64,000 nucleotides of DNA from Zygnema cylindricum. Taxonomy: Eukaryota; Streptophyta; Zygnematophyceae; Zygnematales; Zygnemataceae. Position 1 is the stretch's first letter. Each line of letters opens with the position of its first letter. This document shows positions 1-64,000 of this stretch, one piece after another. Where the stretch lies: the NCBI GenBank assembly GCA_037447655.1, contig JBBHKE010001946.1, forward strand, positions 59,565 through 123,564, given 5' to 3'. Made by a program: the position numbers and the translations under genes. The notes under the pieces were generated by a model that did not search any database, had not been told where the DNA came from, and saw only the letters and a list, made by a program, of their open reading frames with translations.

Positions 1-1
1 G

Positions 2-580
2 AATGGAATCGCCGAGCGCAAAAATCGCACACTTCAAGAAATGGTGCGCTCGATGATTCACGGATCGGGAAGGAAGGAGTATTTATAGGGAGATGCGATC
101 CTAACGGCTAATTATATTTGTAACCGTCGACTTACCTCCACTTCGGGCATTAAGACTCCTCACGAGTTATGGTATGGGCGAAAACCCTCGTTACATCATT
201 TACGAATTTGGGGGTGTCCTGCGATGGTGTACATCGAATCGGTAAAACGACGAGGTAAATTCTCTTCTCGTAGTTGGTCGTGAATTTTTGTGGGGTATAG
301 CTCCAAACAGAGTTTTTACCAGGTTTATGATCCGATTCGTCATCTCATTGAAGAGTGTCGTAATGTGAATTTCCATGAGGATCTTAAAGTTGTTATTTCT
401 CTTTCCGAAAAATTCTCTACTAATCATGATTTTCTTGAAGCAAATGAGACTCTCTCTTTTCCTCATCTCGATGATTCGGATTCCAAAAATGAGGCGGATC
501 TGATTGTCAATATTAAGAGGGGGAAAGCTAATTCTGAAACTCATCCAGGATTAATTAATTTTGACGAGATCCGAAGTTGA
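2..580 (+). pseudogene. copia-0 integrase C-terminal part and linker (broken)
   Basis: The first codons read NGIAERKNRTLQEM, the conserved end of the copia integrase core, whose catalytic Glu is the E of AER. After a TAG at 86-88 the same frame continues with TPHELWYGRKPSLHHLRIWG, the conserved segment that follows the integrase core in copia polyproteins. From about 290 a frame with FYQVYDP and RNVNFHED matches the next conserved block. The first two catalytic Asp residues lie upstream of the window. It is a broken fragment with at least one stop and one frame change. Confidence 0.88.
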
Positions 581-589
581 AAAACTCGA

Positions 590-829
590 ATGTCTTCGGA
601 CACTCGCCGATCTAAAAGTTCTAAATCTCCGAGTGCTTCTTTCCACGAGGAAGAAACCAAAATTGACAAATCCGCAAATGAAAAAAAAAACGACATCCCA
701 TTGAGAAAGAGTCAATGTGAGACAAAGGGGAAGAAACCGGATCGGTTATCATTTGATCGCAAAGGTGGAAATATCGAAAATTCCAATTATTTTATCTCGG
801 CGGCCTCGGAGGAGGCATTTATTTTGTAG
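590..829 (+). pseudogene. copia-0 variable linker between integrase and reverse transcriptase
   Basis: This is a Ser/Lys/Glu-rich low-complexity reading frame of about 79 codons between the integrase tail and the reverse transcriptase. Copia polyproteins have a poorly conserved hydrophilic linker here, and no motif is visible. It is assigned by position only. Confidence 0.5.
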
Positions 830-849
830 CAATCATTAACCGAAAATAT

Positions 850-1567
850 GCCCGACGATCCCCAATCTTACGCCTAGGCAGAAAGTTCTATTGATTGGGA
901 GGATAAGTGGAAACCGGCGTGGGAGAGGGAATTAAAATCCATTATCGATAATAAAACTTTTGAGGAGGTGAGTTTACCGGAGGGGATGAAGGCGATTGAT
1001 GCTAAATGGATATTTAAAACAAAAACTGGTGTTACGGGGGAGATAATAAAATATAAGGCTAGGTTGGTGTGTAAAGGTTTTCAACAAGTAGAGGGGGTTG
1101 ATTACTCGGAAACCTATGCACCGGTTGTTGAGTTTGACTCTTTGAGAATGATAATTGCTATTGCGGCCGCAGGGAATAACCATATACATCAAATGGACGT
1201 AGAAACAGCCATTTTAAATGGAGAACTAGAAGAGGAGGTTTATATGAAGGTGCCTGAGGGTGTGCCTTCAAAAGAAAGAAAAGTATGGCGGCTGCGAAAA
1301 ACCTTGTACGAATTAAAACAAGCGCCGAGGACATGGTACCTTCATCTTCACAAAGTACTTACTAATTATGGTTTTGTTCGTACAACTTCGGATTCCGGAG
1401 TTTACGTGAAAGGAGAGGGAAAGGACCAAATTATTCTTTCGGTGTATGTCGATGACTTCCTAATGATTAGTGACACGTTGTCTGTTATTAATAAGTTAAA
1501 AAAGTACCTTAGCATACATTTAAAAGTGACAGATCTTGGAGAAGTAAGGTACATCTTGGGGATATAA
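850..1567 (+). pseudogene. copia-0 reverse transcriptase
   Basis: The domain starts around 850 with DPQSYA, the conserved lead-in of copia reverse transcriptase, and a TAG follows that codon block. The long open part from 968 carries IDAKWIFK, YKARLVCKGF, QMDVETAILNGELEEEVY, LYELKQAPRTWY and the catalytic YVDD box (YVDDFLMISD), all in the family order. It ends at an in-frame TAA (1565-1567) inside YILGI, after which the same frame carries on into RNase H. The catalytic Asp pair is intact, but the polyprotein is not. Confidence 0.93.
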
Positions 1568-1588
1568 GTCATAAGGTCCAGCGAAAAT

Positions 1589-2392
1589 GTGATTAAATTA
1601 AGTCAAGCTCAGTACTGTAGAGAGGTCTTGACAAGATTTGGTATGATTGGCGCGAAACCTGTCTCGACGCCATTAGATCCAAAAGTACAGTACAGAAAGT
1701 ACGAAGAGGAAGAAAATGTGTCAGTACCATACCGTGAAGCAGTTGGTAGTTTAATGTATTTGAGTGTAGGCACGCGTCCGGATATTGCGGCGGCGGTGTC
1801 AATTGTCGGTCGTTATTGCAACGCTCCAAAAAAGAATCATTGGGAGGCAGTGAAACGGATATTTTGCTATTTGGCTGGTACGATCGACTTTCGCTTGGTG
1901 TATGCGTCCAAAAGGGACTCCTTGCAGTGTATCGGTTATTGCGACGCAGATTGGGGTGGAGATTTTGACAGTGGAAAATCCACGGCAGGGTACGCATTCA
2001 TTTTGGGCGGCGCGGCGGTATCTTGGAGTTCCCGACTCCAACCTACGGTTGCGCTAAGTTCCACAGAATAAGAATATATGTCTGCGTGTCATACTGCGAA
2101 GGCGTCTGTGTGGATCAAGGAGATGCTTGGTGAGTTGGGCGTTTTAATTGGTTGCTTGCAGATCTTTACTGACAGCATGAGTTCGATGGCGCTTATGAAA
2201 AATCCGGTCTTTCACAAGCGAACAAAACATATTCGTATTTAGTGGCATTTCGTACGCGATTTGGTTGTTGTGAAGGAGATTGAGTTTACGTACGTGTCGA
2301 CTTTGGAGGAGGCTGCAGACATGTTGACTAAGGCGGCGGTTTATGACGTACTTTTACGTGGACGACCTAAATTAGGTTTATTTTCAGTTTGA
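1589..2392 (+). pseudogene. copia-0 reverse transcriptase thumb and RNase H
   Basis: It is in frame with the upstream reverse transcriptase. It has LSQAQYCREVLTRFGM and GSLMYLSVGTRPDIAAAV, the conserved copia connection, followed by RNase H with YCDADWGG (catalytic Asp), SSTE then TAA then EYMSA (catalytic Glu region), and FTDS. Stops lie at 2069-2071 and about 2239. The last conserved block, ADMLTKA, runs to a TGA at 2390-2392, just before the purine tract. Confidence 0.9.
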
Positions 2393-2409
2393 GAGGGGGA
2401 TCCACAATG

Positions 2410-2418
2410 AGAGGGGGG
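2410..2418 (+). other. Polypurine tract of copia-0
   Basis: AGAGGGGGG directly precedes the LTR start at 2420. A second purine run (GAGAGGGGGA) overlaps the stop codon at 2391-2400. Such tracts prime plus-strand DNA synthesis in LTR retrotransposons. Confidence 0.65.
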
Positions 2419-2419
2419 T

Positions 2420-2853
2420 TGTTAAGTTCATTGTGAAACGACGTCTCAATTTTGTTGAGCGTCGTATTATAAATTATATAGTTTACGTGTGGCTTTGTTT
2501 GGCGTGGCGTGATTAGTTTAGTTTGGTTTTGCATGCGTAGTACTTTAGGTATGTACGGTAGTCGTGTATTTTCGTATAGTACCGCGTACGGCATGTTGTT
2601 TCGTTGGTACTTTGTTTAAATTGGTTCGCGCAGCGTACTTTTGTACGACGTCGCTTGAGTAGTACTTTGCTTGTTTGATATGAGAGTATTTAGGACTTAG
2701 TCGTTTAGGAAAAGGTTACTCTTTTGTAAGGGGAAAACTTCCGGTGAAATATATTTGTCTTTTGCTGGAGTGTCTTCTTCTTACTGTCTCTTGCTTCCGC
2801 ACCATATTCTATCTTTCTTCTATCCTTGTGTGTTTCGATCCTTACAGTTAACA
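2420..2853 (+). repeat. 3' LTR of copia-0
   Basis: It begins TGTTAAG just after the purine tract and ends GTTAACA, giving TG...CA ends with a short inverted repeat. An AT-rich TATA-like stretch (TATTATAAATTATATAG) lies near 2465. The partner LTR is outside the window, so the exact 3' end and the target duplication could not be checked. Confidence 0.62.
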
Positions 2854-4008
2854 TATACGACATCAAAACGTTTTTCTCTCCGTTTCAACGAGAAAAATCC
2901 GTTACCGAAGACGATCGCCGGCAGTTGAGATTTCCTGAAATCTAATTTTTGGCTTGGACGCGTCAACATGACCTAAAATATAATCAAATGGTCGCCAATT
3001 TTGCAATTAAATTAAAACTGAGAAATTAATCAACGCAACATCCATCAAATCGCATGCTCACCTTTGTAAAAATTTCCTAAAGACAAAACATCAATATTAT
3101 TGTATAACAACAACGTTATATAGAACAATTCTCTATAAACCTTCTTGAAAATTTTCGAATCAGTGTTACGCATGTGGCTTTGCTATTTCGTTTGGTTTTC
3201 AATATTCAAACCGAATTCTACATAGTTTGGTTTGCTTTCAAATATAGTTAATCTACAGTAAACCACGTCGGATAAAGATGCATACTTGTTCACTCTCAAA
3301 GTGACTTAATTTTTTTTCCATCAATTGAATTATTACTCTATGGTTGTGCAATAATTTTTTTTTTGGGTGGATGCTCATGGCTTGCAACCGTTGTTTGCAT
3401 AGGTCAAATTGCATATATCAAGTTATATAAAAAATTGTGCAATATACCAAACTACTTGTGCTTTACATTTTAGTATTATTCGTACTTTTAGGGGTTTGGA
3501 GCTACAATAGGGTGCCAAAAATTTGGGTATCCGATGTATGACTATATGCATTCCTATAGTACCGCGCCCATCAATGTTAAAGTTACTGAATTGTTAGCTT
3601 TAACACCTTTTTATAGTTTTTTACACTCTTATATGTATTACGACATTATTCATTAACGACCGCTTAACTAATTGGTGTTGCCAACACTATATTGTTATTA
3701 GCCTTTAGGGTTTTAATAATGTCATGCAAAAAAATCATAGATCATCCTATTTTTTTGCAACGAGACGTGGCTGACTGTGATCCACTCGTTGAAATAGTTT
3801 TTTTAACGGTTGTGTAGCTTGTGATTTCTGGTTTTTTCAAAACAACATATGGAAATAGTGTGATGAACTCTAATATCGAGGGGCGGTGTATTGTACTACG
3901 TTGAACTTTTTAATATGAAAGTGAAGATTTGATTTGAAAATAGAGTGACCCATTTTGTTTTAATTCCTGGGTGTACGACACAATGTACTGTAGTACTGTG
4001 TTGTCCTA
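2854..4008. other. AT-rich interspersed DNA without a recognisable gene
   Basis: About 1.15 kb of AT-rich sequence in which neither strand has a long frame or a known motif. GTAC-containing words are common, as elsewhere in this window. Confidence 0.5.
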
Positions 4009-4403
4009 TACATCACGAGTCTTAATTAGAGTAAATAACGCTAATTCGGTCGCCTTAAATTTTGACTCTATGACGTTAAATAGAGTAAATGATTCTAAAT
4101 TTTTCATTATACTATTTAAGGTATTTTTTTAAATGAGCGTTAATAACTACAATACAGTGCCGCTTTAAATAGTGTGGCGTACGGTCGGTGTCTGACCGTG
4201 CAAAATTGTACTTTATTAAGTAAAAAAGTTCATATAATGATTTAATACAGGCCGTTATCATGTAACTGTGTTTAAACAAACCACGTAGTAGAAACGTCAT
4301 AGTGACGATAAACTGTACCTTTTGTCAGATTTTGTACGAATTCCTAATTTACATTAGAGATATTCAGCGCGTCAAGTTAGAATACTTAAATAAATTAGAG
4401 TAA
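4009..4403 (+). mobile_element. Stowaway-like MITE, left part
   Basis: It starts with a degenerate terminus (TACATCACGAG, then TTAATTAGAGTAAATAACGC) and runs collinear with the better copy at 32075-32579. Shared parts are AATTCGGTCGC, the AAATAGTGTGG..GTACGG hairpin arm and CAGGCC.TTATCATGTA. It stops at TAA (4401-4403), where a PIF-like element begins. The missing right part of the same MITE family is found at 13205-13314. Confidence 0.7.
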
Positions 4404-4745
4404 GGGTGAATTTCCATTAGACGAAAAGTGAGGTTGTTTACACAAATTCGGACATCTCTGTACTACGACGTACATCTTATTTTGTTTTTATCCGGAAAAC
4501 AACATTAAAGAGAATCTTGCCAATATTCTCCAAGTTTGGGAGTTAACAATGGCTGTTGGATGGTTTTTTGTGAAGCATTCGCTTCAAATTTTATGTAATT
4601 GGTGATGTACCTCGCGAGGTATATCACCAATCACAGAAAAGTTTGAGCCGCGACATGTTGGATAATGAGCATACGTGTCAATATGTCAACCAAAGGAAAT
4701 CAAAAAAATTCGCACATGATATACACATTCAAAAATCCAACAGAA
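4404..4745 (+). mobile_element. PIF/Harbinger-like element, left part, cut by the assembly gap
   Basis: It begins GGGTGAATTTCCATTAG after a TAA target triplet. It reads the same, base for base by eye, as 12480-12821 and stops at the run of Ns. It contains a short inverted repeat (GGTGATGTACCTCGCGAGGT) near 4600. There are no coding signs. Confidence 0.75.
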
Positions 4746-4755
4746 NNNNNNNNNN
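4746..4755. other. Assembly gap (10 N)
   Basis: Ten consecutive Ns. A fixed round number suggests a scaffold join of unknown true size. Confidence 0.99.
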
Positions 4756-7520
4756 CAAACCCTAGTTAATGTGTAATTAATAATAAATCTCACCTACGAA
4801 AAATCGAGGAATCCGCTACCTGCCACTTGTTATTGTACTACCCTATAGCCTAGCCGAGGTCGACCCCCGCAAAAACAGAAAAATGGGTAAAGCATGTCAA
4901 TATAGGCACGCTACGACGAGCATGCCTTTCTCTTACCGGAAACGAGAGCCTCCTAGGAATCGGGATTTAACGAAGGTGTCTCTCACTTATACAGGGTTTA
5001 CAATTCTTACTTAGCATGTAAATATCCCCGCAGCGGTAAAATCGGCCACAAACCCTAGTTCTTACCCGTCGATTATATGGGACAAAAGTACATTTTGTAC
5101 AATTTTGGGGAGGTTCTCCGTACAGTTATCCCTATAAATGTACGATTCATTCTTAACATTTGGGACATATTCACTCTCTGTGGAAGCAATTTAGGGCTAA
5201 GGATCCTCCGAGAGCAAAGGCCATTCTCTTTCCGTACGAGCAGCATCGCACGGATATAACTGTACGAAATGGGTAAAAAGACAAAAACGCCCCCAGCTGG
5301 AGCCGATCCGATATCCCATCATGTTATTGTTCACCGTCCATCGCCTAAGGAGCTAAAAAGCATCCACTCTAAATAATAATTAATGTGTAATTGATCCCAA
5401 ACTATATATCACTATTCGTAACACTATTAAAATAAGTGGTCCGAAAAAATCCACGTTAAAAAACAGAATTTAGAGTGACTAAATTCACTACCCATTTCTA
5501 CTTATGGATTTAGTGAAATATTAGCAATGACAGTTAAATGTAATTAGCGATACTATAACGTGGATCCTTTAGTACCACTCAATATAACCTTTATTTCTAA
5601 GATCTTAACCCTTATTTATAGCTTTGAAAAATAAAAATAAAAACATTCCCACGCTAAATAGAGTTTATCATCTCTAATAACAATGTGAACTCTGAAATTG
5701 TGTACGGAAATATTCAGTACCATAGCGTTACCGGAAACGACAAAAGTTAATTGTGTTTTCGCAGTGGCTTCGATAGTCCACGCGGTCGCCGATTTTATCC
5801 TACGTAGTAAATGCGAATAGGACAAAAATAGCTGTCCACGCAGGCTGGTTTTCTTTTACAAGCCGTTGAGGAAGGGCAGAATCCGGTTTTTTCGGTCAGG
5901 CGTTTCGGTCTTTGAAAATAATTAAAAACAGAAAACAAGTGAAATCGCCAAAAATGAAAAATTCCGGATTGTACGGCACAAGTTTCGGAAAAGGCGCGCG
6001 CGCCAAAAGAGCAATTGGAGATTTTGAGCAAAACGACAACAGCTGGATCCGAGAAAGCAAAAATTTTGTCCATGCGAATTTTCTTGCCTTATTGTGAGTC
6101 CAGCTTGGATGCCACCTCATCAGGCGCTAAAAACAAAAAAAGAACACAAACTGCAGCGGTTCGTCGGGAATTCCGTGATTCAGCTCTTAGAAGATATCCC
6201 AGCCGTTGGATTACAGATCGTACATATCTGACCGTAGGATTGCATCTTAGCGACTAGTCTTCCAGAAGGTGACAATTGGTACGGAATCCTATTCGTCGTG
6301 ACGTCACAAAAAAGACAAAACGAGGCAAAATCCCGCGACAAATGACAGCGAAGACATGACTGCGTAAAAGGCGTCAGACAGTGGACAAACTATAATATGG
6401 CACGTGTAGAACCCGCATCGGCGGAACGCAGTAGTTCAGAAGGTAGACTTCTTTGGCTTATTAAACTTGCACGTGTAGAATCTATTTCAAGTGGCAGAGT
6501 TCAGGAATATTGGCAGGCAGTAAGAGTGGGCCACGTGGAATATATCTCTTTTGAATGTTCGGAAAGGTGCGATCAGGCGGTTGGTGGCCGAAATCCGAAG
6601 AGCGCCAAATTTGACGAATTTTGCAAATTTGCACCGACATAATGTACGGACAAACGACGCGGACAAAATTTACAAAAAATAGATAGACCGTATGAAGTTA
6701 GGATGCGGCCAAGAATGTACGGCAATGTTCATTATCTTATACTTCCGAAGATCGCTGCTCGCCAACTCCATATTATGCGGATTCTCGACAAGATGTCGCT
6801 GATGTCGGTGCCGGGTCTTTGGAAAAGGACAAAAACAGCTGCTGTTCGGATCATCCAGTCAGATTACGTCAAGCTCTTACGTCAGCATCACAGAAATGCG
6901 ACCACATAAAGAAATCGTACGATCGATTCAGCTCACCAATCGAACGACTAGAAATTGTACCACCATTATTATTTGTCACGACAAATGCCGACAAAGGCGG
7001 AATAATTTGTCGTTTTGATACTAAATCATCTGTGACTTATAGCCGTACGGAATCCGAGAGAGAGTTGAAACACTTGGTATTTCACGCGGGTTTCCCCCCA
7101 TCCGTACAAAGTGAATGAACAAACTAAAATCTTTTCGGGGCGCAGCATCGCATCTTTAAGATGTACTTTTATTGTTAGACCGGTTTTCCTTGAGCTAAAT
7201 TATATATTTAATAAAAGGCTATATGTCGAACCCAGCAGCTTATGTGGTACAAATAAGTTAACCGCTTTACCGGATTCTCGGCCCAAATGACAATAAGATT
7301 TCCAAACGAGTGTGTACCAAAATGACGCACCACCTTATCTAAAACACGCATGAATCCGTACAAGAGTCGCTGTCTACTATGAGACGTCGACACGTGTACG
7401 ATTTCGGCCTCATTGAAGGCAATGAAACAACTTTTCTGCCATGCCGTACAAATCCAAAAAAATAAATGGCAGTCGGGGGGTAAAAAGTTTCGGTGATGCT
7501 TTCAGCGATAAGATGACAAC
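4756..7520. other. Non-coding AT-rich DNA, no gene recognised
   Basis: About 2.8 kb with only short frames on either strand and no recognisable domain. TTAATGTGTAATT occurs near both 4771 and 5380 and might mark the ends of an unclassified element. GTACGG and CGTAC words are frequent. No splice-consistent coding structure was found. Confidence 0.45.
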
Positions 7521-8042
7521 TACACCGTGAATCGCTATTAGCGTGTTGGACGCTAATTGAGGTACCCTGTTTTTTTCGGCAAATTCTCAAATAGAATTAA
7601 ACATTCTAAATGTTTCTACACGTTATTTGAGGTAGCCCATTAAATAGGATTCATTACTCTAATATAGAGCCATTATAAATAGTGTGGTGTACGGTCTATC
7701 AGAGCCATACTATTTTTTACTTTTTCAAGTAAAAAAGTACAGAAAAATATTCACGCTGTCCCGTAGTCGCGCTAACATGTAATTGCGTAAATATTTTCCG
7801 GCATTCGCGGATGTAAAAAAAACCCGACGGCGTACGATTTTAACAATTTCGTACTTGCACATATTTTAGTGTGGATATATTCTGCACCGAAAAATTTTAC
7901 AAAGCAGTTTACAAATTAGAGTATACGAAAAATTAGAATAAAAAATATTTAAAAAAAAAACGACATTCCCAATTAGCGTAAATAACGCTAATTGTTTCAT
8001 TACGCTATCTATTTCATTACGCTAATAGCGATTCACGGTGTA
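7521..8042 (+). mobile_element. Stowaway-like MITE
   Basis: Perfect terminal inverted repeats of about 24 bp (CACCGTGAATCGCTATTAGC on the left and its complement on the right) are flanked by TA at 7521-7522 and 8041-8042. TA is the target duplication typical of Tc1/mariner and Stowaway elements. The body is AT-rich, holds the shared AAATAGTGTGG..GTACGGTC arm and has no transposase frame. Confidence 0.85.
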
Positions 8043-8141
8043 GTCGTAATTACTTCATTCGAATCTGAAAATAATATACCGAAATAAACTACCGTACTGT
8101 AGTTAAACTAATAAGACTAATTAATGTAACATTTTAACTAA

Positions 8142-9874
8142 GGGTGTGTCCCCATATGCATAAGTAAGGGTTTTTTTCTGTCGTTTTGCCGTAAACCTTA
8201 GCGCCGTACTGCCTAAGTTGCAACCGTACGAAGGAATCGCAAATTTGTAGAGTACAATTTGCGTCATCCTTGAACTTAGGATGTACGAAAATTTGTCGTC
8301 TTGTGCTTTTCGACCCACTTCTACGACAAAAAACGTCATCTTCAAACCTTTGTTTAAAACACATGCGCGATGTGATTTAAAATTAGGTTTTTTCGATTGA
8401 CAAATAGGAACATTTTTTCGCACGTGCCTTAAATTTCGAAAAATTTCCTACGATTTCTAAGGACAAATAAAAGTACATAGTTCGCTATGTTCTGTCCGTT
8501 TGCGTTATAATAAGACAAAAAGAAGTACACAGTTTGTTTGATTTTGTCCGTATTCGTCCAGTACGGATTTTTTATTTGCAGGGGTCTTCAAATTCCGATG
8601 CCATTTCACCTCGAGCGGACAGGCGACATGAAGGGCAAAGCGTATCTTCTTCAACCGTGAAACTGCCAGGCTGCAATGCAGTACGTCTACAAAGTCACGG
8701 TAACACATGCGACGTCACAAAGCAGTTCCAAAAAATAACGTGCGACCACATATTGTAGACGTTGACAACCGTCACAGGTATTGTCGACGTATACAGTCGT
8801 CACAAGCGTAAGTTGCGATTTCGTCCTTACAGACATAGGGTACGTCCCCATGTGTTAAAGTATCGACTTTATTTCGTCGTTTTGACCCAAAACGCAGTTC
8901 CGTACGAGAAAAACTTTAGCCGTAAAAAAAAATCAAGTCTTGAAAAGTATAGCAAACGTCAAGTCGATACTTTGAATGTACTTCATGTTTGTCGTCATAT
9001 TAACAATTTTTGGCGTTTTCCTTTTTTCGACCCCCGGGCAAGAGAATCCAGCCAGTCAAAAAACTTTATCAAAAATCACCTCGCGGGGTGATTTCAGAGA
9101 AATTACCGCCCAAACAACGAATGCAAAACGGCCCACGCACGCGTTACACGCGTGGAAAATTTTCGGACGAGGGAGGGCACTCGCTATTTTTCTCCTTGTC
9201 CGTTACTTGCATGTACGGAAAATAATATGCAGGGGTCTTCGGACCTCCACTTTCATTCATGGGTCCTTTGCAGAATTTTGCGCCGTCGTCGCTTCTCCCC
9301 TCTCCCTCTCACACTATCGCTTTTATCTCTCACTTTTTAGAATGAGGCACGACATTACTGGTATTAAATGAAAGATATTTAAAAAGTAATTCTTTTGACT
9401 ACCTTTATGTATATTTCTATGGCAAGTCGATTGTGAAAAGTCGGAAAAACGAAATCGGATAGCCATGGCAGAAAGTTCTTGAATTTTGTGACGTCGGCGT
9501 TGTCACAAGTGAGCATGGCGTTGCAATGTCACAAAACACTAAACATCTGCCATGTCACAAAATTACAAAAATCTAGACGTCTACAACTGTCGCTGTTTTT
9601 GTTGGCGTCACCGATTGTCGTAAGTTTCGTAGTCGTCGTCAATCGTCACAAAGTTGTACCTACGTCTACAACCGTCACTTTTCAAAGTTCCGATTTCATT
9701 TTCGCACATAGGGACGCTTTTCAAAGTAGTACGGAACACTTCACTACAATCCAAAATACTTTTTCAAAGTATCGCTTACATGGGGACGTACCCATAGGGA
9801 CACTTGAAAACCGGGTCCGGCGGATCCGCGCTAAAATACAAAGAAAGTTCGCTAAGTTACATGGGGACATACCC
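8142..9874 (+). mobile_element. PIF/Harbinger-like non-autonomous element, interrupted by a related copy
   Basis: The left end GGGTGTGTCCCCATATG is preceded by TAA (8139-8141). The right end CATGGGGACATACCC is followed by TAA (9875-9877). A TAA/TTA triplet duplication and GGG termini are the pattern of PIF/Harbinger and Tourist MITEs. A second element occupies 8838-9793 inside it, leaving about 770 bp of its own sequence. No transposase is evident. Confidence 0.78.
8838..9793 (+). mobile_element. PIF/Harbinger-like non-autonomous element nested in the 8142-9874 copy
   Basis: Its ends are GGGTACGTCCCCATG and CATGGGGACGTACCC, flanked by ATA at 8835-8837 and 9794-9796. It is homologous along its length, in inverted orientation, to 13337-14268: both contain the run around GACGTCACAAAATTCAAGAAC and the segment around GACCCCCG. 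The frames it contains differ between copies and look non-coding. Confidence 0.78.
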
Positions 9875-9877
9875 TAA

Positions 9878-11184
9878 TTATATTAATATTCTTATAAACT
9901 TGAAAATGGCTTGAAAAAAGCCTTTAAACGAGTGGCTGAGATCCTCTCGACTTTAGGTCATCAAGTTTTCATCCGTACAATTATTGCCACCCACGACTCT
10001 TGCGGACTCTCCGCGAAAAAAGGTACGAAACGATCGTCGTACGAAAAACGTCAGCATTAACTGCGGATGGAGCAGAAAATCGGCGATCAAAATCAATGAA
10101 CCACCAAATTTCACAAATACGACTCTGGACTGGAAAGACTCCACGTGGCACGAATCACGTGACTTCAAGAATTCAGGGAAACAGAATCTTTTGGATGGGC
10201 CCGCGTGGCCATGACGTCACATTCCACACTTCGAGACCTGGCGACCGCAGAAATATGAAATCGGCTCAATAATTACTTCAAAGAGAGTGGATGCCGACAA
10301 AAGAAGATCTTCACCGGGACAAAACCAGCAGTTACGGTATCTACGTGGATACGCATTGACTGACAGAGTCAAACCTATTTAAGTCGTACAGCTGGCGAAT
10401 TTTTGACCGTTGAAAGCTCGCGTCGGCGGCTGTTAGAGAGAACGAAAGATCCGCTAAAGACGAAACGTTTTGTCCCTTCGCCACTTGAAATTTATCATGT
10501 AATGAGCGCATTGCGTTCGAGAAATTGTTGATTTTAGGGTTTTGTGTCGCTTCGGATCGCATGGCGCTAAAGTACATTGATAGACGACAGCTGTCTGTAC
10601 GAACAGTCGTGTGTTTTGGCTGTCCTCCGCTACAAAATCGCGATGCTGTATGCCAATGTGAACGATACACTATTGCGATCCAAAGCGATGAATATTGTGA
10701 AGTGCTAGATCGTAATACTGGCGATCTATGATAGCTCATATTAAAAACGAAGACAATTCCATGTCATTTTAAAAGAAGAGTTTTACGTTTCCCGCCGCTT
10801 CGTGACTAAAAAAACGACATTAACTAGTGTTTTAGTATCAGTAAATGCGCACTAAAGAGCCATGGCTCCTGTAATTAAGGAAGTAAGTGTCGGCCAACAA
10901 ACGTCAACTATTTGAAAACAAACTATATTGGCAAAAACATGGGAATGTGTATGAAAAATAGTGGTAAATGTATAAATTAGCTCTAGATTTTGTTGGCGAT
11001 AGGGCGTTGTACCTAAAACAAAGTTAATAACACAGTGTGGTTCTTTACACTAATAGTTCCTTTAGACTAATAGCAATCAACATTGAAGTAAAACCATCCC
11101 TATGTAATAGATTCAACAAAAACAACATTTTTTTTGTAAATGCACAGGCCGTAATTTAGGGGCACCGAAATTCTGTCATTAATA
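9878..11184. other. No gene recognised; possible MITE remnants
   Basis: About 1.3 kb with only short frames. Around 11040-11090, TTTACACTAATAGTTCC and ACTAATAGC resemble the inside of the Stowaway-like family. A 132-codon minus frame near 10341-10739 shows no motif and is not called as a gene. Confidence 0.45.
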
Positions 11185-11192
11185 CTAACAAC

Positions 11193-12019
11193 TAGTGTTG
11201 GGTATCGGGTAAAATCATATCGCGATAATTTCGATATTCGATATATCGAATATCGATCGAAAAAACTCCTCGATATATCGAACCGGGACCAACATAAATT
11301 ATGGCCATATATAGAATTCTTTAAATTTAATATGTTATATAATATGTTATTTTATGGAAAAAGACAAATTGTGTGATACTCCACATAAGACGTCAATTTT
11401 GTTGCGGTACTTCAAGGTACACGCAGCAAAATCTAACGGAATAAAAATTACAAATTTTGTAATTCGCATAATTAGTTATTTAGTACATACAAAATTTCAC
11501 GTACGAAAAGTTCACACTAATTTATTCAAAAAAATATTTAGTTTTTTTTTTGTTTTTTCATTTAGGGAATTAGATTTGGAATTAAGGAAAGTAAATAATC
11601 AAGATTAATGTGGAAATATGGGTTACTTGTGGCAACATATTGATTTCAGAAGTTGGTTGGAACTATATTGCATTTTATGCGAATTTACATAATTATTTTT
11701 CTTAATTTGGTGTAGATGTAGCTAGTACTACCAACTACAGTAGGCAAATAGCAATAGTACTAGCAGCAGCAGTAGCTAGTACTACCAGCAAAGGCACCAC
11801 TAGTACTAGGAGCACCACTAGTACCAGCAGCAACAGCACGAATAGTTATAAAAAGCAAGAAAAGGAGCTTCGATATATCGAGATACGATATATCGACGAT
11901 ATATTGGCGATATATCGCGATATTTAGCTTTTTGATATATCGGAGCGATATCGATTATCGGGTACCTCAAATTCGGTACATATCGAATATCGTCAAGTGG
12001 TCCTCGATACCCAACACTA
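11193..12019 (+). mobile_element. hAT-like non-autonomous element, CGATATATCG-rich
   Basis: The inverted ends TAGTGTTGGGTATCGGG and its complement lie at the two borders. The flanking octamers CTAACAAC (11185-11192) and TTAACAAA (12020-12027) match at 6 of 8 positions, consistent with an aged 8-bp hAT duplication. Both subterminal regions are packed with self-complementary ATATCG / CGATATATCG words. The middle holds CAG/CTAGTAC simple repeats (about 11713-11840) and no transposase. Confidence 0.75.
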
Positions 12020-12027
12020 TTAACAAA

Positions 12028-12479
12028 GATTTATAATGTGGTTGCCAAATGTTAGCTGACAATCCATTTGCTTTCGAGATATTTGGGACATTAGATTCTT
12101 CGTTTGGCAACTTCATCCGTGATTGCGCTTGACGGTCTTTCGAATTTAAGGGACCTAATAGCCCTTCCCCAACTCTCATGTCAACTTTTTGCTGCCAACG
12201 TATCTTTGTCGCCCTCCCTTCAACTATTTCAAGCATCGGCCCTCATCCGACAAAGCCCGGTGGTGAATGACGGTTGTGGAAGGACTGATTTACTACCTCC
12301 GCGCCACCCGTTGCACATTGATGATATTTGTCGTTCAGACCTTTACTGTGGACTTGTTTTAGCTTTGGGGCCGACGACCCGTTTTGTCCTTTAGAGTTTG
12401 TGTATAGCGTGGTTGTTAGTGTCGTTGTAGTTTGTTTTTGGTATTTGTATTTTTTTTTTCTTTCAATGTTCTGCTCATA
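12028..12479. other. No gene recognised
   Basis: This 450-bp stretch has short overlapping frames on both strands and no motif. Its right border is the start of the 12480 repeat copy and may be an assembly junction (see findings). Confidence 0.4.
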
Positions 12480-13204
12480 GGGTGAATTTCCATTAGACGA
12501 AAAGTGAGGTTGTTTACACAAATTCGGACATCTCTGTACTACGACGTACATCTTATTTTGTTTTTATCCGGAAAACAACATTAAAGAGAATCTTGCCAAT
12601 ATTCTCCAAGTTTGGGAGTTAACAATGGCTGTTGGATGGTTTTTTGTGAAGCATTCGCTTCAAATTTTATGTAATTGGTGATGTACCTCGCGAGGTATAT
12701 CACCAATCACAGAAAAGTTTGAGCCGCGACATGTTGGATAATGAGCATACGTGTCAATATGTCAACCAAAGGAAATCAAAAAAATTCGCACATGATATAC
12801 ACATTCAAAAATCCAACAGAAAATACAAACGAAATATCGTAACGCACTTTTGTCACGCTATTTTTGTAAACGCCCATTCGTCACACTATTTTTGGCAGCG
12901 CTCATTCGTCACGCGTAAAAACAGGAACCCTAAAAAAATGAGGTCGTAATTGACAAGTCGTCTTCAAAGAGTACAAAAGTTGTGTTGCACGATGACCTGG
13001 TAGGCACATGCATGGTACGCAAATGAAGATTTTTGGTCGGTGTGAAAATCATTGACGATTTGCAATATCCAATCCATAGTTACGTGGCACCACTATTTTG
13101 CTAACACGTGCATTACAGAATATGCGCAATGGAACTTCATTCAAATTGTCCCATTCTGTAATGTTGGCCGTACAATTACAGAATATCCTAATGGAACTTT
13201 ACCC
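12480..13204 (+). mobile_element. PIF/Harbinger-like non-autonomous element
   Basis: The ends are GGGTGAATTTCCATTAG on the left and CTAATGGAACTTTACCC on the right, forming a degenerate inverted repeat. The right flank is TAA (13205-13207) but the left flank is ATA, so the duplication does not match in place. The TAA before the identical partial copy at 4404 would match. The body is AT-rich with CGTCAC repeats and a central hairpin, and has no transposase. Confidence 0.72.
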
Positions 13205-13314
13205 TAAATTCCTTTTTGAAAAATTTATATCACACAAATTAGAGGTCATAACTCTATTTTTTTTCTCTTTTTTACTCTAATTTTTTATTTACTATAATTA
13301 CGATTCGCGGTGTA
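13205..13314 (+). mobile_element. Stowaway-like MITE, right part
   Basis: It begins TAAATTCCTTTTTGAAA and ends ATTACGATTCGCGGTG followed by TA (13313-13314). It is collinear with the right end of the complete copy at 32075-32579. Its own left part is not next to it; a fitting left part lies at 4009-4403. Confidence 0.72.
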
Positions 13315-13336
13315 GTGTACACTGTCAGAAAAGTTA

Positions 13337-14268
13337 GGGTACGCTCCCATGTAAGCGATGCTTTGAAAAATTATTTTGGACTGTATTGAAGTGTTTCGTA
13401 CTACTTTGAAAAGCGTCCCTATGTGCGAAAATGAAATCGGAACTTTGAAATGTGATGGTTGTAGACGTAGGTACAACTTGTGACGGATGAAGACGACTAC
13501 GAAACTTCCGCCAATTGGTGACGCCAACAAAAACAGCGACGGTTGTAGACGTTTGGTTTTTTGTAATTTTGTGACATGGCAGTTTAGGGTTTTGTGACAT
13601 TGTGACGCCATGCTCACTTGTGACAACGTCGACGTCACAAAATTCAAGAACTTTTTGCCATGGCTATCTGATGTCGTTTTCCCGACTTTTCTCACTCGAC
13701 TTGCCATAAAAATATACATAAAGGTAGTCAAAATAATTATTTTTAAAATATCTTTCATTTAATACCAGTATTGTCGTGCCTCCTCCTGAAAAGTGAGAGA
13801 CAAAAGCGATAGTGTGAGAGAGAGAGGGGAGAGGCGACGACGGCGCAAAATTTTGCATAGGTCCCATGAATGAAAGTGGAGGCCCGAGACCCCTGTAGAT
13901 TTTTTTTCCTTACATACTCGTCTTTTCAGTACATGCACGTGACGGGCAGGAAAAAAATAGCGAGTGCTCTTCCCCGTCCTAAAATTTTCCCTCTCGTGTG
14001 GCGTGTGCGTAGACCGTTTTGCATTCGTTGTTTGGGCGGTACTTTCCCTGAAATCAGGTCGCAAGGTGATTTTTGATGAAGTTTTTTGACGGGCTGGATT
14101 CTCTTGCTTGGGGGTCGAAAAAAAGAAAACGCCAAAATTCGTTAACATGACGACAAACATGAAGTACATTCAAAGTATCGACTTGACGTTTGCTGTACTT
14201 TTAAAGAATTGATTTTTTTGTACGGCAAAAGTTTTTCTCGTACGAAACTGCGTTTTGGGGACGTACCC
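13337..14268 (-). mobile_element. PIF/Harbinger-like non-autonomous element
   Basis: Left end GGGTACGCTCCCATG with TTA before it (13334-13336); right end GGGGACGTACCC with TTA after it (14269-14271): a perfect 3-bp duplication. The 932-bp body matches 8838-9793 in inverse orientation. The minus-strand frames of 157 and 136 codons inside it correspond to plus frames in the other copy but are broken differently, so they are treated as non-coding. Confidence 0.82.
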
Positions 14269-14271
14269 TTA

Positions 14272-14751
14272 TTCCAACTGGAAATGGGAAATCAAAAATT
14301 CCAGAAAGGCACGATCATTGGCCAAAATCACATGGTCCATAATTAAGTTCAGCTAGTTGCATTACCGTGGTCTACACCTGTCACATGTACTTTTTCTCGG
14401 TGTCAAAAAGCTGGCGAAGATTTTGTCAACAAGTCCGCTACAGTGTATAAGTGCAGGTCAACGCGAATCTTCCTAGGTCAGAAGCAGATCGACATTCCAC
14501 GTGTCATAAAAAGGATCTTACAACCATAAGTTGTCAGACATTAAAAGAAATTACGCAAGTTTGTCGTTTTAACTAGGTTGTTGGAGCCTATGATGGCTGT
14601 TACATATGGAAACAAAAAGTAACGACAAAAGATATTTGGCTCTTTGGCATAAAACGTGTTATTTTGAAGCGTCATTGACCTTACGTTTATACGACTAAAA
14701 ATATTACGAATGTACGTCAGCGAAATCCTCGGAAATGATATATAGGCGGGT
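14272..14751. other. No gene recognised
   Basis: A 480-bp spacer between a PIF-like and a hAT-like element, with only short frames and no motif. Confidence 0.45.
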
Positions 14752-14759
14752 CTTACAAG

Positions 14760-15302
14760 TACACCGCGCATCGTTATTAGTGTCAAAGTTTAAATAGTGT
14801 GTAAGTAAATATACCGTCATTGACGCTAATTAAGAATTTGAAAATTAAAAAAAAATAGGTTTATTCTAATTTCAGTGTTCACGCTAATTTGGAACAGCAA
14901 AAATGGAAAATTTTCTGTACGATTATATACACTATTATATGTATCCGTACAAAATATAAAAAATCGTACACCGTAGTGAAATTTAAATATCCGTACATGT
15001 CAGACTTATTTACATGTCAGACCAATCCCGTTTTTTTAGCGCACGTTCCTATGCGAACTCGTCCGATTTAATTCATTTTTTGTAAAATTTTCAACTAAAA
15101 AGGTACATTTATGTACGGTCTGACATCGACCGTACACCACACTATTTACATATTAATGTACTTTCGTTCTGTACGCTAATTTGTACGGAACCTCAATTAA
15201 CGTCAAGGAAAAATTAAAATCACGTATACTATTTTTGGAAAAAAATCAAAATTTTAAGAACCCAAATTAGTGACCGTGACACTAATAACGATGCGCGGTG
15301 TA
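14760..15302 (+). mobile_element. Stowaway-like MITE nested in the hAT-like element
   Basis: Terminal repeats CACCGCGCATCGTTATTAGT and the complement are perfect over about 24 bp, with TA at 14760-14761 and 15301-15302. Inside are two GTACGG-type hairpin arms and AT-rich spacer. Related copies, partly truncated, start at 46393 and end at 32010. Confidence 0.85.
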
Positions 15303-15497
15303 GTGTTGGGTATCGGGTAGTTTCATATCGCGATAATTTCGATATTCGATATATCGAATAGCGATCGAGCAGATTCCTCGATATATCGTACCGGGACCAA
15401 CATAAATTATCGCGATATATATCGCAAAAATTGCATATCCGTACAGTCAGAGTACGGAAAAGAGTACGGAGAATCGTACGCAAAATCGTACGGATAT

Positions 15498-15542
15498 CCC
15501 CCCCCCCCCCCCCCCACTGAGCGCGGGGGGGGGGGGGGGGGG
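15498..15542. repeat. Poly-C / poly-G inverted block
   Basis: About 18 C, then ACTGAGCGC, then about 19 G. It could fold as one hairpin or form i-motif and G-quadruplex structures. Exact lengths are unreliable in any assembly. Confidence 0.85.
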
Positions 15543-15721
15543 TTTGAAAAAAAATTGTAAAATTTTCATTTTCGATATATCGTCAATACGACATATCGGC
15601 GATATATCGCGATAATTTGAAATTCGATATATCGAAGCGATATATCGAATATCGGGTACATGAAATTCGATATATATCGAATATCGGCAATGGGTCCTCG
15701 ATACCCAACACTACTTACAAG

Positions 15722-15890
15722 TTTGTCGATTGGAATTACTGGCAAAACGCCAAAACTGCAAAAAACGAAAAAAATATCTTCCCGAAGCGAGTGACAGGAC
15801 GTCATTTAGAAAAGACCTACAAACCTAAACTCCTAATAGTGTTTCACACGCAAAAAAAATATTAGAATAAAATAAAATGCTTCATTGTAC
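15722..15890. other. Short spacer, nothing recognised
   Basis: AT-rich sequence between the hAT-like element and the next MITE; no feature seen. Confidence 0.4.
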
Positions 15891-15891
15891 T

Positions 15892-16093
15892 ACACCTTGA
15901 ATCGTTATTAATGTATAGAAATTATTAGTGTAAAGAAAAAATTAGCGTCATTCATTCTAATTTAGTGCCAGGAGACGTGGCAGATTATGGTCCACTTCCT
16001 TAAATAGTGTAATTTATTATGTTTAAGGTATCAATGTCAAAATTTTGGGGTGTCGATATAGCGTACATAAGTTTAATAACGATTCACGGTGTA
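15892..16093 (-). mobile_element. Short Stowaway-like MITE (about 200 bp)
   Basis: The ends TACACCTTGAATCGTTATTA and AATAACGATTCACGGTGTA form an imperfect inverted repeat with TA borders. The body matches, in opposite orientation, the element at 33124-33327, including AAAATTTTGACATTGATACC and its complement here. Confidence 0.8.
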
Positions 16094-16264
16094 CTGTAGC
16101 GAAACAGTTCAAATTAAATGCGCACGTTACTGTAATGGGCACGAAGTGCACAAGTGAGAATGGTTTAAAGCAAGACTGTTCATTTCTGCCGTACCAATTG
16201 CCTTGTCAGCAAAGCGTGCGACACGACCGTACACGTAAAAGTTAAGTGGAAAGCTACACCGCGA

Positions 16265-16509
16265 ACTGTCGTGCATGACGGTACAACTGTGAATGGCACG
16301 CATCACATCCAGCTTGGGTCGCCGATTATCACTAGAAAATGAATGATCATTACATATGTACAGTATTCGTCACCACCACCGGAGTACGAAACATTTATAC
16401 AGCAAGAAATGATAAATGAGTCAGCCCGCAAAAGCAAAACATTACAAGCACATGGACTAAGCAAGAAAATAAATGACAAAGCAAGTTCAAGTAAGGATGG
16501 AATTCCTAT
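16265..16509 (-). repeat. Truncated LTR fragment of the methyltransferase-gypsy family
   Basis: It is clearly homologous to 17448-17690 (the U3 start of the adjacent LTR), including GGGTCGCCGATTATCACTAG and ACCACCACCGGAGTACGAAA, but is several percent diverged. It ends directly against the low-coordinate end of the LTR at 16511. It is a remnant of an older family member beside the present element. Confidence 0.7.
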
Positions 16510-16510
16510 T

Positions 16511-17690
16511 TGCGACAGTAGCCACTAGGCCTTGAAGTCTTTTAATATTCCCTACAAGAGTCGAACCAACAGACAAGAACCCTTCCTTAGCTGGACGAAA
16601 GAGCCGAGATAGCCGGTATTCCCACAAAGTCAGACAGGACTGGAGCTAGACTACAATGTAAGCGCTCTGACAGCAAGTAAACACCAAGTCCACAGACGCA
16701 ATTCAACAACCACAGCACGTAGAAGGCAATCTGGAGGGAAACCTTGCAGGCTTGCGCCGGTAGATTAGGTAAGGTCTTAGTACAAAGAGAAGGAGAACCT
16801 CAGAGACAATTACTAGCATGAAACTATGTGTCTGAAAAAGGAAAAACCCTAACTCAAAAACTAGCCTGGCACTAAATATTTAGGTGAAACCCTAACGATA
16901 GAGTTCAACAAATCGCGAGAATAATGCTTGCCAGAAAACGACAACCTTCCAATGTTGGATTCCCGTACTTAATTTGCAAAAGTTCCTTTATTGCCAAATG
17001 GCATTTATCCTATGCTTTCACTAATCCGTACGGCTACACTAATTCCTACATGTCTTTGAGCAGGCACGTTTCTATGTTCAAACGTTGCCAGTTTTTAGAG
17101 ACGACCGCTGCGTGGCCGCCTCAGAATGCCTTATATCTACACCTCGAGGATGAAAACCCTCCCTAAGCTAAGCAAAAATAATGTATGAAGCTCCATGGGT
17201 TCATGACTTGAAACACCTGTCAGGTTTAGAACCGTTTGAATTCCTAACATCTGATGCCGTACCGCGGTCGAATTCCATGCTGATTTTACATTGCGTTCCC
17301 GCGGTGCCGTACGGAAGTATAATCCGACCTTTGTCCTGTACGTAGCTCCAGTTGTACTCTCGGATATGAACCCGTCACGTCACGGAAACGTCAATTAGTA
17401 TACAAATAAATAATAATGCTCGCCGACGTCTTACGGCATGACAGTTGTCATGTATGACGGTACAATTGTGAATAACATGCATCACATCCAACTTGGGTCG
17501 CCGATTATCACTAGAAAATGAATGATCATTACATATTTACAGTATTCGCGACCACCACCGGAGTACGAAACATTTATACAACAAGAAATCATAAATGAGT
17601 ATGCCCACAAAAACAAAACATTATAAACACATGGACTAAGCAAGAAAAAAAATGACAAAGGAAGGTGAGACAACGAAAGATGGAATTTAC
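16511..17690 (-). repeat. 3' LTR of the methyltransferase-gypsy element
   Basis: The element reads on the minus strand, so this is its 3' LTR. The low end is well fixed: homology with the second copy (27073) begins at TGCGACAGTAG, giving a CA end on the coding strand. The high end is inferred: on the minus strand a purine-rich AAGGAGTTGGGGGG (about 17690-17703) looks like the polypurine tract, and the older LTR fragment at 16265-16509 stops at the corresponding GGAATTCCATC. It has the same length as the copy at 27073, with no indels. Confidence 0.65.
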
Positions 17691-18948
17691 CCCCCAACTC
17701 CTTAGCCTGCAGAGGTGGTGCGCGGGAGGTGGGAAGGACAGGCGGTAGGTCGCGACATCCGTGGCAAAACCACTGTCGAACCGGGATAGTGTGCAGAGGT
17801 GGAACCAAACACTACATATGGAATCCCAGATTGCAAAAGTCACAGAGGAGCATTGTTGTTTCTCCATCAGATCGCCGGCATAACTAACACTTAGTGGCCT
17901 CGGTAATCGGCATCCGCCACGGGTCCATGATGTGGGAAAGATCGAGAAGATAGCAGGGGGCACAATTTTTTGAATGCTCCCGCAAAGTTCGCGTGTCGGC
18001 CCCTTGTAGGATTAATAATCCATTTGAGTCAATTTTTGTTATCCTCAAAATGTGAGCTGAAACATCAGTGTCGAGTGTGTCAAAAGTTTGCCGTCGCAAA
18101 TAAACCTAACCCCCCACCAGAAAGGGTTTTTGTTGTGGCCGACAGCTGCCACTGCGAGTCGTTGCAAACCGTAAGGAGTCGTGATGTTGGGCAATCTACA
18201 AATTTTCAAAAGCCATGGGCATTTCTCTAGCGAAATGCAACGCTCGGTTGGTTAGTTCTTCCAAATATAGAGAATCAGACATAAGAAAGTAGAGGTAAGC
18301 TCGCAGCTTTCTGTACATTCCTACCTAGTAGTGGTTTCGACCAAACAACACATAATAGGGGTTGAAATTTGCCAGACTGGCCTGTACAGACATGTGATAA
18401 CCCATGAAAATATATCCCAATGATTCATCCCACACCGTAATCTCTTTTTCTAAGCAATGTTTACGCAAAGCACGCGTAAAGGTTTGTACAGCTCTCTCTA
18501 CCAAACCGCCTGCTTGAGGATGATCTCGACTCGTCCGCCGATGATCGATTAACGCCTCGTCTAGCATCTCTTGATATTCGCCGCGGAACTCGGTTCCTTG
18601 GTCGGTAAGTACTCTTGCGGGGGCTCCATATCGGAGGAGCACATGCTCTTTGAAAGCTGTAGTGGTGAGTTTGGCAGTTTTCTGCGAGAGGGCCACAACT
18701 TCCACCCATTTGCTGAAATTTTCGATCATAATCATAATGTATTACTTGCCCCTTCGAGAAATTGGAAAGGGACCTGCCAAGTCACACGACCATTTGTAGA
18801 AGAGCCCTTGAATAGGCAAGGGTTGAAGGATGGTTTGCCGGTTAGAAAACGGGGTTTGTAGCCGGTCACATGTGTTGCATTCTTGCAACACAACCACCAC
18901 ATCAGCATGCATGCCGGACCACCAATACCGTGCCTGTACCAAACTCAA
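17691..18948 (-). pseudogene. Gypsy integrase (methyltransferase-gypsy, downstream copy)
   Basis: On the minus strand a zinc-binding module (HTDLGH, then CNTCDRL) is followed by the catalytic core: CDLAGPFP (first Asp), VLTDQGTEFRG (second Asp) and GLVERAVQTF (Glu). All three catalytic residues are present. A stop separates CDLAGPFPISRRGK from the rest. The C-terminal tail (to about 17700) includes CHGCRDLPPVLP and runs into the purine tract, as gypsy pol usually does. Integrase inserts element cDNA into the genome. The region is almost identical to 28253-29510. Confidence 0.88.
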
Positions 18949-19842
18949 AGTCCGTTTGGTGCCATAGTGTCCAAGGTCAGTATGAATTTGGTTGATAAGT
19001 GATAGTCGTTCCGCCGCCGAGGGACATGCAAGTGACTTCCATCTCAGAGAAGACGAACAAGTGAGCCCCCTATCTAAAAGTAACTTTGGGCTCTCTTACG
19101 AACACGCTCCTCTTCTATGGGTAGGGTGCCCGCCCGGAAAGACTGAGTAGATAGAAAAAGAATTAAAGCACTGCCCCGCCATGGATCGTGTTCAGTTTTG
19201 TGGTTTGTAGGTGCTGCAAAATTGTAAATCAGATGTGCTCCAACTGATAAGGCGACAACTGATTCGTCATCAAAATCTTGTCGTACACCATTATTATTGG
19301 AGTGGGGCAAAGGGTTCTTGGAGAGACCGTCGGCATTCAAACTGAGAAGCTCTGGTCGATGGATTATTTCCATGTCATATTCTTGTAAAATAAGAGCCTA
19401 ACGTGCTAATTTGCCAGACAACTTATCATTGGTCATAAGCCAATGCAATGGTTGATGGACAGTAAGAAAGGTGAAAGGCTTGCCATAAAGATAGTGGCGG
19501 TAATGTACAATTCCCCAAACTGCGGCAAGGCACTCCCCCTCGTAACTACTGTAATACGACTACGCTTGATTGTTGCTTCGATTGGCTTAAGCCACTACAT
19601 ATTCGTCACCTGTAAGTTCATACTGAGTTACGATGGCCGCAATACTTGGCTTACCAACGTTTGTTAGTAGGCAAAATGGTAACTTATGATTTAGTGGACG
19701 AAGAATGGGAGCGGTGGACAATGCGTCCTTTAATCCCTGAAATGCCTCGATCTGGAGGGTCCCCACATGAACGGAATTGACTTATTCAAGAATTGATTTA
19801 GTGGGGATGCAAGTGTACTGAAACTAGGAACAAACCGTCGGT
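18949..19842 (-). pseudogene. Gypsy RNase H and linker (methyltransferase-gypsy)
   Basis: Minus-strand blocks in order: VPSFSTLASPLNQFLNK (connection), LQIEAFQGLKDAL, GECLAAVWGIVHYRHYLYGK, TVHQPLHWLMTNDKLSGKLA and IIHRPELLSLNADGLSKNP. These are the conserved Ty3/gypsy RNase H motifs. The usual TDHQPL is TVHQPL, a lost Asp, and stops and frame changes occur, for example TAG in place of the Trp after KLAR. It continues the reverse transcriptase, from which it is now separated by a solo LTR. Confidence 0.85.
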
Positions 19843-19847
19843 AATAA

Positions 19848-20951
19848 TAAAACTCTGAGACCTCCATAAGTCCTCAGAGTGGACAGCTTCTAAGAAGCCT
19901 CCAGGATAATCCTGACCCCTTTGTGTTTCATCAAAAATAACTGCCACCCTGGCAAGCAAAAACTCTGACCACCTGCACCCCTGTGAAGGCAAGACTCCCT
20001 TGAGTCGATAGCAAAAAGAATCTCTGAATTTGCTCCCCTGAGTAGTAAGTTATGGAGGGTGAGTCGATAGCAAAAAGAATCTCTGAATTTGCTCCCCTGA
20101 GCAGTAAGTTATGGAGGGTCAAAGTTGACCTTTTGTACAGAAGCTCCTCTGGGAGAGAGGATCCTATCTCCTAATTTTTCTAAGTCCTATCTCTCTCACA
20201 GACTCTATCTACTGATGTACGGAACCAATCAGATTTCTCCTCCGTACACAAATGTACAGTCGCCGGTGTACTTTATGTACGGAAATTGTACAACATGGCC
20301 TAAATGTCGACACATGTCATATCCAGATTCGGTGCTTTAATCTCCGGAGATACCACGATCCAATGTAATTTCGCCACGTGTCATCTGATGTGGCGATGCC
20401 CATAAACCGCCGAATTCTTCTTCTGAGATCTCGGCGCTATTTCTGGCCGTCCGATTAAATTCACATTTGATCGGAGCCGTAATAAATACATGCGCGGTAT
20501 TTGTTTCGCTTACGAAATCAATGCGCGGTATTGATTTCTTATCCGTACCGCAATTCGTACTTTTACACTACTGGTTCTATGTATCCCGTAAACAATTATA
20601 GTTAAATGATATATCCTACGTAATAATGTTTAAATAGTTATCAAACTATATAGTACGTAATACTACTTCTAGACTTAACGGCTAAGGTTACCGACTACTG
20701 GTAGCTTGCCGGTCGGCAGGTTCCAGGATCAAATCGCGTGGCCGCCGCATATATTTTTACTTAAAAAACCCCAAATATATATTTCCCGTAAACCTCAAGA
20801 TAGCCTAGGTAGCCATGGCTCTAGCTTCCTCTCCAATTTCTCAGTGACTGCGACAAGTTTGAGAGTTGGAGAGAGAAGTTAGAGGTAGTCTGCCTCGGCT
20901 TCTTTCTTATTTCTGACCTAGAAAATATTTTAAAAACCATTAATTTCTACA
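19848..20951 (-). repeat. Solo copia LTR inserted in the gypsy reverse transcriptase
   Basis: The coding-strand start TGTAGAAATT..TATTTTCTAGG resembles the copia-1 LTR (33703). The end reads ATGGAGGTCTCAGAGTTTTA, matching the copia-1 LTR end ATGGAGGACACAGAATTGCA. AATAA flanks it on both sides (19843-19847 and 20952-20956). Deleting the LTR and one AATAA rejoins the gypsy frame as ANYYRRFVPSF. It arose by LTR-LTR recombination of a full copia element. Confidence 0.92.
20002..20119. repeat. 59-bp tandem duplication inside the solo LTR
   Basis: GAGTCGATAGC...TATGGAGGGT occurs twice in a row (20002-20060 and 20061-20119) with one clear difference (GAGTAG versus GAGCAG). The corresponding sequence is single in the LTRs at 49230 and 53665. 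Confidence 0.9.
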
Positions 20952-20956
20952 AATAA

Positions 20957-21708
20957 TTGGCTAACCCCAGGAATGCACGCAGGCTAGTCAAATACGTTGG
21001 GGCCGGGAGTTTACTAATTGCTTCCACTTTGACTTCTAACGGAGTAATTCTCTCTGATGAAATAAAGTGCCCAAGAAAAGGTACACCTTCGGCCCCGAAA
21101 GTGCATTTGGCAGGATGACATTTGAGTCTTACCTTTTTTAATTCCTTCAATACCCACTCTATATGCACTGCATGTTCCTCTAAAGAGGCTCAAGCGATGA
21201 TTAGATCGTCGATATAGCAACGGGCAAACTTACATCCCCCCAAGACTGAGTCCATGACTTTGTGGAATAGCGCCGGTGCATTTTTCAGTCCAAAGGGCAT
21301 AACCGCCCATTCCCAACGTATATCACTACCCCAAAATGCAGTCTTGTGTCGATCTTTTTCCTCTATTTCGATTTGATTAAATCTCTGTCGCAGATCTAGG
21401 ATGCTGAAATATTTAGCTCCTCCAACATGATAAAAAATGTCCTCAGCCAACGGCATTGGATGTCGGTCCTGGATTGTACGAGAATTCAGTTCTCGATAGT
21501 CCCCACACATGCGACGTTCTGTAAAATTCCCCTCCGCGTCTTTCTTACGCGGTATGACGGTGGGCGCCGCAAAGGTGGAATCGGACCTATAAATCAGACA
21601 TGCCTCTTCTAACTTTGCGCATCCTTTGTCTACGGATTCCCATTCAGTTTCTGATAGATGATGCTTGGGCTTAAATATAGGTCTGTCATCTTCCAGGTCA
21701 ATGGACAT
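20957..21708 (-). pseudogene. Gypsy reverse transcriptase (methyltransferase-gypsy)
   Basis: The minus strand encodes PIFKPKHHLSETEWE, RRMCGDYRELN, ILDLRQRFNQI (catalytic Asp), TAFWGSDIRWEWAVMPFGLK, CYIDDLIIA (catalytic Asp pair), LGHFISSERITP and LRAFLGLANY, the full Ty3/gypsy series. A TGA follows LIIA, with the same frame continuing as ASLEEHAVH. The thumb end is cut by the solo LTR at 20951. It copies element RNA into cDNA in the particle. Confidence 0.93.
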
Positions 21709-22230
21709 TTTGTAAGTGGTGTGTCATCCTAAGTCTTTCATGGAGAAAGTAAATGTATCTACGTTTCAGTTTATGACTTCATCTAAAAGTTCGTGTTCCG
21801 GTTTTGTTAGTCCCATTCTGAATTTCCATGTCGGTTTTCGGGCGTGGTGATGGTCATGGCTTCCATGGCATGTGCAAATGCTAGCTGCTCATCAGCTATT
21901 AAAGAGTGTCCCAACTCATACTCAAGTGGGAGGTGATGCAAACAATTTACTGCGTGATGCCAACTTCTAGATGGAAATGCCGCTCTCCAGTGTGGTGATG
22001 CCCGTACCGGTACCTGAGATCTAGTGGCCGTGTATGCTGGGAGAGACCAACTCATGTGACTAGGTTTCAAAAATTCATAAATAATGTGATCTGTGTCAGA
22101 CTTAGCGGGGACAAGAAAAAGAGCGAGCTGAAAAGTTGTACCCCAAAGAGAAGGTGAGGATTTTGAAACTGTGTGTTTAAATGGTGTATGCCCCCCCCCA
22201 GCTGATTGAGATGGATGCTTTTGTGCGTAT
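21709..22230 (-). pseudogene. Spacer between methyltransferase and reverse transcriptase
   Basis: This minus-strand region is open for most of its length, in one frame with the end of the methyltransferase down to 21807. Just before the reverse transcriptase another frame gives FSMKDLGCHT, the usual lead-in of gypsy reverse transcriptase. The rest shows no recognisable domain. Confidence 0.6.
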
Positions 22231-23190
22231 CGACCGGCTTCGAACTCCATTCCAAAGACAAATGACAATGATTCTGGTTCCATGATACGACCAAGTAAGG
22301 TGCAGCGTTGCCTCTCGGTGAGTCCCGGAGCAGTAGTGGTGCCTGAGATGAAATGTAAAGGATGTTCTCGTTCTGCAGCAGTAGGTTCTTCTAAGCTGCC
22401 TGTATGGGTATTTTGAAGCATGCCAGGCCCGTTATGTGAACATGTGTGAGAGTTTGGATATGCGACTAGTGTAGGAAGTGCACGTAGTGGCTGATCAAGG
22501 ATGTAAAGACAAAATGTAGGAGGACAATCTGTCTGAACACATGTCTGGACCTTATGAAAGGGAAGAAGTGCACACTGAATGGAAAGGTTAGGTGGTCTGA
22601 CAACGAAGTTAGCTTCTCGGAGCCGGCACATGTCCACAAGGTTAGTCCACTTGGAACGAACCTCGTGGGCTACCGAGCCGTGGCGTGCGACATCTATGAT
22701 CACTAGCGGTCCAATTAAAGATTCAATGCGTTTGTAATCAAGAGAATCGTGGGTCGGGGGTCATTATAAGTTGCGACGTTTTCTAAGACGTATCTAAAAG
22801 GACGATTCAGTGTTTGAAAAAAATGGATAAGCCGCACTACCTCAAAGAACAGTTTAGTACGACTATCTGCAAGACCTTAGCCCTTCCCGGCCCTAAACAT
22901 ACCCTGACATTCCCATCCGGCGAAAAGGAGATCGATCGGTTCTAGTTCCGACAAATGATGATTTCCTATTAGGCAAATATTTGTTGATTGCATGTCGTGA
23001 AAGGCGGACTGAGGTAAAAGGTGTGGATATTGTTCATGGAAGATTTGACACTGATGCAGCTGAGCGCGCCTAGCCAAAGGCTAATATCTACCGATTAATA
23101 ATGTTTAATAAAAAGCCCGTTCCGCAGGCAAGAGAGAAGTGAAGTACCGATTCCTGCAAAAAGGTCTAAGATAACGAGACCATTCGGGTG
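22231..23190 (-). pseudogene. Cytosine-5 DNA methyltransferase domain within gypsy pol (degenerate)
   Basis: The minus strand encodes, in the order of the C5-methyltransferase fold: LDLFAGIGTSLL (motif I, cofactor binding; 23130-23180), QYPHLLPQSAFHDM, PIDLLFAGWECQG (motif IV with the catalytic Cys at about 22907-22909; the Pro usual in PCQ is Glu), LADSRTKLFFEVVRL, YVLENV (motif VI, 22775-22783), GSVAHEVRSKWTNL (motif VIII-like), LRALPTLVAYP, EPTAAERE and GTTTAPGLTERQRCTLLG (motif X region). About 310 codons is a normal length for the domain. Stops (after KHY and after AGKG) and at least two frameshifts, one in the C-run near 22752-22756, disable it. The enzyme would methylate cytosine C5 in DNA. 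It sits in the pol frame between protease and reverse transcriptase. The exact DNMT subfamily is not resolved. Confidence 0.9.
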
Positions 23191-23975
23191 AGGTTGTAAA
23201 TTGACCGGTTTCCAATTAATGGGCACGAACCCAGAAGGATCTATTGTAATATAGGGTGGATCTGGAATACTAGATAAGGGAATTGGTATAGTAAATTTGT
23301 ATAGTTGGTCGAAATTTGAAAGGTCAATGATAAATCCGGGTGTACTAAATAATTATGGTAATCCCGGGGGATCTAGTGAGATTTCGTCCGCTGTTAGAGA
23401 TTCAAGGATGTCTCCACCTATGCCAACTGTGACATAGGCTGGCAATATCAGCGCAAAATAGGCCGTAGTGGGCATGGGCTGCCGGGCCGAGATAAGGGGT
23501 TAGCAAATTTTACGTTCCGGGAAGTTGTTCGGTCTATACGAAAATGTTTGATCATGCATATCAACCCCCCCGCCCCACTCGGAAAATAACGTCTTGACCG
23601 ACCAAGCATTCATAGTCACTACACTTGGTGACCAACGCGTGAGCATATATTTCTGCAAAATCCGTCGCTGACTGACTGTGAAACTGAAAAGAGATTCGTT
23701 CTATCGTAATACTGAGGACTAGCTCTGTGGTACCCGCGGAAGTCAACAGACGTGTGGTAGTGGGTTGTAGCTTATCTGCTGTAAGACCTATTTTGATGGC
23801 AAACTCATAACCAAGGATAATTGGCTTTGTGCTTGTACCCATGAGAGGAAGTACCAGAGCAAACCCATTAAGTGTGAACACGCCCAATTTGTTATCTAAA
23901 AAACTGATGTGAGGAGTGAGGCTAGAACGCTCTTGAAGAGTAATAGCTTGAAGGGAGAGAGCATTACGATGGTTT
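23191..23975 (-). pseudogene. Gypsy protease region joined to the methyltransferase
   Basis: Minus-strand KPIILGYEFAIKIGL followed by ECLVGQDVIF has the layout of a Ty3/gypsy aspartic protease. The active-site Asp-Thr/Ser-Gly-Ala is not intact: the aligned residues read MGTST. A seven-C run at about 23565-23571 shifts the frame. Beyond it, one frame with two stops runs from VDMHDQTFSYRPNN through ITIDPSGFVPINWKPVN directly into methyltransferase motif I, showing a single fused polyprotein. Confidence 0.75.
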
Positions 23976-25882
23976 TGTCATGCTTGTAATGCAATTGCTG
24001 AAGGAGTGAGATCTACAGATTTTTCGTTGCTATCCAACTCGGGGAGCATGGTGGACAGGATTGACAAATGTTCTTTGGCCTTATAGGTGTCTTGTATGCT
24101 CCTCTCTAGGATTGTTAATGCTTCATTGGTGATGTTAGAGGCCGCTTGTGGAATAGGTGTGCGGGGTTCTTTAGCAAATGATAGTGGGATACGCGTGTTA
24201 ATGGATTTTGACTCGCGATTATGATCGGGAGTCCCTTTAAGCTGAGCAGCGCGCTGTTGAACAGTGGGCTCTCGAAGAGATCGCTCAGCAAAAGAGGGCA
24301 TATGGACCACAGTTCGAGCCATTCCAGTTAATTGCGGTTTGACCTGTGCAATAAGCGCGACAAATTGCTCCTTCATCATGGCTGCCACAGTAGCCTGCAT
24401 TTCGGCTTTTTCTTGGTCCCTGCTGCTGATTTTTGGAGGGCTGTCTTTCTCTACCCCTTTGGGTGGAGTGACCAATTTTGCCGAGCCAGGAGGTATACTG
24501 CCGTTTTTTATTTGATTTTGATAACTGAAATCACGATTTTTAATGTGGCATCGATGTACTTAATGACTTGTTTGATTACAATGAAAACACGTGGTGGTCT
24601 TATCCGGAAAACTGCGTGCGTCGTGATCAGTGTTACCACATCGAAAGCATATACGAACACCAGGGTTTGTTGGTAATGTTCCCATGGCTGGAGCCTTTGG
24701 AGGTCTCGGATTAGGCCATGGGTTGCGTGGATTAGGATTAGGATTCGGCTTGGCATTAGGAGAAGATTTAGGTCACTCGTGAGTGTCCCACCAGCTGGTC
24801 TGCATTTCATACCGTACGGCATATTCTGCAGCCTGCTCGAAAGTAAATTTGAGGCCATATGCCACAGTCAAATGGCTTTGAATGAAACGTCGAGATTGGG
24901 TGGGAAATTGCCCCACAAATTTCTGAACTACCTTTGCGTATGACATGAGATCTGGCTGTGCTACACGTTATGTTTCCATACGTGCTCGCAATGTCGGAGC
25001 GGTTTCGCCTGGGCGACGTTCGAAATTCATTAGTTCTTTAACCTGATCGAGATTCTGCATTCGGTACTCTTCTTGTAATAAACTGAAGACAAATGATACC
25101 AGGTCCCTTAGAGGAACCAGAATTGCACGGCGAGCTGGAATTGCTTCTCGAGCCGCAACGGCGAACTGATGAGGGACCTCAAGTATTTCAGGTGAAATTT
25201 CGTTACCTACAGAATCATAAACTGCGGGTACTGCAGCTTGGAAAAGAATTTATGGACTGTTTGTTATGGCTAAAGATTTAGAATATGCGGGTGCCGTTTT
25301 TGTCATAGCACAAATTGCCGCATATTTCTGTGTATATAGAGATAGGGCAGATCCTCTAAGATATCGCCCAAGTAACGAAAAAAAAACCCGTAAATCATAA
25401 CGGTCTTGTTACCGAAATGCGAGATCGCGCATCTCGATATCAAAAAGCATGCAAAAATGTGACAAGGACATAGTGTCATTTAGACCCGAAAAACAAAAGT
25501 GATTTCTACCTCCTCCGGTGTGTATGGACGAGGCCATATCCACAAAAAAAGAATCGGAGTTAGTGTGTATATTTCCGCCCAAAGGAAAAAACGAAGGCGG
25601 TAGATTTAGATCCCGGATATAAAGGGAGTCTATGTCCGAATCTTTCCCCCAGCTATGGGAATAGGACGAAAAGACAAATGATGTAGATCTATATATGGTG
25701 GTTGTACCTGATCTAGAGTCGGGTGAACGCGTTAGCTGAGACTGAGCTGTATGACCAGTATAACCTAGAAACTGGATAGGAGGTGAGCTGGCGGGAATCA
25801 AATCCTGGTCGGGTCTACGGTAAAGACTGGAGCTTCTAGTGGTACCAACTGGAAACGGTAAATTGTTCCAGTCTGTTGGCAT
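23976..25882 (-). pseudogene. Gag of the methyltransferase-gypsy element
   Basis: A 157-codon minus-strand frame starting at 25882 (MPTDWNNLPF) is the likely gag N-terminus. The middle (about 25400-24860) is frameshifted. Near 24650-24540 two zinc knuckles follow one another: CFRCGNTDHDARSF, with the last Cys replaced by Phe, and CFHCNQTSH, then a stop, then VHRC, which keeps all four ligands. A 165-codon Gln/Ala/Glu-rich frame (24475-23978) then leads through one TGA, in frame, into the protease. Gag would form the particle and bind RNA. Confidence 0.75.
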
Positions 25883-27072
25883 GTAAACAGACAGTCGTCG
25901 TATCCGGATGCAACTAGATTCCAGACCCTACTCAAGGTCAGTGTGCAAATGCCCACTGCCAGAACTAATAATCAAATCACACAAGAAGTCTTCAAATTCA
26001 CGCAAACAGACACCTACGCAAACAGGCACCCCCATAAACGATTTGATCTATTGTGTTACACCATAGATAGTCTAATCGTGAACACCCTTAACAAGGTTGT
26101 GAACAGCCAGATCTAAGCAATACCACAATAAGTCACTTCAAGCCACTCCAAGAAGAAACATGTCACCTATGCAAGGCCACTTGTGGCCAGACTTAATAAA
26201 ACAGGAAACTATTCAAGGCCCACAAGGCCAAATGTAGTAAAACAGGAAACTATCCAAGGCCCACAATGACAGATGTAATAAAACATGAAATTATCCAGGC
26301 CCAACAAGGCCAGATGTAATAGACAAGAAGTTGTTATCCAAGACCACTCATGGTCAGATCTAATGAAAATCCAACCACAATGCCTATGCGGAAAGGAAGG
26401 CACAGCCTTCGGTCGGATCTTAACCCCTCTAGGTTACCGCGCTTAACAACCTATCACGCGCCTGCAACCACAAGGACCTGACTACTCACCTGGAGCGATA
26501 TGTAAGGTCTCCTAGTGATGCTCCAACCTCCCTCCAATTCCGGATTGTCGAGAAAAGATCACAGCTCAAAATACCAACGTAGTTAGTAGCCTGTTAGGGC
26601 ACACGTATCACCACTATGCCACGCTCTGCCCGTCTATAAAGCAATGATAATTTTCGTGATAATTCGCGCAACCTAATGTATATATATATATATATATATT
26701 TAAATATTTGAGGGTTTTTTTTTTAAGTTTTATTATGTTATAAGTTTTTAAGTTTTCTAGGTGTTCTTAGTGAGTTAATGCGGTAGGAAGAAAGAAGAGA
26801 AAACGATACCAGAAAGTTCAACAATCTCAGATTCAAAAACTCAAAAACGAACTAGACAACAAATAAATTGAAGCAAAGCATAACAGAAATATTTGTTTTT
26901 TTTTTCTTTAATTACAACAAATTCAGAACAAACTAGAAAGGAAGAAAAGAATTGACACAAGGAATAAAGAAAATTAGAAAGATAACAAATTATATAAAGT
27001 AAAAATAAAGAAACCAATTGACAACAGGAATAAAGAAAATTAGAAATAAAACAAATTAAGTGCGAGAATATT
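25883..27072 (-). other. 5' leader of the methyltransferase-gypsy element
   Basis: About 1.2 kb separates the 5' LTR (from 27073) and the gag start. It holds a 41-bp tandem repeat (26190-26330), a TA run (about 26679-26699) and a directly repeated purine-rich unit around AAGAAAATTAGAAA (about 26949 and 27016). No tRNA-complementary primer site was recognised next to the LTR. The minus sequence there starts AATATTCTCGCAC. Confidence 0.6.
26190..26330. repeat. 41-bp tandem repeat in the gypsy leader
   Basis: TAATAAAACAGGAAACTATT, TAGTAAAACAGGAAACTATC and TAATAAAACATGAAATTATC start at 26194, 26235 and 26276. Each is followed by AGGCCCA-type sequence. That gives about three and a half imperfect units. 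Confidence 0.85.
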
Positions 27073-28252
27073 TGCGACAGTAGCAACTAGGCCTTGAAGT
27101 CTTTTAATATTCTCTACAGGAGTCCAACCAACAGACAAGAACCCTTCCTTAGCTGGACGAAAGAGCCGAGATAGCCGGTATTCCCACAAAGTCAGACAGG
27201 ACTGGAGCTAGACTACAATGTAAGCGCTCTGACAGCAAGTAAACACCAAGTCCACAGACGCAATTCAACAACCACAGCACGTAGAAGGCAATCTGGAGGG
27301 AAACCTTGCAGGCTTGCGCCGGTAGATTAGGTAAGGTCTTAGTACAAAGAGAAGGAGAACCTCAGAGACAATTACTAGCATGAAACTATGTGTCTGAAAA
27401 AGGAAAAACCCTAACTCAAAAACTAGCCTGGCACTAAATATTTAGGTGAAACCCTAACGATAGAGTTCGACAAATCGCGAGAATAATGCTTGCCAGAAAA
27501 CGACAACCTTCCAATGTTGGATTCCCGTACTTAATTTGCAAAAGTTCTTTTATTGCCAAATGGCATTTATCCTATGCTTTCACTAATCCGTACGGCTACA
27601 CTAATTCCTACATGTCTTTGATCAGGCACGTTTCTATGTTCAAACGTTGCCAGTTTGTAGAGACGACCGCTACGTGGCCGCCTCAGAATGCCTTATATCT
27701 ACACCTCGAGGATGAAAACCCTCCCTAAGCTAAGCAAAAATAATGCATGAACCTCCAAGGGTTCATGACTTCAAACACCTTTCAGGTTTGGAACCGTTTG
27801 AATTCCTGACATCTGATGCCGTACCGTGGTCTAGTTCCATGCTGATTTTACATTGCGATCCCGCGCTGCCGTACGGAAGTATAATCCGACCTTTGTCCCG
27901 TACGTATCTCCAGTTGTACTCTCGGATATGAAACTGTCACGTCACGGAAACTTCAAGTAGTATACAAATAAATAATAATGCTCGCCGACGTCTTACGGCA
28001 TGACAGTTGTCATGTATGACGGTACAATTGTGAATAACATGCATCACATCCAACTTGGGTCGCCGATTATCACTAGAAAATGAATGATCATTACATATTT
28101 ACAGTATTCGCGACCACCACCGGAGTACGAAACATTTATACAACAAGAAATCATAAATGAGTATGCCCACAAAAACAAAACATTATAAACACATGGACTA
28201 AGCAAGAAAAAAAATGACAAAGGAAGGTGAGACAACGAAAGATGGAATTTAC
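27073..28252 (-). repeat. 5' LTR of the methyltransferase-gypsy element
   Basis: It corresponds base for base, with no length change, to 16511-17690 (offset 10562). Divergence is patchy: few differences at 27073-27740, many at about 27742-27962, and none seen beyond. The high border has the same inferred uncertainty as the 3' LTR. The sequence upstream on the coding strand is another integrase copy, so this LTR is shared by two tandem units. Confidence 0.65.
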
Positions 28253-29944
28253 CCCCCAACTCCTTAGCCTGCAGAGGTGGTGCGCGGGAGGTGGGAAGGA
28301 CAGGCGGTAGGTCGCGACATCCGTGGCAAAACCACTGTCGAACCGGGATAGTGTGCAGAGGTGGAACCAAACACTACATATGGAATCCCAGATTGCAAAA
28401 GTCACAGAGGAGCATTGTTGTTTCTCCATCAGATCGCCGGCATAACTAACACTTAGTGGCCTCGGTAATCGGCATCCGCCACGGGTCCATGATGTGGGAA
28501 AGATCGAGAAGATAGCAGGGGGCACAATTTTTTGAATGCTCCCGCAAAGTTCGCGTGTCGGCCCCTTGTAGGATTAATAATCCATTTGAGTCAATTTTTG
28601 TTATCCTCAAAATGTGAGCTGAAACATCAGTGTCGAGTGTGTCAAAAGTTTGCCGTCGCAAATAAACCTAACCCCCCACCAGAAAGGGTTTTTGTTGTGG
28701 CCGACAGCTGCCACTGCGAGTCGTTGCAAACCGTAAGGAGTCGTGATGTTGGGCAATCTACAAATTTTCAAAAGCCATGGGCATTTCTCTAGCGAAATGC
28801 AACGCTCGGTTGGTTAGTTCTTCCAAAAATAGAGAATCAGACATAAGAAAGTAGAGGTAAGCTCGCAGCTTTCTGTACATTCCTACCTAGTAGTGGTTTC
28901 GACCAAACAACACATAATAGGGGTTGAAATTTGCCAGACTGGCCTGTACAGACATGTGATAACCCATGAAAATATATCCCAATGATTCATCCCACACCGT
29001 AATCTCTTTTTCTAAGCAATGTTTACGCAAAGCACGCGTAAAGGTTTGTACAGCTCTCTCTACCAAACCGCCTGCTTGAGGATGATCTCGACTCGTCCGC
29101 CGATGATCGATTAACGCCTCGTCTAGCATCTCTTGATATTCGCCGCGGAACTCGGTTCCTTGGTCGGTAAGTACTCTTGCGGGGGCTCCATATCGGAGGA
29201 GCACATGCTCTTTGAAAGCTGTAGTGGTGAGTTTGGCAGTTTTCTGCGAGAGGGCCACAACTTCCACCCATTTGCTGAAATTTTCGATCATAATCATAAT
29301 GTATTACTTGCCCCTTCGAGAAATTGGAAAGGGACCTGCCAAGTCACACGACCATTTGTAGAAGAGCCCTTGAATAGGCAAGGGTTGAAGGATGGTTTGC
29401 CGGTTAGAAAACGGGGTTTGTAGCCGGTCACATGTGTTGCATTCTTGCAACACAACCACCACATCAGCATGCATGCCGGACCACCAATACCGTGCCTGTA
29501 CCAAACTCAAAGTCCGTTTGGTGCCATAGTGTCCAAGGTCAGTATGAATTTGGTTGATAAGTGATAGTCGTTCCGCCGCCGAGGGACATGCAAGTGACTT
29601 CCATCTCAGAGAAGACGAACAAGTGAGCCCCCTATCTAAAAGTAACTTTGGGCTCTCTTACGAACACGCTCCTCTTCTATGGGTAGGGTGCCCGCCCGGA
29701 AAGACTGAGTAGATAGAAAAAGAATTAAAGCACTGCCCCGCCATGGATCGTGTTCAGTTTTGTGGTTTGTAGGTGCTGCAAAATTGTAAATCAGATGTGC
29801 TCCAACTGATAAGGCGACAACTGATTCGTCATCAAAATCTTGTCGTACACCATTATTATTGGAGTGGGGCAAAGGGTTCTTGGAGAGACCGTCGGCATTC
29901 AAACTGAGAAGCTCTGGTCGATGGATTATTTCCATGTCATATTC
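28253..29944 (-). pseudogene. Gypsy integrase and RNase H end, upstream tandem copy (truncated)
   Basis: It is near-identical to 17691-19382, with one clear difference (CCAAATATAG versus CCAAAAATAG near 28827). It carries the same zinc-binding module, the same Asp, Asp, Glu core and the same internal stop. It breaks off within the RNase H end block (MEIIHRPELLS) at 29944, where unrelated sequence begins. It is the 3' part of a second unit lying head to tail with the main element. Confidence 0.9.
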
Positions 29945-30294
29945 CATATTGAGACTTACTGATTTATTTATATTTATTTTTAACATGATTATTGTCGGCG
30001 CGTCAAGATTCTCCAAACTTTTGGGCGACAACGTCGACCGTCCGATTACGTGTTTTTGAAGCAATCGGTCACATCGTCCAGTGATTAGTTACTCTCATCT
30101 GGAGGAGAGTCATCAATCACCGGACGTGTTAAATGTTTATACGTGGAAAGGTGACGTACGGGCCGCGCGCCTTCAGACAGGCGGGAATCAAATCCAACGA
30201 AAACCACCAAGAAAAATCTTTGTTGAAAAATGTGTCGTGACACTTTCTCCACGATCCGCTGACATACAAATTTTATGGTGCCACGACGAAACAC
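29945..30294 (+). mobile_element. PIF/Harbinger-like element, left remainder
   Basis: From about 29985 it resembles 45560-45880 at moderate identity; compare GATTCTCCAAACTT with GATTCTCTAGACTT and CACCGGACGTGTT with ACTGGACGCGTGTT. The outer left end was lost at the gypsy breakpoint 29944. The right part continues at 31256 after a solo LTR. Confidence 0.55.
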
Positions 30295-31250
30295 GGTTGG
30301 TTTCAAAGCTTTATCCTCAGTAGATAAGGCTGTGAGGGGAGGTTTATAACTTAGACTATTTTTGGGTCCTTGAAGTTGTAATACTTACCTTGTATAGTGT
30401 GACAGTAGAAGAGTAACTCTGAGTGTAGCGTACGGTCTGATAGACACGCGTCTGTATGAGAAACAATACAGAAAAGGCGGAATGAATCTTGACACATGTA
30501 ACACATCGAACGAAGTCAAACCGGCGCATCGGACGGACGAAAAGGAATACCGGACATCTGGGAAAGCAAGTGTGAAGAATAAATATAGGACGTCGATTTG
30601 AACTGAACTAACGGTTACGATTTAAGTGTGGACCACAGGTGACGAAGTACTCCGTAAGCACTCCAAATATTCGTACAAGATTAACCACAACCGGTTGGAC
30701 TTATTTTACTACTGCTGACTAAGCAGCAACATTGGGTGTACGGCATCAAATGAAGAAAACCTGAACAAACGTTTTCTGGAGTTTAGCGAATTTAAATTTA
30801 GTGTGACACTGCTCAATTTAGGTTAGTGGAAAAAGAGATTTTTTGGAAGTACCTTAGGTACTCTGTCGTACTATAGTACAGCACGACTATTCAATCTGAT
30901 TGGTCAAAAGGATCAGTAGATAGACACTCAGTGTATAAAAGTTTAGGACTTAGAAACATTTAATTAACCAGTTTTGAGATAATGCAAATTTGAATGCAGT
31001 TTTTGTGAAAATTGCAGATGTCATATCTTATGGTTTACTGGTTCAATTGTGCTGTAATTTTGGGAATTGAGAGTGTGTATACTGGTGATATTGTATGCTG
31101 AATTTGGTGTAATTTGTAACTGTGGATGAGGTTTTATAGTGAGTGAAACATCAGTGTTTGATTGGGTTCTTGGTTAGCTTCTGTGTAAGTTATGTCTTAT
31201 TCTACCACTATTGCTGCAGCTCCACCTGTACCGGTAGTCATAGAACAACA
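30295..31250 (+). repeat. Solo LTR of the copia-2 family
   Basis: The start GGTTGGTTTCAAAGCTTT is a degenerate form of the copia-2 LTR start. The end CCGGTAGTCATAGAACAACA matches the copia-2 LTR end. AACAC flanks both sides (30290-30294 and 31251-31255). Near its end an ATG (31192) opens a 20-codon frame, MSYSTTIAAAPPVPVVIEQ, that aligns with the first residues of copia-2 gag. Confidence 0.85.
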
Positions 31251-31255
31251 AACAC

Positions 31256-31537
31256 AAACGATAAAATAGCTACAAAAAATACAAAACACGAACGTACAAA
31301 TTGTACATTCACGTAATTTAATTTCGCGACCGGATGTACGTATATAGACCAGATATTGTGCTTTTGGAATCTTTGACTGCTCGTCATTAGAACATGAACC
31401 TACGTGCGTCCAATCGAAAGAAAGCACGTGCGCGATAGATTCCATTGCTGACACGGCCTGATGGAGAAGTGAACAAAGTATTACTGCCAGTAAACGTTTC
31501 CGTACGATTACTGTCGGCGCCTGATGGAGGGTTACCC
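31256..31537 (+). mobile_element. PIF/Harbinger-like element, right end
   Basis: It ends CTGATGGAGGGTTACCC, followed by TAA. The last 120 bp match 46110-46235, including TTACTGCCAGTAAACG and CGTACGATTACTG. It is the right end of the element whose left remainder lies at 29945-30294. Confidence 0.75.
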
Positions 31538-32010
31538 TAAGAATTTGATATTTTTCAAAAAAAAAGTGCATTCTAATTTCGACGTTTATGCTTATTTAGG
31601 AACAACAAAAATGGAATATTCTCCGTACTATTATATACATTAGTATATGTATTGGTACAAAATATTAGAAATTGTACGCCGTCGCGAATTTAAAATATCT
31701 GTAGATGCTATACTAATTTACGTGTCACACTAATCCTGTTTTTTTGAGCGCACGTTCCAATGCGTGCGGGTCTGATTTAATTTTTTTTTTGTAAATTCTC
31801 ACTTGAAAAGGTACAGTTATGTACGGTCTGACATAGACCGTACACCACACTATTTATATATTAGTGTAATTTCGGGCTTTACTTTATTTTGTAAGGTACC
31901 ATAATTAACGTCAAGGAAAAATTAAAATCATGTATCCTATTCGATGAAAAAAATCAAAATTTTAAGAACCCAAATTAGTGACTTTGACACTAATAACGAT
32001 TCGCGGTGTA
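31538..32010 (+). mobile_element. Stowaway-like MITE, left end lost
   Basis: It starts inside the family body (TAAGAATTTGA, as in 14760-15302) exactly at the PIF-like insertion border and ends GACACTAATAACGATTCGCG, then GTGTA. It shares GTACGGTCTGACAT.GACCGTAC with the complete copy. The PIF-like element therefore inserted into this MITE. Confidence 0.75.
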
Positions 32011-33120
32011 CACCTCGAATCGTAATTAGAGAACTGAAAAAAAACAAAAAAAAAACAATTAGAGTAATGAACTCTACACCGCTAATCGTAATTAGAGTAA
32101 ATTACTCTAATTCGGTCGCTCGAAATTTCGACTCTTTCTCGTCAAATAGAGTAAATGATTCTAATTTTTTCATTATACTATTTAAGGTAAGGTTTACTTA
32201 ACGTTTTTAATTATAATATATGTTCGTTTTAAATAGTGTGGAGTACGGACGGCGTCCGACCGTGCAAAATTGTACTTTTATAAATAAAAAAGTACAAATA
32301 ATGATTTAATACAGGCCATTATCATGTAGCTGCGTTTTAACAAGCCGCATAGTGCAAACGTCATAGTGACGATAAACTGTACGTTTTGTCAGATTCTGTA
32401 CGAATACCTTATTTACAGTAGAGGATATTAGCTTGCCAAATTAGAGTACACCGCATAAATTAGAGTAAATTCCTTTTTGAAACAGTTCTATCACATAAAT
32501 TAGAGTAAATTACTCTAATTATTTTTTTCTCTTTTTTTACTCTAATTTTTTCATTACTCTAATTACGATGCGCGGTGTAGTTTATGTGATAGAAGTTTTT
32601 CACATAGGAAGTTTACTCTAATTTATTTAAGTATTCTATATTGGGTTATGTCGGCAATAATTATCCGCACTGAAATTATAAACACTAAATTACATAGTTG
32701 TACAAAATCTCTCATTCCATATATTTTTGACGTCATTATGACGTTAGGACTATTTGTCGCGCCGAATGTCAGTAAATGTTCACACTGACGACGATGCTGT
32801 TGATGGACGAGAGTTATGCGTATGGCTTTTTTTCGATGTGATTGATTTTTTGTTTAGTGCGATTTCCCGTGCGAGCGCGATTGTATTAAATCATTATTTG
32901 TACCGATTTACTTATAAAAATACAATTTTGCACGGTCGGACGTCTTCCATACACCACACTATTTAAAACAAACCTATATAATATTTTTTTACGCTAATTA
33001 AGCCCTACCTTAATTACAATAATGAATAAAATAGAATCATTCACTCTATTTGACGTGAAAGAGTCAAAATTTCGAGCGACCGAATTAGCGTTATTTACTC
33101 TAATTACGATTCGCAGTGTA
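32009..33120 (-). mobile_element. Stowaway-like MITE containing another MITE
   Basis: The ends TACACCTCGAATCGTAATTA and TAATTACGATTCGCAGTGTA form inverted repeats with TA borders. The element is split by a sister copy at 32075-32579 in opposite orientation. Its right half carries CGAGCGACCGAATTAGCG, the complement of the left-end block of the nested copy. Confidence 0.75.
32075..32579 (+). mobile_element. Stowaway-like MITE, complete, nested
   Basis: TACACCGCTAATCGTAATTA at the left and TAATTACGATGCGCGGTGTA at the right are flanked by TA. About 505 bp. It is the best complete example of the family whose halves lie at 4009-4403 and 13205-13314. Confidence 0.82.
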
Positions 33121-33123
33121 CAC

Positions 33124-33327
33124 TACACCGTGAATCGTTATTAGCCTTATGTATGCTATATCGGCATTCCAAAATTTTGACATTGATACCTTAAATATAA
33201 AAAATTACACTGTTTAAGGACGTGGACCATAATCTGACACGTATCCTGACACTAAATTAGAATGAATGACGCTAATTTTTTTCTTTACACTAATAATTTC
33301 TATATGCTAATAACCATTCAAGGTGTA
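33124..33327 (+). mobile_element. Short Stowaway-like MITE
   Basis: TACACCGTGAATCGTTATTA to TAATAACCATTCAAGGTGTA with TA borders, 204 bp. It is an inverted sister of 15892-16093. Confidence 0.8.
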
Positions 33328-33459
33328 ACGCAATCTCCACGTTCTGAAAAGCAAGAGAATCGAAAGAAGCTGGATATCTAAAATCTTAGGGTAACCTTCC
33401 ATCAAGCGAAAAGTGGGGTTGTTTACTAGAGAAAGTACCTTTCCGTACTAGGCCGTACT

Positions 33460-33702
33460 TGTTATATTTTGGAAAGCTTCAGAGCAGCGCAACAACTATA
33501 CAGACAGAGTAGCGCAGCTGCTATACAGCAGAGCAGCGCAGCAGCGAAGGTGCAACACAGACAAGACAACGCAACCACGATTATATTTGATATGGTCCGT
33601 ACGGACAACGCAGCGTCCGATATTCTTAATGTGATTCTGTACAGATAGAGCAACTGCGATAGATACGATTCTAGTAAACTTAGTAGGTAACTCAGTGGTA
33701 AC
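33460..33702 (+). repeat. copia-2 5' LTR, first part
   Basis: It starts TGTTATATTTTGGAAAGC after the target copy GTACT (33455-33459). It continues at 40145 after copia-1. It matches 44845-45085, with GCAGCGCAG-type short repeats. Confidence 0.93.
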
Positions 33703-34749
33703 TGTTGAAATTTATAGATTTCTAGAGTATTTTCTAGGTTTAAATATGTTTTTATAAAAGGAAAAAGAAAAGGACGGACAGCCTGCCTCCACCTCCGCTC
33801 TCTAGCCCCCATACTTGTTGTAGTCACTGAAGGAAAGAGAGAGAGGTTGATCCATGGCTGCCTTAGTTCAGCAGACAGCTATTTTTAGTAGGTTACTAAA
33901 AATATACTTGACGGACCAGAGATTTGATCCCGGTACCTGCGGTTCGTCAAATCGACCGGTAGCGGTCAGCTTTATCCTAATAGACTAGGACCAATGCTAA
34001 GTGCTATGGTATGTGATAGATATATAATTAGTTCGAAAGGATAAAGTTCATTTAACTAAAACTGTTTACGGCGTACATATATACAGTTTTATAAAGTACG
34101 TCGTACGACGGTAATTCAAAACGGATACCACGCATTTTATTTCTACACCGGAACAAATATCGCGCAAGTATTTATTCCGGCCAAGATTACGTTTCGCATA
34201 TAATCCAACGGCGCACATCATCGCCGAAATCCCGGAGTGGTCACTTTGGCATTTAGTGACGTGGCATCACCTGGCGCCACGTGGGGAGACATCATTCGGT
34301 CGCGGGAATTCCGAGAAACGTACGGATGAGTGGAAAGTATACACGCGTCCACTTATGGCCTTGTCGTAAAGAGGCCGTACATAAAGTACATCGGCGGTAG
34401 TACTTTCTAGTACTATACAGTTTTGTGATTGGTTCGTACAGACAGTAGATAGGAGCTGTGAGAGGGAATTAGGAAAAACTAGGACTTAGGAAAATTTAGG
34501 TAGATAGTCCTCTCTCTCAGAGAGTTTGTATAAATTGGCATCTTTGCCACCCTATAACTTATCGCCTGGTTGGCCGTTTTCAGTGATTCTTTTTTTTACG
34601 GACTCAGGGGAGTCCAGGCTACACAGGGGTGCAGTCAAATTATCAGTTTGCCTTCTTGGGCAGCAGTGGTTGTGGCTTAAAGTGGGTTAGTTAAATACTA
34701 TCTAGAGGCTTCTTGTATTCTGTGGTCCAATGGAGGACACAGAATTGCA
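33703..34749 (+). repeat. copia-1 5' LTR
   Basis: TGTTGAAATT...GAATTGCA. A TATA-like TATAAATTGG lies near 34528. The gag ATG is at 34730-34732, inside the LTR, 20 bp before its end. A tRNA-like segment in antisense lies around 33917-33985. Confidence 0.95.
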
Positions 34750-35218
34750 CGTTATGGGCCCACCCTCTAGGGTGCCCACCTTCAATGGATCTGGGTTCAT
34801 CTATTGGGAAGCCATGATGATGGGAGCTTTGTGTGAAAAACGATACTGGGGTATCGTCAGTGGACAAGTGAAACATCCACCTTCAGGAACTCCACCAGGA
34901 TTTGGGGGAGTAAGGTTTCCTGCAACAACGGCTGCCTCGGCGGAGGAGGCAGATGATGGGGACAGCAGTGTGTCCGAAAAGGGGAAAGGGAAGGAGACAC
35001 CCCTTACTCCTATTGCCACAGTATCGGGAGCGGCAATCGTGAAGACCGTGGAGAACGATACTCAAATGTGGGAGGATGTAAACATGGCTGCCAAGAACTT
35101 CATTCTGAGGCACCTCACTCAAAGTTTGGCCACTCCTCATCTTCACATTTACAAGGCCGAGGAGTTGTGGGTGAGTTTGGTGGAAATTTATAGAGCTGGA
35201 ACTATTCAGGAGCTCTAG
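34730..35218 (+). pseudogene. copia-1 gag, N-terminal part
   Basis: 163 codons from the ATG in the LTR (MEDTELHVMGPPSRVPTFNG) to TAG at 35216-35218. FNGSGFIYWEAMMMG is the typical start of a copia gag capsid region. After the TAG the frame goes on with LAEQKLLSYTYKGGKMLDYC before another stop and a frame change. The start codon choice is supported because the same LTR-encoded start recurs in the sister families. Confidence 0.85.
34751..34764 (+). other. copia-1 primer-binding site (half initiator tRNA-Met)
   Basis: GTTATGGGCCCACC lies one base after the LTR end. It complements the anticodon arm of the plant initiator tRNA-Met (GGTGGGCCCATAAC), not a tRNA 3' end. Drosophila copia and yeast Ty5 use cleaved initiator tRNA in this way. 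It lies within the gag coding sequence (codons V-M-G-P). Confidence 0.82.
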
Positions 35219-35289
35219 TTGGCTGAGCAAAAGCTATTGAGTTACACTTACAAAGGAGGAAAGATGTTAGATTACTGTAATGATCTTTC

Positions 35290-37632
35290 TTGTTTGTATA
35301 CAAAATGGAAAGTGCCGGGTGGATAGGTACAATGAAAATGAAAGTTAACACCCTTATCATGAAATTACCAAATGAGTTCGAAAACTTAGTGTACCGAGTA
35401 CAGGGAATGCCTGATAGTTCATGGAAATGGAACACAGTAGTCAGGATGATACTTGTGCAGGAGAACACAATGGAGATTAGGAGAGGAGGAAAGAGCATTC
35501 AAGCTCTAGCAGTAGGAGGGGACCGATGGGGAAAGGACCCGAAGAAACCTTATAGAGGGGAAAGAGATCATTCAGGGGGACAAAGGCCCCCAAAGGGTCT
35601 TTGTCATTATTGCAAAAAGCCGGGGCACTTTATTGCAGATTGTGTCAAGCTATCAGAGCTGAGGCTCCAAGAGAACCGTGGAGGGGGTTCTTCCGGAGGG
35701 AAGAAAAAGGCACTTGTGGTTACAAAGGTGTCAGGAGAAACCGAGGATGAGTCCTCTGAGGAGGATGGGGAGCTTCTTCTTGACGAGAGTTTGGAGGAGA
35801 AGGAGATTCCTCGGAGGCAGAAGTGTGCCCTTGGAGCCATCCGGGAAGCTCCACAGGAAGGATGGATCATCGACTCAGGTGCATCCATGCATATGTGTCG
35901 TGATAAAGAACTCTTCACTAAGTTAAGAAAGATTCCTACTGTAGAGATAGAGTATGGGGATGGGAGAGTGGTTACTACAGATCTAGTGGGATCAGTAGAT
36001 CTGAAAGTCTTAGTGGAGGGTAAGACTTCTATACTTACATTCTCAGATGTACTTTACATTCCTCAGCTGAGTAAAAACCTTGTCTCTATATCTGTGCTAG
36101 ATGACAAAGAGTTTGATACCTTCACCAGAAAGGGAGTCTTTACAGCTAAGTATGGGGATGAAGTTTACTTCACAGCAGATAAGGGTAGCCAAGGAATGTT
36201 TAGGCTTAACTTGAGTAATGAAAAGAAGAATGCTTACTATGTTGGTGTTCCTAAGGTGATGATTTGGCATAAGCGGTTGGGGCATGTACATTTTGATAGG
36301 TTAAGGGAAATGAAAAAACTTGGGGTAGTAGATGGCATTGAGTTTGGGGATAATGAAATGATGGATGATTGTAGTGGTTGTGCTCAAGGTAAGGCTCACC
36401 GACTTCCCTTTCCCAAAGCCGCCACATATAGAGGTGAGAAAGTATTAGATTTAGTCCACAGAGATATTTGGGGGCCTGCAAAAGTACCTTCGGTTGGAGG
36501 AAAGAGGTTTATGATGACAATAACTGATGACTGGTCTAGATACTCTAGAGTCTACTTTCTGAAAACAAAGTCTGAAGCATCAACTTACTTCAAAGGATAT
36601 AAAGCTTGGAGTGAGAAGTTGCATGAAACCCCCATTAAAAGGATAAGGAGTGATAATGGGGGGGAATATACCTCTAACGAGTTTGAGGAATATTTGAGAG
36701 ATGAGGGAGTGCAGCACCAGAAAACTGTACCATATAACCCAGAACAAAATGGGGTAGCTGAGAGGTTGAATAGAACACTAGGAGATAGTGCATGTAGTAT
36801 GTTGGCAGACAAGAAAATAGGAAAGAGATTTTGGGCAGAGGCAATGAACTGTGCCAACTATATTAAAAATAGAGTCCTTACCTCAGCTGTAAAGGGAGTG
36901 ACACCTTATGAGAGATGGGTTGGAAGGAAACCAGATATCTCACACCTTAAAGTATTTGGTAGCCAAGTTTACAGTCTTGACACGGATAGGAAAAACTGGA
37001 AACTAGATGCTAAGGGAAAACCTGGATACTTTGTGGGATATGATGAGGATGTTAAGGGATATAGAGTCTATGACTTAGCAAAGAAAGATATCATTCTGGT
37101 CAAACACTTAGTTGTCATGGATGAAGGGAAGTCATTTGACCCCTTCAAATATACAAAGAAGATAAGGATCAGATTTGAGTCCGAAAGTGAGGAGAACTCA
37201 GTCGTTCCCGAAAAAGACATGAGTGAAACTGTGATTACAGATTCAGGGGAGATCGAAGATACACGAGACTCACCGGAAACCTCACATACTCCTATGGACT
37301 TCGAGGAGATGGAAGAAGCGGGACAAGATACGGTTTTTATGGACAGGGGAGCCGATGAGACAGTGAGAAGAAATCCAAGACTTCCATCCATTCCAGCTTC
37401 GGAGTTTGAGGGAGGAAGGAGGAGCAGCAAAAGGATACAGGAAAAACAAGCTGCCCATAAGGTAACTAAGCTATCTCACCCAGATGAGCCTCAGTCTTAC
37501 TTAGAGGCAGTGAATAGTCCAGAGAAAGAAAGATGGATTAGAGCCATAAATGATGAGATGGCTTCTATCATGGAAGCAAATACTTGGGAACTAGCGGATT
37601 GCCCTCCAGACAGAAAAACCTATTGGATGTAA
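35290..37632 (+). pseudogene. copia-1 gag C-terminus, protease and integrase
   Basis: A 780-codon open frame. It begins in the gag capsid (MKLPNEFENLV). The zinc knuckle CHYCKKPGHFIADC is at 35602-35643, the protease active site DSGAS at 35872-35886, the integrase zinc module HKRLGH...CSGCAQGK follows, and the catalytic core has D in DIWGP, D in SDNGGEY and E in VAERLNRTL (about 36760). The C-terminal TPYERWVGRKPDISHLKVFG and the linker follow. It ends prematurely because an extra A in AAAAA (about 37614-37618) shifts the frame inside DRKPIGCKW. Otherwise the domains look intact. Confidence 0.93.
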
Positions 37633-38290
37633 ATGGGTATTTAAACTAAAACTGAACCCAGATAATACAATTGAGAGGTATAAGGCTCGATTGGTAGCGA
37701 AGGGGTTCACCCAAAAAGAGGGGATTGACTATGAGGAGACCTTTGCTCCAGTTGTTCGGTTCCCATCGGTAAGGATTCTCCTCAGTCTGGCCGCAGCGGA
37801 AGACATGGAAATTCACCAGATGGATATTAAGACTGCTTTTCTTAATGGTGAGTTAGAGGAAGAAATTTTTATGAGGCAACCCGAGGGGTTTGTGGAAGAA
37901 GGAGAAGAGAGCAAAGTGTGCAGGCTCATAAAGTCCTTATATGGACTGAAACAGGCTCCCCAACAGTGGAACAAGAAACTAGATGAGTTTCTCACCGATC
38001 TGGGATACATCCGGATCAGCTCTGACCATTCTATCTATATGTTTGAAGATGAGAATGGTGTCATTTTTATTGCAATTTATGTGGATGATCTGCTTGTGTT
38101 AAGTAAGTCTTTAGATAATATCAATAGGCTAAAGAAAGATCTTAGGGGCAGATTTGATATGAAGGATTTAGGGGAGGCAAAATATATTTTGGGGATCCAA
38201 ATGGAGAGAGATAGAGGGATGAAGATTATCAGACTTACTCAGAAAGAAGCAATAGGTAATATGCTTGAGAAATTCCAGATGGAAAATCTA
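37630..38290 (+). pseudogene. copia-1 reverse transcriptase
   Basis: After the frameshift the correct frame carries CKWVFKLKLNPDNTIERYKA, LVAKGFTQKEGIDYEETFAP, MDIKTAFLNGELEEEIF, LYGLKQAPQQWNKKLDEF and YVDDLLVLSKS (YVDD at 38078-38089). These are the complete copia reverse transcriptase motifs with both catalytic Asp pairs. A second frame change occurs near 38290-38310 before the RNase H. Confidence 0.94.
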
Positions 38291-38307
38291 ACAGTTGTAC
38301 CACTCCC

Positions 38308-39092
38308 ATGGACTTGAAAAAAGTAAGTGATGGGAGTGTAGAAGGAGGAGTGATGATCTTAGACGATCAGATGAGTCTAGAGGAGAGAGAGTTCATGAAG
38401 TCTATTCCTTATAGACAGGTCGTAGGAAGCTTAATCTATTTCATGAACTGTACCAGGCCGGACATAGCGGCAGCAGTTGGAGTACTCAGTAGGAGTCTTA
38501 ATGATCCTAGGAAGAGAGATTGGGAGGCAGCCAAGAGAGTCATGAGATATCTGGTGGGAACTAGAGAGTTATGGTTGCATTTGGGAGGGGAGCATACTGA
38601 TATCACCACTTGGAGTGACGCCAGTTATGGGGATGCACCTATGAGAAGATGCACTTCTGGATATGTTTTGTATGTGGGGGAAGGTGCTTGCTGTTGGAGC
38701 AGTAAGCAACAAAAGGTGGTTGCTCAGTCTACTATGGAGGCTGAGTATATGGCATCGTGTTCTGCTGTAAAAGAACTAATGTGGGTGAAATCATTGTTAC
38801 AAGAACTGGGATTTATGAAGGAGGGAGTGCATGAAATCTTTTGCGATAACCAAGCTGCAATTGCAATTGCAGCCAATCTAAAACACCATTTCAAAGCAAA
38901 ACATATGGACATAAGATTAAGCTTCGTAAGAGAAAAAGTTGAAAATAAAATTCTAAATCTTGTGTATAGACCTGATGAAGAAATGGTGGCTGACATGATG
39001 ACCAAACCTGAGCCCTCTCCTAAACTAAAATATTGTAGGGGAAAAATGCGGGTTGAAAGAAAAAGTAAAATTAGACTAGAAAATAAGGGGAG
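38308..39092 (+). pseudogene. copia-1 RNase H
   Basis: The frame reads GSLIYFMNCTRPDIAAAVGV, WSDASYGD (Asp), QSTMEAEYMA (Glu), FCDNQAAIAIA (Asp) and KAKHMDIR (Asp), all catalytic positions present, and ADMMTK near the end. It runs without a stop into the 3' LTR. The purine tract AAATAAGGGGAG (39081-39092) precedes the LTR. RNase H removes the RNA strand and makes the plus-strand primer. Confidence 0.94.
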
Positions 39093-40139
39093 TGTTGAAA
39101 TTTATAGATTTCTAGAGTATTTTCTAGGTTTAAATATGTTTTTATAAAAGGAAAAAGAAAAGGACGGACAGCCTGCCTCCACCTCCGCTCTCTAGCCCCC
39201 ATACTTGTTGTAGTCACTGAAGGAAAGAGAGAGAGGTTGATCCATGGCTGCCTTAGTTCAACAGACAGCTATTTTTAGTAGGTTACTAAAAATATACTTG
39301 ACGGACCAGAGATTTGATCCCGGTACCTGCGGTTCGTCAAATCGACCGGTAGCGGTCAGCTTTATCCTAATAGACTAGGACCAATGCTAAGTGCTATGGT
39401 ATGTGATAGATATATAATTAGTTCGAAAGGATAAAGTTCATTTAACTAAAACTGTTTACGGCGTACATATATACAGTTTTATAAAGTACGTCGTACGACG
39501 GTAATTCAAAACGGATACTACGCATTTTATTTCTACATCGGAACAAATATCGCGCAAGTATTTATTCCGGCCAAGATTACGTTTCGCATATAATCCAACG
39601 GCGCACATCATCGCCGAAATCCCGGAGTGGTCACTTTGGCATTTAGTGACGTGGCATCACCTGGCGCCACGTGGGGAGACATCATTCGGTCGCGGGAATT
39701 CCGAGGAACGTACGGATGAGTGGAAAGTATACACGCGTCCACTTATGGCCTTGTCGTACAGAGGCCGTACATAAAGTACATCGGCGGTAGTACTTTCTAG
39801 TACTATACAGTTTTGTGATTGGTTCGTACAGACAGTAGATAGGAGCTGTGAGAGGGAATTAGGAAAAACTAGGACTTAGGAAAATTTAGGTAGATAGTCC
39901 TCTCTCTCAGAGAGTTTGTATAAATTGGCATCTTTGCCACCCTATAACTTATCGCCTGGTTGGCCGTTTTCAGTGATTCTTTTTTTTACGGACTCAGGGG
40001 AGTCCAGGCTACACAGGGGTGCAGTCAAATTGTCAGTTTGCCTTCTTGGGCAGCAGTGGTTGTGGCTTAAAGTGGGTTAGTTAAATACTATCTAGAGGCT
40101 TCCTGTATTCTGTGGTCCAATGGAGGACACAGAATTGCA
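39093..40139 (+). repeat. copia-1 3' LTR
   Basis: Same length as the 5' LTR and about 99.3% identical by eye. It ends GAATTGCA followed by GTAAC. It too carries the ATG of the gag start, here without downstream gag. Confidence 0.95.
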
Positions 40140-40144
40140 GTAAC

Positions 40145-40588
40145 TTAGTGGGTAACTCAGTGGTAGCTTAGTGATAGCTCAGTGGTAGCTTAGTGGTAGC
40201 TTGACAGATTAATGGTAGCTTGGTGGTTTGACGTACCTCCCAAGTACACTGGCATTGCTAGTTCAACACAAGTATAAGACTTAGGACTCAGAACATATTA
40301 TGTATCCAGACTTCCAAGTAGTAAAACTGCAGACAGTTTTTGGGAAACTTCTGAGTATTATATCTTGAGTGTTGTTAGGTCAATTGTGCCGAAACTTTGG
40401 GAGTTGTCAGTGTTTATGCTACTCTATATACTGATAGAGTTTTGTGAGTTTTGGAGGGTTGTATAAGAATTGGTGAGCACTTAAGAACAGCTATTTGGTA
40501 GGATTCTTGATAGCTTCTCAGAGTGTATCATGTCTACTTCTACTACTACTGCTGCTCCTCCACCTGCACCGGTGGTTGTAGAACAACA
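40145..40588 (+). repeat. copia-2 5' LTR, second part
   Basis: It continues the LTR begun at 33460 and aligns with 45086-45536 of the 3' LTR. It ends GTAGAACAACA at 40588. Total LTR length is about 687 bp. TAGCTTAGTG / TAGCTCAGTG short tandem repeats lie at its start, where copia-1 landed. Confidence 0.93.
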
Positions 40589-41459
40589 GGTTATGGGCCT
40601 GTCATCAATAATTCCTATCTTTCCCGGGGATAAGTATGTTTACTGGGTGGATATGGTGGAGACACATTTTGAGAATGTCAATCTTTTGGATATATTGGAT
40701 GGTTCGCTGGATGAATCTGATCCGTCATGGTCTAAGAAAAATACGCAAATTCGTTTAATTTTGAAATTTTGTATATCTGAGGACTTAGCTATGTCTCGGA
40801 TAAAAATGAAAAAAACAATTGATATCTGGAAATCCCTTAAAAGTGATTATGAAAAGGCTAATGTTCAGGAAGAGCTTCTATTGGTTAGAAAAATTTGGGA
40901 CTATAAGTACACTGGCGGTACAATGGCTGAATATTCTAACAAATTTCGTATCCTTGTAAATGCACATGCTTGTGCCGGTGGGGTGTTTCCTCAGTTTCAA
41001 CAGGCAGCATTGCTCATGAGGGGTCTCCCTCGTAGTATGAAAAGAGCATCTGACATGCTCAAACAAAAAGATAAAGCTAGCTGGACTTTACAGTTAGCCA
41101 TCAATATTTTACTAGAGGAGGAAGCTACATCTAATATTCTCAATGTTGAGCAAGTAGAGGCTTTTAATTCAGAATTTGGGAAGAAAGGTCAATTTAATCA
41201 GCAACGTAATCAGTTTACCCAGTTCAGTCAGTTTAATCAGGGTGGAAATAGACAATCAAACAATGCATGTTTTTATTGTAGTGAGAGAGGTCATGGATAC
41301 AAATTTTGTCCTAAAATTAAACAAGCTAACGATACAGGTTTATATAGGCCGGGATGGCAACAAAGTCAGTTTTACAAAAGCTTCACGAGGCCTACACCTC
41401 GTGGAAATGCACTGCTTTCAGCTTTTTCATCACTCCAGGACGACTCTGACATTTTCTGA
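40530..41459 (+). CDS. copia-2 gag
   Basis: 309 codons from an ATG inside the LTR to TGA at 41457-41459. The first 19 codons (Ser/Thr/Ala/Pro/Val-rich) are encoded by the LTR. The capsid region follows (WVDMVETHFENVNLLD, KNTQIRLILKFCISEDL, MRGLPRSMK), then a Gln/Asn-rich stretch and the zinc knuckle CFYCSERGHGYKFC. Downstream protease/integrase is in another frame overlapping the end of gag, so either a frameshift expresses pol or the element is mutated. Gag would assemble the particle. Confidence 0.85.
   Translation: MSTSTTTAAPPPAPVVVEQQVMGLSSIIPIFPGDKYVYWVDMVETHFENVNLLDILDGSLDESDPSWSKKNTQIRLILKFCISEDLAMSRIKMKKTIDIWKSLKSDYEKANVQEELLLVRKIWDYKYTGGTMAEYSNKFRILVNAHACAGGVFPQFQQAALLMRGLPRSMKRASDMLKQKDKASWTLQLAINILLEEEATSNILNVEQVEAFNSEFGKKGQFNQQRNQFTQFSQFNQGGNRQSNNACFYCSERGHGYKFCPKIKQANDTGLYRPGWQQSQFYKSFTRPTPRGNALLSAFSSLQDDSDIF
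40590..40599 (+). other. copia-2 primer-binding site (half initiator tRNA-Met)
   Basis: GTTATGGGCC starts one base after the LTR end (40588), in the same position as in copia-1. Pairing is shorter: the next bases TGTC differ from CACC. Confidence 0.72.
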
Positions 41460-42951
41460 CGAGGACGACACGGATCTATTCGCTATGGCGACAGCAATGG
41501 AGGGCGCGAAAGTTCCTGGATGGATTATGGATACAGGAGCGTCAGCCCACATGTGGTGGAACGAGGCCGTCTTCAAAAATCTGAAAGCAACGCCGGAGAA
41601 TAATATTTATTATGCTTGTGGAATGAGTGTCCCAACTCGTGCTATGGGTGATGTGTCATTACTAGTTGATGTAGAAGGAAAGGCAATTGAAAGGACTCTT
41701 CACAATGTCTTATTTGTGCATGACTTTAAGAAAAATCTGTTTTCTACGTCGTTGGTAGAGAGTAAAGGCTTTGAGGTTAATTTGAAAAATGGTCGGCAGG
41801 TTGTTAGCAAAAATGGCAAGGTTGCGGTTACAGGTACTATTGATAGTAGCAAGATGTATCGCATGGATATGGCTAATACCAAGGAGAATGATGTTTTGTA
41901 CTCCGGTGTCTTGCACTCAGATGAGTTGTGGCATAAAAGATTAGGCCATGTAAACTATGATAGTTTGAAGAAAATGGTCCTTGCTAGAAAAATAGAGGGT
42001 GTATCACTGACAGATAAGCCGGTCAAAACTTGTATTGGTTGCGCTTTAGGCAAAATCCACCGATTGCCATTTCCTAAGGAGTCTGAGCATTGGTCAACGA
42101 AACTGTTGCAACAAATTCATTCGGATGTTTTTGGTCCTGCGAAGGTTCCATCTGTTGGGGGGATGAAATACATGGTCACCTTCACAGATGATTTTTCCAG
42201 GTTTACAAAAGTTTACTTCATGAAGGAAAAGAGTGAAGTGTTTGGTTACTTCAAACACTATAAAGCATGGGTTGAAAAACTTCATAATCTACCTATTTTG
42301 CAGCTCAGATCGAACAATGGTGGTGAATATACATCGAAAGAATTTGAAACCTTTTTACTCGAAGAAAGTATTAGTCATCTATTGACTGTTCCATATTCAC
42401 CGGAACAAAATGGAGTGTCTGAAAGACTAAATAGAACTCTCACAGAGAGCTCCAGGTCGATGCTCGCAGATAAGAATGTGGATCCGAAATTCTGGGCTGA
42501 GGCTCTAAATTGTGCAGTTTATATTAAAAATAGGATAGGATCTAGATCGGTAGACACTACTCCTCACGAGATTTGGACAAGTAGCAAACGAGATGTTAGC
42601 CATTTCAAAGTCTTTGGTAGTCAATGCTTTATATTGGATACGTCCACAGATAGATGGAAAATGGAACCGAAGGGACTACTGTGTATTTTCTTAGGATATG
42701 ACGATCACTCAAAAGGTTATCGAGTCTTTGTGTTTGAGAGGCAGAAAATAGTTGTAGCACGGAATATTATTGTAAAGGATGAGGTTGACTCCGTCCATTT
42801 ATTTAAAATGATAGAGCAGCAAAAGCAGCAAAAGGTACAAGAATATGTCATTCTAGATTGCTCGCAGGAAATTGTACCACAGATGCAAAATCTTCCGGTA
42901 GTGACTCCGGAGTCAGACTCTCTCCAAGTTCCACAACAAGTTCAGTTTTAA
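41460..42951 (+). pseudogene. copia-2 protease and integrase
   Basis: The open frame covering 41176-42951 has its conserved part from about 41480. It includes WIMDTGASAHM (protease, DTGAS), HKRLGHVNYDSLKK and CIGCALGKIHRLPFPK (integrase zinc module), HSDVFGPAKVPSVGG (first Asp), RSNNGGEYTS (second catalytic position; Asp replaced by Asn, codon AAC at 42313-42315) and SERLNRTL (Glu). TPHEIWTSSKRDVSHFKVFG follows. The Asn change alone should inactivate integration. Confidence 0.92.
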
Positions 42952-43699
42952 ACGGACCAACAACGGTCAATCCACAGAGATCGCAACCAGCGCAATCAGC
43001 GCAATGCGTGGCATCCGACGATCTCAACCTCAGAATTTCCGGGGGGAAGAAGATCTAGCAGTCGCCTGCAAGCAAGTTCTCACTTTGCCTACCCGGCAGC
43101 CTCGGGGAGCCTTTGACCCTTCAGGAGGCCTTCTCATCACCAGAACGAAATCACTGGATTGAGGCAGCAAACGAAGAAATGAAGTCCATCATGGAGGCTC
43201 AAACATGGGAGCTCGTGGACCTTCCTCCGGATCGAAAAGCAATCGGCACCAAATCGGTATTCAAAGTGAAGTTAAATCCCGATAACACCATTGAACGTTA
43301 TAAGGCCAGACTTGTGGCAAAAGGGTATAATCAAAAGATTGAATCGATTTTGAAGAAACATTTTCTCCGGTTGTTAGATTTTCGACAGTTAGGATCTTGC
43401 TGTCCCTAGCTGCTATAGAAGATATAGAAAAACATCAGATGGATGTAAAGACAACCTTTTTGCATGGAGAACTAGAAGAGACCATTTACATGCAGCAGCC
43501 TGAAAAGTATGCAGAACCAGGAAAAGAGCATTTAGTATGGAAGTTGTTAAAATCTCTGTACGGCCTAAAACAGCCCCCCAGACAGTGGAATCTAAAGCTT
43601 GATGAATTCTTGACTAGCCTAGGATTTCACAGGATAAGTTCTGATCACTCTGTCTACGTTCTGAAAGGTGAAAATGGGATAGTGTATATAACGGTGTAA
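42952..43699 (+). pseudogene. copia-2 linker and reverse transcriptase, N-terminal part
   Basis: A frame change near 42950 leads to the variable linker, then TWELVDLPPDRKAIGTKSVFK, ERYKARLVAKGYNQ, a frame change near 43350-43400, MDVKTTFLHGELEETIYMQQ, LYGLKQPPRQWNLKLDEF and the YVDD site, where Tyr is replaced by TAA (43697-43699) before VDD. The domain is clearly inactive as it stands. Confidence 0.92.
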
Positions 43700-44844
43700 G
43701 TAGATGATTTATTATTAATTAGCAAATCAATGGCTGAAATCAACAAAATCAAAACTGCTTTAAACTCACTGTTCGAGATGAAAGACCTCGGTGAGGCAAA
43801 ATATATTTTGGGTATCCAGGTAGAGAGGGACAAATATAAGAAAAGAAATAAAACTGACTAAAAAGGAGGCTATTGGAAACATGTTAGATGAGTACGGAAT
43901 AATGGGGGCAAAAGGATGTCTAACTCCAATGGAGTTTTCGCAGAAGTTAGAGGGAGAAGAGACAGAACCATGTGTCATTTTTAGCGAGTATTTAGAATGA
44001 GGGGAGAATTATTCTATGACACAAATACCTTACAGACAGATAGTGGGAAGCTTAATATATTTCATGAATTATACCCGTCCTGACATTGTTGCACCAGTCG
44101 GGGTACTGAGCAGGAGTCTAGAGAATCCGAGAAAATCTGACTTTGATGGAGCAAAGAGAGTCTTAAGATATTTGGCCGGAACCAAAGACCTCAAACTCAT
44201 ACTAGGCGGAGGAGAAGTAAAACTGCAAATGTGGAGTGATGCAAGCTATGGCGATATGCCAAGCCGGAAATCCACCACGAGATTCGTTCTACAAGTTGGG
44301 AACGGTACTTGCTGCTGGAGCAGCAAACTTCAAAAGGTGACAGCACAGTCGACAATGGAGTCAGAATATATGGCAGCAAGTTCGACCCTCAAAGAACTCT
44401 TATGGGTAAAATTCATGTTACAAGAACTAGGATACATGCAAATTGGTCCACAGGTGATCTGGTGTGATAACCAGGCTGCCATTGCCATTGCTTCTAACCC
44501 GAGTCATCACTTCAAAAGCAAGCACATGGATGTACGATTACACTTTGTAAGAGAAAAAGTGTTCTCTAGAGTGATTAAATTATGTTACTTACCAGATGCA
44601 AAAATGATTGCTGATATGCTCACTAAAGCTCTTCCTGCTCCTAAGCTGAAGTATTGTAGGGAAGCAGTGGGATTAAGTGAATAGTTGAATTGCTGCACTG
44701 CTATACTGCCACGCTGCGATAAGTCCACCATTGAGATGTAGTGGGACTGAGTGACTTGCTAATTGCTATATTGCTATGCTGCGATACTGCGCTAGTTTAT
44801 CACCGCAGCTGCGCTGGTATACTGAGTCTAAAGCTTTAGGGGAG
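43700..44844 (+). pseudogene. copia-2 reverse transcriptase end and RNase H
   Basis: VDDLLLISKSM follows the stop. The thumb (MKDLGEAKYILGI) has a frame change near 43835. The long frame 44016-44684 has GSLIYFMNYTRPDI, WSDASYGDMPSRKST, QSTMESEYMA, WCDNQAAIAIA and KSKHMDVR: RNase H with its catalytic acids. It stops at TAG 44682-44684. About 150 bp of direct repeats (GCTATATTGC type) follow, then the purine tract AAGCTTTAGGGGAG. Confidence 0.9.
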
Positions 44845-45536
44845 TGTTGTATTTTGGAAAGCTTTCAGAGCAGCGTAGTAGCGTAGCAACTATACAGACA
44901 GAGCAGCGCAGCTGCTATACAGCAGAGCAGCGCAGCAGCGCAGCAGCGAAGCTGCAACACAGACAAGACAACGCAACCACGATTATATTTGATATGGTCC
45001 GTACGGACAACGCAGCGTCCGATATTCTTAATGTGATTCTGTACAGATAGAGCAACTGCGATAGATACGATTCTAGTAAACTTAGTGGGTAACTCAGTGG
45101 TAGCTTAGTGATAGCTCAGTGGTAGCTTAGTGATAGCTTAGTGGTAGCTTGACATATTAATGGTAGCTTGGTGGTTTGACGTACCTCCCACGTACATTGG
45201 CATTGCCAGTTCAACAGAAGTATAAGACTTAGGACTCAGAACATATTATGTATCCAGACTTTCAAGTAGTAAAACTGCAGACAGTTTCAGGGTAACTTCT
45301 GAGTATTATATCTTGAGTGTTGTTAAGTCAATTGTGCTGAAACTTTGGGAGTTGTCAATGTTTATGCTACTCTATATTCTGATAGAGTTTTGTGAGGTTT
45401 GGATGGGTGTATAAGAATTGGTGAGCACTTAAAAACAGCTGTTTGGTAGGATTCTTGATAGCTTCTGAGAGTGTATTATGTCTACTTCTACTACTACTAC
45501 TGCTCCTCTACCCGCACCGGTGGTTGTAGAACAACA
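44845..45536 (+). repeat. copia-2 3' LTR
   Basis: TGTTGTATTTTGG...GTAGAACAACA followed by the target copy GTACT (45537-45541), which matches 33455-33459. The last 60 bp carry the ATG (45478) and the first 19 gag codons with only a few substitutions relative to the 5' copy. Confidence 0.95.
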
Positions 45537-46392
45537 GTACTGTTATTTTTTTTGTTTTTACAAAGATGTTTACTTAAAATTTGTTGAGATTCTCTAGACT
45601 TCTTGGAGAAAAATACCACAATCCGATTTTCAATTTTCGACTCAAACGCTTCTTCTTTCAAGTACGTAGCTAGTCTCCTCCGACTGTCCTCGGGAGGAGA
45701 GTTTGTGATTACTGGACGCGTGTTTTGGTCCACTTGTAAAGTCAGAGTCGATCCACGATAGATGTGAAGAAATATACTTACATGTGGCAATTGGAGTGTA
45801 CCGTGTGACATAAAAGCTAGCCTGTTTGACGACAGAAAAATCTTGGTTGTAGGACATCCTGTGACGTCTCCTTCATAAATGTGCGATACAGTGATTCACG
45901 TACAAATGGTACATTCTTCGACATTTGTACAAACTTTTATTTTGCAACGGTTTTCGTGGCCGTTGATACCACAACAACCCTAAGAACGTTCAGATTGTAC
46001 ATTAGCGTGACGCTACTGGATATTTTAATGGGCATCTGCCTGTACACATTTGCAGCTGTGATTTTGTCCTTTTGCAAATGATGATTATTCCCGGGCGGCT
46101 CAAGAGGTCCTACGTGGTACCAATCGCAATCTAACACCTCATTCACTGGCGCGACCTGATGGAAGGGTGTTACAAATATTACTGCCAGTAAACGTGTTCG
46201 TACGATTACTGGGAACGCGTGATGGAAGGTTACCCTTATTGAATTGATTTTTGGTTGGAGGAAGTACAACTTACAGGATCTCACTTGGTTGGACAAGATT
46301 CTGTAGGAATTCGCGAATTTAAAAAAAAAAAGAAAATGATCTCGACGTTTCGACCAAACGTAATGATTTGGCCAACTGTCGATGTAAAATAG

Positions 46393-46690
46393 TACACCGC
46401 GAATCGTTATTAGTTTCAAATTTTAAATAGTGTTGAAGAAAATATACCGTCATTGATGTTAATTAAGAATTTGAAAAAAAAAAGGTTTATGTTAATTTTA
46501 GCGTTGACGCTAATTTGGGAACAATGAAAAAAAAATATTCTCCGTACGAGTATATATATTAATATATGTAACCGTACAAAATATTAAAATTTGTAGGACG
46601 CTTTCAAATTAAGTAGCCGTACCGGTCAGATTAATTTGCAGCGGTTACGTGTCAACGCTAGATCGTGAAGCGTAAACTTTAATCTCTGTT
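46393..46690 (+). mobile_element. Stowaway-like MITE, right end not found
   Basis: TACACCGCGAATCGTTATTA, then the body as in 14760-15302 (AATATACCGTCATTGA, TTAAGAATTTGAAAA, GTACAAAATATTAAA). The matching right terminus is missing; the similarity fades after about 46690. Confidence 0.65.
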
Positions 46691-47469
46691 TTTTCTATGT
46701 TTAACGCTTACGGAAGGGACGATTACGCCGCGCCATTTTTTCGTGTAAGTTGGACTTATGTCCGTTGTTACGTTCGTCCATCTCTTATGTATTATAATAA
46801 CATCACTTTTGGGTAGCTTTATTAGAGTTAAGTATGTTAATATATGTCTTAATTGTAATAAGTGTGCTCCCTCTTACATCTTTAACAGTTGTAACCTGTA
46901 TTAGCGTCAATGTTGTCCTGTATTAGAGTAAACGTTTACACTAAAATGATCCAAAAAGTACATACTTACCGACCAAATAATCTTTGACGTAACGTAATTG
47001 GTCGCCCAAAATTACACATGTCTAATTTTATCCACGCAAACAAAATTGCTTTTTTACGATGCAACAAGACACGCTTATCTTACCCGCATCCTTTCCAAGA
47101 AAGATCCGTACATTCAATGAGCTGCCATGTTTTCCCACGCCCCTTTCATGAAAAACGTCCATTGTCAACCACATGCACACCCCCACGCTAAAATCAAACG
47201 CAAATTTTAAAACTTTCCCGCTATCATCGTCTCGTTTTTATAAACGAAATATATGAATTTCAAACAAAATATTTGAATTTTCAAACTTTGGCGAAAGTTT
47301 TCCCTCCTTTTTTTCACAAGAGCTTCCTTTCCTTTTCTATATATTCTCGTCGTTAACTCCAGCAATGACACTCTTTTCGCTCCCTTTGTATCTACATTTG
47401 TTGTTGCATCTTTCTTTCGTTGCTTCTCATTTTTTCTTTGCCCAATAGCCGTGATTATTTCGCAAAAAT
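46691..47469 (+). other. Upstream region of the 47470 reading frame
   Basis: AT-rich, no long frame. TATA-like sequences occur at about 47236 (TTTATAAACG) and 47337 (CTATATATTC), the latter about 130 bp before the ATG at 47470. They could be a promoter, but nothing proves it. Confidence 0.35.
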
Positions 47470-47816
47470 ATGTGGCCCATTACCACCTTTTTTGCGGCAA
47501 AAACCAGAGCTCCTACTCAAATTTTCCCACCTCCGGTTGAGGATGAGATGGTTTGGGGCGAGAAAAAGGGAGAGGGAGAGGCAAGTGAAGGGATAGGATC
47601 ACCAAACGACGACACACTCATGGAAGGCGATGCGGTCGATTTCCGCTCACCCTCAAACCCACCACCGGACTCACCACCGGATTCAGCGAGCGTGGACCAC
47701 GCTATTGGCCCGGTGGTGAGACACAAGCTCCAACACGTGTTGGCAAAGGCCGCACGCGTTTGGGTAATCAGCTGGATGATTGCGGTTTGTAATGCAAACG
47801 GCGAGGAGTGCCTTGT
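47470..47816 (+). pseudogene. Unknown protein, first exon, interrupted by a gypsy element
   Basis: The frame opens at ATG 47470 (MWPITTFFAAKTRAP) and is Pro/Asp/Glu/Ser-rich, then has a more ordered segment, KLQHVLAKAARVWVISWMIA. At 47816 the gypsy LTR begins in mid-codon. Removing the gypsy and one target copy continues the frame as CLV, then PRTFNKFPEHFTRDYNT from 60974, up to a GTAAGA splice-donor-like site (GT at 61027). The frame joining so cleanly is good evidence that this was coding. I do not recognise the family. Confidence 0.6.
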
Positions 47817-48789
47817 TGTAATAGGTTCACCTACCTCTCAGAAAATCCCATTACTAAAACCAATTTCAACCACACATTCCACACATTGGAAAATACACAT
47901 CCACATTGGAAAACACTCACATAAGGATAAACTTTAAATCAGAAGAAGCTTCTGTCCACATAACATTAGCTTGGTCTCTTGCCCTCATGGCTCAACCCTT
48001 CTTATAAAAGTATTTTCCACTACTCTCCACTCTTAAATATCCTATCTCTTAACTACTAAAACACTACTTAGTTTGTAAGAGATTTGAGTGCAGAAATGCC
48101 ATTGCTCCAATATGGTATTCTTCGCTCAGACCAAGATCAGTCAGAATTTCCACACATTTTTCCAAAGGAAAAGATGTTTACTCTCCTCCTAGACTTCACT
48201 ATTTATCCATCATCGCCTTGGACTAGCCAGGCAAGAGTCAACGCTCCGTTGAACAGGTTTTACTTGGGCCAATCATTGATCAACAATCACTTAAACTAAC
48301 GAATGCAAAAGCTTGCGAAATCTCTTATTAACTACGTAGAATTTACTAACCAATCAAACGCTACATTTCACTACGTAACATTTACGTGCAAAAGTGCGCG
48401 CCAAACAAAACGCGACTTCGCACGAACGTGTGGCGCAAATTTCACACGCGAAACTACCTAAGAAATTCCATAAAGTGAAAGTGATGTTTCGTACTAAAAA
48501 TTGTACGAAACGAACCATTGTGCGTACCAAACGAAATATTGATTCATTTGGTACTTTTAAATGTGCGCCTGAAATTCTGCGGCTAGTTTGACCCTTAACC
48601 CGTTAAAATGAACACCCACTCGTTATTTTGACATCGCGTTGTCGCCTAAATACACCAATCGCTATATATTTTAAAATACAACTCCAAATCGTGCGATTCT
48701 TTCGCGAACATCTACCAAATTTAAAAATCTATATTTGTAACACTTAAATACCCATTTACAAACAAATTCGATCCATTATTACTGTTACA
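47817..48789 (-). repeat. Gypsy 3' LTR
   Basis: Aligns along its length with 59997-60968 with many scattered substitutions, so the insertion is older than copia-1. The low end reads TGTAATAGG versus TGTAACAGG in the partner. The high end is CTGTTACA at 48789. Confidence 0.93.
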
Positions 48790-49224
48790 TCATCCCCTCC
48801 TTATATTTAACTGACCTCAGTTAAAACACATTTCATTCTCAAGACGGGACTTTTATAATATTATCCCGTCAATATTTTTGAAAAAACTCGAAATTTTTAT
48901 CTTCTATAGTTAACTCTTCTTCCGACCTTCCTAGATAATAAACTTGCCAAAATATAGTATTACCGACCTTAAACCGTTGACCAACCCTATTTATTACCCA
49001 TCTGTGGACCTTAGGTTCTTTAACTATTGAGGGATCCAATTCCAATTCTCCTTCAGCTGGTCGAAGATTCGCTAGTATCAGCTGACTGATGTGTATCACT
49101 GGATGAATTTTGGTCGAAGGCGGAAAGTCCAATTTGGCAACAACTGATGATATCATCTTGATTACAATAAATTGTCTGATGTACTCAAGAGCAAATTTCC
49201 TCGTAGGATCCGATTGTCCCTCGA
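48790..49224 (-). pseudogene. Gypsy integrase C-terminal region
   Basis: Minus-strand VAKLDFPPSTKIHPVIHISQ is the conserved end of plant-type Ty3/gypsy integrase. It is followed by a chromodomain-like tail region (PKVHRWVINRVGQRF, WQVYYLGRSEEELTIE). It is separated from the catalytic core by copia-3. Confidence 0.85.
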
Positions 49225-49912
49225 TCTCCTAAAATTTTGTGGGCTCCGTTGCCCCTTAGAATGCATAGTTCACAAGTTCCCACTAGGATAGCATCAACCC
49301 ACTTTGATTTCCCCAAAACTAACTGCCACCCTAGGAGGCAATGACTCTGACCAGCCTCACCCTTGTGAGGAGAAGACTCCCTTGAGTTCAACGCAAAAAT
49401 AAACACCGAATTTGCTCCCCCGAGCAATTAGTTATGGTTGGCCAAAGACAACCTATTTATACAAAAGGTCACCTAGAGAGAGGCGCCTCAAATATTACTA
49501 AGTCCTAGCCTGCCTACTTTCAGCTACGTATTACTAAACCCTAGTCCGATAGGAACACTATATAGTACAAAAGGTACAGTGGCCGATGTACTTTTTCTAC
49601 GGCCATTGTACAACATGGCCTTCAAGGTGACGCCTGTCAAATCAGGAGCCATGGTTCCTCCTCCCATCTTCTCTGGTATCCAAATAGTGTGACGCCACGT
49701 GGCATTGCGTGAAGTTATCTCCAAATGCCGCCAAAAGCTCATTCCAGGTCGCGGCTACAACGATGGCCGTCCGATCAATTAAACTTACACGGTTCAGATT
49801 CGGGTCCGTGCATGAATTTGTTTCATATGCGTCTCATAGTCAGTTTGGTGTGAATTTGCCGTTGTGTCACATTTTAAGTACGTATCAAATCTAATGAGTT
49901 CATCGCTGCATT

Positions 49913-49975
49913 GACGGCTTAATGGTTAAGGCGTCCCGTTATATATAATCGGTAGGATCCAGGTTCAAATCTGAT
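49913..49975 (+). other. tRNA-like segment antisense within a copia LTR
   Basis: GGCTTAATGGTTAAGGCG resembles a Ser/Leu-type D-arm and pol III A box. About 30 bp later, AGGTTCAAATCTG resembles the T-loop and B box. Equivalent segments occur at 54348-54413, 20676-20745 and, reversed, 33917-33985. No full acceptor stem is seen, so this is not called as a tRNA gene. Confidence 0.55.
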
Positions 49976-50053
49976 TAAGGGTGGTATTTTGGTAAAAAAA
50001 TTTACTTCAGTCTACCACCTTTCTGAATAGCGCGACAGCCATGGCGTGTCTTT

Positions 50054-50111
50054 CATTCTCTCTCTCTCTCTCTCCCTCTCTCTCTCTCTTTCTCTCTCTC
50101 TCTTTCTCTTG
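50054..50111. repeat. TC microsatellite in the copia-3 3' LTR
   Basis: An imperfect (TC)n tract. The partner LTR has a longer, nearly pure (CT)n tract at about 54484-54555. Confidence 0.95.
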
Positions 50112-50178
50112 TTTAAAGACTAAACTAAAATTGAGACAAGATATATATTACCTTTTTCAACACTCCCTTTAATTTTTA

Positions 50179-50676
50179 GCTTTTTTTTTCTCTCAACCCA
50201 CAACCATTTCTGCAATAAACTAATTTTGGTGAAGGAACTGCTTTGGTCATCATATCACCCAGCATTTCCCTATCCGCTTTGTACAAAAGTTTGATGATTT
50301 TGTTTTCAACTTTTTCTCTCACAAAAATAAGCCTTATTTCCACATGTTTGGCCTTAAAATGATGCTAGGGATTTGCAGCAATTGCAATTGCTGCCTAGTT
50401 ATGATAGAAAATGTTTTGCACTCCATTTTTAATAAATCCCAATTCTTGCAGCAAAGATTTCACCCACATTAATTCTTTCACAGCTGCGCATGATGCCATA
50501 TACTCAGCCTCCATTGAAGAGAGAGCGACAATTTTTTGTTGTTTGCTGCTCCAGCAGCATGCGCCGAACCCAATTTGCAAAACATATCCAAAAGTTGACC
50601 TTCTGAGTGGCACATCTCCATAACTAGCATCACTCCAAGTGGTGATGTCAGTATTTTCCCCTCCCAGATTTAACCA
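50179..50676 (-). pseudogene. copia-3 RNase H
   Basis: Minus-strand STFGYVLQIGFGACCWSSKQ, LSSMEAEYMASCAAVKELMW and KAKHVEIR are followed by a degenerate end. The motif FCDNQAAI is altered to FYHN, then a stop, then AAIAIA, losing the catalytic Asp block. Confidence 0.88.
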
Positions 50677-52206
50677 TTATTCCCTTGTTCCCACAAGATA
50701 TCTCATTACCCTCTTGGCTACCTCCCTCTCTTTCTTTCTCGAATTATTCAAACTTCTACTAAAAACTCCTACAGCTGCCGATTTGTCCGGACGTGTAAAG
50801 TTCATAAAGTAGATCAAGCTTCTTACAATTTGTCGATAAGGAATATTTTGCATAAGTTTTTGTTCTTCTAGAGTAATCAGATCATATAGGAATTTTACTC
50901 CCCCTTCAGCATTCCCCTCACTAACCCTTTTAAGTTCCATAGGAGTAGAGCAACCATTGGCTTGGTCCATCTGAAATTTCTGAAGCATAATACCAATTGC
51001 TTCCTCATGAGTTAGTCTGATTATTTTCATGTCTCTATCCCTTTCCATTTGTATTCTCAAAATGTATGTAGCTTCTTCTAAGTCTTTCATATCAAATCGA
51101 CTACTCAAACTTCTTTTTAGTTGATTCATTTTTTCAATAGATTTACTCAAAACAAACAAATCATCCACCTACCTTGCAATGAAAATTGCACCATTTTCAT
51201 CTTCAAAGAGATAAATCGAGTGATCTGAGCTGATCTGTATGTAACCTAGACCGGTAAGGAACTCATCCAATTTTATGTTCCATTGTCGTGGCGCTTGTTT
51301 CAGCCCGTATAATGATTTAATCAACTTGCAAACCTTACTTTCTTCTCCCTCCTCGACAAATCCCTCCGGTTGTTTCTTGAAAATTTCTTCTTCTAGTTCC
51401 CCATTTAGAAAAGCGGTTTTTATGTCCATTTGATGTATTTCCATGCTTTCCGTTGCAATTAGACTTAGAAGGATTCTAACTAAGGGAAACCGGATTACCG
51501 ATGCAAAGGTCTCCTCATATTCAATTCCCTCCTTTTGAGTGTATCCCTTTGCTACTAACCTAGCCTTGTACCTTTCTATAAAATTATCATGATTTAATTT
51601 TAGTTTAAAAACCCATCTACAACCGATTCGTTTTCTATCCGGAGGACAATCTACTAACTCCCATGTGTTTGCCTCCATTATGGAACTCATTTCCTCGTTA
51701 ATAGTTGTTTTCCATCTATCCCCTTCCAAGCTATTTATGGTTTTGAAATATGTTTTAGGTTCTTCCAGATGGGACAGCTTGGTTAACTTAGTGTTGGCCA
51801 TTCTCTCTTGAATCCGTTTTCTGCTTCTCTGTCCTCCCTCAAATTCTGATGCCGATATTGAAGGCATTCTCCAATTCCGTTTGGGTACAATTTCATCTCC
51901 TCTAACCGCCGACTGTGGTTCTCTTTCAATTTCAGTTTGAAGTGGAGCCTCAATCGTTTCCTCCACTTTCTTGTCATCTGAATTTCTTGCAAAATCAATT
52001 TCTTCCTTCTGTGCTTCCTGAATTATTTTAAGGTCAAGATTAAAATCCAGATCCGGGAAAATCTTGATTTTAACTTCTTTGGTGTATTTAAACGGATCAA
52101 TGGATTTTACTTCATCCATAACTACAATGTGTTTGGCTAAGATTATGTCTTTTTTCTTTAGAGCATACACTCGGTATCCTTTGCTATCTTCATCATATCC
52201 GACCAA
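50677..52206 (-). pseudogene. copia-3 linker and reverse transcriptase
   Basis: A 345-codon frame (52206-51169) has VGYDEDSKGYRVY (integrase tail), the linker, TWELVDCPPDRKRIGCRWVF, LVAKGYTQKEGIEYEETFAS, MDIKTAFLNGELEEEIF and LYGLKQAPRQWN. It is cut by TAG (51169-51171) at the Tyr of YVDD. VDDLFVLSKS continues in the next 163 codons to the RNase H. Apart from that stop the reverse transcriptase is fairly well kept. Confidence 0.92.
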
Positions 52207-52912
52207 GTATCCAGGCTTTCCTCTTCCTCTAACATCAAGTTTGTTTTGTCATTATCCAAGCTAAACACTTGACTTCGAAACACTCTCAAACTAGACAAAT
52301 CTGGTTTTATGTCGGTCCACCTTTCATATGAAGTTTCATTTTTATTAGTTGACGTTAGAATCCTATTTTTGATGAAATTTGCATAATTCATAGCTTTCGC
52401 CAAAAACCGCAAGCCTATCCTTTTATCAGTTAGCATACTCCTTGACATATCATTAAATGTTCTATTTAGTCTTTGGCTACTTCATTTTGCTCCGGATTAT
52501 CGGGAACTGTTTTTTGATGATGAATTCATTCGTTTATTAAAAACTCTTTAAACTCATTTGAGGTGTACTCCCCCCCATTATCACTTTTTACTTATTTTAT
52601 GGAGGTCTCATGAAGTTTCTCACTCCAAACTTTATATTCCTTAAAGTACCGCAACACTTCTAACTTATGAATAATGAAGTATACCCTAGTATATCTAGAC
52701 CAGTCATCGGTGATGGTCAACATATACCTTTTCGCCGGTCCCCACACATCTGTGTATACAAGCTCCAAGACCTTCTCTCTCCTATAAGTGGCAACCTTTG
52801 GGAAAGAAAGTCTATGGATCTCCCCTTGTGCACAACCACTACAATCATCTACCATTTCAGATTCCTCAAACTTTATCCCATCCACTATTCCCTAGGTCTT
52901 CATTTCTCTTAA
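52158..52912 (-). pseudogene. copia-3 integrase
   Basis: Minus-strand CSGCAQGEIHRLSFPK (zinc module), TDVWGPAKRYMLTITDDWSR (first Asp; a short deletion removes VPSVGGK) and YKVWSEKLHETSIK, then frame changes and SMLTDKRIGLRFLAKAMNYA. It is decayed; the second Asp and the Glu lie in broken stretches. Confidence 0.85.
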
Positions 52913-52962
52913 TCTATCTAGATGTACATGTCCTAGTCTCATATGCCACAACTTAATATCAC

Positions 52963-53694
52963 TTACAAAGAGTAGAGGGCACCTTTCTTTTCATTGCAAA
53001 GTACGATTCTGAACATTCCCTGACTACCCTTTTCAGATATAAAAGAGACCTTACCATCAAAACTAAAAGTGAACCTTCCTTTCTTAGTTCTTGTGACAAA
53101 ATCTTTTTCATGTAAGACAGCTCTATAGATCAGATTTTTGCTAAGCTGTGGTATATATAGCATATCTGAAAGAGTGACAATGGAGACTTTCCCTACAACT
53201 ATGACCTTTAGATCCAATGATCCTACAAGGTTTGTAGTCACAACTCTACCATCCCCATATTCTATCTCAACAGTGGGGATTTTCCTCAATTTTGGAAACC
53301 ACCTTTTCACTCTGCACATATGCATAGATGCTCGTGAATCGATGATCCACCCTTCCTCTGAGGGTTTTTTCTTACCTCTAGATGCATATTTTTGCTTTCT
53401 TGGTATTTCTACTTCATTATCTTCTTTCTTATTGTGGAGAAGCTCCTCCATCTCCTCTTTGTTGCTATTCGCCTGCCCGTATTTGATACTTAATTCTTCC
53501 AATTTGGTGCAATCAGTGATGTAATGTTTCGGTGTTCTGCAAAAGTGACAAACGTTTGTCTTTGGAGCTCCCATTTGTTGTTCATTGGGTTGTCCTCCTC
53601 CTTTTCCCTTAGAGATAACGCCAAAATATCCTTTATGGCCAACGTAGGTGGTGGGCCCATAACTTGAAATTCTGTGGGCTCCGTTGCCCCTCAA
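52963..53694 (-). pseudogene. copia-3 gag remnant and protease
   Basis: 243 codons starting from the ATG inside the 5' LTR (MRGNGAHRISSYGPTTYVG). The capsid part is missing, and the frame passes within about 50 codons to the zinc knuckle CHFCRTPKHYITDC (one Gly replaced by Lys). The protease site is DSRAS in place of DSGAS. Copia-1 has several hundred more bases here, so an internal deletion is likely. Confidence 0.88.
53648..53663 (-). other. copia-3 primer-binding site (half initiator tRNA-Met)
   Basis: GTTATGGGCCCACCAC on the coding strand, one base after the LTR end (53665). This 16-nt match to the plant-type anticodon arm (GTGGTGGGCCCATAAC) is the longest in the window. Confidence 0.85.
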
Positions 53695-54481
53695 AATGCA
53701 CAGTTCACAAGTAGCCAGTAGGATAGCATCAACCCACTTTGATTTCCAAAAAAATAACTACCACCCTGGCAATCAATGACTCTGACCAGCCTCACCCTTG
53801 TGAGGAGAAGACTCCCTTGAGCCCAACGCAAAAAGAAACACCGAATTTGCTCCCGTGAGCAATTAGTTATGGTTGGCCAAAGACAACCTATTTATACAAA
53901 AGGTCACCTAGAGAGAGGCGCCTCAAATATTAGTAAGTCATAGCCTGCCAACTCTCAGCTACCTATTACTGAACCCTAGTCCGATAACAACACTATATAG
54001 TACAAAAGGTACAGTGGCCGATGTACTTATTGTACAGCCATTGCACAACATGGCCTTCAAGGTGACGCATGTCAAATTGGGAGCCATGGTTCCTCCTCCC
54101 ATCTTCTATGGTATCCAAATAGTGTGACGCCACGTGGCATTGCGTGAAGCTATCGCTAAAGGCCGCCAAAAGCTCATTCCGGGTGACGGCTACAACGACG
54201 ACTGTCTGATCAATTAAATTTACACGGTTCAGATTCGCGTTTGTTCATGAATTTGTTTCATATGCGTCTCATAGTGAGTTTGGTTTGAATTTGCCGTTGT
54301 GTCACGGTTTAAGTACGTATCAAATCCAATGAGTTCATCGTTGCATTGACGGCTTAATGGTTAAGGCGTCCCGTTATATATAATAGGTAGTACCAAGGTT
54401 TAAATATGGTTAAGGGCGAGAATTTTATAAAAATGCCCTCTACTTTAGCCTACTACCTTTTGAATAGCGCGGCAGTCATGG

Positions 54482-54555
<74 letters not shown>

Positions 54556-54590
54556 AAATAGAGATAAGATATATATTACCTTTTTCAACA
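53665..54590 (-). repeat. copia-3 5' LTR
   Basis: Coding-strand TGTTGAAAAAGG (54590) to CACAGAATTTCA (53665). It has a CT run at about 54484-54555 and a tRNA-like segment at 54348-54413 on the plus strand. The gag ATG is about 30 bp before its end. Confidence 0.93.
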
Positions 54591-54595
54591 TCTTC

Positions 54596-55418
54596 CACCT
54601 GTAATGAGTTGTTGAAAGCCAAACGTTGTCACATGTGCTTACCACCCAATCACCCCGTTTGCGGTTAGCATTTAATTCTTGCGTTCTTTGTGCCTCCACT
54701 AATGCATCCCGGACTGTTTTCCAAACTGTTTGAATGTATTTCTAAAACTTTGTTCCAGAACCCCTATTCTCTTGAGTGACCCCTGTTATTAAGTCTAATG
54801 CTTATTTGGGTTGGTATACGTTTGCAACGTCAAACAGTGAGAATCTTGTACTAGCATGTGTGCATGAATTGTATGCAAATATCGTTAATTGCATTATAGA
54901 TTCCCATGTGTTCTGGAATCCATTGCAAACATCCCTAAGCATTTCTTCTAGTGTACGGTTCATCTTTTTTGTTTGTCCATCTGTCTAGGATGATAAGAGG
55001 TACTCATGTTTAATTCAGTGCCTAAATTTTGCTGCATATCTTTCCAAAATGCAGAGGTAAATTTTGAATCTCTATCAATGACTATAGACAGAGGAACTCT
55101 ATGATGTCTAACCACGTTGTCAAAATATAACTTTGCAATATCTATGACTGAATGAGTTGTTTTGCAAGGGATAAATATTGCCATTTTACTGAACCTATCA
55201 ACTACGACCATGATATTGTCATTTCTTCTAGATGTAGCGAGAAATCTGACGATAAAATCCATAATGATAGACTCCCATGGTCTTTCGGGGATATCCAAAG
55301 GTTTTAAGAGACCCCTAGGTTTCTGGTTGGTAGGTTTACTTTGTTGGCAGGGGACACAACTTTCCACGTGTTTTGACACAACCTTTGCCATCCCTGGCCA
55401 AAAGAAAACACTCTGCAA
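54596..55418 (-). pseudogene. Gypsy integrase core
   Basis: Minus-strand FFWPGMAKVVSKHVESCVPC (zinc module, CX2C), ERPWESIIMDFIV (first Asp), DRFSKMAIFIPC, IDRDSKFTSAFWKDM (second Asp) and STSYHPRQMDKQKR, where the catalytic Glu of the usual HPQTDGQTE block is Lys. Downstream the frame decays to the copia-3 insertion at 54595. Confidence 0.9.
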
Positions 55419-56170
55419 CCGACTAAGAGTTTTATCTCAGCCTAGATGCCCTAAATGCTCATGGGCATCCCGTAAAAGTTGTTTTCTCAAGTCTCCCACT
55501 TCAGGAATACATAATCTACCGCGTGTTCGCAAATACAATAAACCATCCTCCAATCTAAAGTTTTTGATATGCCTCTTATTCAATGGGTCAGAGTTCCCTT
55601 TTGAAATAATCTTCCAAATCACAGCAAAATAAGGATCTTTATCATAACCATTTGTAAGAGGATCTAAAAACAATTCATCCCGAACCATCACACTTATTTC
55701 AAAACATCTACTTAAAGGATATGCGACTACAATTTGTCTTCCCATGAATATGTTTGAAATTAAATTTGAAATATGTCAATTTCTGCATCCACCTAACCCG
55801 TCTATAGTCATAATTTATGCATCACTTAATCTTTGTAAACAGGAGAGTGCTTTATTATCACAATGAACTGTAAATTCTTATTATGGAAATAACAAAGCCA
55901 TTTCACCAATACATGAACAATTGCAAGTAATTTTTTTTCCTATACTGGATAGTTCTTTTCAACATCATTCAATTTCTTGGACTTAAAAGCAATACGATGA
56001 AAATGTTTGCCAACTTTTTGTCTTATGACTGTACCTAGACCTTTATCAAATGCATCATTAGTGATCAAAACTTCAAATTCCCTAGTAGGATCAGGATACA
56101 ACAGTGTAGGGGCAGAGGTCAACTTCCCTTTTAGTTGTTTTCGGAAGCTCTCTCGTGATCGGCTCCCCAC
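55419..56170 (-). pseudogene. Gypsy RNase H and zinc-module linker
   Basis: Minus-strand APTLLYPDPTREFEV, ITNDAFDKGLGTVI (catalytic Asp), FKSKKLNDVEKNYPV and, after a stop, LLAIVHVLVKW. The usual TDHKAL position reads IIKHSP. A separate frame (55745-55437) has FRLEDGLLYLRTRGRLCIP and HEHLGHLG, the start of the integrase zinc module. Confidence 0.85.
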
Positions 56171-57287
56171 AGAAATGTCTCTTTCTCCCGAAGTAAATCT
56201 GTCAAAGGTGCGGCGATCATACTCAAGTTCTTGATAAATTTCCTATAATAAGTGGCCAATCCCAAAAATGATCTAACTTCTGTGACATTAGTGGGTTGCT
56301 TCCAATTTTGGATTGCAGTAATTTTGGATGGATCTGTTTTAACACCCTCCCCACTAACTATATGTCCCAAAAATAATTTTTCACTTTTAAAAAAACTGGA
56401 TTTCGACAAATTTCCATATAGTTTTCTTTCTCTTAACCTTTCCAACACTTTTTTTAAATGAATTACATGTTGTTTTTTAGATTCGTTGTATATTAGAATA
56501 TCATCTATAAACACCTGAACAAACTCATCTATATAATCAAAAAATGTTTGGTTCATTAATCTTTGATAAGTAGGCAGTGCATTCGTCAAACCAAAAGGCA
56601 TCACTATCCATTCAAAATGACCGACTCTAGTTCTAAAAGCAGTTTTGTCAACGTCTTCGGTTTTAATTGGCACCTGATTAAAGCCACTACGCAGATGAAT
56701 CAAAAAAAAAATTTAGCAGCTTTCAAATGATCTATCAAATCAGAAATTAAAGGTAACGGATACTTATCCTTCACTGTAATCTTGTTCAGACTACGATAGT
56801 TGAGATGCATTCTCAACGTTTTGTCTATTTTTTTGACGAAGAGAACTGGTGCTCCGTATGGTGATTTGCTGGGCTGAATATGTCATTTCTCCAAAAGCTC
56901 TCTGATCTGTTTTTTTAACTTTTGATGCTCAAAGAAACTATGCTTATAAATTTTTGTGACAAGAGGATTACATCCACGTTCAATGTTAATAATATGTTCC
57001 ACATCTCGGGAAGGTGACCTTCTTGAGGGTAAATCACCTAAGAAAACATCTTGAAATTCAAAAATAAAATCTTTTACAGCAACATCAGATGTATTTATGT
57101 CAGATACAAAATCAGATTTTTGTTTTTCAAAATTTTTAGTCGTGTCTGATTTAGGAACAACATCAATGTTAGTGTTTTCTCCCCCCACTTCATCAGTTAC
57201 TGCCTCAATTACTAATAACAAAAAAACATGATTTGTTTTGTCTTTTAAATACTTTTTAAACTGTTTAGCATAAATCAAATTTTCCAC
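56131..57287 (-). pseudogene. Gypsy reverse transcriptase
   Basis: Coding-strand order: DVFLGDLPSRRSPSRDVEH (lead-in, 57287-56883), a TGA in place of Trp, then [97 protein letters not shown] and EVRSFLGLATYYRKFIKNLS. The catalytic FIDD is present. This is the plant-type Ty3/gypsy reverse transcriptase, a different lineage from the methyltransferase-gypsy one. Confidence 0.92.
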
Positions 57288-57579
57288 TCACAATTTGGAT
57301 ATGTTATTTATATGATTTTTTTGCGATTTCTTCGAATGTAATGCTTGCAAAACCTTCCAACCGTTCTCAGGCTTCACACTCTCAAGGTGTTAGTTTCCCA
57401 ATTAATTTGAGGATTATGTTTTGTTAACCAGGGTTTTCCCAATATTAGCTCCTCACTACCCAAATTCATTATTTAACACACAACTTTCATTATATGACCT
57501 TATATATCAACTTCTATTGTGTCAGTTTGTAAATCTTATGTGGTTTTATTACCATTTGCCACCTAGATAAGCAAATATT

Positions 57580-57700
57580 TTTCCCTTATGATTGTAGGCA
57601 TTTTATTTTCCTCTACAAACTTATATGAAATAAAATTATGTGTAGCGCCTGAATCTACCACAACTCTCAATGGTTTCCCTTTCACTAAAGACTTGAATCT
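57580..57700 (-). pseudogene. Gypsy aspartic protease
   Basis: On the minus strand VVVDSGATHNFISYKFVEEN is visible: the DSGAT active site and the usual NFIS that follows. The flanking frames are broken. Confidence 0.8.
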
Positions 57701-58079
57701 GATCAAACTGTGTCTAGTGTCATCGTTACTAACCTCTCATAATATAGGTCTGTTGTTAAAAGTTTCATCAAAAGGATTGTTCAAACTAAGGAGTGTGGTT
57801 AACATCATAATAAATTCAGCTTTCCTAGCCTTTCGATTCATTAGCTTGCCCTCCAAAGTTAACACTTTAACCTCTAGATTTGGTCGACTCAACTGAGGAA
57901 TTTCAGCTAGTCCTTTCCGTTTCCCACCTCTTGGGCCTCCTGCTGAGCTACGTATAATGCGGTATCTTTTTGAAGACCTTCATTGACATCAACTGTTTTA
58001 AAAGATTCCTTTTCTGTACAGTCCTTAGCGTAATGATTTGGACCTCCACTTTTAAAATAAGTGACTTTTTTTTCGGTTT

Positions 58080-59279
58080 TGTGCACTCTCTGCTGAAATG
58101 TCCCTCTTCTCCACAGTTATAACACTTAATTTTCTTCAGTTGTGTACACTCAAATGCCCCCTGGCCTCTTTTTTGATAGATAGTGCACGTGGGAATGCTT
58201 AGATTGGGTTTCTGAGCATTAATACTTGGTTTATTACTCTTAATGCATTCCCCTCTATTGTAAAATACGTTTCCTGCATTAACACTCTGTCCACCTCTCT
58301 GATTACCTCGAAGATATTTTGCCTATTCACGAGACTCGCATTCAGACCCTCTTCCACAATTTCCTATTCACCCCACTCTGATACTTCATTCAAATTACCC
58401 GTGAGTGATCGAGTTTCCTGATTATACTTCTACTGATCCTCTAATTCCAATGACTTATCGTGTAATTTTTTCAAATTATTAAACTTTTGATGTTTCAGTT
58501 CTGATTTATGTATAGATAGTTCAAGAAATGCAACTTAGCCATTTTATCAGTCAAACCTATGACAAGAATGTTAGATGAGTCAAATTCCACAATATAATCT
58601 TTCACAGATCCAGTCTATGACAAGAATGTTAGATGAGTCAAATTCCAGAATATAATCTTTCACAAATCCAGTCTGCTTACAGTACTGCCGTTTTTTTTCC
58701 ATTTTGGATTTATAAGTGACAGATAAGAAACGCAATTTGATCGCGGTCTTAAACGCTTCCCAATCAGCATTATCAGAAATTAAATTAGACCTCCTCTGAG
58801 TGTAATACCAAATCTGAGCATCACCTTTCAGACAAGTAACAGCAAAAGAAATTGTAATCATCACGATCACAATTTCTAGATTCCAAATAATACTCCATAT
58901 AAAAAATCGAAGCATCCAACTCATCAATCTTCTTTTCATGAAAGGATGGTACCTCACTAATAGACAACTTCAGATCTCTTATCTTCTTTGGTCTATCGTG
59001 ATCATCGTCCCTAAAATTGACATTTCTCATACTACTCTCACCCTTTTGGTCATTAACTTCATTTGTGGTGTGAATTAAATTAATTAGCTCATCCAATTTT
59101 TGATTTGAAACATTCCCATTTTCATTAACATCCTTCAATTCACTCTTCATTTCAAAAATTGTTTCATCCACAACAACAACATGATTATTACATCTTTTGA
59201 CCAATTTCACATTACGCTTCTTCAAAACATTCAAAGCATTTTCCATTTCACTTTTCCATGCAGAATTTGCCATTATCAC
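58080..59279 (-). pseudogene. Gypsy gag
   Basis: It starts at ATG 59279 (MIMANSAWKSEMENALNVLK) with a Glu/Lys-rich, coiled-coil-like N-terminus. Then comes the retrotransposon gag block CLKGDAQIWYYTQRRS with DWEAFKTAIKLRFL. A 58-bp tandem duplication (58559-58674) follows, and the zinc knuckle CYNCGEEGHFSREC lies at 58083-58124. Frame changes separate these parts. Confidence 0.88.
58559..58674. repeat. 58-bp tandem duplication in gypsy gag
   Basis: ATGACAAGAATGTTAGATGA...CCAGTCT occurs at 58559 and 58617 with two differences. The length is not a multiple of three, so it shifts the frame. Confidence 0.93.
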
Positions 59280-59982
59280 ACAAGAAAATCAAGCAATAAG
59301 AAAGGTAAAGTATAATTTTCCAAAAGAGTTTGCTGCAGATTTGAAGTCCTCGGATTTCTCCAATCCAAGACTTCCTTTCATTAATAAAACCTTTGAAAGA
59401 TATCAAAATCTGAGAAATCAAATAAATATTAAATGTAAGTTAGTGAAAATTCAATTTTCCCAAACATTGAAATAGAAAGGTAAAAGGTTTCCCCACAAAT
59501 TTTGCAACAGCAAAATGGAAAGCAATCAAGGGTAACAATTTAGGGTTTGAAAATTTATGAGTTATTTCCGGGCTCCTTTGCTCTTGAAGAAGTAAAGTAC
59601 TCTACTTTCCTTCTCCTCAATTAGCAAATTTCCCATTTCCCAATACATCAAGATCTTTTAATCTCTAATCCCACATCCTCACTCTTCATGGTTTCAAGCT
59701 CTCCCTCTACACATAAATCATTGCCAGGAGAAGGCAGGTTTGTTTGGCCTCTAGGTAATTGGAGTGAGTTTCAGCGGTGGCTACACTGCCCACCCACCTT
59801 AGTCCTTAGGACCTAAGCACGCCCCACATCTAACCAGCGGCCGATGGCAATGTGGTCACTTAGTTTCCATCCAATCCCCTACCACTTCACATTGTGGTTT
59901 CACCGACACAGGTCAGAGCACCCTCACCGGTCACGGCAGTCGATTTTCGGGTGAGCAAACTTCTCTATGGTTTCTTATCAAA
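59280..59982 (-). other. Gypsy 5' leader
   Basis: A non-coding leader of about 700 bp between the primer site and the gag start, with no long frame on the coding strand. Confidence 0.7.
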
Positions 59983-59994
59983 GCTCTGATACCA
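59983..59994 (-). other. Gypsy primer-binding site (initiator tRNA-Met 3' end)
   Basis: Coding-strand TGGTATCAGAGC, two bases after the LTR end. It is the standard complement of the plant initiator tRNA-Met acceptor end, unlike the animal form TGGTAGCAGAGG. Confidence 0.92.
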
Positions 59995-59996
59995 TA

Positions 59997-60968
59997 TGTA
60001 ACAGGATCTCTTACCTCTCAAAAAATCCCATTACTACAACCAATTTCAACCACACTTTCTACACATTGTAAAATAAACATCCACTTTGGAAAACACTCAC
60101 AAAAGAATAAAATTTAAATTATAAGAAGCTTTTGTCCACATAACATTAGCTTGGTATCTTGCCCTCGTGGCTCAATCCTTCTTATTAAATTATTTTCCAC
60201 TACTCTCCACTCTTTAATATTCTATCTCTTAACTACTTAAACACTACTTAGTTTGTAAGAGATTTGAGTGCAAAAATGCCATTGCTCGAATTTGGTATTT
60301 TTCGTTCAAGACCAAGATCAGTCCGAATTTCCACAAACTTTTCCAAAGGAAAAGATGTTTACTCTCCTCTTAGACTTCACTATTTATCCATCATCGCCCT
60401 GGACTAGCTTGGCTTGAGTCAACGCTCAATTGAACCGGTTTTACCTGGGCCAATCATTGATCAATAAGGACTCAGACTGACAATGCAAAAACGTGCGAAA
60501 TCTCTTACAAACTACGTAGGATTTACTAACCAATCAAACGATACATTTCACTACGTAACATTTACCTGCAAAAGTGGGCGCCAAACAAAACGCGACTTCG
60601 CACGAATGTGCGTCGCAAATTTCACACGTGAAACTACCTAGGAAATTCCATAAAGTGAAAGTGACGTTTCGTACTAAAAATTGTACGAAACAAACCATTC
60701 GCGTACCAAGCGAAATATTGATTCATTTGGTACTTTCAAATGTGCGCCTGAAATTCCCCGGCTAGTTTGACCCTTAACCCGTTACAATGAACACCCACTC
60801 GTTATTGTGACATCGCGCTATCGCCTAAATGCACCAATCGCTATATCTTTTAAAATACAACTCCAAATCTTGCGATTCTTTCGCGAACGTCTACCAAATT
60901 TAAAACTCTATATTCGTAACTCTTAGATACCCATTTATGAACAAATTCGATCCACTCTTACTGTTACA
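59997..60968 (-). repeat. Gypsy 5' LTR
   Basis: Coding-strand TGTAACAGTAAG (60968) to GATCCTGTTACA (59997), about 972 bp. Confidence 0.93.
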
Positions 60969-61026
60969 ATTGTCCCGAGGACCTTCAACAAGTTTCCAGA
61001 ACACTTTACGAGGGATTATAATACAA
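60969..61026 (+). pseudogene. Unknown protein, exon continuation after the gypsy insertion
   Basis: After the target copy ATTGT the frame from 47470 resumes: PRTFNKFPEHFTRDYNT, then A|GTAAGAAC, a good splice-donor match with GT at 61027. Without splicing, the frame stops within about 120 bp. Confidence 0.5.
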
Positions 61027-62002
61027 GTAAGAACGACAACCTTTTATTCTTACCTTATATTAGTTTTTATGGCTGTTTACATCGTGTGTGCTTCGGTATA
61101 TTTTTCTCTTATATTGTGTCATTTTCTTTACCTCTACCTTTATGAGTGCGTTTGGTTGTCTCTCTATTTTTTCATCTCCCTCCCCTTCTTAATGTCGTTA
61201 TGTTCAATCTTCGTGCACCGTCTTGGAATATTGACGACGTTGCATGGGCATAATTTTGCAACAAATGGAAAGTCATCATTTTGGCAGCGACAATGTATTG
61301 TTGCCTCTTGTTGTATCGTACTTATATTGATAGTATGCGGCCACATTGGAGCGTTAGTGCATGGTCAGAGAAATCGACCTGGACGACAATTCGTCGTCGC
61401 CACAACAATGGAAGTTTCAAAATATAAAAACGTGCATGTTTCATTTTTTTGTCATATTTAGTACATTAAATATGAACCTTTTTTGTCCTTAGTAAATTAA
61501 ATATGAATCTTTGTACAGTCGACGACGCTTTGTCGTGGCCTCATTGTTGGAATCGCGGAATCGTTGAACCGCATCATTTTTTCATTTAGTTTCGTCGTCC
61601 CATCGTTGGCAAATCCAAAAACATTAGGGACGCGACGACTTCCATATGTCGCGGACCACACACTATGTAAGTATATTTTGCAAGAGGTTCTCTCTATTCG
61701 AATCTTCTAATCATTCAACCGCGTGACTTCCATAATTCGTTTCGTCGCACACTAATGGAATGTTCAAAATGATTGGAGTCGCGACGACTTTGTGTCGTTG
61801 CAAACATTTCACTCCGTAAGTATATTTTGAACACATTTATTATATCAAATCCTCATATGTTATTTCATGGTGAGTACAGTCATTTTTAGGTCAAACTTCT
61901 GTATTCTCTTATCTTTTTGTGTAGTTGCCTCTTCTCCTACGCTTTTTATATCACGTGTAGCTAATATCCATGGAGGGTAGCAGTCAACTATATAGGCGAT
62001 AG
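61027..62002 (+). other. Possible intron or intergenic DNA
   Basis: T-rich sequence with two further donor-like GTAAGTAT sites (61667 and 61816), each followed by ATTTTG. Degenerate repeated blocks contain GTCGCGACGACTT-like words, and a local duplication lies around TTAAATATGAA (61466 and 61500). A 174-codon hydrophobic frame here begins inside the gypsy LTR and is judged spurious. Confidence 0.4.
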
Positions 62003-63424
62003 CGTAGTGTCTTACCGTATCGTCGTCGCTACCCTCCACTACCTCGACGTAATCAACAACGTCGGCCAAGAGGAGAAAGGGAAGAGGTACGAAGGGATGG
62101 AGTGCGGAGAGAAAACCCCTCGAGGGAAAGGCAATCACCTAGGGGGTTAGGGAGGGAAAGAGATGCCCCGGAAACCGTGAAAGGAGTAAGCGGTACCGCG
62201 GAGAAATTATCAAGAGAAAGGGAGGCGGCCACGTTGCTACCCATCGGTTGGGTGCCGTTGGAGGGGAGGGGAAATAAAAGGGAGGGGAGTGAAGAGGTAG
62301 TACGGAAAGGGTTGACACCGGTTGAGGTAGGAAGGGAGGTGACGAATCTGGATGAGGTAGCAAAGGATGGGGTTTTACCGGAAGGGGAAAGTGAGGAAAA
62401 GGGTGAATCGGTAAATTTGAGTAGGGAGAAGGCGGTAGAAGGTGAGGTGAGTAGGGAAAAAGAATATCCAAAAGAGGATGGGGGTGGAAAGGCGGTATTG
62501 GGTGTAGAAAGAGGGGGGAAGAAGACGACGGTAGAGGAGGGTGGGGGAAGTGATGCACGGGAAAAAGTAGAGAAAAAATGTAGAATAATAAAACGAAAAT
62601 TAGTACTTTTTGATGAAGGCAGCGAGGAGGAAAAAGGTGATGATGATAGGGAAGATAATTTGTTGAGTGAGGAGGAGGGGAAAACGATATTGGGAGTGGA
62701 AAGAAAGGGAAAGGAGAAGACGGTCGAGGAGGGTGGGGGAGGTGAGGCACGGGGAAGATTTGGTAGAAAAAGGAGAATAATTAAAAAAAAAATCATTGGT
62801 TTTTGTGAGACCGCGGAGGAGGAAGGAGTGGGGGAGGTGGCGACTATCAAGGGGGGTGGGGAAAGTGAGGCACGGGGAAGATTTGGTAGAAAAAGGAGAA
62901 TAATTAAAAAAAAAATCATTGGTTTTTGTGAGACCGCGCAGGAGGAAGGAGTGGGGGAGGTGGCGACTATCAAAGGCAGTGGGGAGGATGGGGCACGGAG
63001 AAGGAGAGCTAGGAAAAGGGAGATAGCAAAGGGTAAGCGGAAAGTGAATGATGGGGACGACGAACTATACGTCCCCTCATCTTCAGGTAACGACGAGCGC
63101 ATCGAGGATGGCGAAGAACCGCCGAAAGACAAGCCCATCCCCGAAATTTTGGAACCCACAAACATTGCAGTGTGGAAGAACGAGGATGATCCCACCACCG
63201 AAGACGAGAAAAAACCGGATAGCAAGGAGAAGCAACGTGAGGAGGAATTTGACGACGCTGACAATGTGTTCGGTGTGCCACCCACGCCGAATAGGGAGAG
63301 AGCCATTGTAATGGCTCCTCCGCATCCTCAACCTCCCTACCCAGTAGAGCATCCGGATTGGTATACTCCTCCTCCCACGGGAGAGGAGGAAATGGACTGT
63401 TTTTTGTCTTGGCCCGAACATTAA
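62003..63424 (+). CDS. Charged, repeat-bearing protein of unknown family
   Basis: The frame is open from 62003 to TAA at 63422-63424. No ATG near its start is convincing, so it may begin at a splice acceptor (AG at 62001-62002). It is very rich in Glu, Lys, Arg and Gly. A 41-residue unit (EARGRFGRKRRIIKKKIIGF...) occurs twice almost perfectly (from 62744 and 62867), with degenerate units before and after; the KKRR-type basic runs resemble nuclear localisation signals. The C-terminal part is acidic, then Pro-rich (PPHPQPPYPVEHPDWYTPPP). It may belong with the exon at 47470-61026, but this is inference. Confidence 0.5.
   Translation, partial: RSVLPYRRRYPPLPRRNQQRRPRGEREEVRRDGVRRENPSRERQSPRGLGRERDAPETVKGVSGTAEKLSREREAATLLPIGWVPLEGRGNKREGSEEVVRKGLTPVEVGREVTNLDEVAKDGVLPEGESEEKGESVNLSREKAVEGEVSREKEYPKEDGGGKAVLGVERGGKKTTVEEGGGSDAREKVEKKCRIIKRKLVLFDEGSEEEKGDDDREDNLLSEEEGKTILGVERKGKEKTVEEGGGGEARGRFGRKRRIIKKKIIGFCETAEEEGVGEVATIKGGGESEARGRFGRKRRIIKKKIIGFCETAQEEGVGEVATIKGSGEDGARRRRARKREIAKGKRKVNDGDDELYVPSSSGNDERIEDGEEPPKDKPIPEILEPTNIAVWKNEDDPTTEDEKKPDSKEKQREEEFDDADNVFGVPPTPNRERAIVMAPPHPQPPYPVEHPDWYTPPPTGEEEMDCFLSWPEH
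62744..62989 (+). repeat. 123-bp tandem repeat (41 codons)
   Basis: Units start at 62744 and 62867 and keep the reading frame. A divergent half unit follows from about 62990. Confidence 0.92.
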
Positions 63425-63947
63425 CTTCTGGTTGCCGAATGGCTTGAACATTTGCAGTATGGTGAACCCCGACCCCTAAACCTAGACACGAATCCTTTTC
63501 CGCAAATTCTTGACACCCCCCTCGATGTCACCGCACATCCAACTTGGCTTTTTATCTCGCTTGAGGACCGAGGCTCGACCTTTGCCCACATAAGGCAATT
63601 TGATCCGGCGGATCCCCAGCTAACTTGGGTTGTTCGTGGGGAGGACGGGTTTCGGGTGAATGTTCCGAAATTGTTACGTCGTCATCATCCATGGGACCCC
63701 TGGCTATATAATATCCTCAAATATTGTCGAGTAACTCCCGAGGTACTCGCTCTCCGAGATGCTCGCACGATGGTATTACACAAAATTTCGCAATGTCGAA
63801 GTGCCTCGTCCTCGTCTATGGGAAATACAAAGGGTTCCGCCGCGGAATAGGCCCATCTCACCACCTAGGGGAGATGATTTGCCACTAATATCCGCGACAC
63901 TCACTCAACAAGTGGCGGCCCCACAAGAACAAATAAGAGCGGATTGA
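63425..63947 (+). pseudogene. In-frame continuation of the charged protein, with frameshift
   Basis: Directly after the TAA the same frame reads LLVAEWLEHLQYGEPRPLNL and on through TPLDVTAHPTWLFISLEDRG and QLTWVVRGEDGFRVNVPK, a well-ordered segment. Near 63760 the sensible frame changes by one base to RWYYTKFRNVEVPRPRLWEI, ending TGA at 63945-63947. A stop plus a frameshift suggests decay, or errors in the sequence. Confidence 0.45.
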
Positions 63948-64000
63948 GATCACTTGATAAGGCTCACACGGGCATTGTCGAAAAAAAAAAAATGGTAGTT

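What the first reader, a model, noticed from the sequence alone, without database searches (positions are those of the whole stretch)
22231..23560. A cytosine-5 DNA methyltransferase built into a Ty3/gypsy polyprotein
Seen: C5-methyltransferase motifs I, IV, VI, VIII-like and X occur in canonical order on the minus strand. One reading frame (with two stops) runs from the protease tail straight into motif I, and gypsy reverse transcriptase follows downstream. Known: retrotransposons with captured methyltransferases have been reported from charophytes and dinoflagellates, with the proposal that they methylate their own DNA. Inference: this is a decayed member of such a family, in the order gag, protease, methyltransferase, reverse transcriptase, RNase H, integrase.
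Basis: partly seen in the sequence, partly recalled or inferred. Interest (0 to 1): 0.95.

Follow-up and report, generated by a model that had tools for sequence, protein, structure and literature searches.

The report
Decayed gypsy retrotransposon carrying a DNA methyltransferase
This is a dead copy of a plant-type jumping gene that carries its own DNA-methylating enzyme and a chromatin-reading finger, and relatives with the same layout and open genes turn up in green algae, so the enzyme is a lasting part of the jumping gene and not a chance insertion.

Summary
Confirmed. On the minus strand, 22197-23238 encodes a broken C5-cytosine methyltransferase domain between protease and reverse transcriptase of a Ty3/gypsy element. 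Its pieces, searched in order with X at the breaks, match 20 proteins at E 3e-71 to 5e-24. With this makes 75 proteins, each with at least one gypsy domain. The window's order stands open in one ORF in P0036 and P0050 and, across one TAG, in contig L001. The enzyme is nearest DNMT3 by profile and fold. The kind is known: KnitGypsy-Dnmt3 of Klebsormidium (PMC5890265). This copy cannot work as it stands: about 24 stops, frame breaks, a 1.1-kb insertion. That living relatives methylate their own cDNA is inference (about 0.45). The host genome could not be searched.

The parts
27069..28250 (-). Upstream LTR-like direct repeat; outer edge approximate
   Evidence: Same sequence as 16507-17690: 27069-29944 and 16507-19382 align without gaps, 28 differences in 2876 bp.
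25538..27068 (-). Leader between the LTR-like repeat and gag; no primer-binding site identified
   Evidence: Sequence read by eye.
23978..25537 (-). gag, broken; remains of two CCHC knuckles near 24540-24650
   Evidence: P0001 residues 8-704 align to 25507-23573 in one frame, E 3e-62, 6 stops over gag plus protease. ATG at 25537 and the knuckles by eye; the piece 23978-24559 has no Pfam match.
23561..23977 (-). Retropepsin-type protease ORF
   Evidence: Same P0001 alignment. The piece alone has no Pfam match, but the matching part of P0001 hits PF13975.
23239..23560 (-). Protease tail and linker, two stops, in the frame of motif I
   Evidence: Frame translation.
22197..23238 (-). DNMT3-like C5-cytosine methyltransferase domain; 2 stops and 2 frame breaks
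   Evidence: tblastn with P0001, P0022, P0036, L001; groups with P0001/P0022 in the tree.
20953..21843 (-). Reverse transcriptase; 3 stops
   Evidence: P0022 64% identical over 297 residues, E 3e-116; RVT_1 3.6e-17 for 21190-21723.
19847..20952 (-). 1,106-bp insertion splitting the polymerase gene; TTATT on both sides
   Evidence: P0022 residue 535 ends at 20953 and resumes at 19846; flanks printed.
19017..19846 (-). RNase H and linker; stops and a frame break
   Evidence: P0022 43% in 19886-19017, E 8e-64.
17891..19074 (-). Integrase
   Evidence: P0022 52% over 454 columns (19074-17755), E 5e-150; rve 6.5e-10 for 18325-18741.
17755..17890 (-). PHD finger after the integrase, 2 stops
   Evidence: Aligned to the PHD of P0022; Pfam PHD 1.4e-11 in P0022 and 4.3e-10 in L001.
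16507..17690 (-). Downstream LTR-like repeat; inner edge approximate
   Evidence: 27 differences from the upstream repeat in 889 bp (16507-17395), 1 in the other 1,987 bp of the shared block.
28251..29944 (-). Part of a second, tandem copy (RNase H end, integrase, PHD), without methyltransferase
   Evidence: Self-comparison; tblastn.

Best explanation
It is a dead copy of a Ty3/gypsy retrotransposon with the order gag-protease-DNMT3-like methyltransferase-RT-RNase H-integrase-PHD finger, one of an old family of green-lineage elements. Proposed working of the intact element: the methyltransferase is made with gag and protease, cut free and carried in the particle. It puts 5-methylcytosine on the new cDNA so that the copy arrives marked as host-like DNA, while the PHD finger steers the integrase to chromatin lacking H3K4 methylation. 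Shown here: domain order, nearest class, conserved catalytic residues, common inheritance of methyltransferase and RT, open relatives. Inferred: packaging, cDNA as target, PHD ligand, benefit to the element. Identity about 0.97, this mechanism about 0.45; the figure below is for the whole.
For: 20 protein matches, best 3e-71. 75 of 75 family proteins carry a gypsy domain (73, P0038 and P0070 by Pfam label). Whole order in one ORF in P0036 and P0050. L001: ORF of 1162 aa as read, open at its start, with protease (Pfam only 20.5 bits, under the cut-off) and methyltransferase, one in-frame TAG, then RT-RNase H-integrase-PHD ORF of 1047 aa, in a contig whose ends overlap by 127 bp. DNMT3A/3B best by profile and by fold of an AlphaFold model of the P0001 domain, pLDDT 87.8. 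Catalytic Cys in 74 of 74 rows with a letter, motif VI Glu 74 of 74, both motif VIII Arg 75 of 75. Methyltransferase and RT distances correlate (r 0.82, 43 proteins, 0 of 1000 permutations as high). Paper: two distantly related DIRS-borne Dnmt3 domains methylate CG in yeast (PMC5890265, section read).
Against: The same paper found no activity for the Klebsormidium gypsy enzyme in yeast and calls that inconclusive. Glu in place of Pro before the catalytic Cys is untested. No nucleotide data for the relatives except L001, so no dN/dS. No expression data. No host-genome search. The PHD ligand rests on sequence likeness only.
Confidence: 0.7

Rival explanations
1. The enzyme's target is host chromatin near new insertions (or genome-wide), not the cDNA: it helps the element hide or limit itself after integration.
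For: The PHD finger is closest to those of CHD4 and KDM5 proteins, which would bring the complex to chromatin. DNMT3 enzymes act de novo on chromatin in hosts (recalled).
Against: In order B the enzyme lies between RNase H and integrase, in order A it can sit on the gag side of a stop (L001). Neither position singles out chromatin.
Confidence: 0.25
2. The domain has lost catalysis (Glu-Cys motif IV) and serves as a nucleic-acid binding or packaging module.
For: 62 of 74 relatives have Glu where DNMT3A has Pro. The Klebsormidium enzyme showed no activity in yeast.
Against: Catalytic Cys, motif VI Glu and both motif VIII Arg are kept in every row with a letter there. Glu and Pro swap at least 6 times on the tree, with Pro in L001.
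Confidence: 0.2
3. It methylates RNA (for example the element's genomic RNA), as DNMT2 enzymes do.
For: The authors of PMC5890265 raise RNA methylation for the LINE-borne enzymes (discussion read).
Against: Profile and fold are nearest DNMT3; DNMT2 scores far worse (E 2e-4 and weaker).
Confidence: 0.08
4. A methyltransferase gene or pseudogene fell into this one element by chance, or the junction is an assembly artefact.
For: The locus is in a repeat-rich window with a scaffold gap at 4746-4755.
Against: The same junctions exist in other records, in frame. The gap is far away.
Confidence: 0.01

Closest known systems
KnitGypsy-Dnmt3 of Klebsormidium nitens (de Mendoza 2018, PMC5890265)
   Same: LTR gypsy element of a streptophyte alga with Dnmt3-related, unrearranged domains in the Pol ORF (section read).
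   Different: Its sequence, domain order and motif IV are in figures and supplements that I could not see. The main text never mentions PHD. The legend gives the structure of its repeats as that of a DIRS element.
SymbioDIRS-Dnmt3 of dinoflagellates (same paper)
   Same: Dnmt3 domain in the Pol polyprotein beside RT; activity on CG shown in yeast.
   Different: Tyrosine-recombinase DIRS elements, reported as an independent capture; the window element has an rve-type integrase.
Chromoviruses (chromodomain gypsy)
   Same: Histone-reader domain after the integrase.
Host plant DNMT3 and DRM
   Same: Nearest catalytic class.
   Different: Plant DNMT3 carries DUF3444 and DRM is rearranged (PMC6453930, passages); this domain is in canonical order inside a polyprotein.

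Membership tests
Ty3/gypsy LTR retrotransposon | Order protease-RT-RNase H-integrase on one strand | tested here: met
   RVT_1 and rve.
Ty3/gypsy LTR retrotransposon | Flanking LTRs with primer-binding site | tested here: inconclusive
   Direct repeats of about 1.2 kb at 16507 and 27069; they sit in a tandem arrangement, edges uncertain, no primer site found by eye.
DNMT3 | Best profile and fold matches are DNMT3, motifs in canonical order | tested here: met
   on relatives; on the window; only at E 1.7.
DNMT3 | Pro-Cys in motif IV | tested here: not met
   Window and 62 of 74 relatives have Glu-Cys, 12 of 74 Pro-Cys. Hence 'DNMT3-like', not filed as a DNMT3.
DNMT3 | Falls in the DNMT3 clade of a tree with DRM, DNMT1, CMT and host genes | not tested
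   The tree holds only the family and DNMT3A.
DRM | Motifs VI-X before I-V | tested here: not met
   Order I, IV, VI, VIII, X.
DNMT1/MET1 or CMT | Closest match to DNMT1/CMT | tested here: not met
   None so named among 57 solved sequences at E up to 1.
KnitGypsy-Dnmt3 | Sequence kinship with the Klebsormidium element | not testable with these tools
Chromovirus | Chromodomain after the integrase | tested here: not met
   PHD in its place in P0022 and L001 and by alignment in the window.
Self-methylating element | The enzyme methylates the element's DNA | not testable with these tools
   Needs an experiment.

The most novel reading that the evidence does not exclude
Green-lineage gypsy elements have kept, since before the split of the two domain orders, a two-part epigenetic kit: a DNMT3-like writer with a new Glu-Cys catalytic motif and a PHD reader behind the integrase. 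With it they write methylation on their own copies and choose chromatin that can keep it. The writer moved once, between the place after protease and the place after RNase H, and stayed functional in both.
Probability: 0.35. Interest if true: 0.85.

Novelty: new variant of a known kind. Interest (0 to 1): 0.62.

Why it matters
DNA methylation is a usual weapon against transposons, so elements that keep a methyltransferase of their own over deep time ask what they gain from it. In the sections I read of PMC5890265 the gypsy case rests on one alga, and the authors left the role open. Here the family spans records labelled Closterium, Mesostigma (label Mesvir1) and Haematococcus plus many unnamed ones, with open members, two domain positions and a paired PHD finger. 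That gives several natural enzymes, with Glu or Pro in motif IV, on which the self-methylation idea can be tested directly.

Tried and rejected
Pfam on single pieces was almost blind. A homology search with M5 alone, limited to proteins of similar length, found nothing among 1315 candidates. Three viral-contig scans with the methyltransferase alignment or relatives and one with the RT confirmed no relative. Phage records gave only distant matches (75 records, best 27.6% identity over 19% of P0001, E 5e-8), and the best viral fold match is weaker than the best PDB one (E 1.4e-16, TM by query 0.61, against 4.6e-20 and 0.70; the libraries differ), so nothing closer than DNMT3 was found among viruses. 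Reassigned stop codons as the reason for the stops: rejected, since stops fall on residues of many kinds and a neighbouring copia-type ORF is open for 782 codons. Rfam: no match in the window at gathering scores. Eight paper searches besides the one that first listed PMC5890265: no listed title or start of abstract reports methyltransferase gypsy elements in chlorophytes or with PHD fingers. Lists were capped (20 of 26 shown, 20 of 76) and full texts mostly not read; in PMC6338049 and PMC12477816 I saw passages only, the latter on a different DNA methyltransferase in a Sola DNA transposon.

Full report
What was checked. The finding places a cytosine-5 methyltransferase inside a Ty3/gypsy polyprotein at 22231-23560. 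The window is repeat-rich DNA with GC 40.7% and one 10-base gap at 4746-4755. On the minus strand the methyltransferase lies in three frames: motif I in 23098-23352, motifs IV and VI in 22718-23080 with one stop, motifs VIII and X in 21807-22760. Single pieces are nearly invisible to Pfam (only PF00145 at 0.026), and the best solved match of the IV-VI piece is DNMT3A, at E 1.7.

Is it real. Put in order with X at the breaks, the pieces match 20 proteins with E from 3.3e-71 to 5.3e-24; the tool scored only the 7994 candidates sharing most words. tblastn with the domains of 75 relatives hits this locus at 135 and 97 bits, against 28.1 bits for the best other place in the window and 29.3 for the best of 20 controls. 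No second methyltransferase shows in the window.

The element. P0001 aligns to gag and protease (25507-23573, 27% identity, E 3e-62). P0022 aligns to RT (21843-20953, 64%, E 3e-116), to RNase H (19886-19017, 43%, E 8e-64) and to integrase plus PHD finger (19074-17755, 52%, E 5e-150). The PHD finger, at 17755-17890 with two stops, was not in the finding. These alignments contain 24 stops: 6 in gag and protease, 2 in the methyltransferase, 3 in RT, 7 in the RNase H stretch, 6 in integrase and PHD. Three of the 7 lie at the ends of that stretch, where another frame also aligns, so 21 to 24. There are also frame breaks and a 1,106-bp insertion between 20953 and 19846 flanked by TTATT. One of the two arginines of motif VIII, present in 75 of 75 relatives, is also lost. 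The copy cannot work as it stands.

Repeats. 27069-29944 and 16507-19382 align without gaps over 2,876 bp, 10,562 bp apart. Of the 28 differences, 27 fall in 16523-17395 and one in the remaining 1,987 bp. I read this as LTRs (about 3% apart) of one element plus a recent unequal exchange that left a tandem second copy, cut off in RNase H; this is inference, and an assembly effect is not excluded. A 3% LTR divergence looks too small for so many stops (rough reckoning of mine: five or six expected). Either the LTRs were homogenised or the copy was already broken when it moved.

The family. A second search with P0001 returned 69 proteins, 14 of them seen before, for 75 in all. All 75 carry at least one gypsy domain, by my domain search (73) or by Pfam label (P0038 and P0070). 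14 have order A (methyltransferase before RT, or after protease with no RT before it), 59 order B (after RT or RNase H, or before integrase), 2 were not assigned. Labelled members of order A: Closterium (P0003, P0074) and P0020 (label Mesvir1, read as Mesostigma viride). Labelled members of order B: Haematococcus (P0009), with the unassigned Haematococcus P0070 beside it in the tree. P0036 and P0050 hold CCHC, protease, methyltransferase, RT, RNase H and integrase in one ORF. Both searches had length limits, so short stand-alone relatives would be missed.

An open copy at DNA level. The one confirmed match among 58 pattern matches in prokaryote genomes is L001, a 9,285-bp contig in a cyanobacterial bin, most likely a contaminant from a eukaryote. 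Its ends overlap by 127 bp, as an assembler gives for a repeated or circular sequence. It reads gag-protease-methyltransferase, one TAG, then RT-RNase H-integrase-PHD in the same frame (gag knuckles by eye, protease under the Pfam cut-off). The stop is followed by CAATCA, which fits the CARYYA read-through context (recalled, not from a call). So in L001 the methyltransferase would be made at gag levels. Its motif IV is Pro-Cys.

Which methyltransferase. A profile of 11 relatives matches 57 solved sequences at E up to 1: DNMT3A/B/C first (3e-21), plant DRM2 in one half (6e-10; 4onj, labelled only DNA methyltransferase and recalled as a DRM, 4e-12), HhaI (2e-8), DNMT2 weakly, none named DNMT1 or CMT. 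The AlphaFold model of the P0001 domain (338 residues, pLDDT 87.8, pTM 0.88) is closest to DNMT3B and DNMT3A (E 4.6e-20, TM by target 0.84; all 50 rows shown are DNMT3 entries). The canonical motif order excludes DRM. Motif IV reads Glu-Cys in 62 of 74 relatives and in the window, Pro-Cys in 12. A paper on fungal enzymes calls the PCQ triad conserved and its Cys invariant (PMC6709928, passages). None of the 12 papers listed by my one search with ECQ holds that term. Glu and Pro change at least 6 times on the tree, built without that column.

Trees. In the methyltransferase tree (77 rows) order A, with the window inside, parts from order B on one branch (100/83); the window groups with P0001 and P0022 (100/99). 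The RT tree (46 rows; 6 of order A, 38 of order B; short RT pieces left out) gives the same split (100/100) and puts the window with P0022 (100/98). Distances of the two domains go together (r 0.82 for 43 proteins, 0 of 1000 permutations as high; within order B 0.84 for 38). Long branches (P0020, P0058, P0061 and the outgroup) and the window's odd composition limit the finer placing. With one distant RT as root, order A looks older than B, but weakly (85/83). No tree with DRM, CMT, host genes or published retrotransposon enzymes was made, so one capture or two is not settled; the shared PHD finger and the shared GW before the motif favour one.

PHD finger. It is found by Pfam in P0022 and L001. 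A pattern finds it in 38 of 47 order-B and 1 of 2 order-A proteins long enough to show it; 7 of the 9 order-B misses bear the Pfam PHD label, P0005, P0065 and order-A P0050 do not. The nearest solved chains are CHD4, KDM5A, Lid and KDM5B, several of which read unmodified H3K4 (recalled). DNMT3 itself carries an ADD reader of the same mark (recalled), so the element may have rebuilt a DNMT3-like writer and reader pair.

Known and new. Gypsy elements with Dnmt3-related domains are reported from Klebsormidium, with purifying selection (Ka/Ks under 0.2) on the domain; two dinoflagellate DIRS domains methylate CG in yeast, the gypsy one was inconclusive (PMC5890265; results sections 6, 9, 10, the discussion, and passages). 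The kind is therefore known. What I did not find there or in my searches: the two domain orders, the PHD finger, the Glu-Cys motif, members in Haematococcus, Closterium and Mesostigma. Figures and supplements were not available, so some of this may be there. A 2025 paper speaks of LTR Copia and DIRS elements with DNMT3 members (PMC12344493, passages).

Limits. The host is unknown; kinship points to the green lineage, probably streptophyte (inference). The host assembly was never reached. No selection test was possible.

Noticed in passing
54766-58124 (minus): A second Ty3/gypsy element with knuckle, RT and integrase matches but no methyltransferase hit: an internal comparison for the finding.
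   Followed up: partly
33703-40139 (plus): Nearly intact Ty1/copia-type element: direct repeats of 1,047 bp, 99.3% alike, around a 782-aa ORF with gag-pre-integrase and integrase domains.
   Followed up: partly
40140-45537 (plus): A second copia-like element (by eye) with direct repeats about 93% alike.
   Followed up: no
4403-4745 and 12479-12821: 343 bp repeated at 100% identity, the first copy ending exactly at the 10-N gap (4746): may be a scaffolding artefact.
   Followed up: no
19847-20952: 1,106-bp insertion with a 60-bp tandem duplication inside and TTATT on both sides; possibly a solo LTR.
   Followed up: partly
16267-16504: Start of another LTR-like repeat directly abutting the end of the downstream LTR-like repeat (88-91% alike).
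   Followed up: partly
8886-9793 and 13337-14259: Inverted pair of about 0.9 kb, 88% alike.
   Followed up: no
L001 1-9285: What looks like a eukaryotic retrotransposon filed in a Synechococcales cyanobacterium bin (CADCWO010000201.1): probable contamination of a public genome.
   Followed up: yes
16507-17690 against 17755-25537: LTR-like repeats only 3% apart over 889 bp, yet 21 to 24 stops in the coding parts: ages do not agree.
   Followed up: partly
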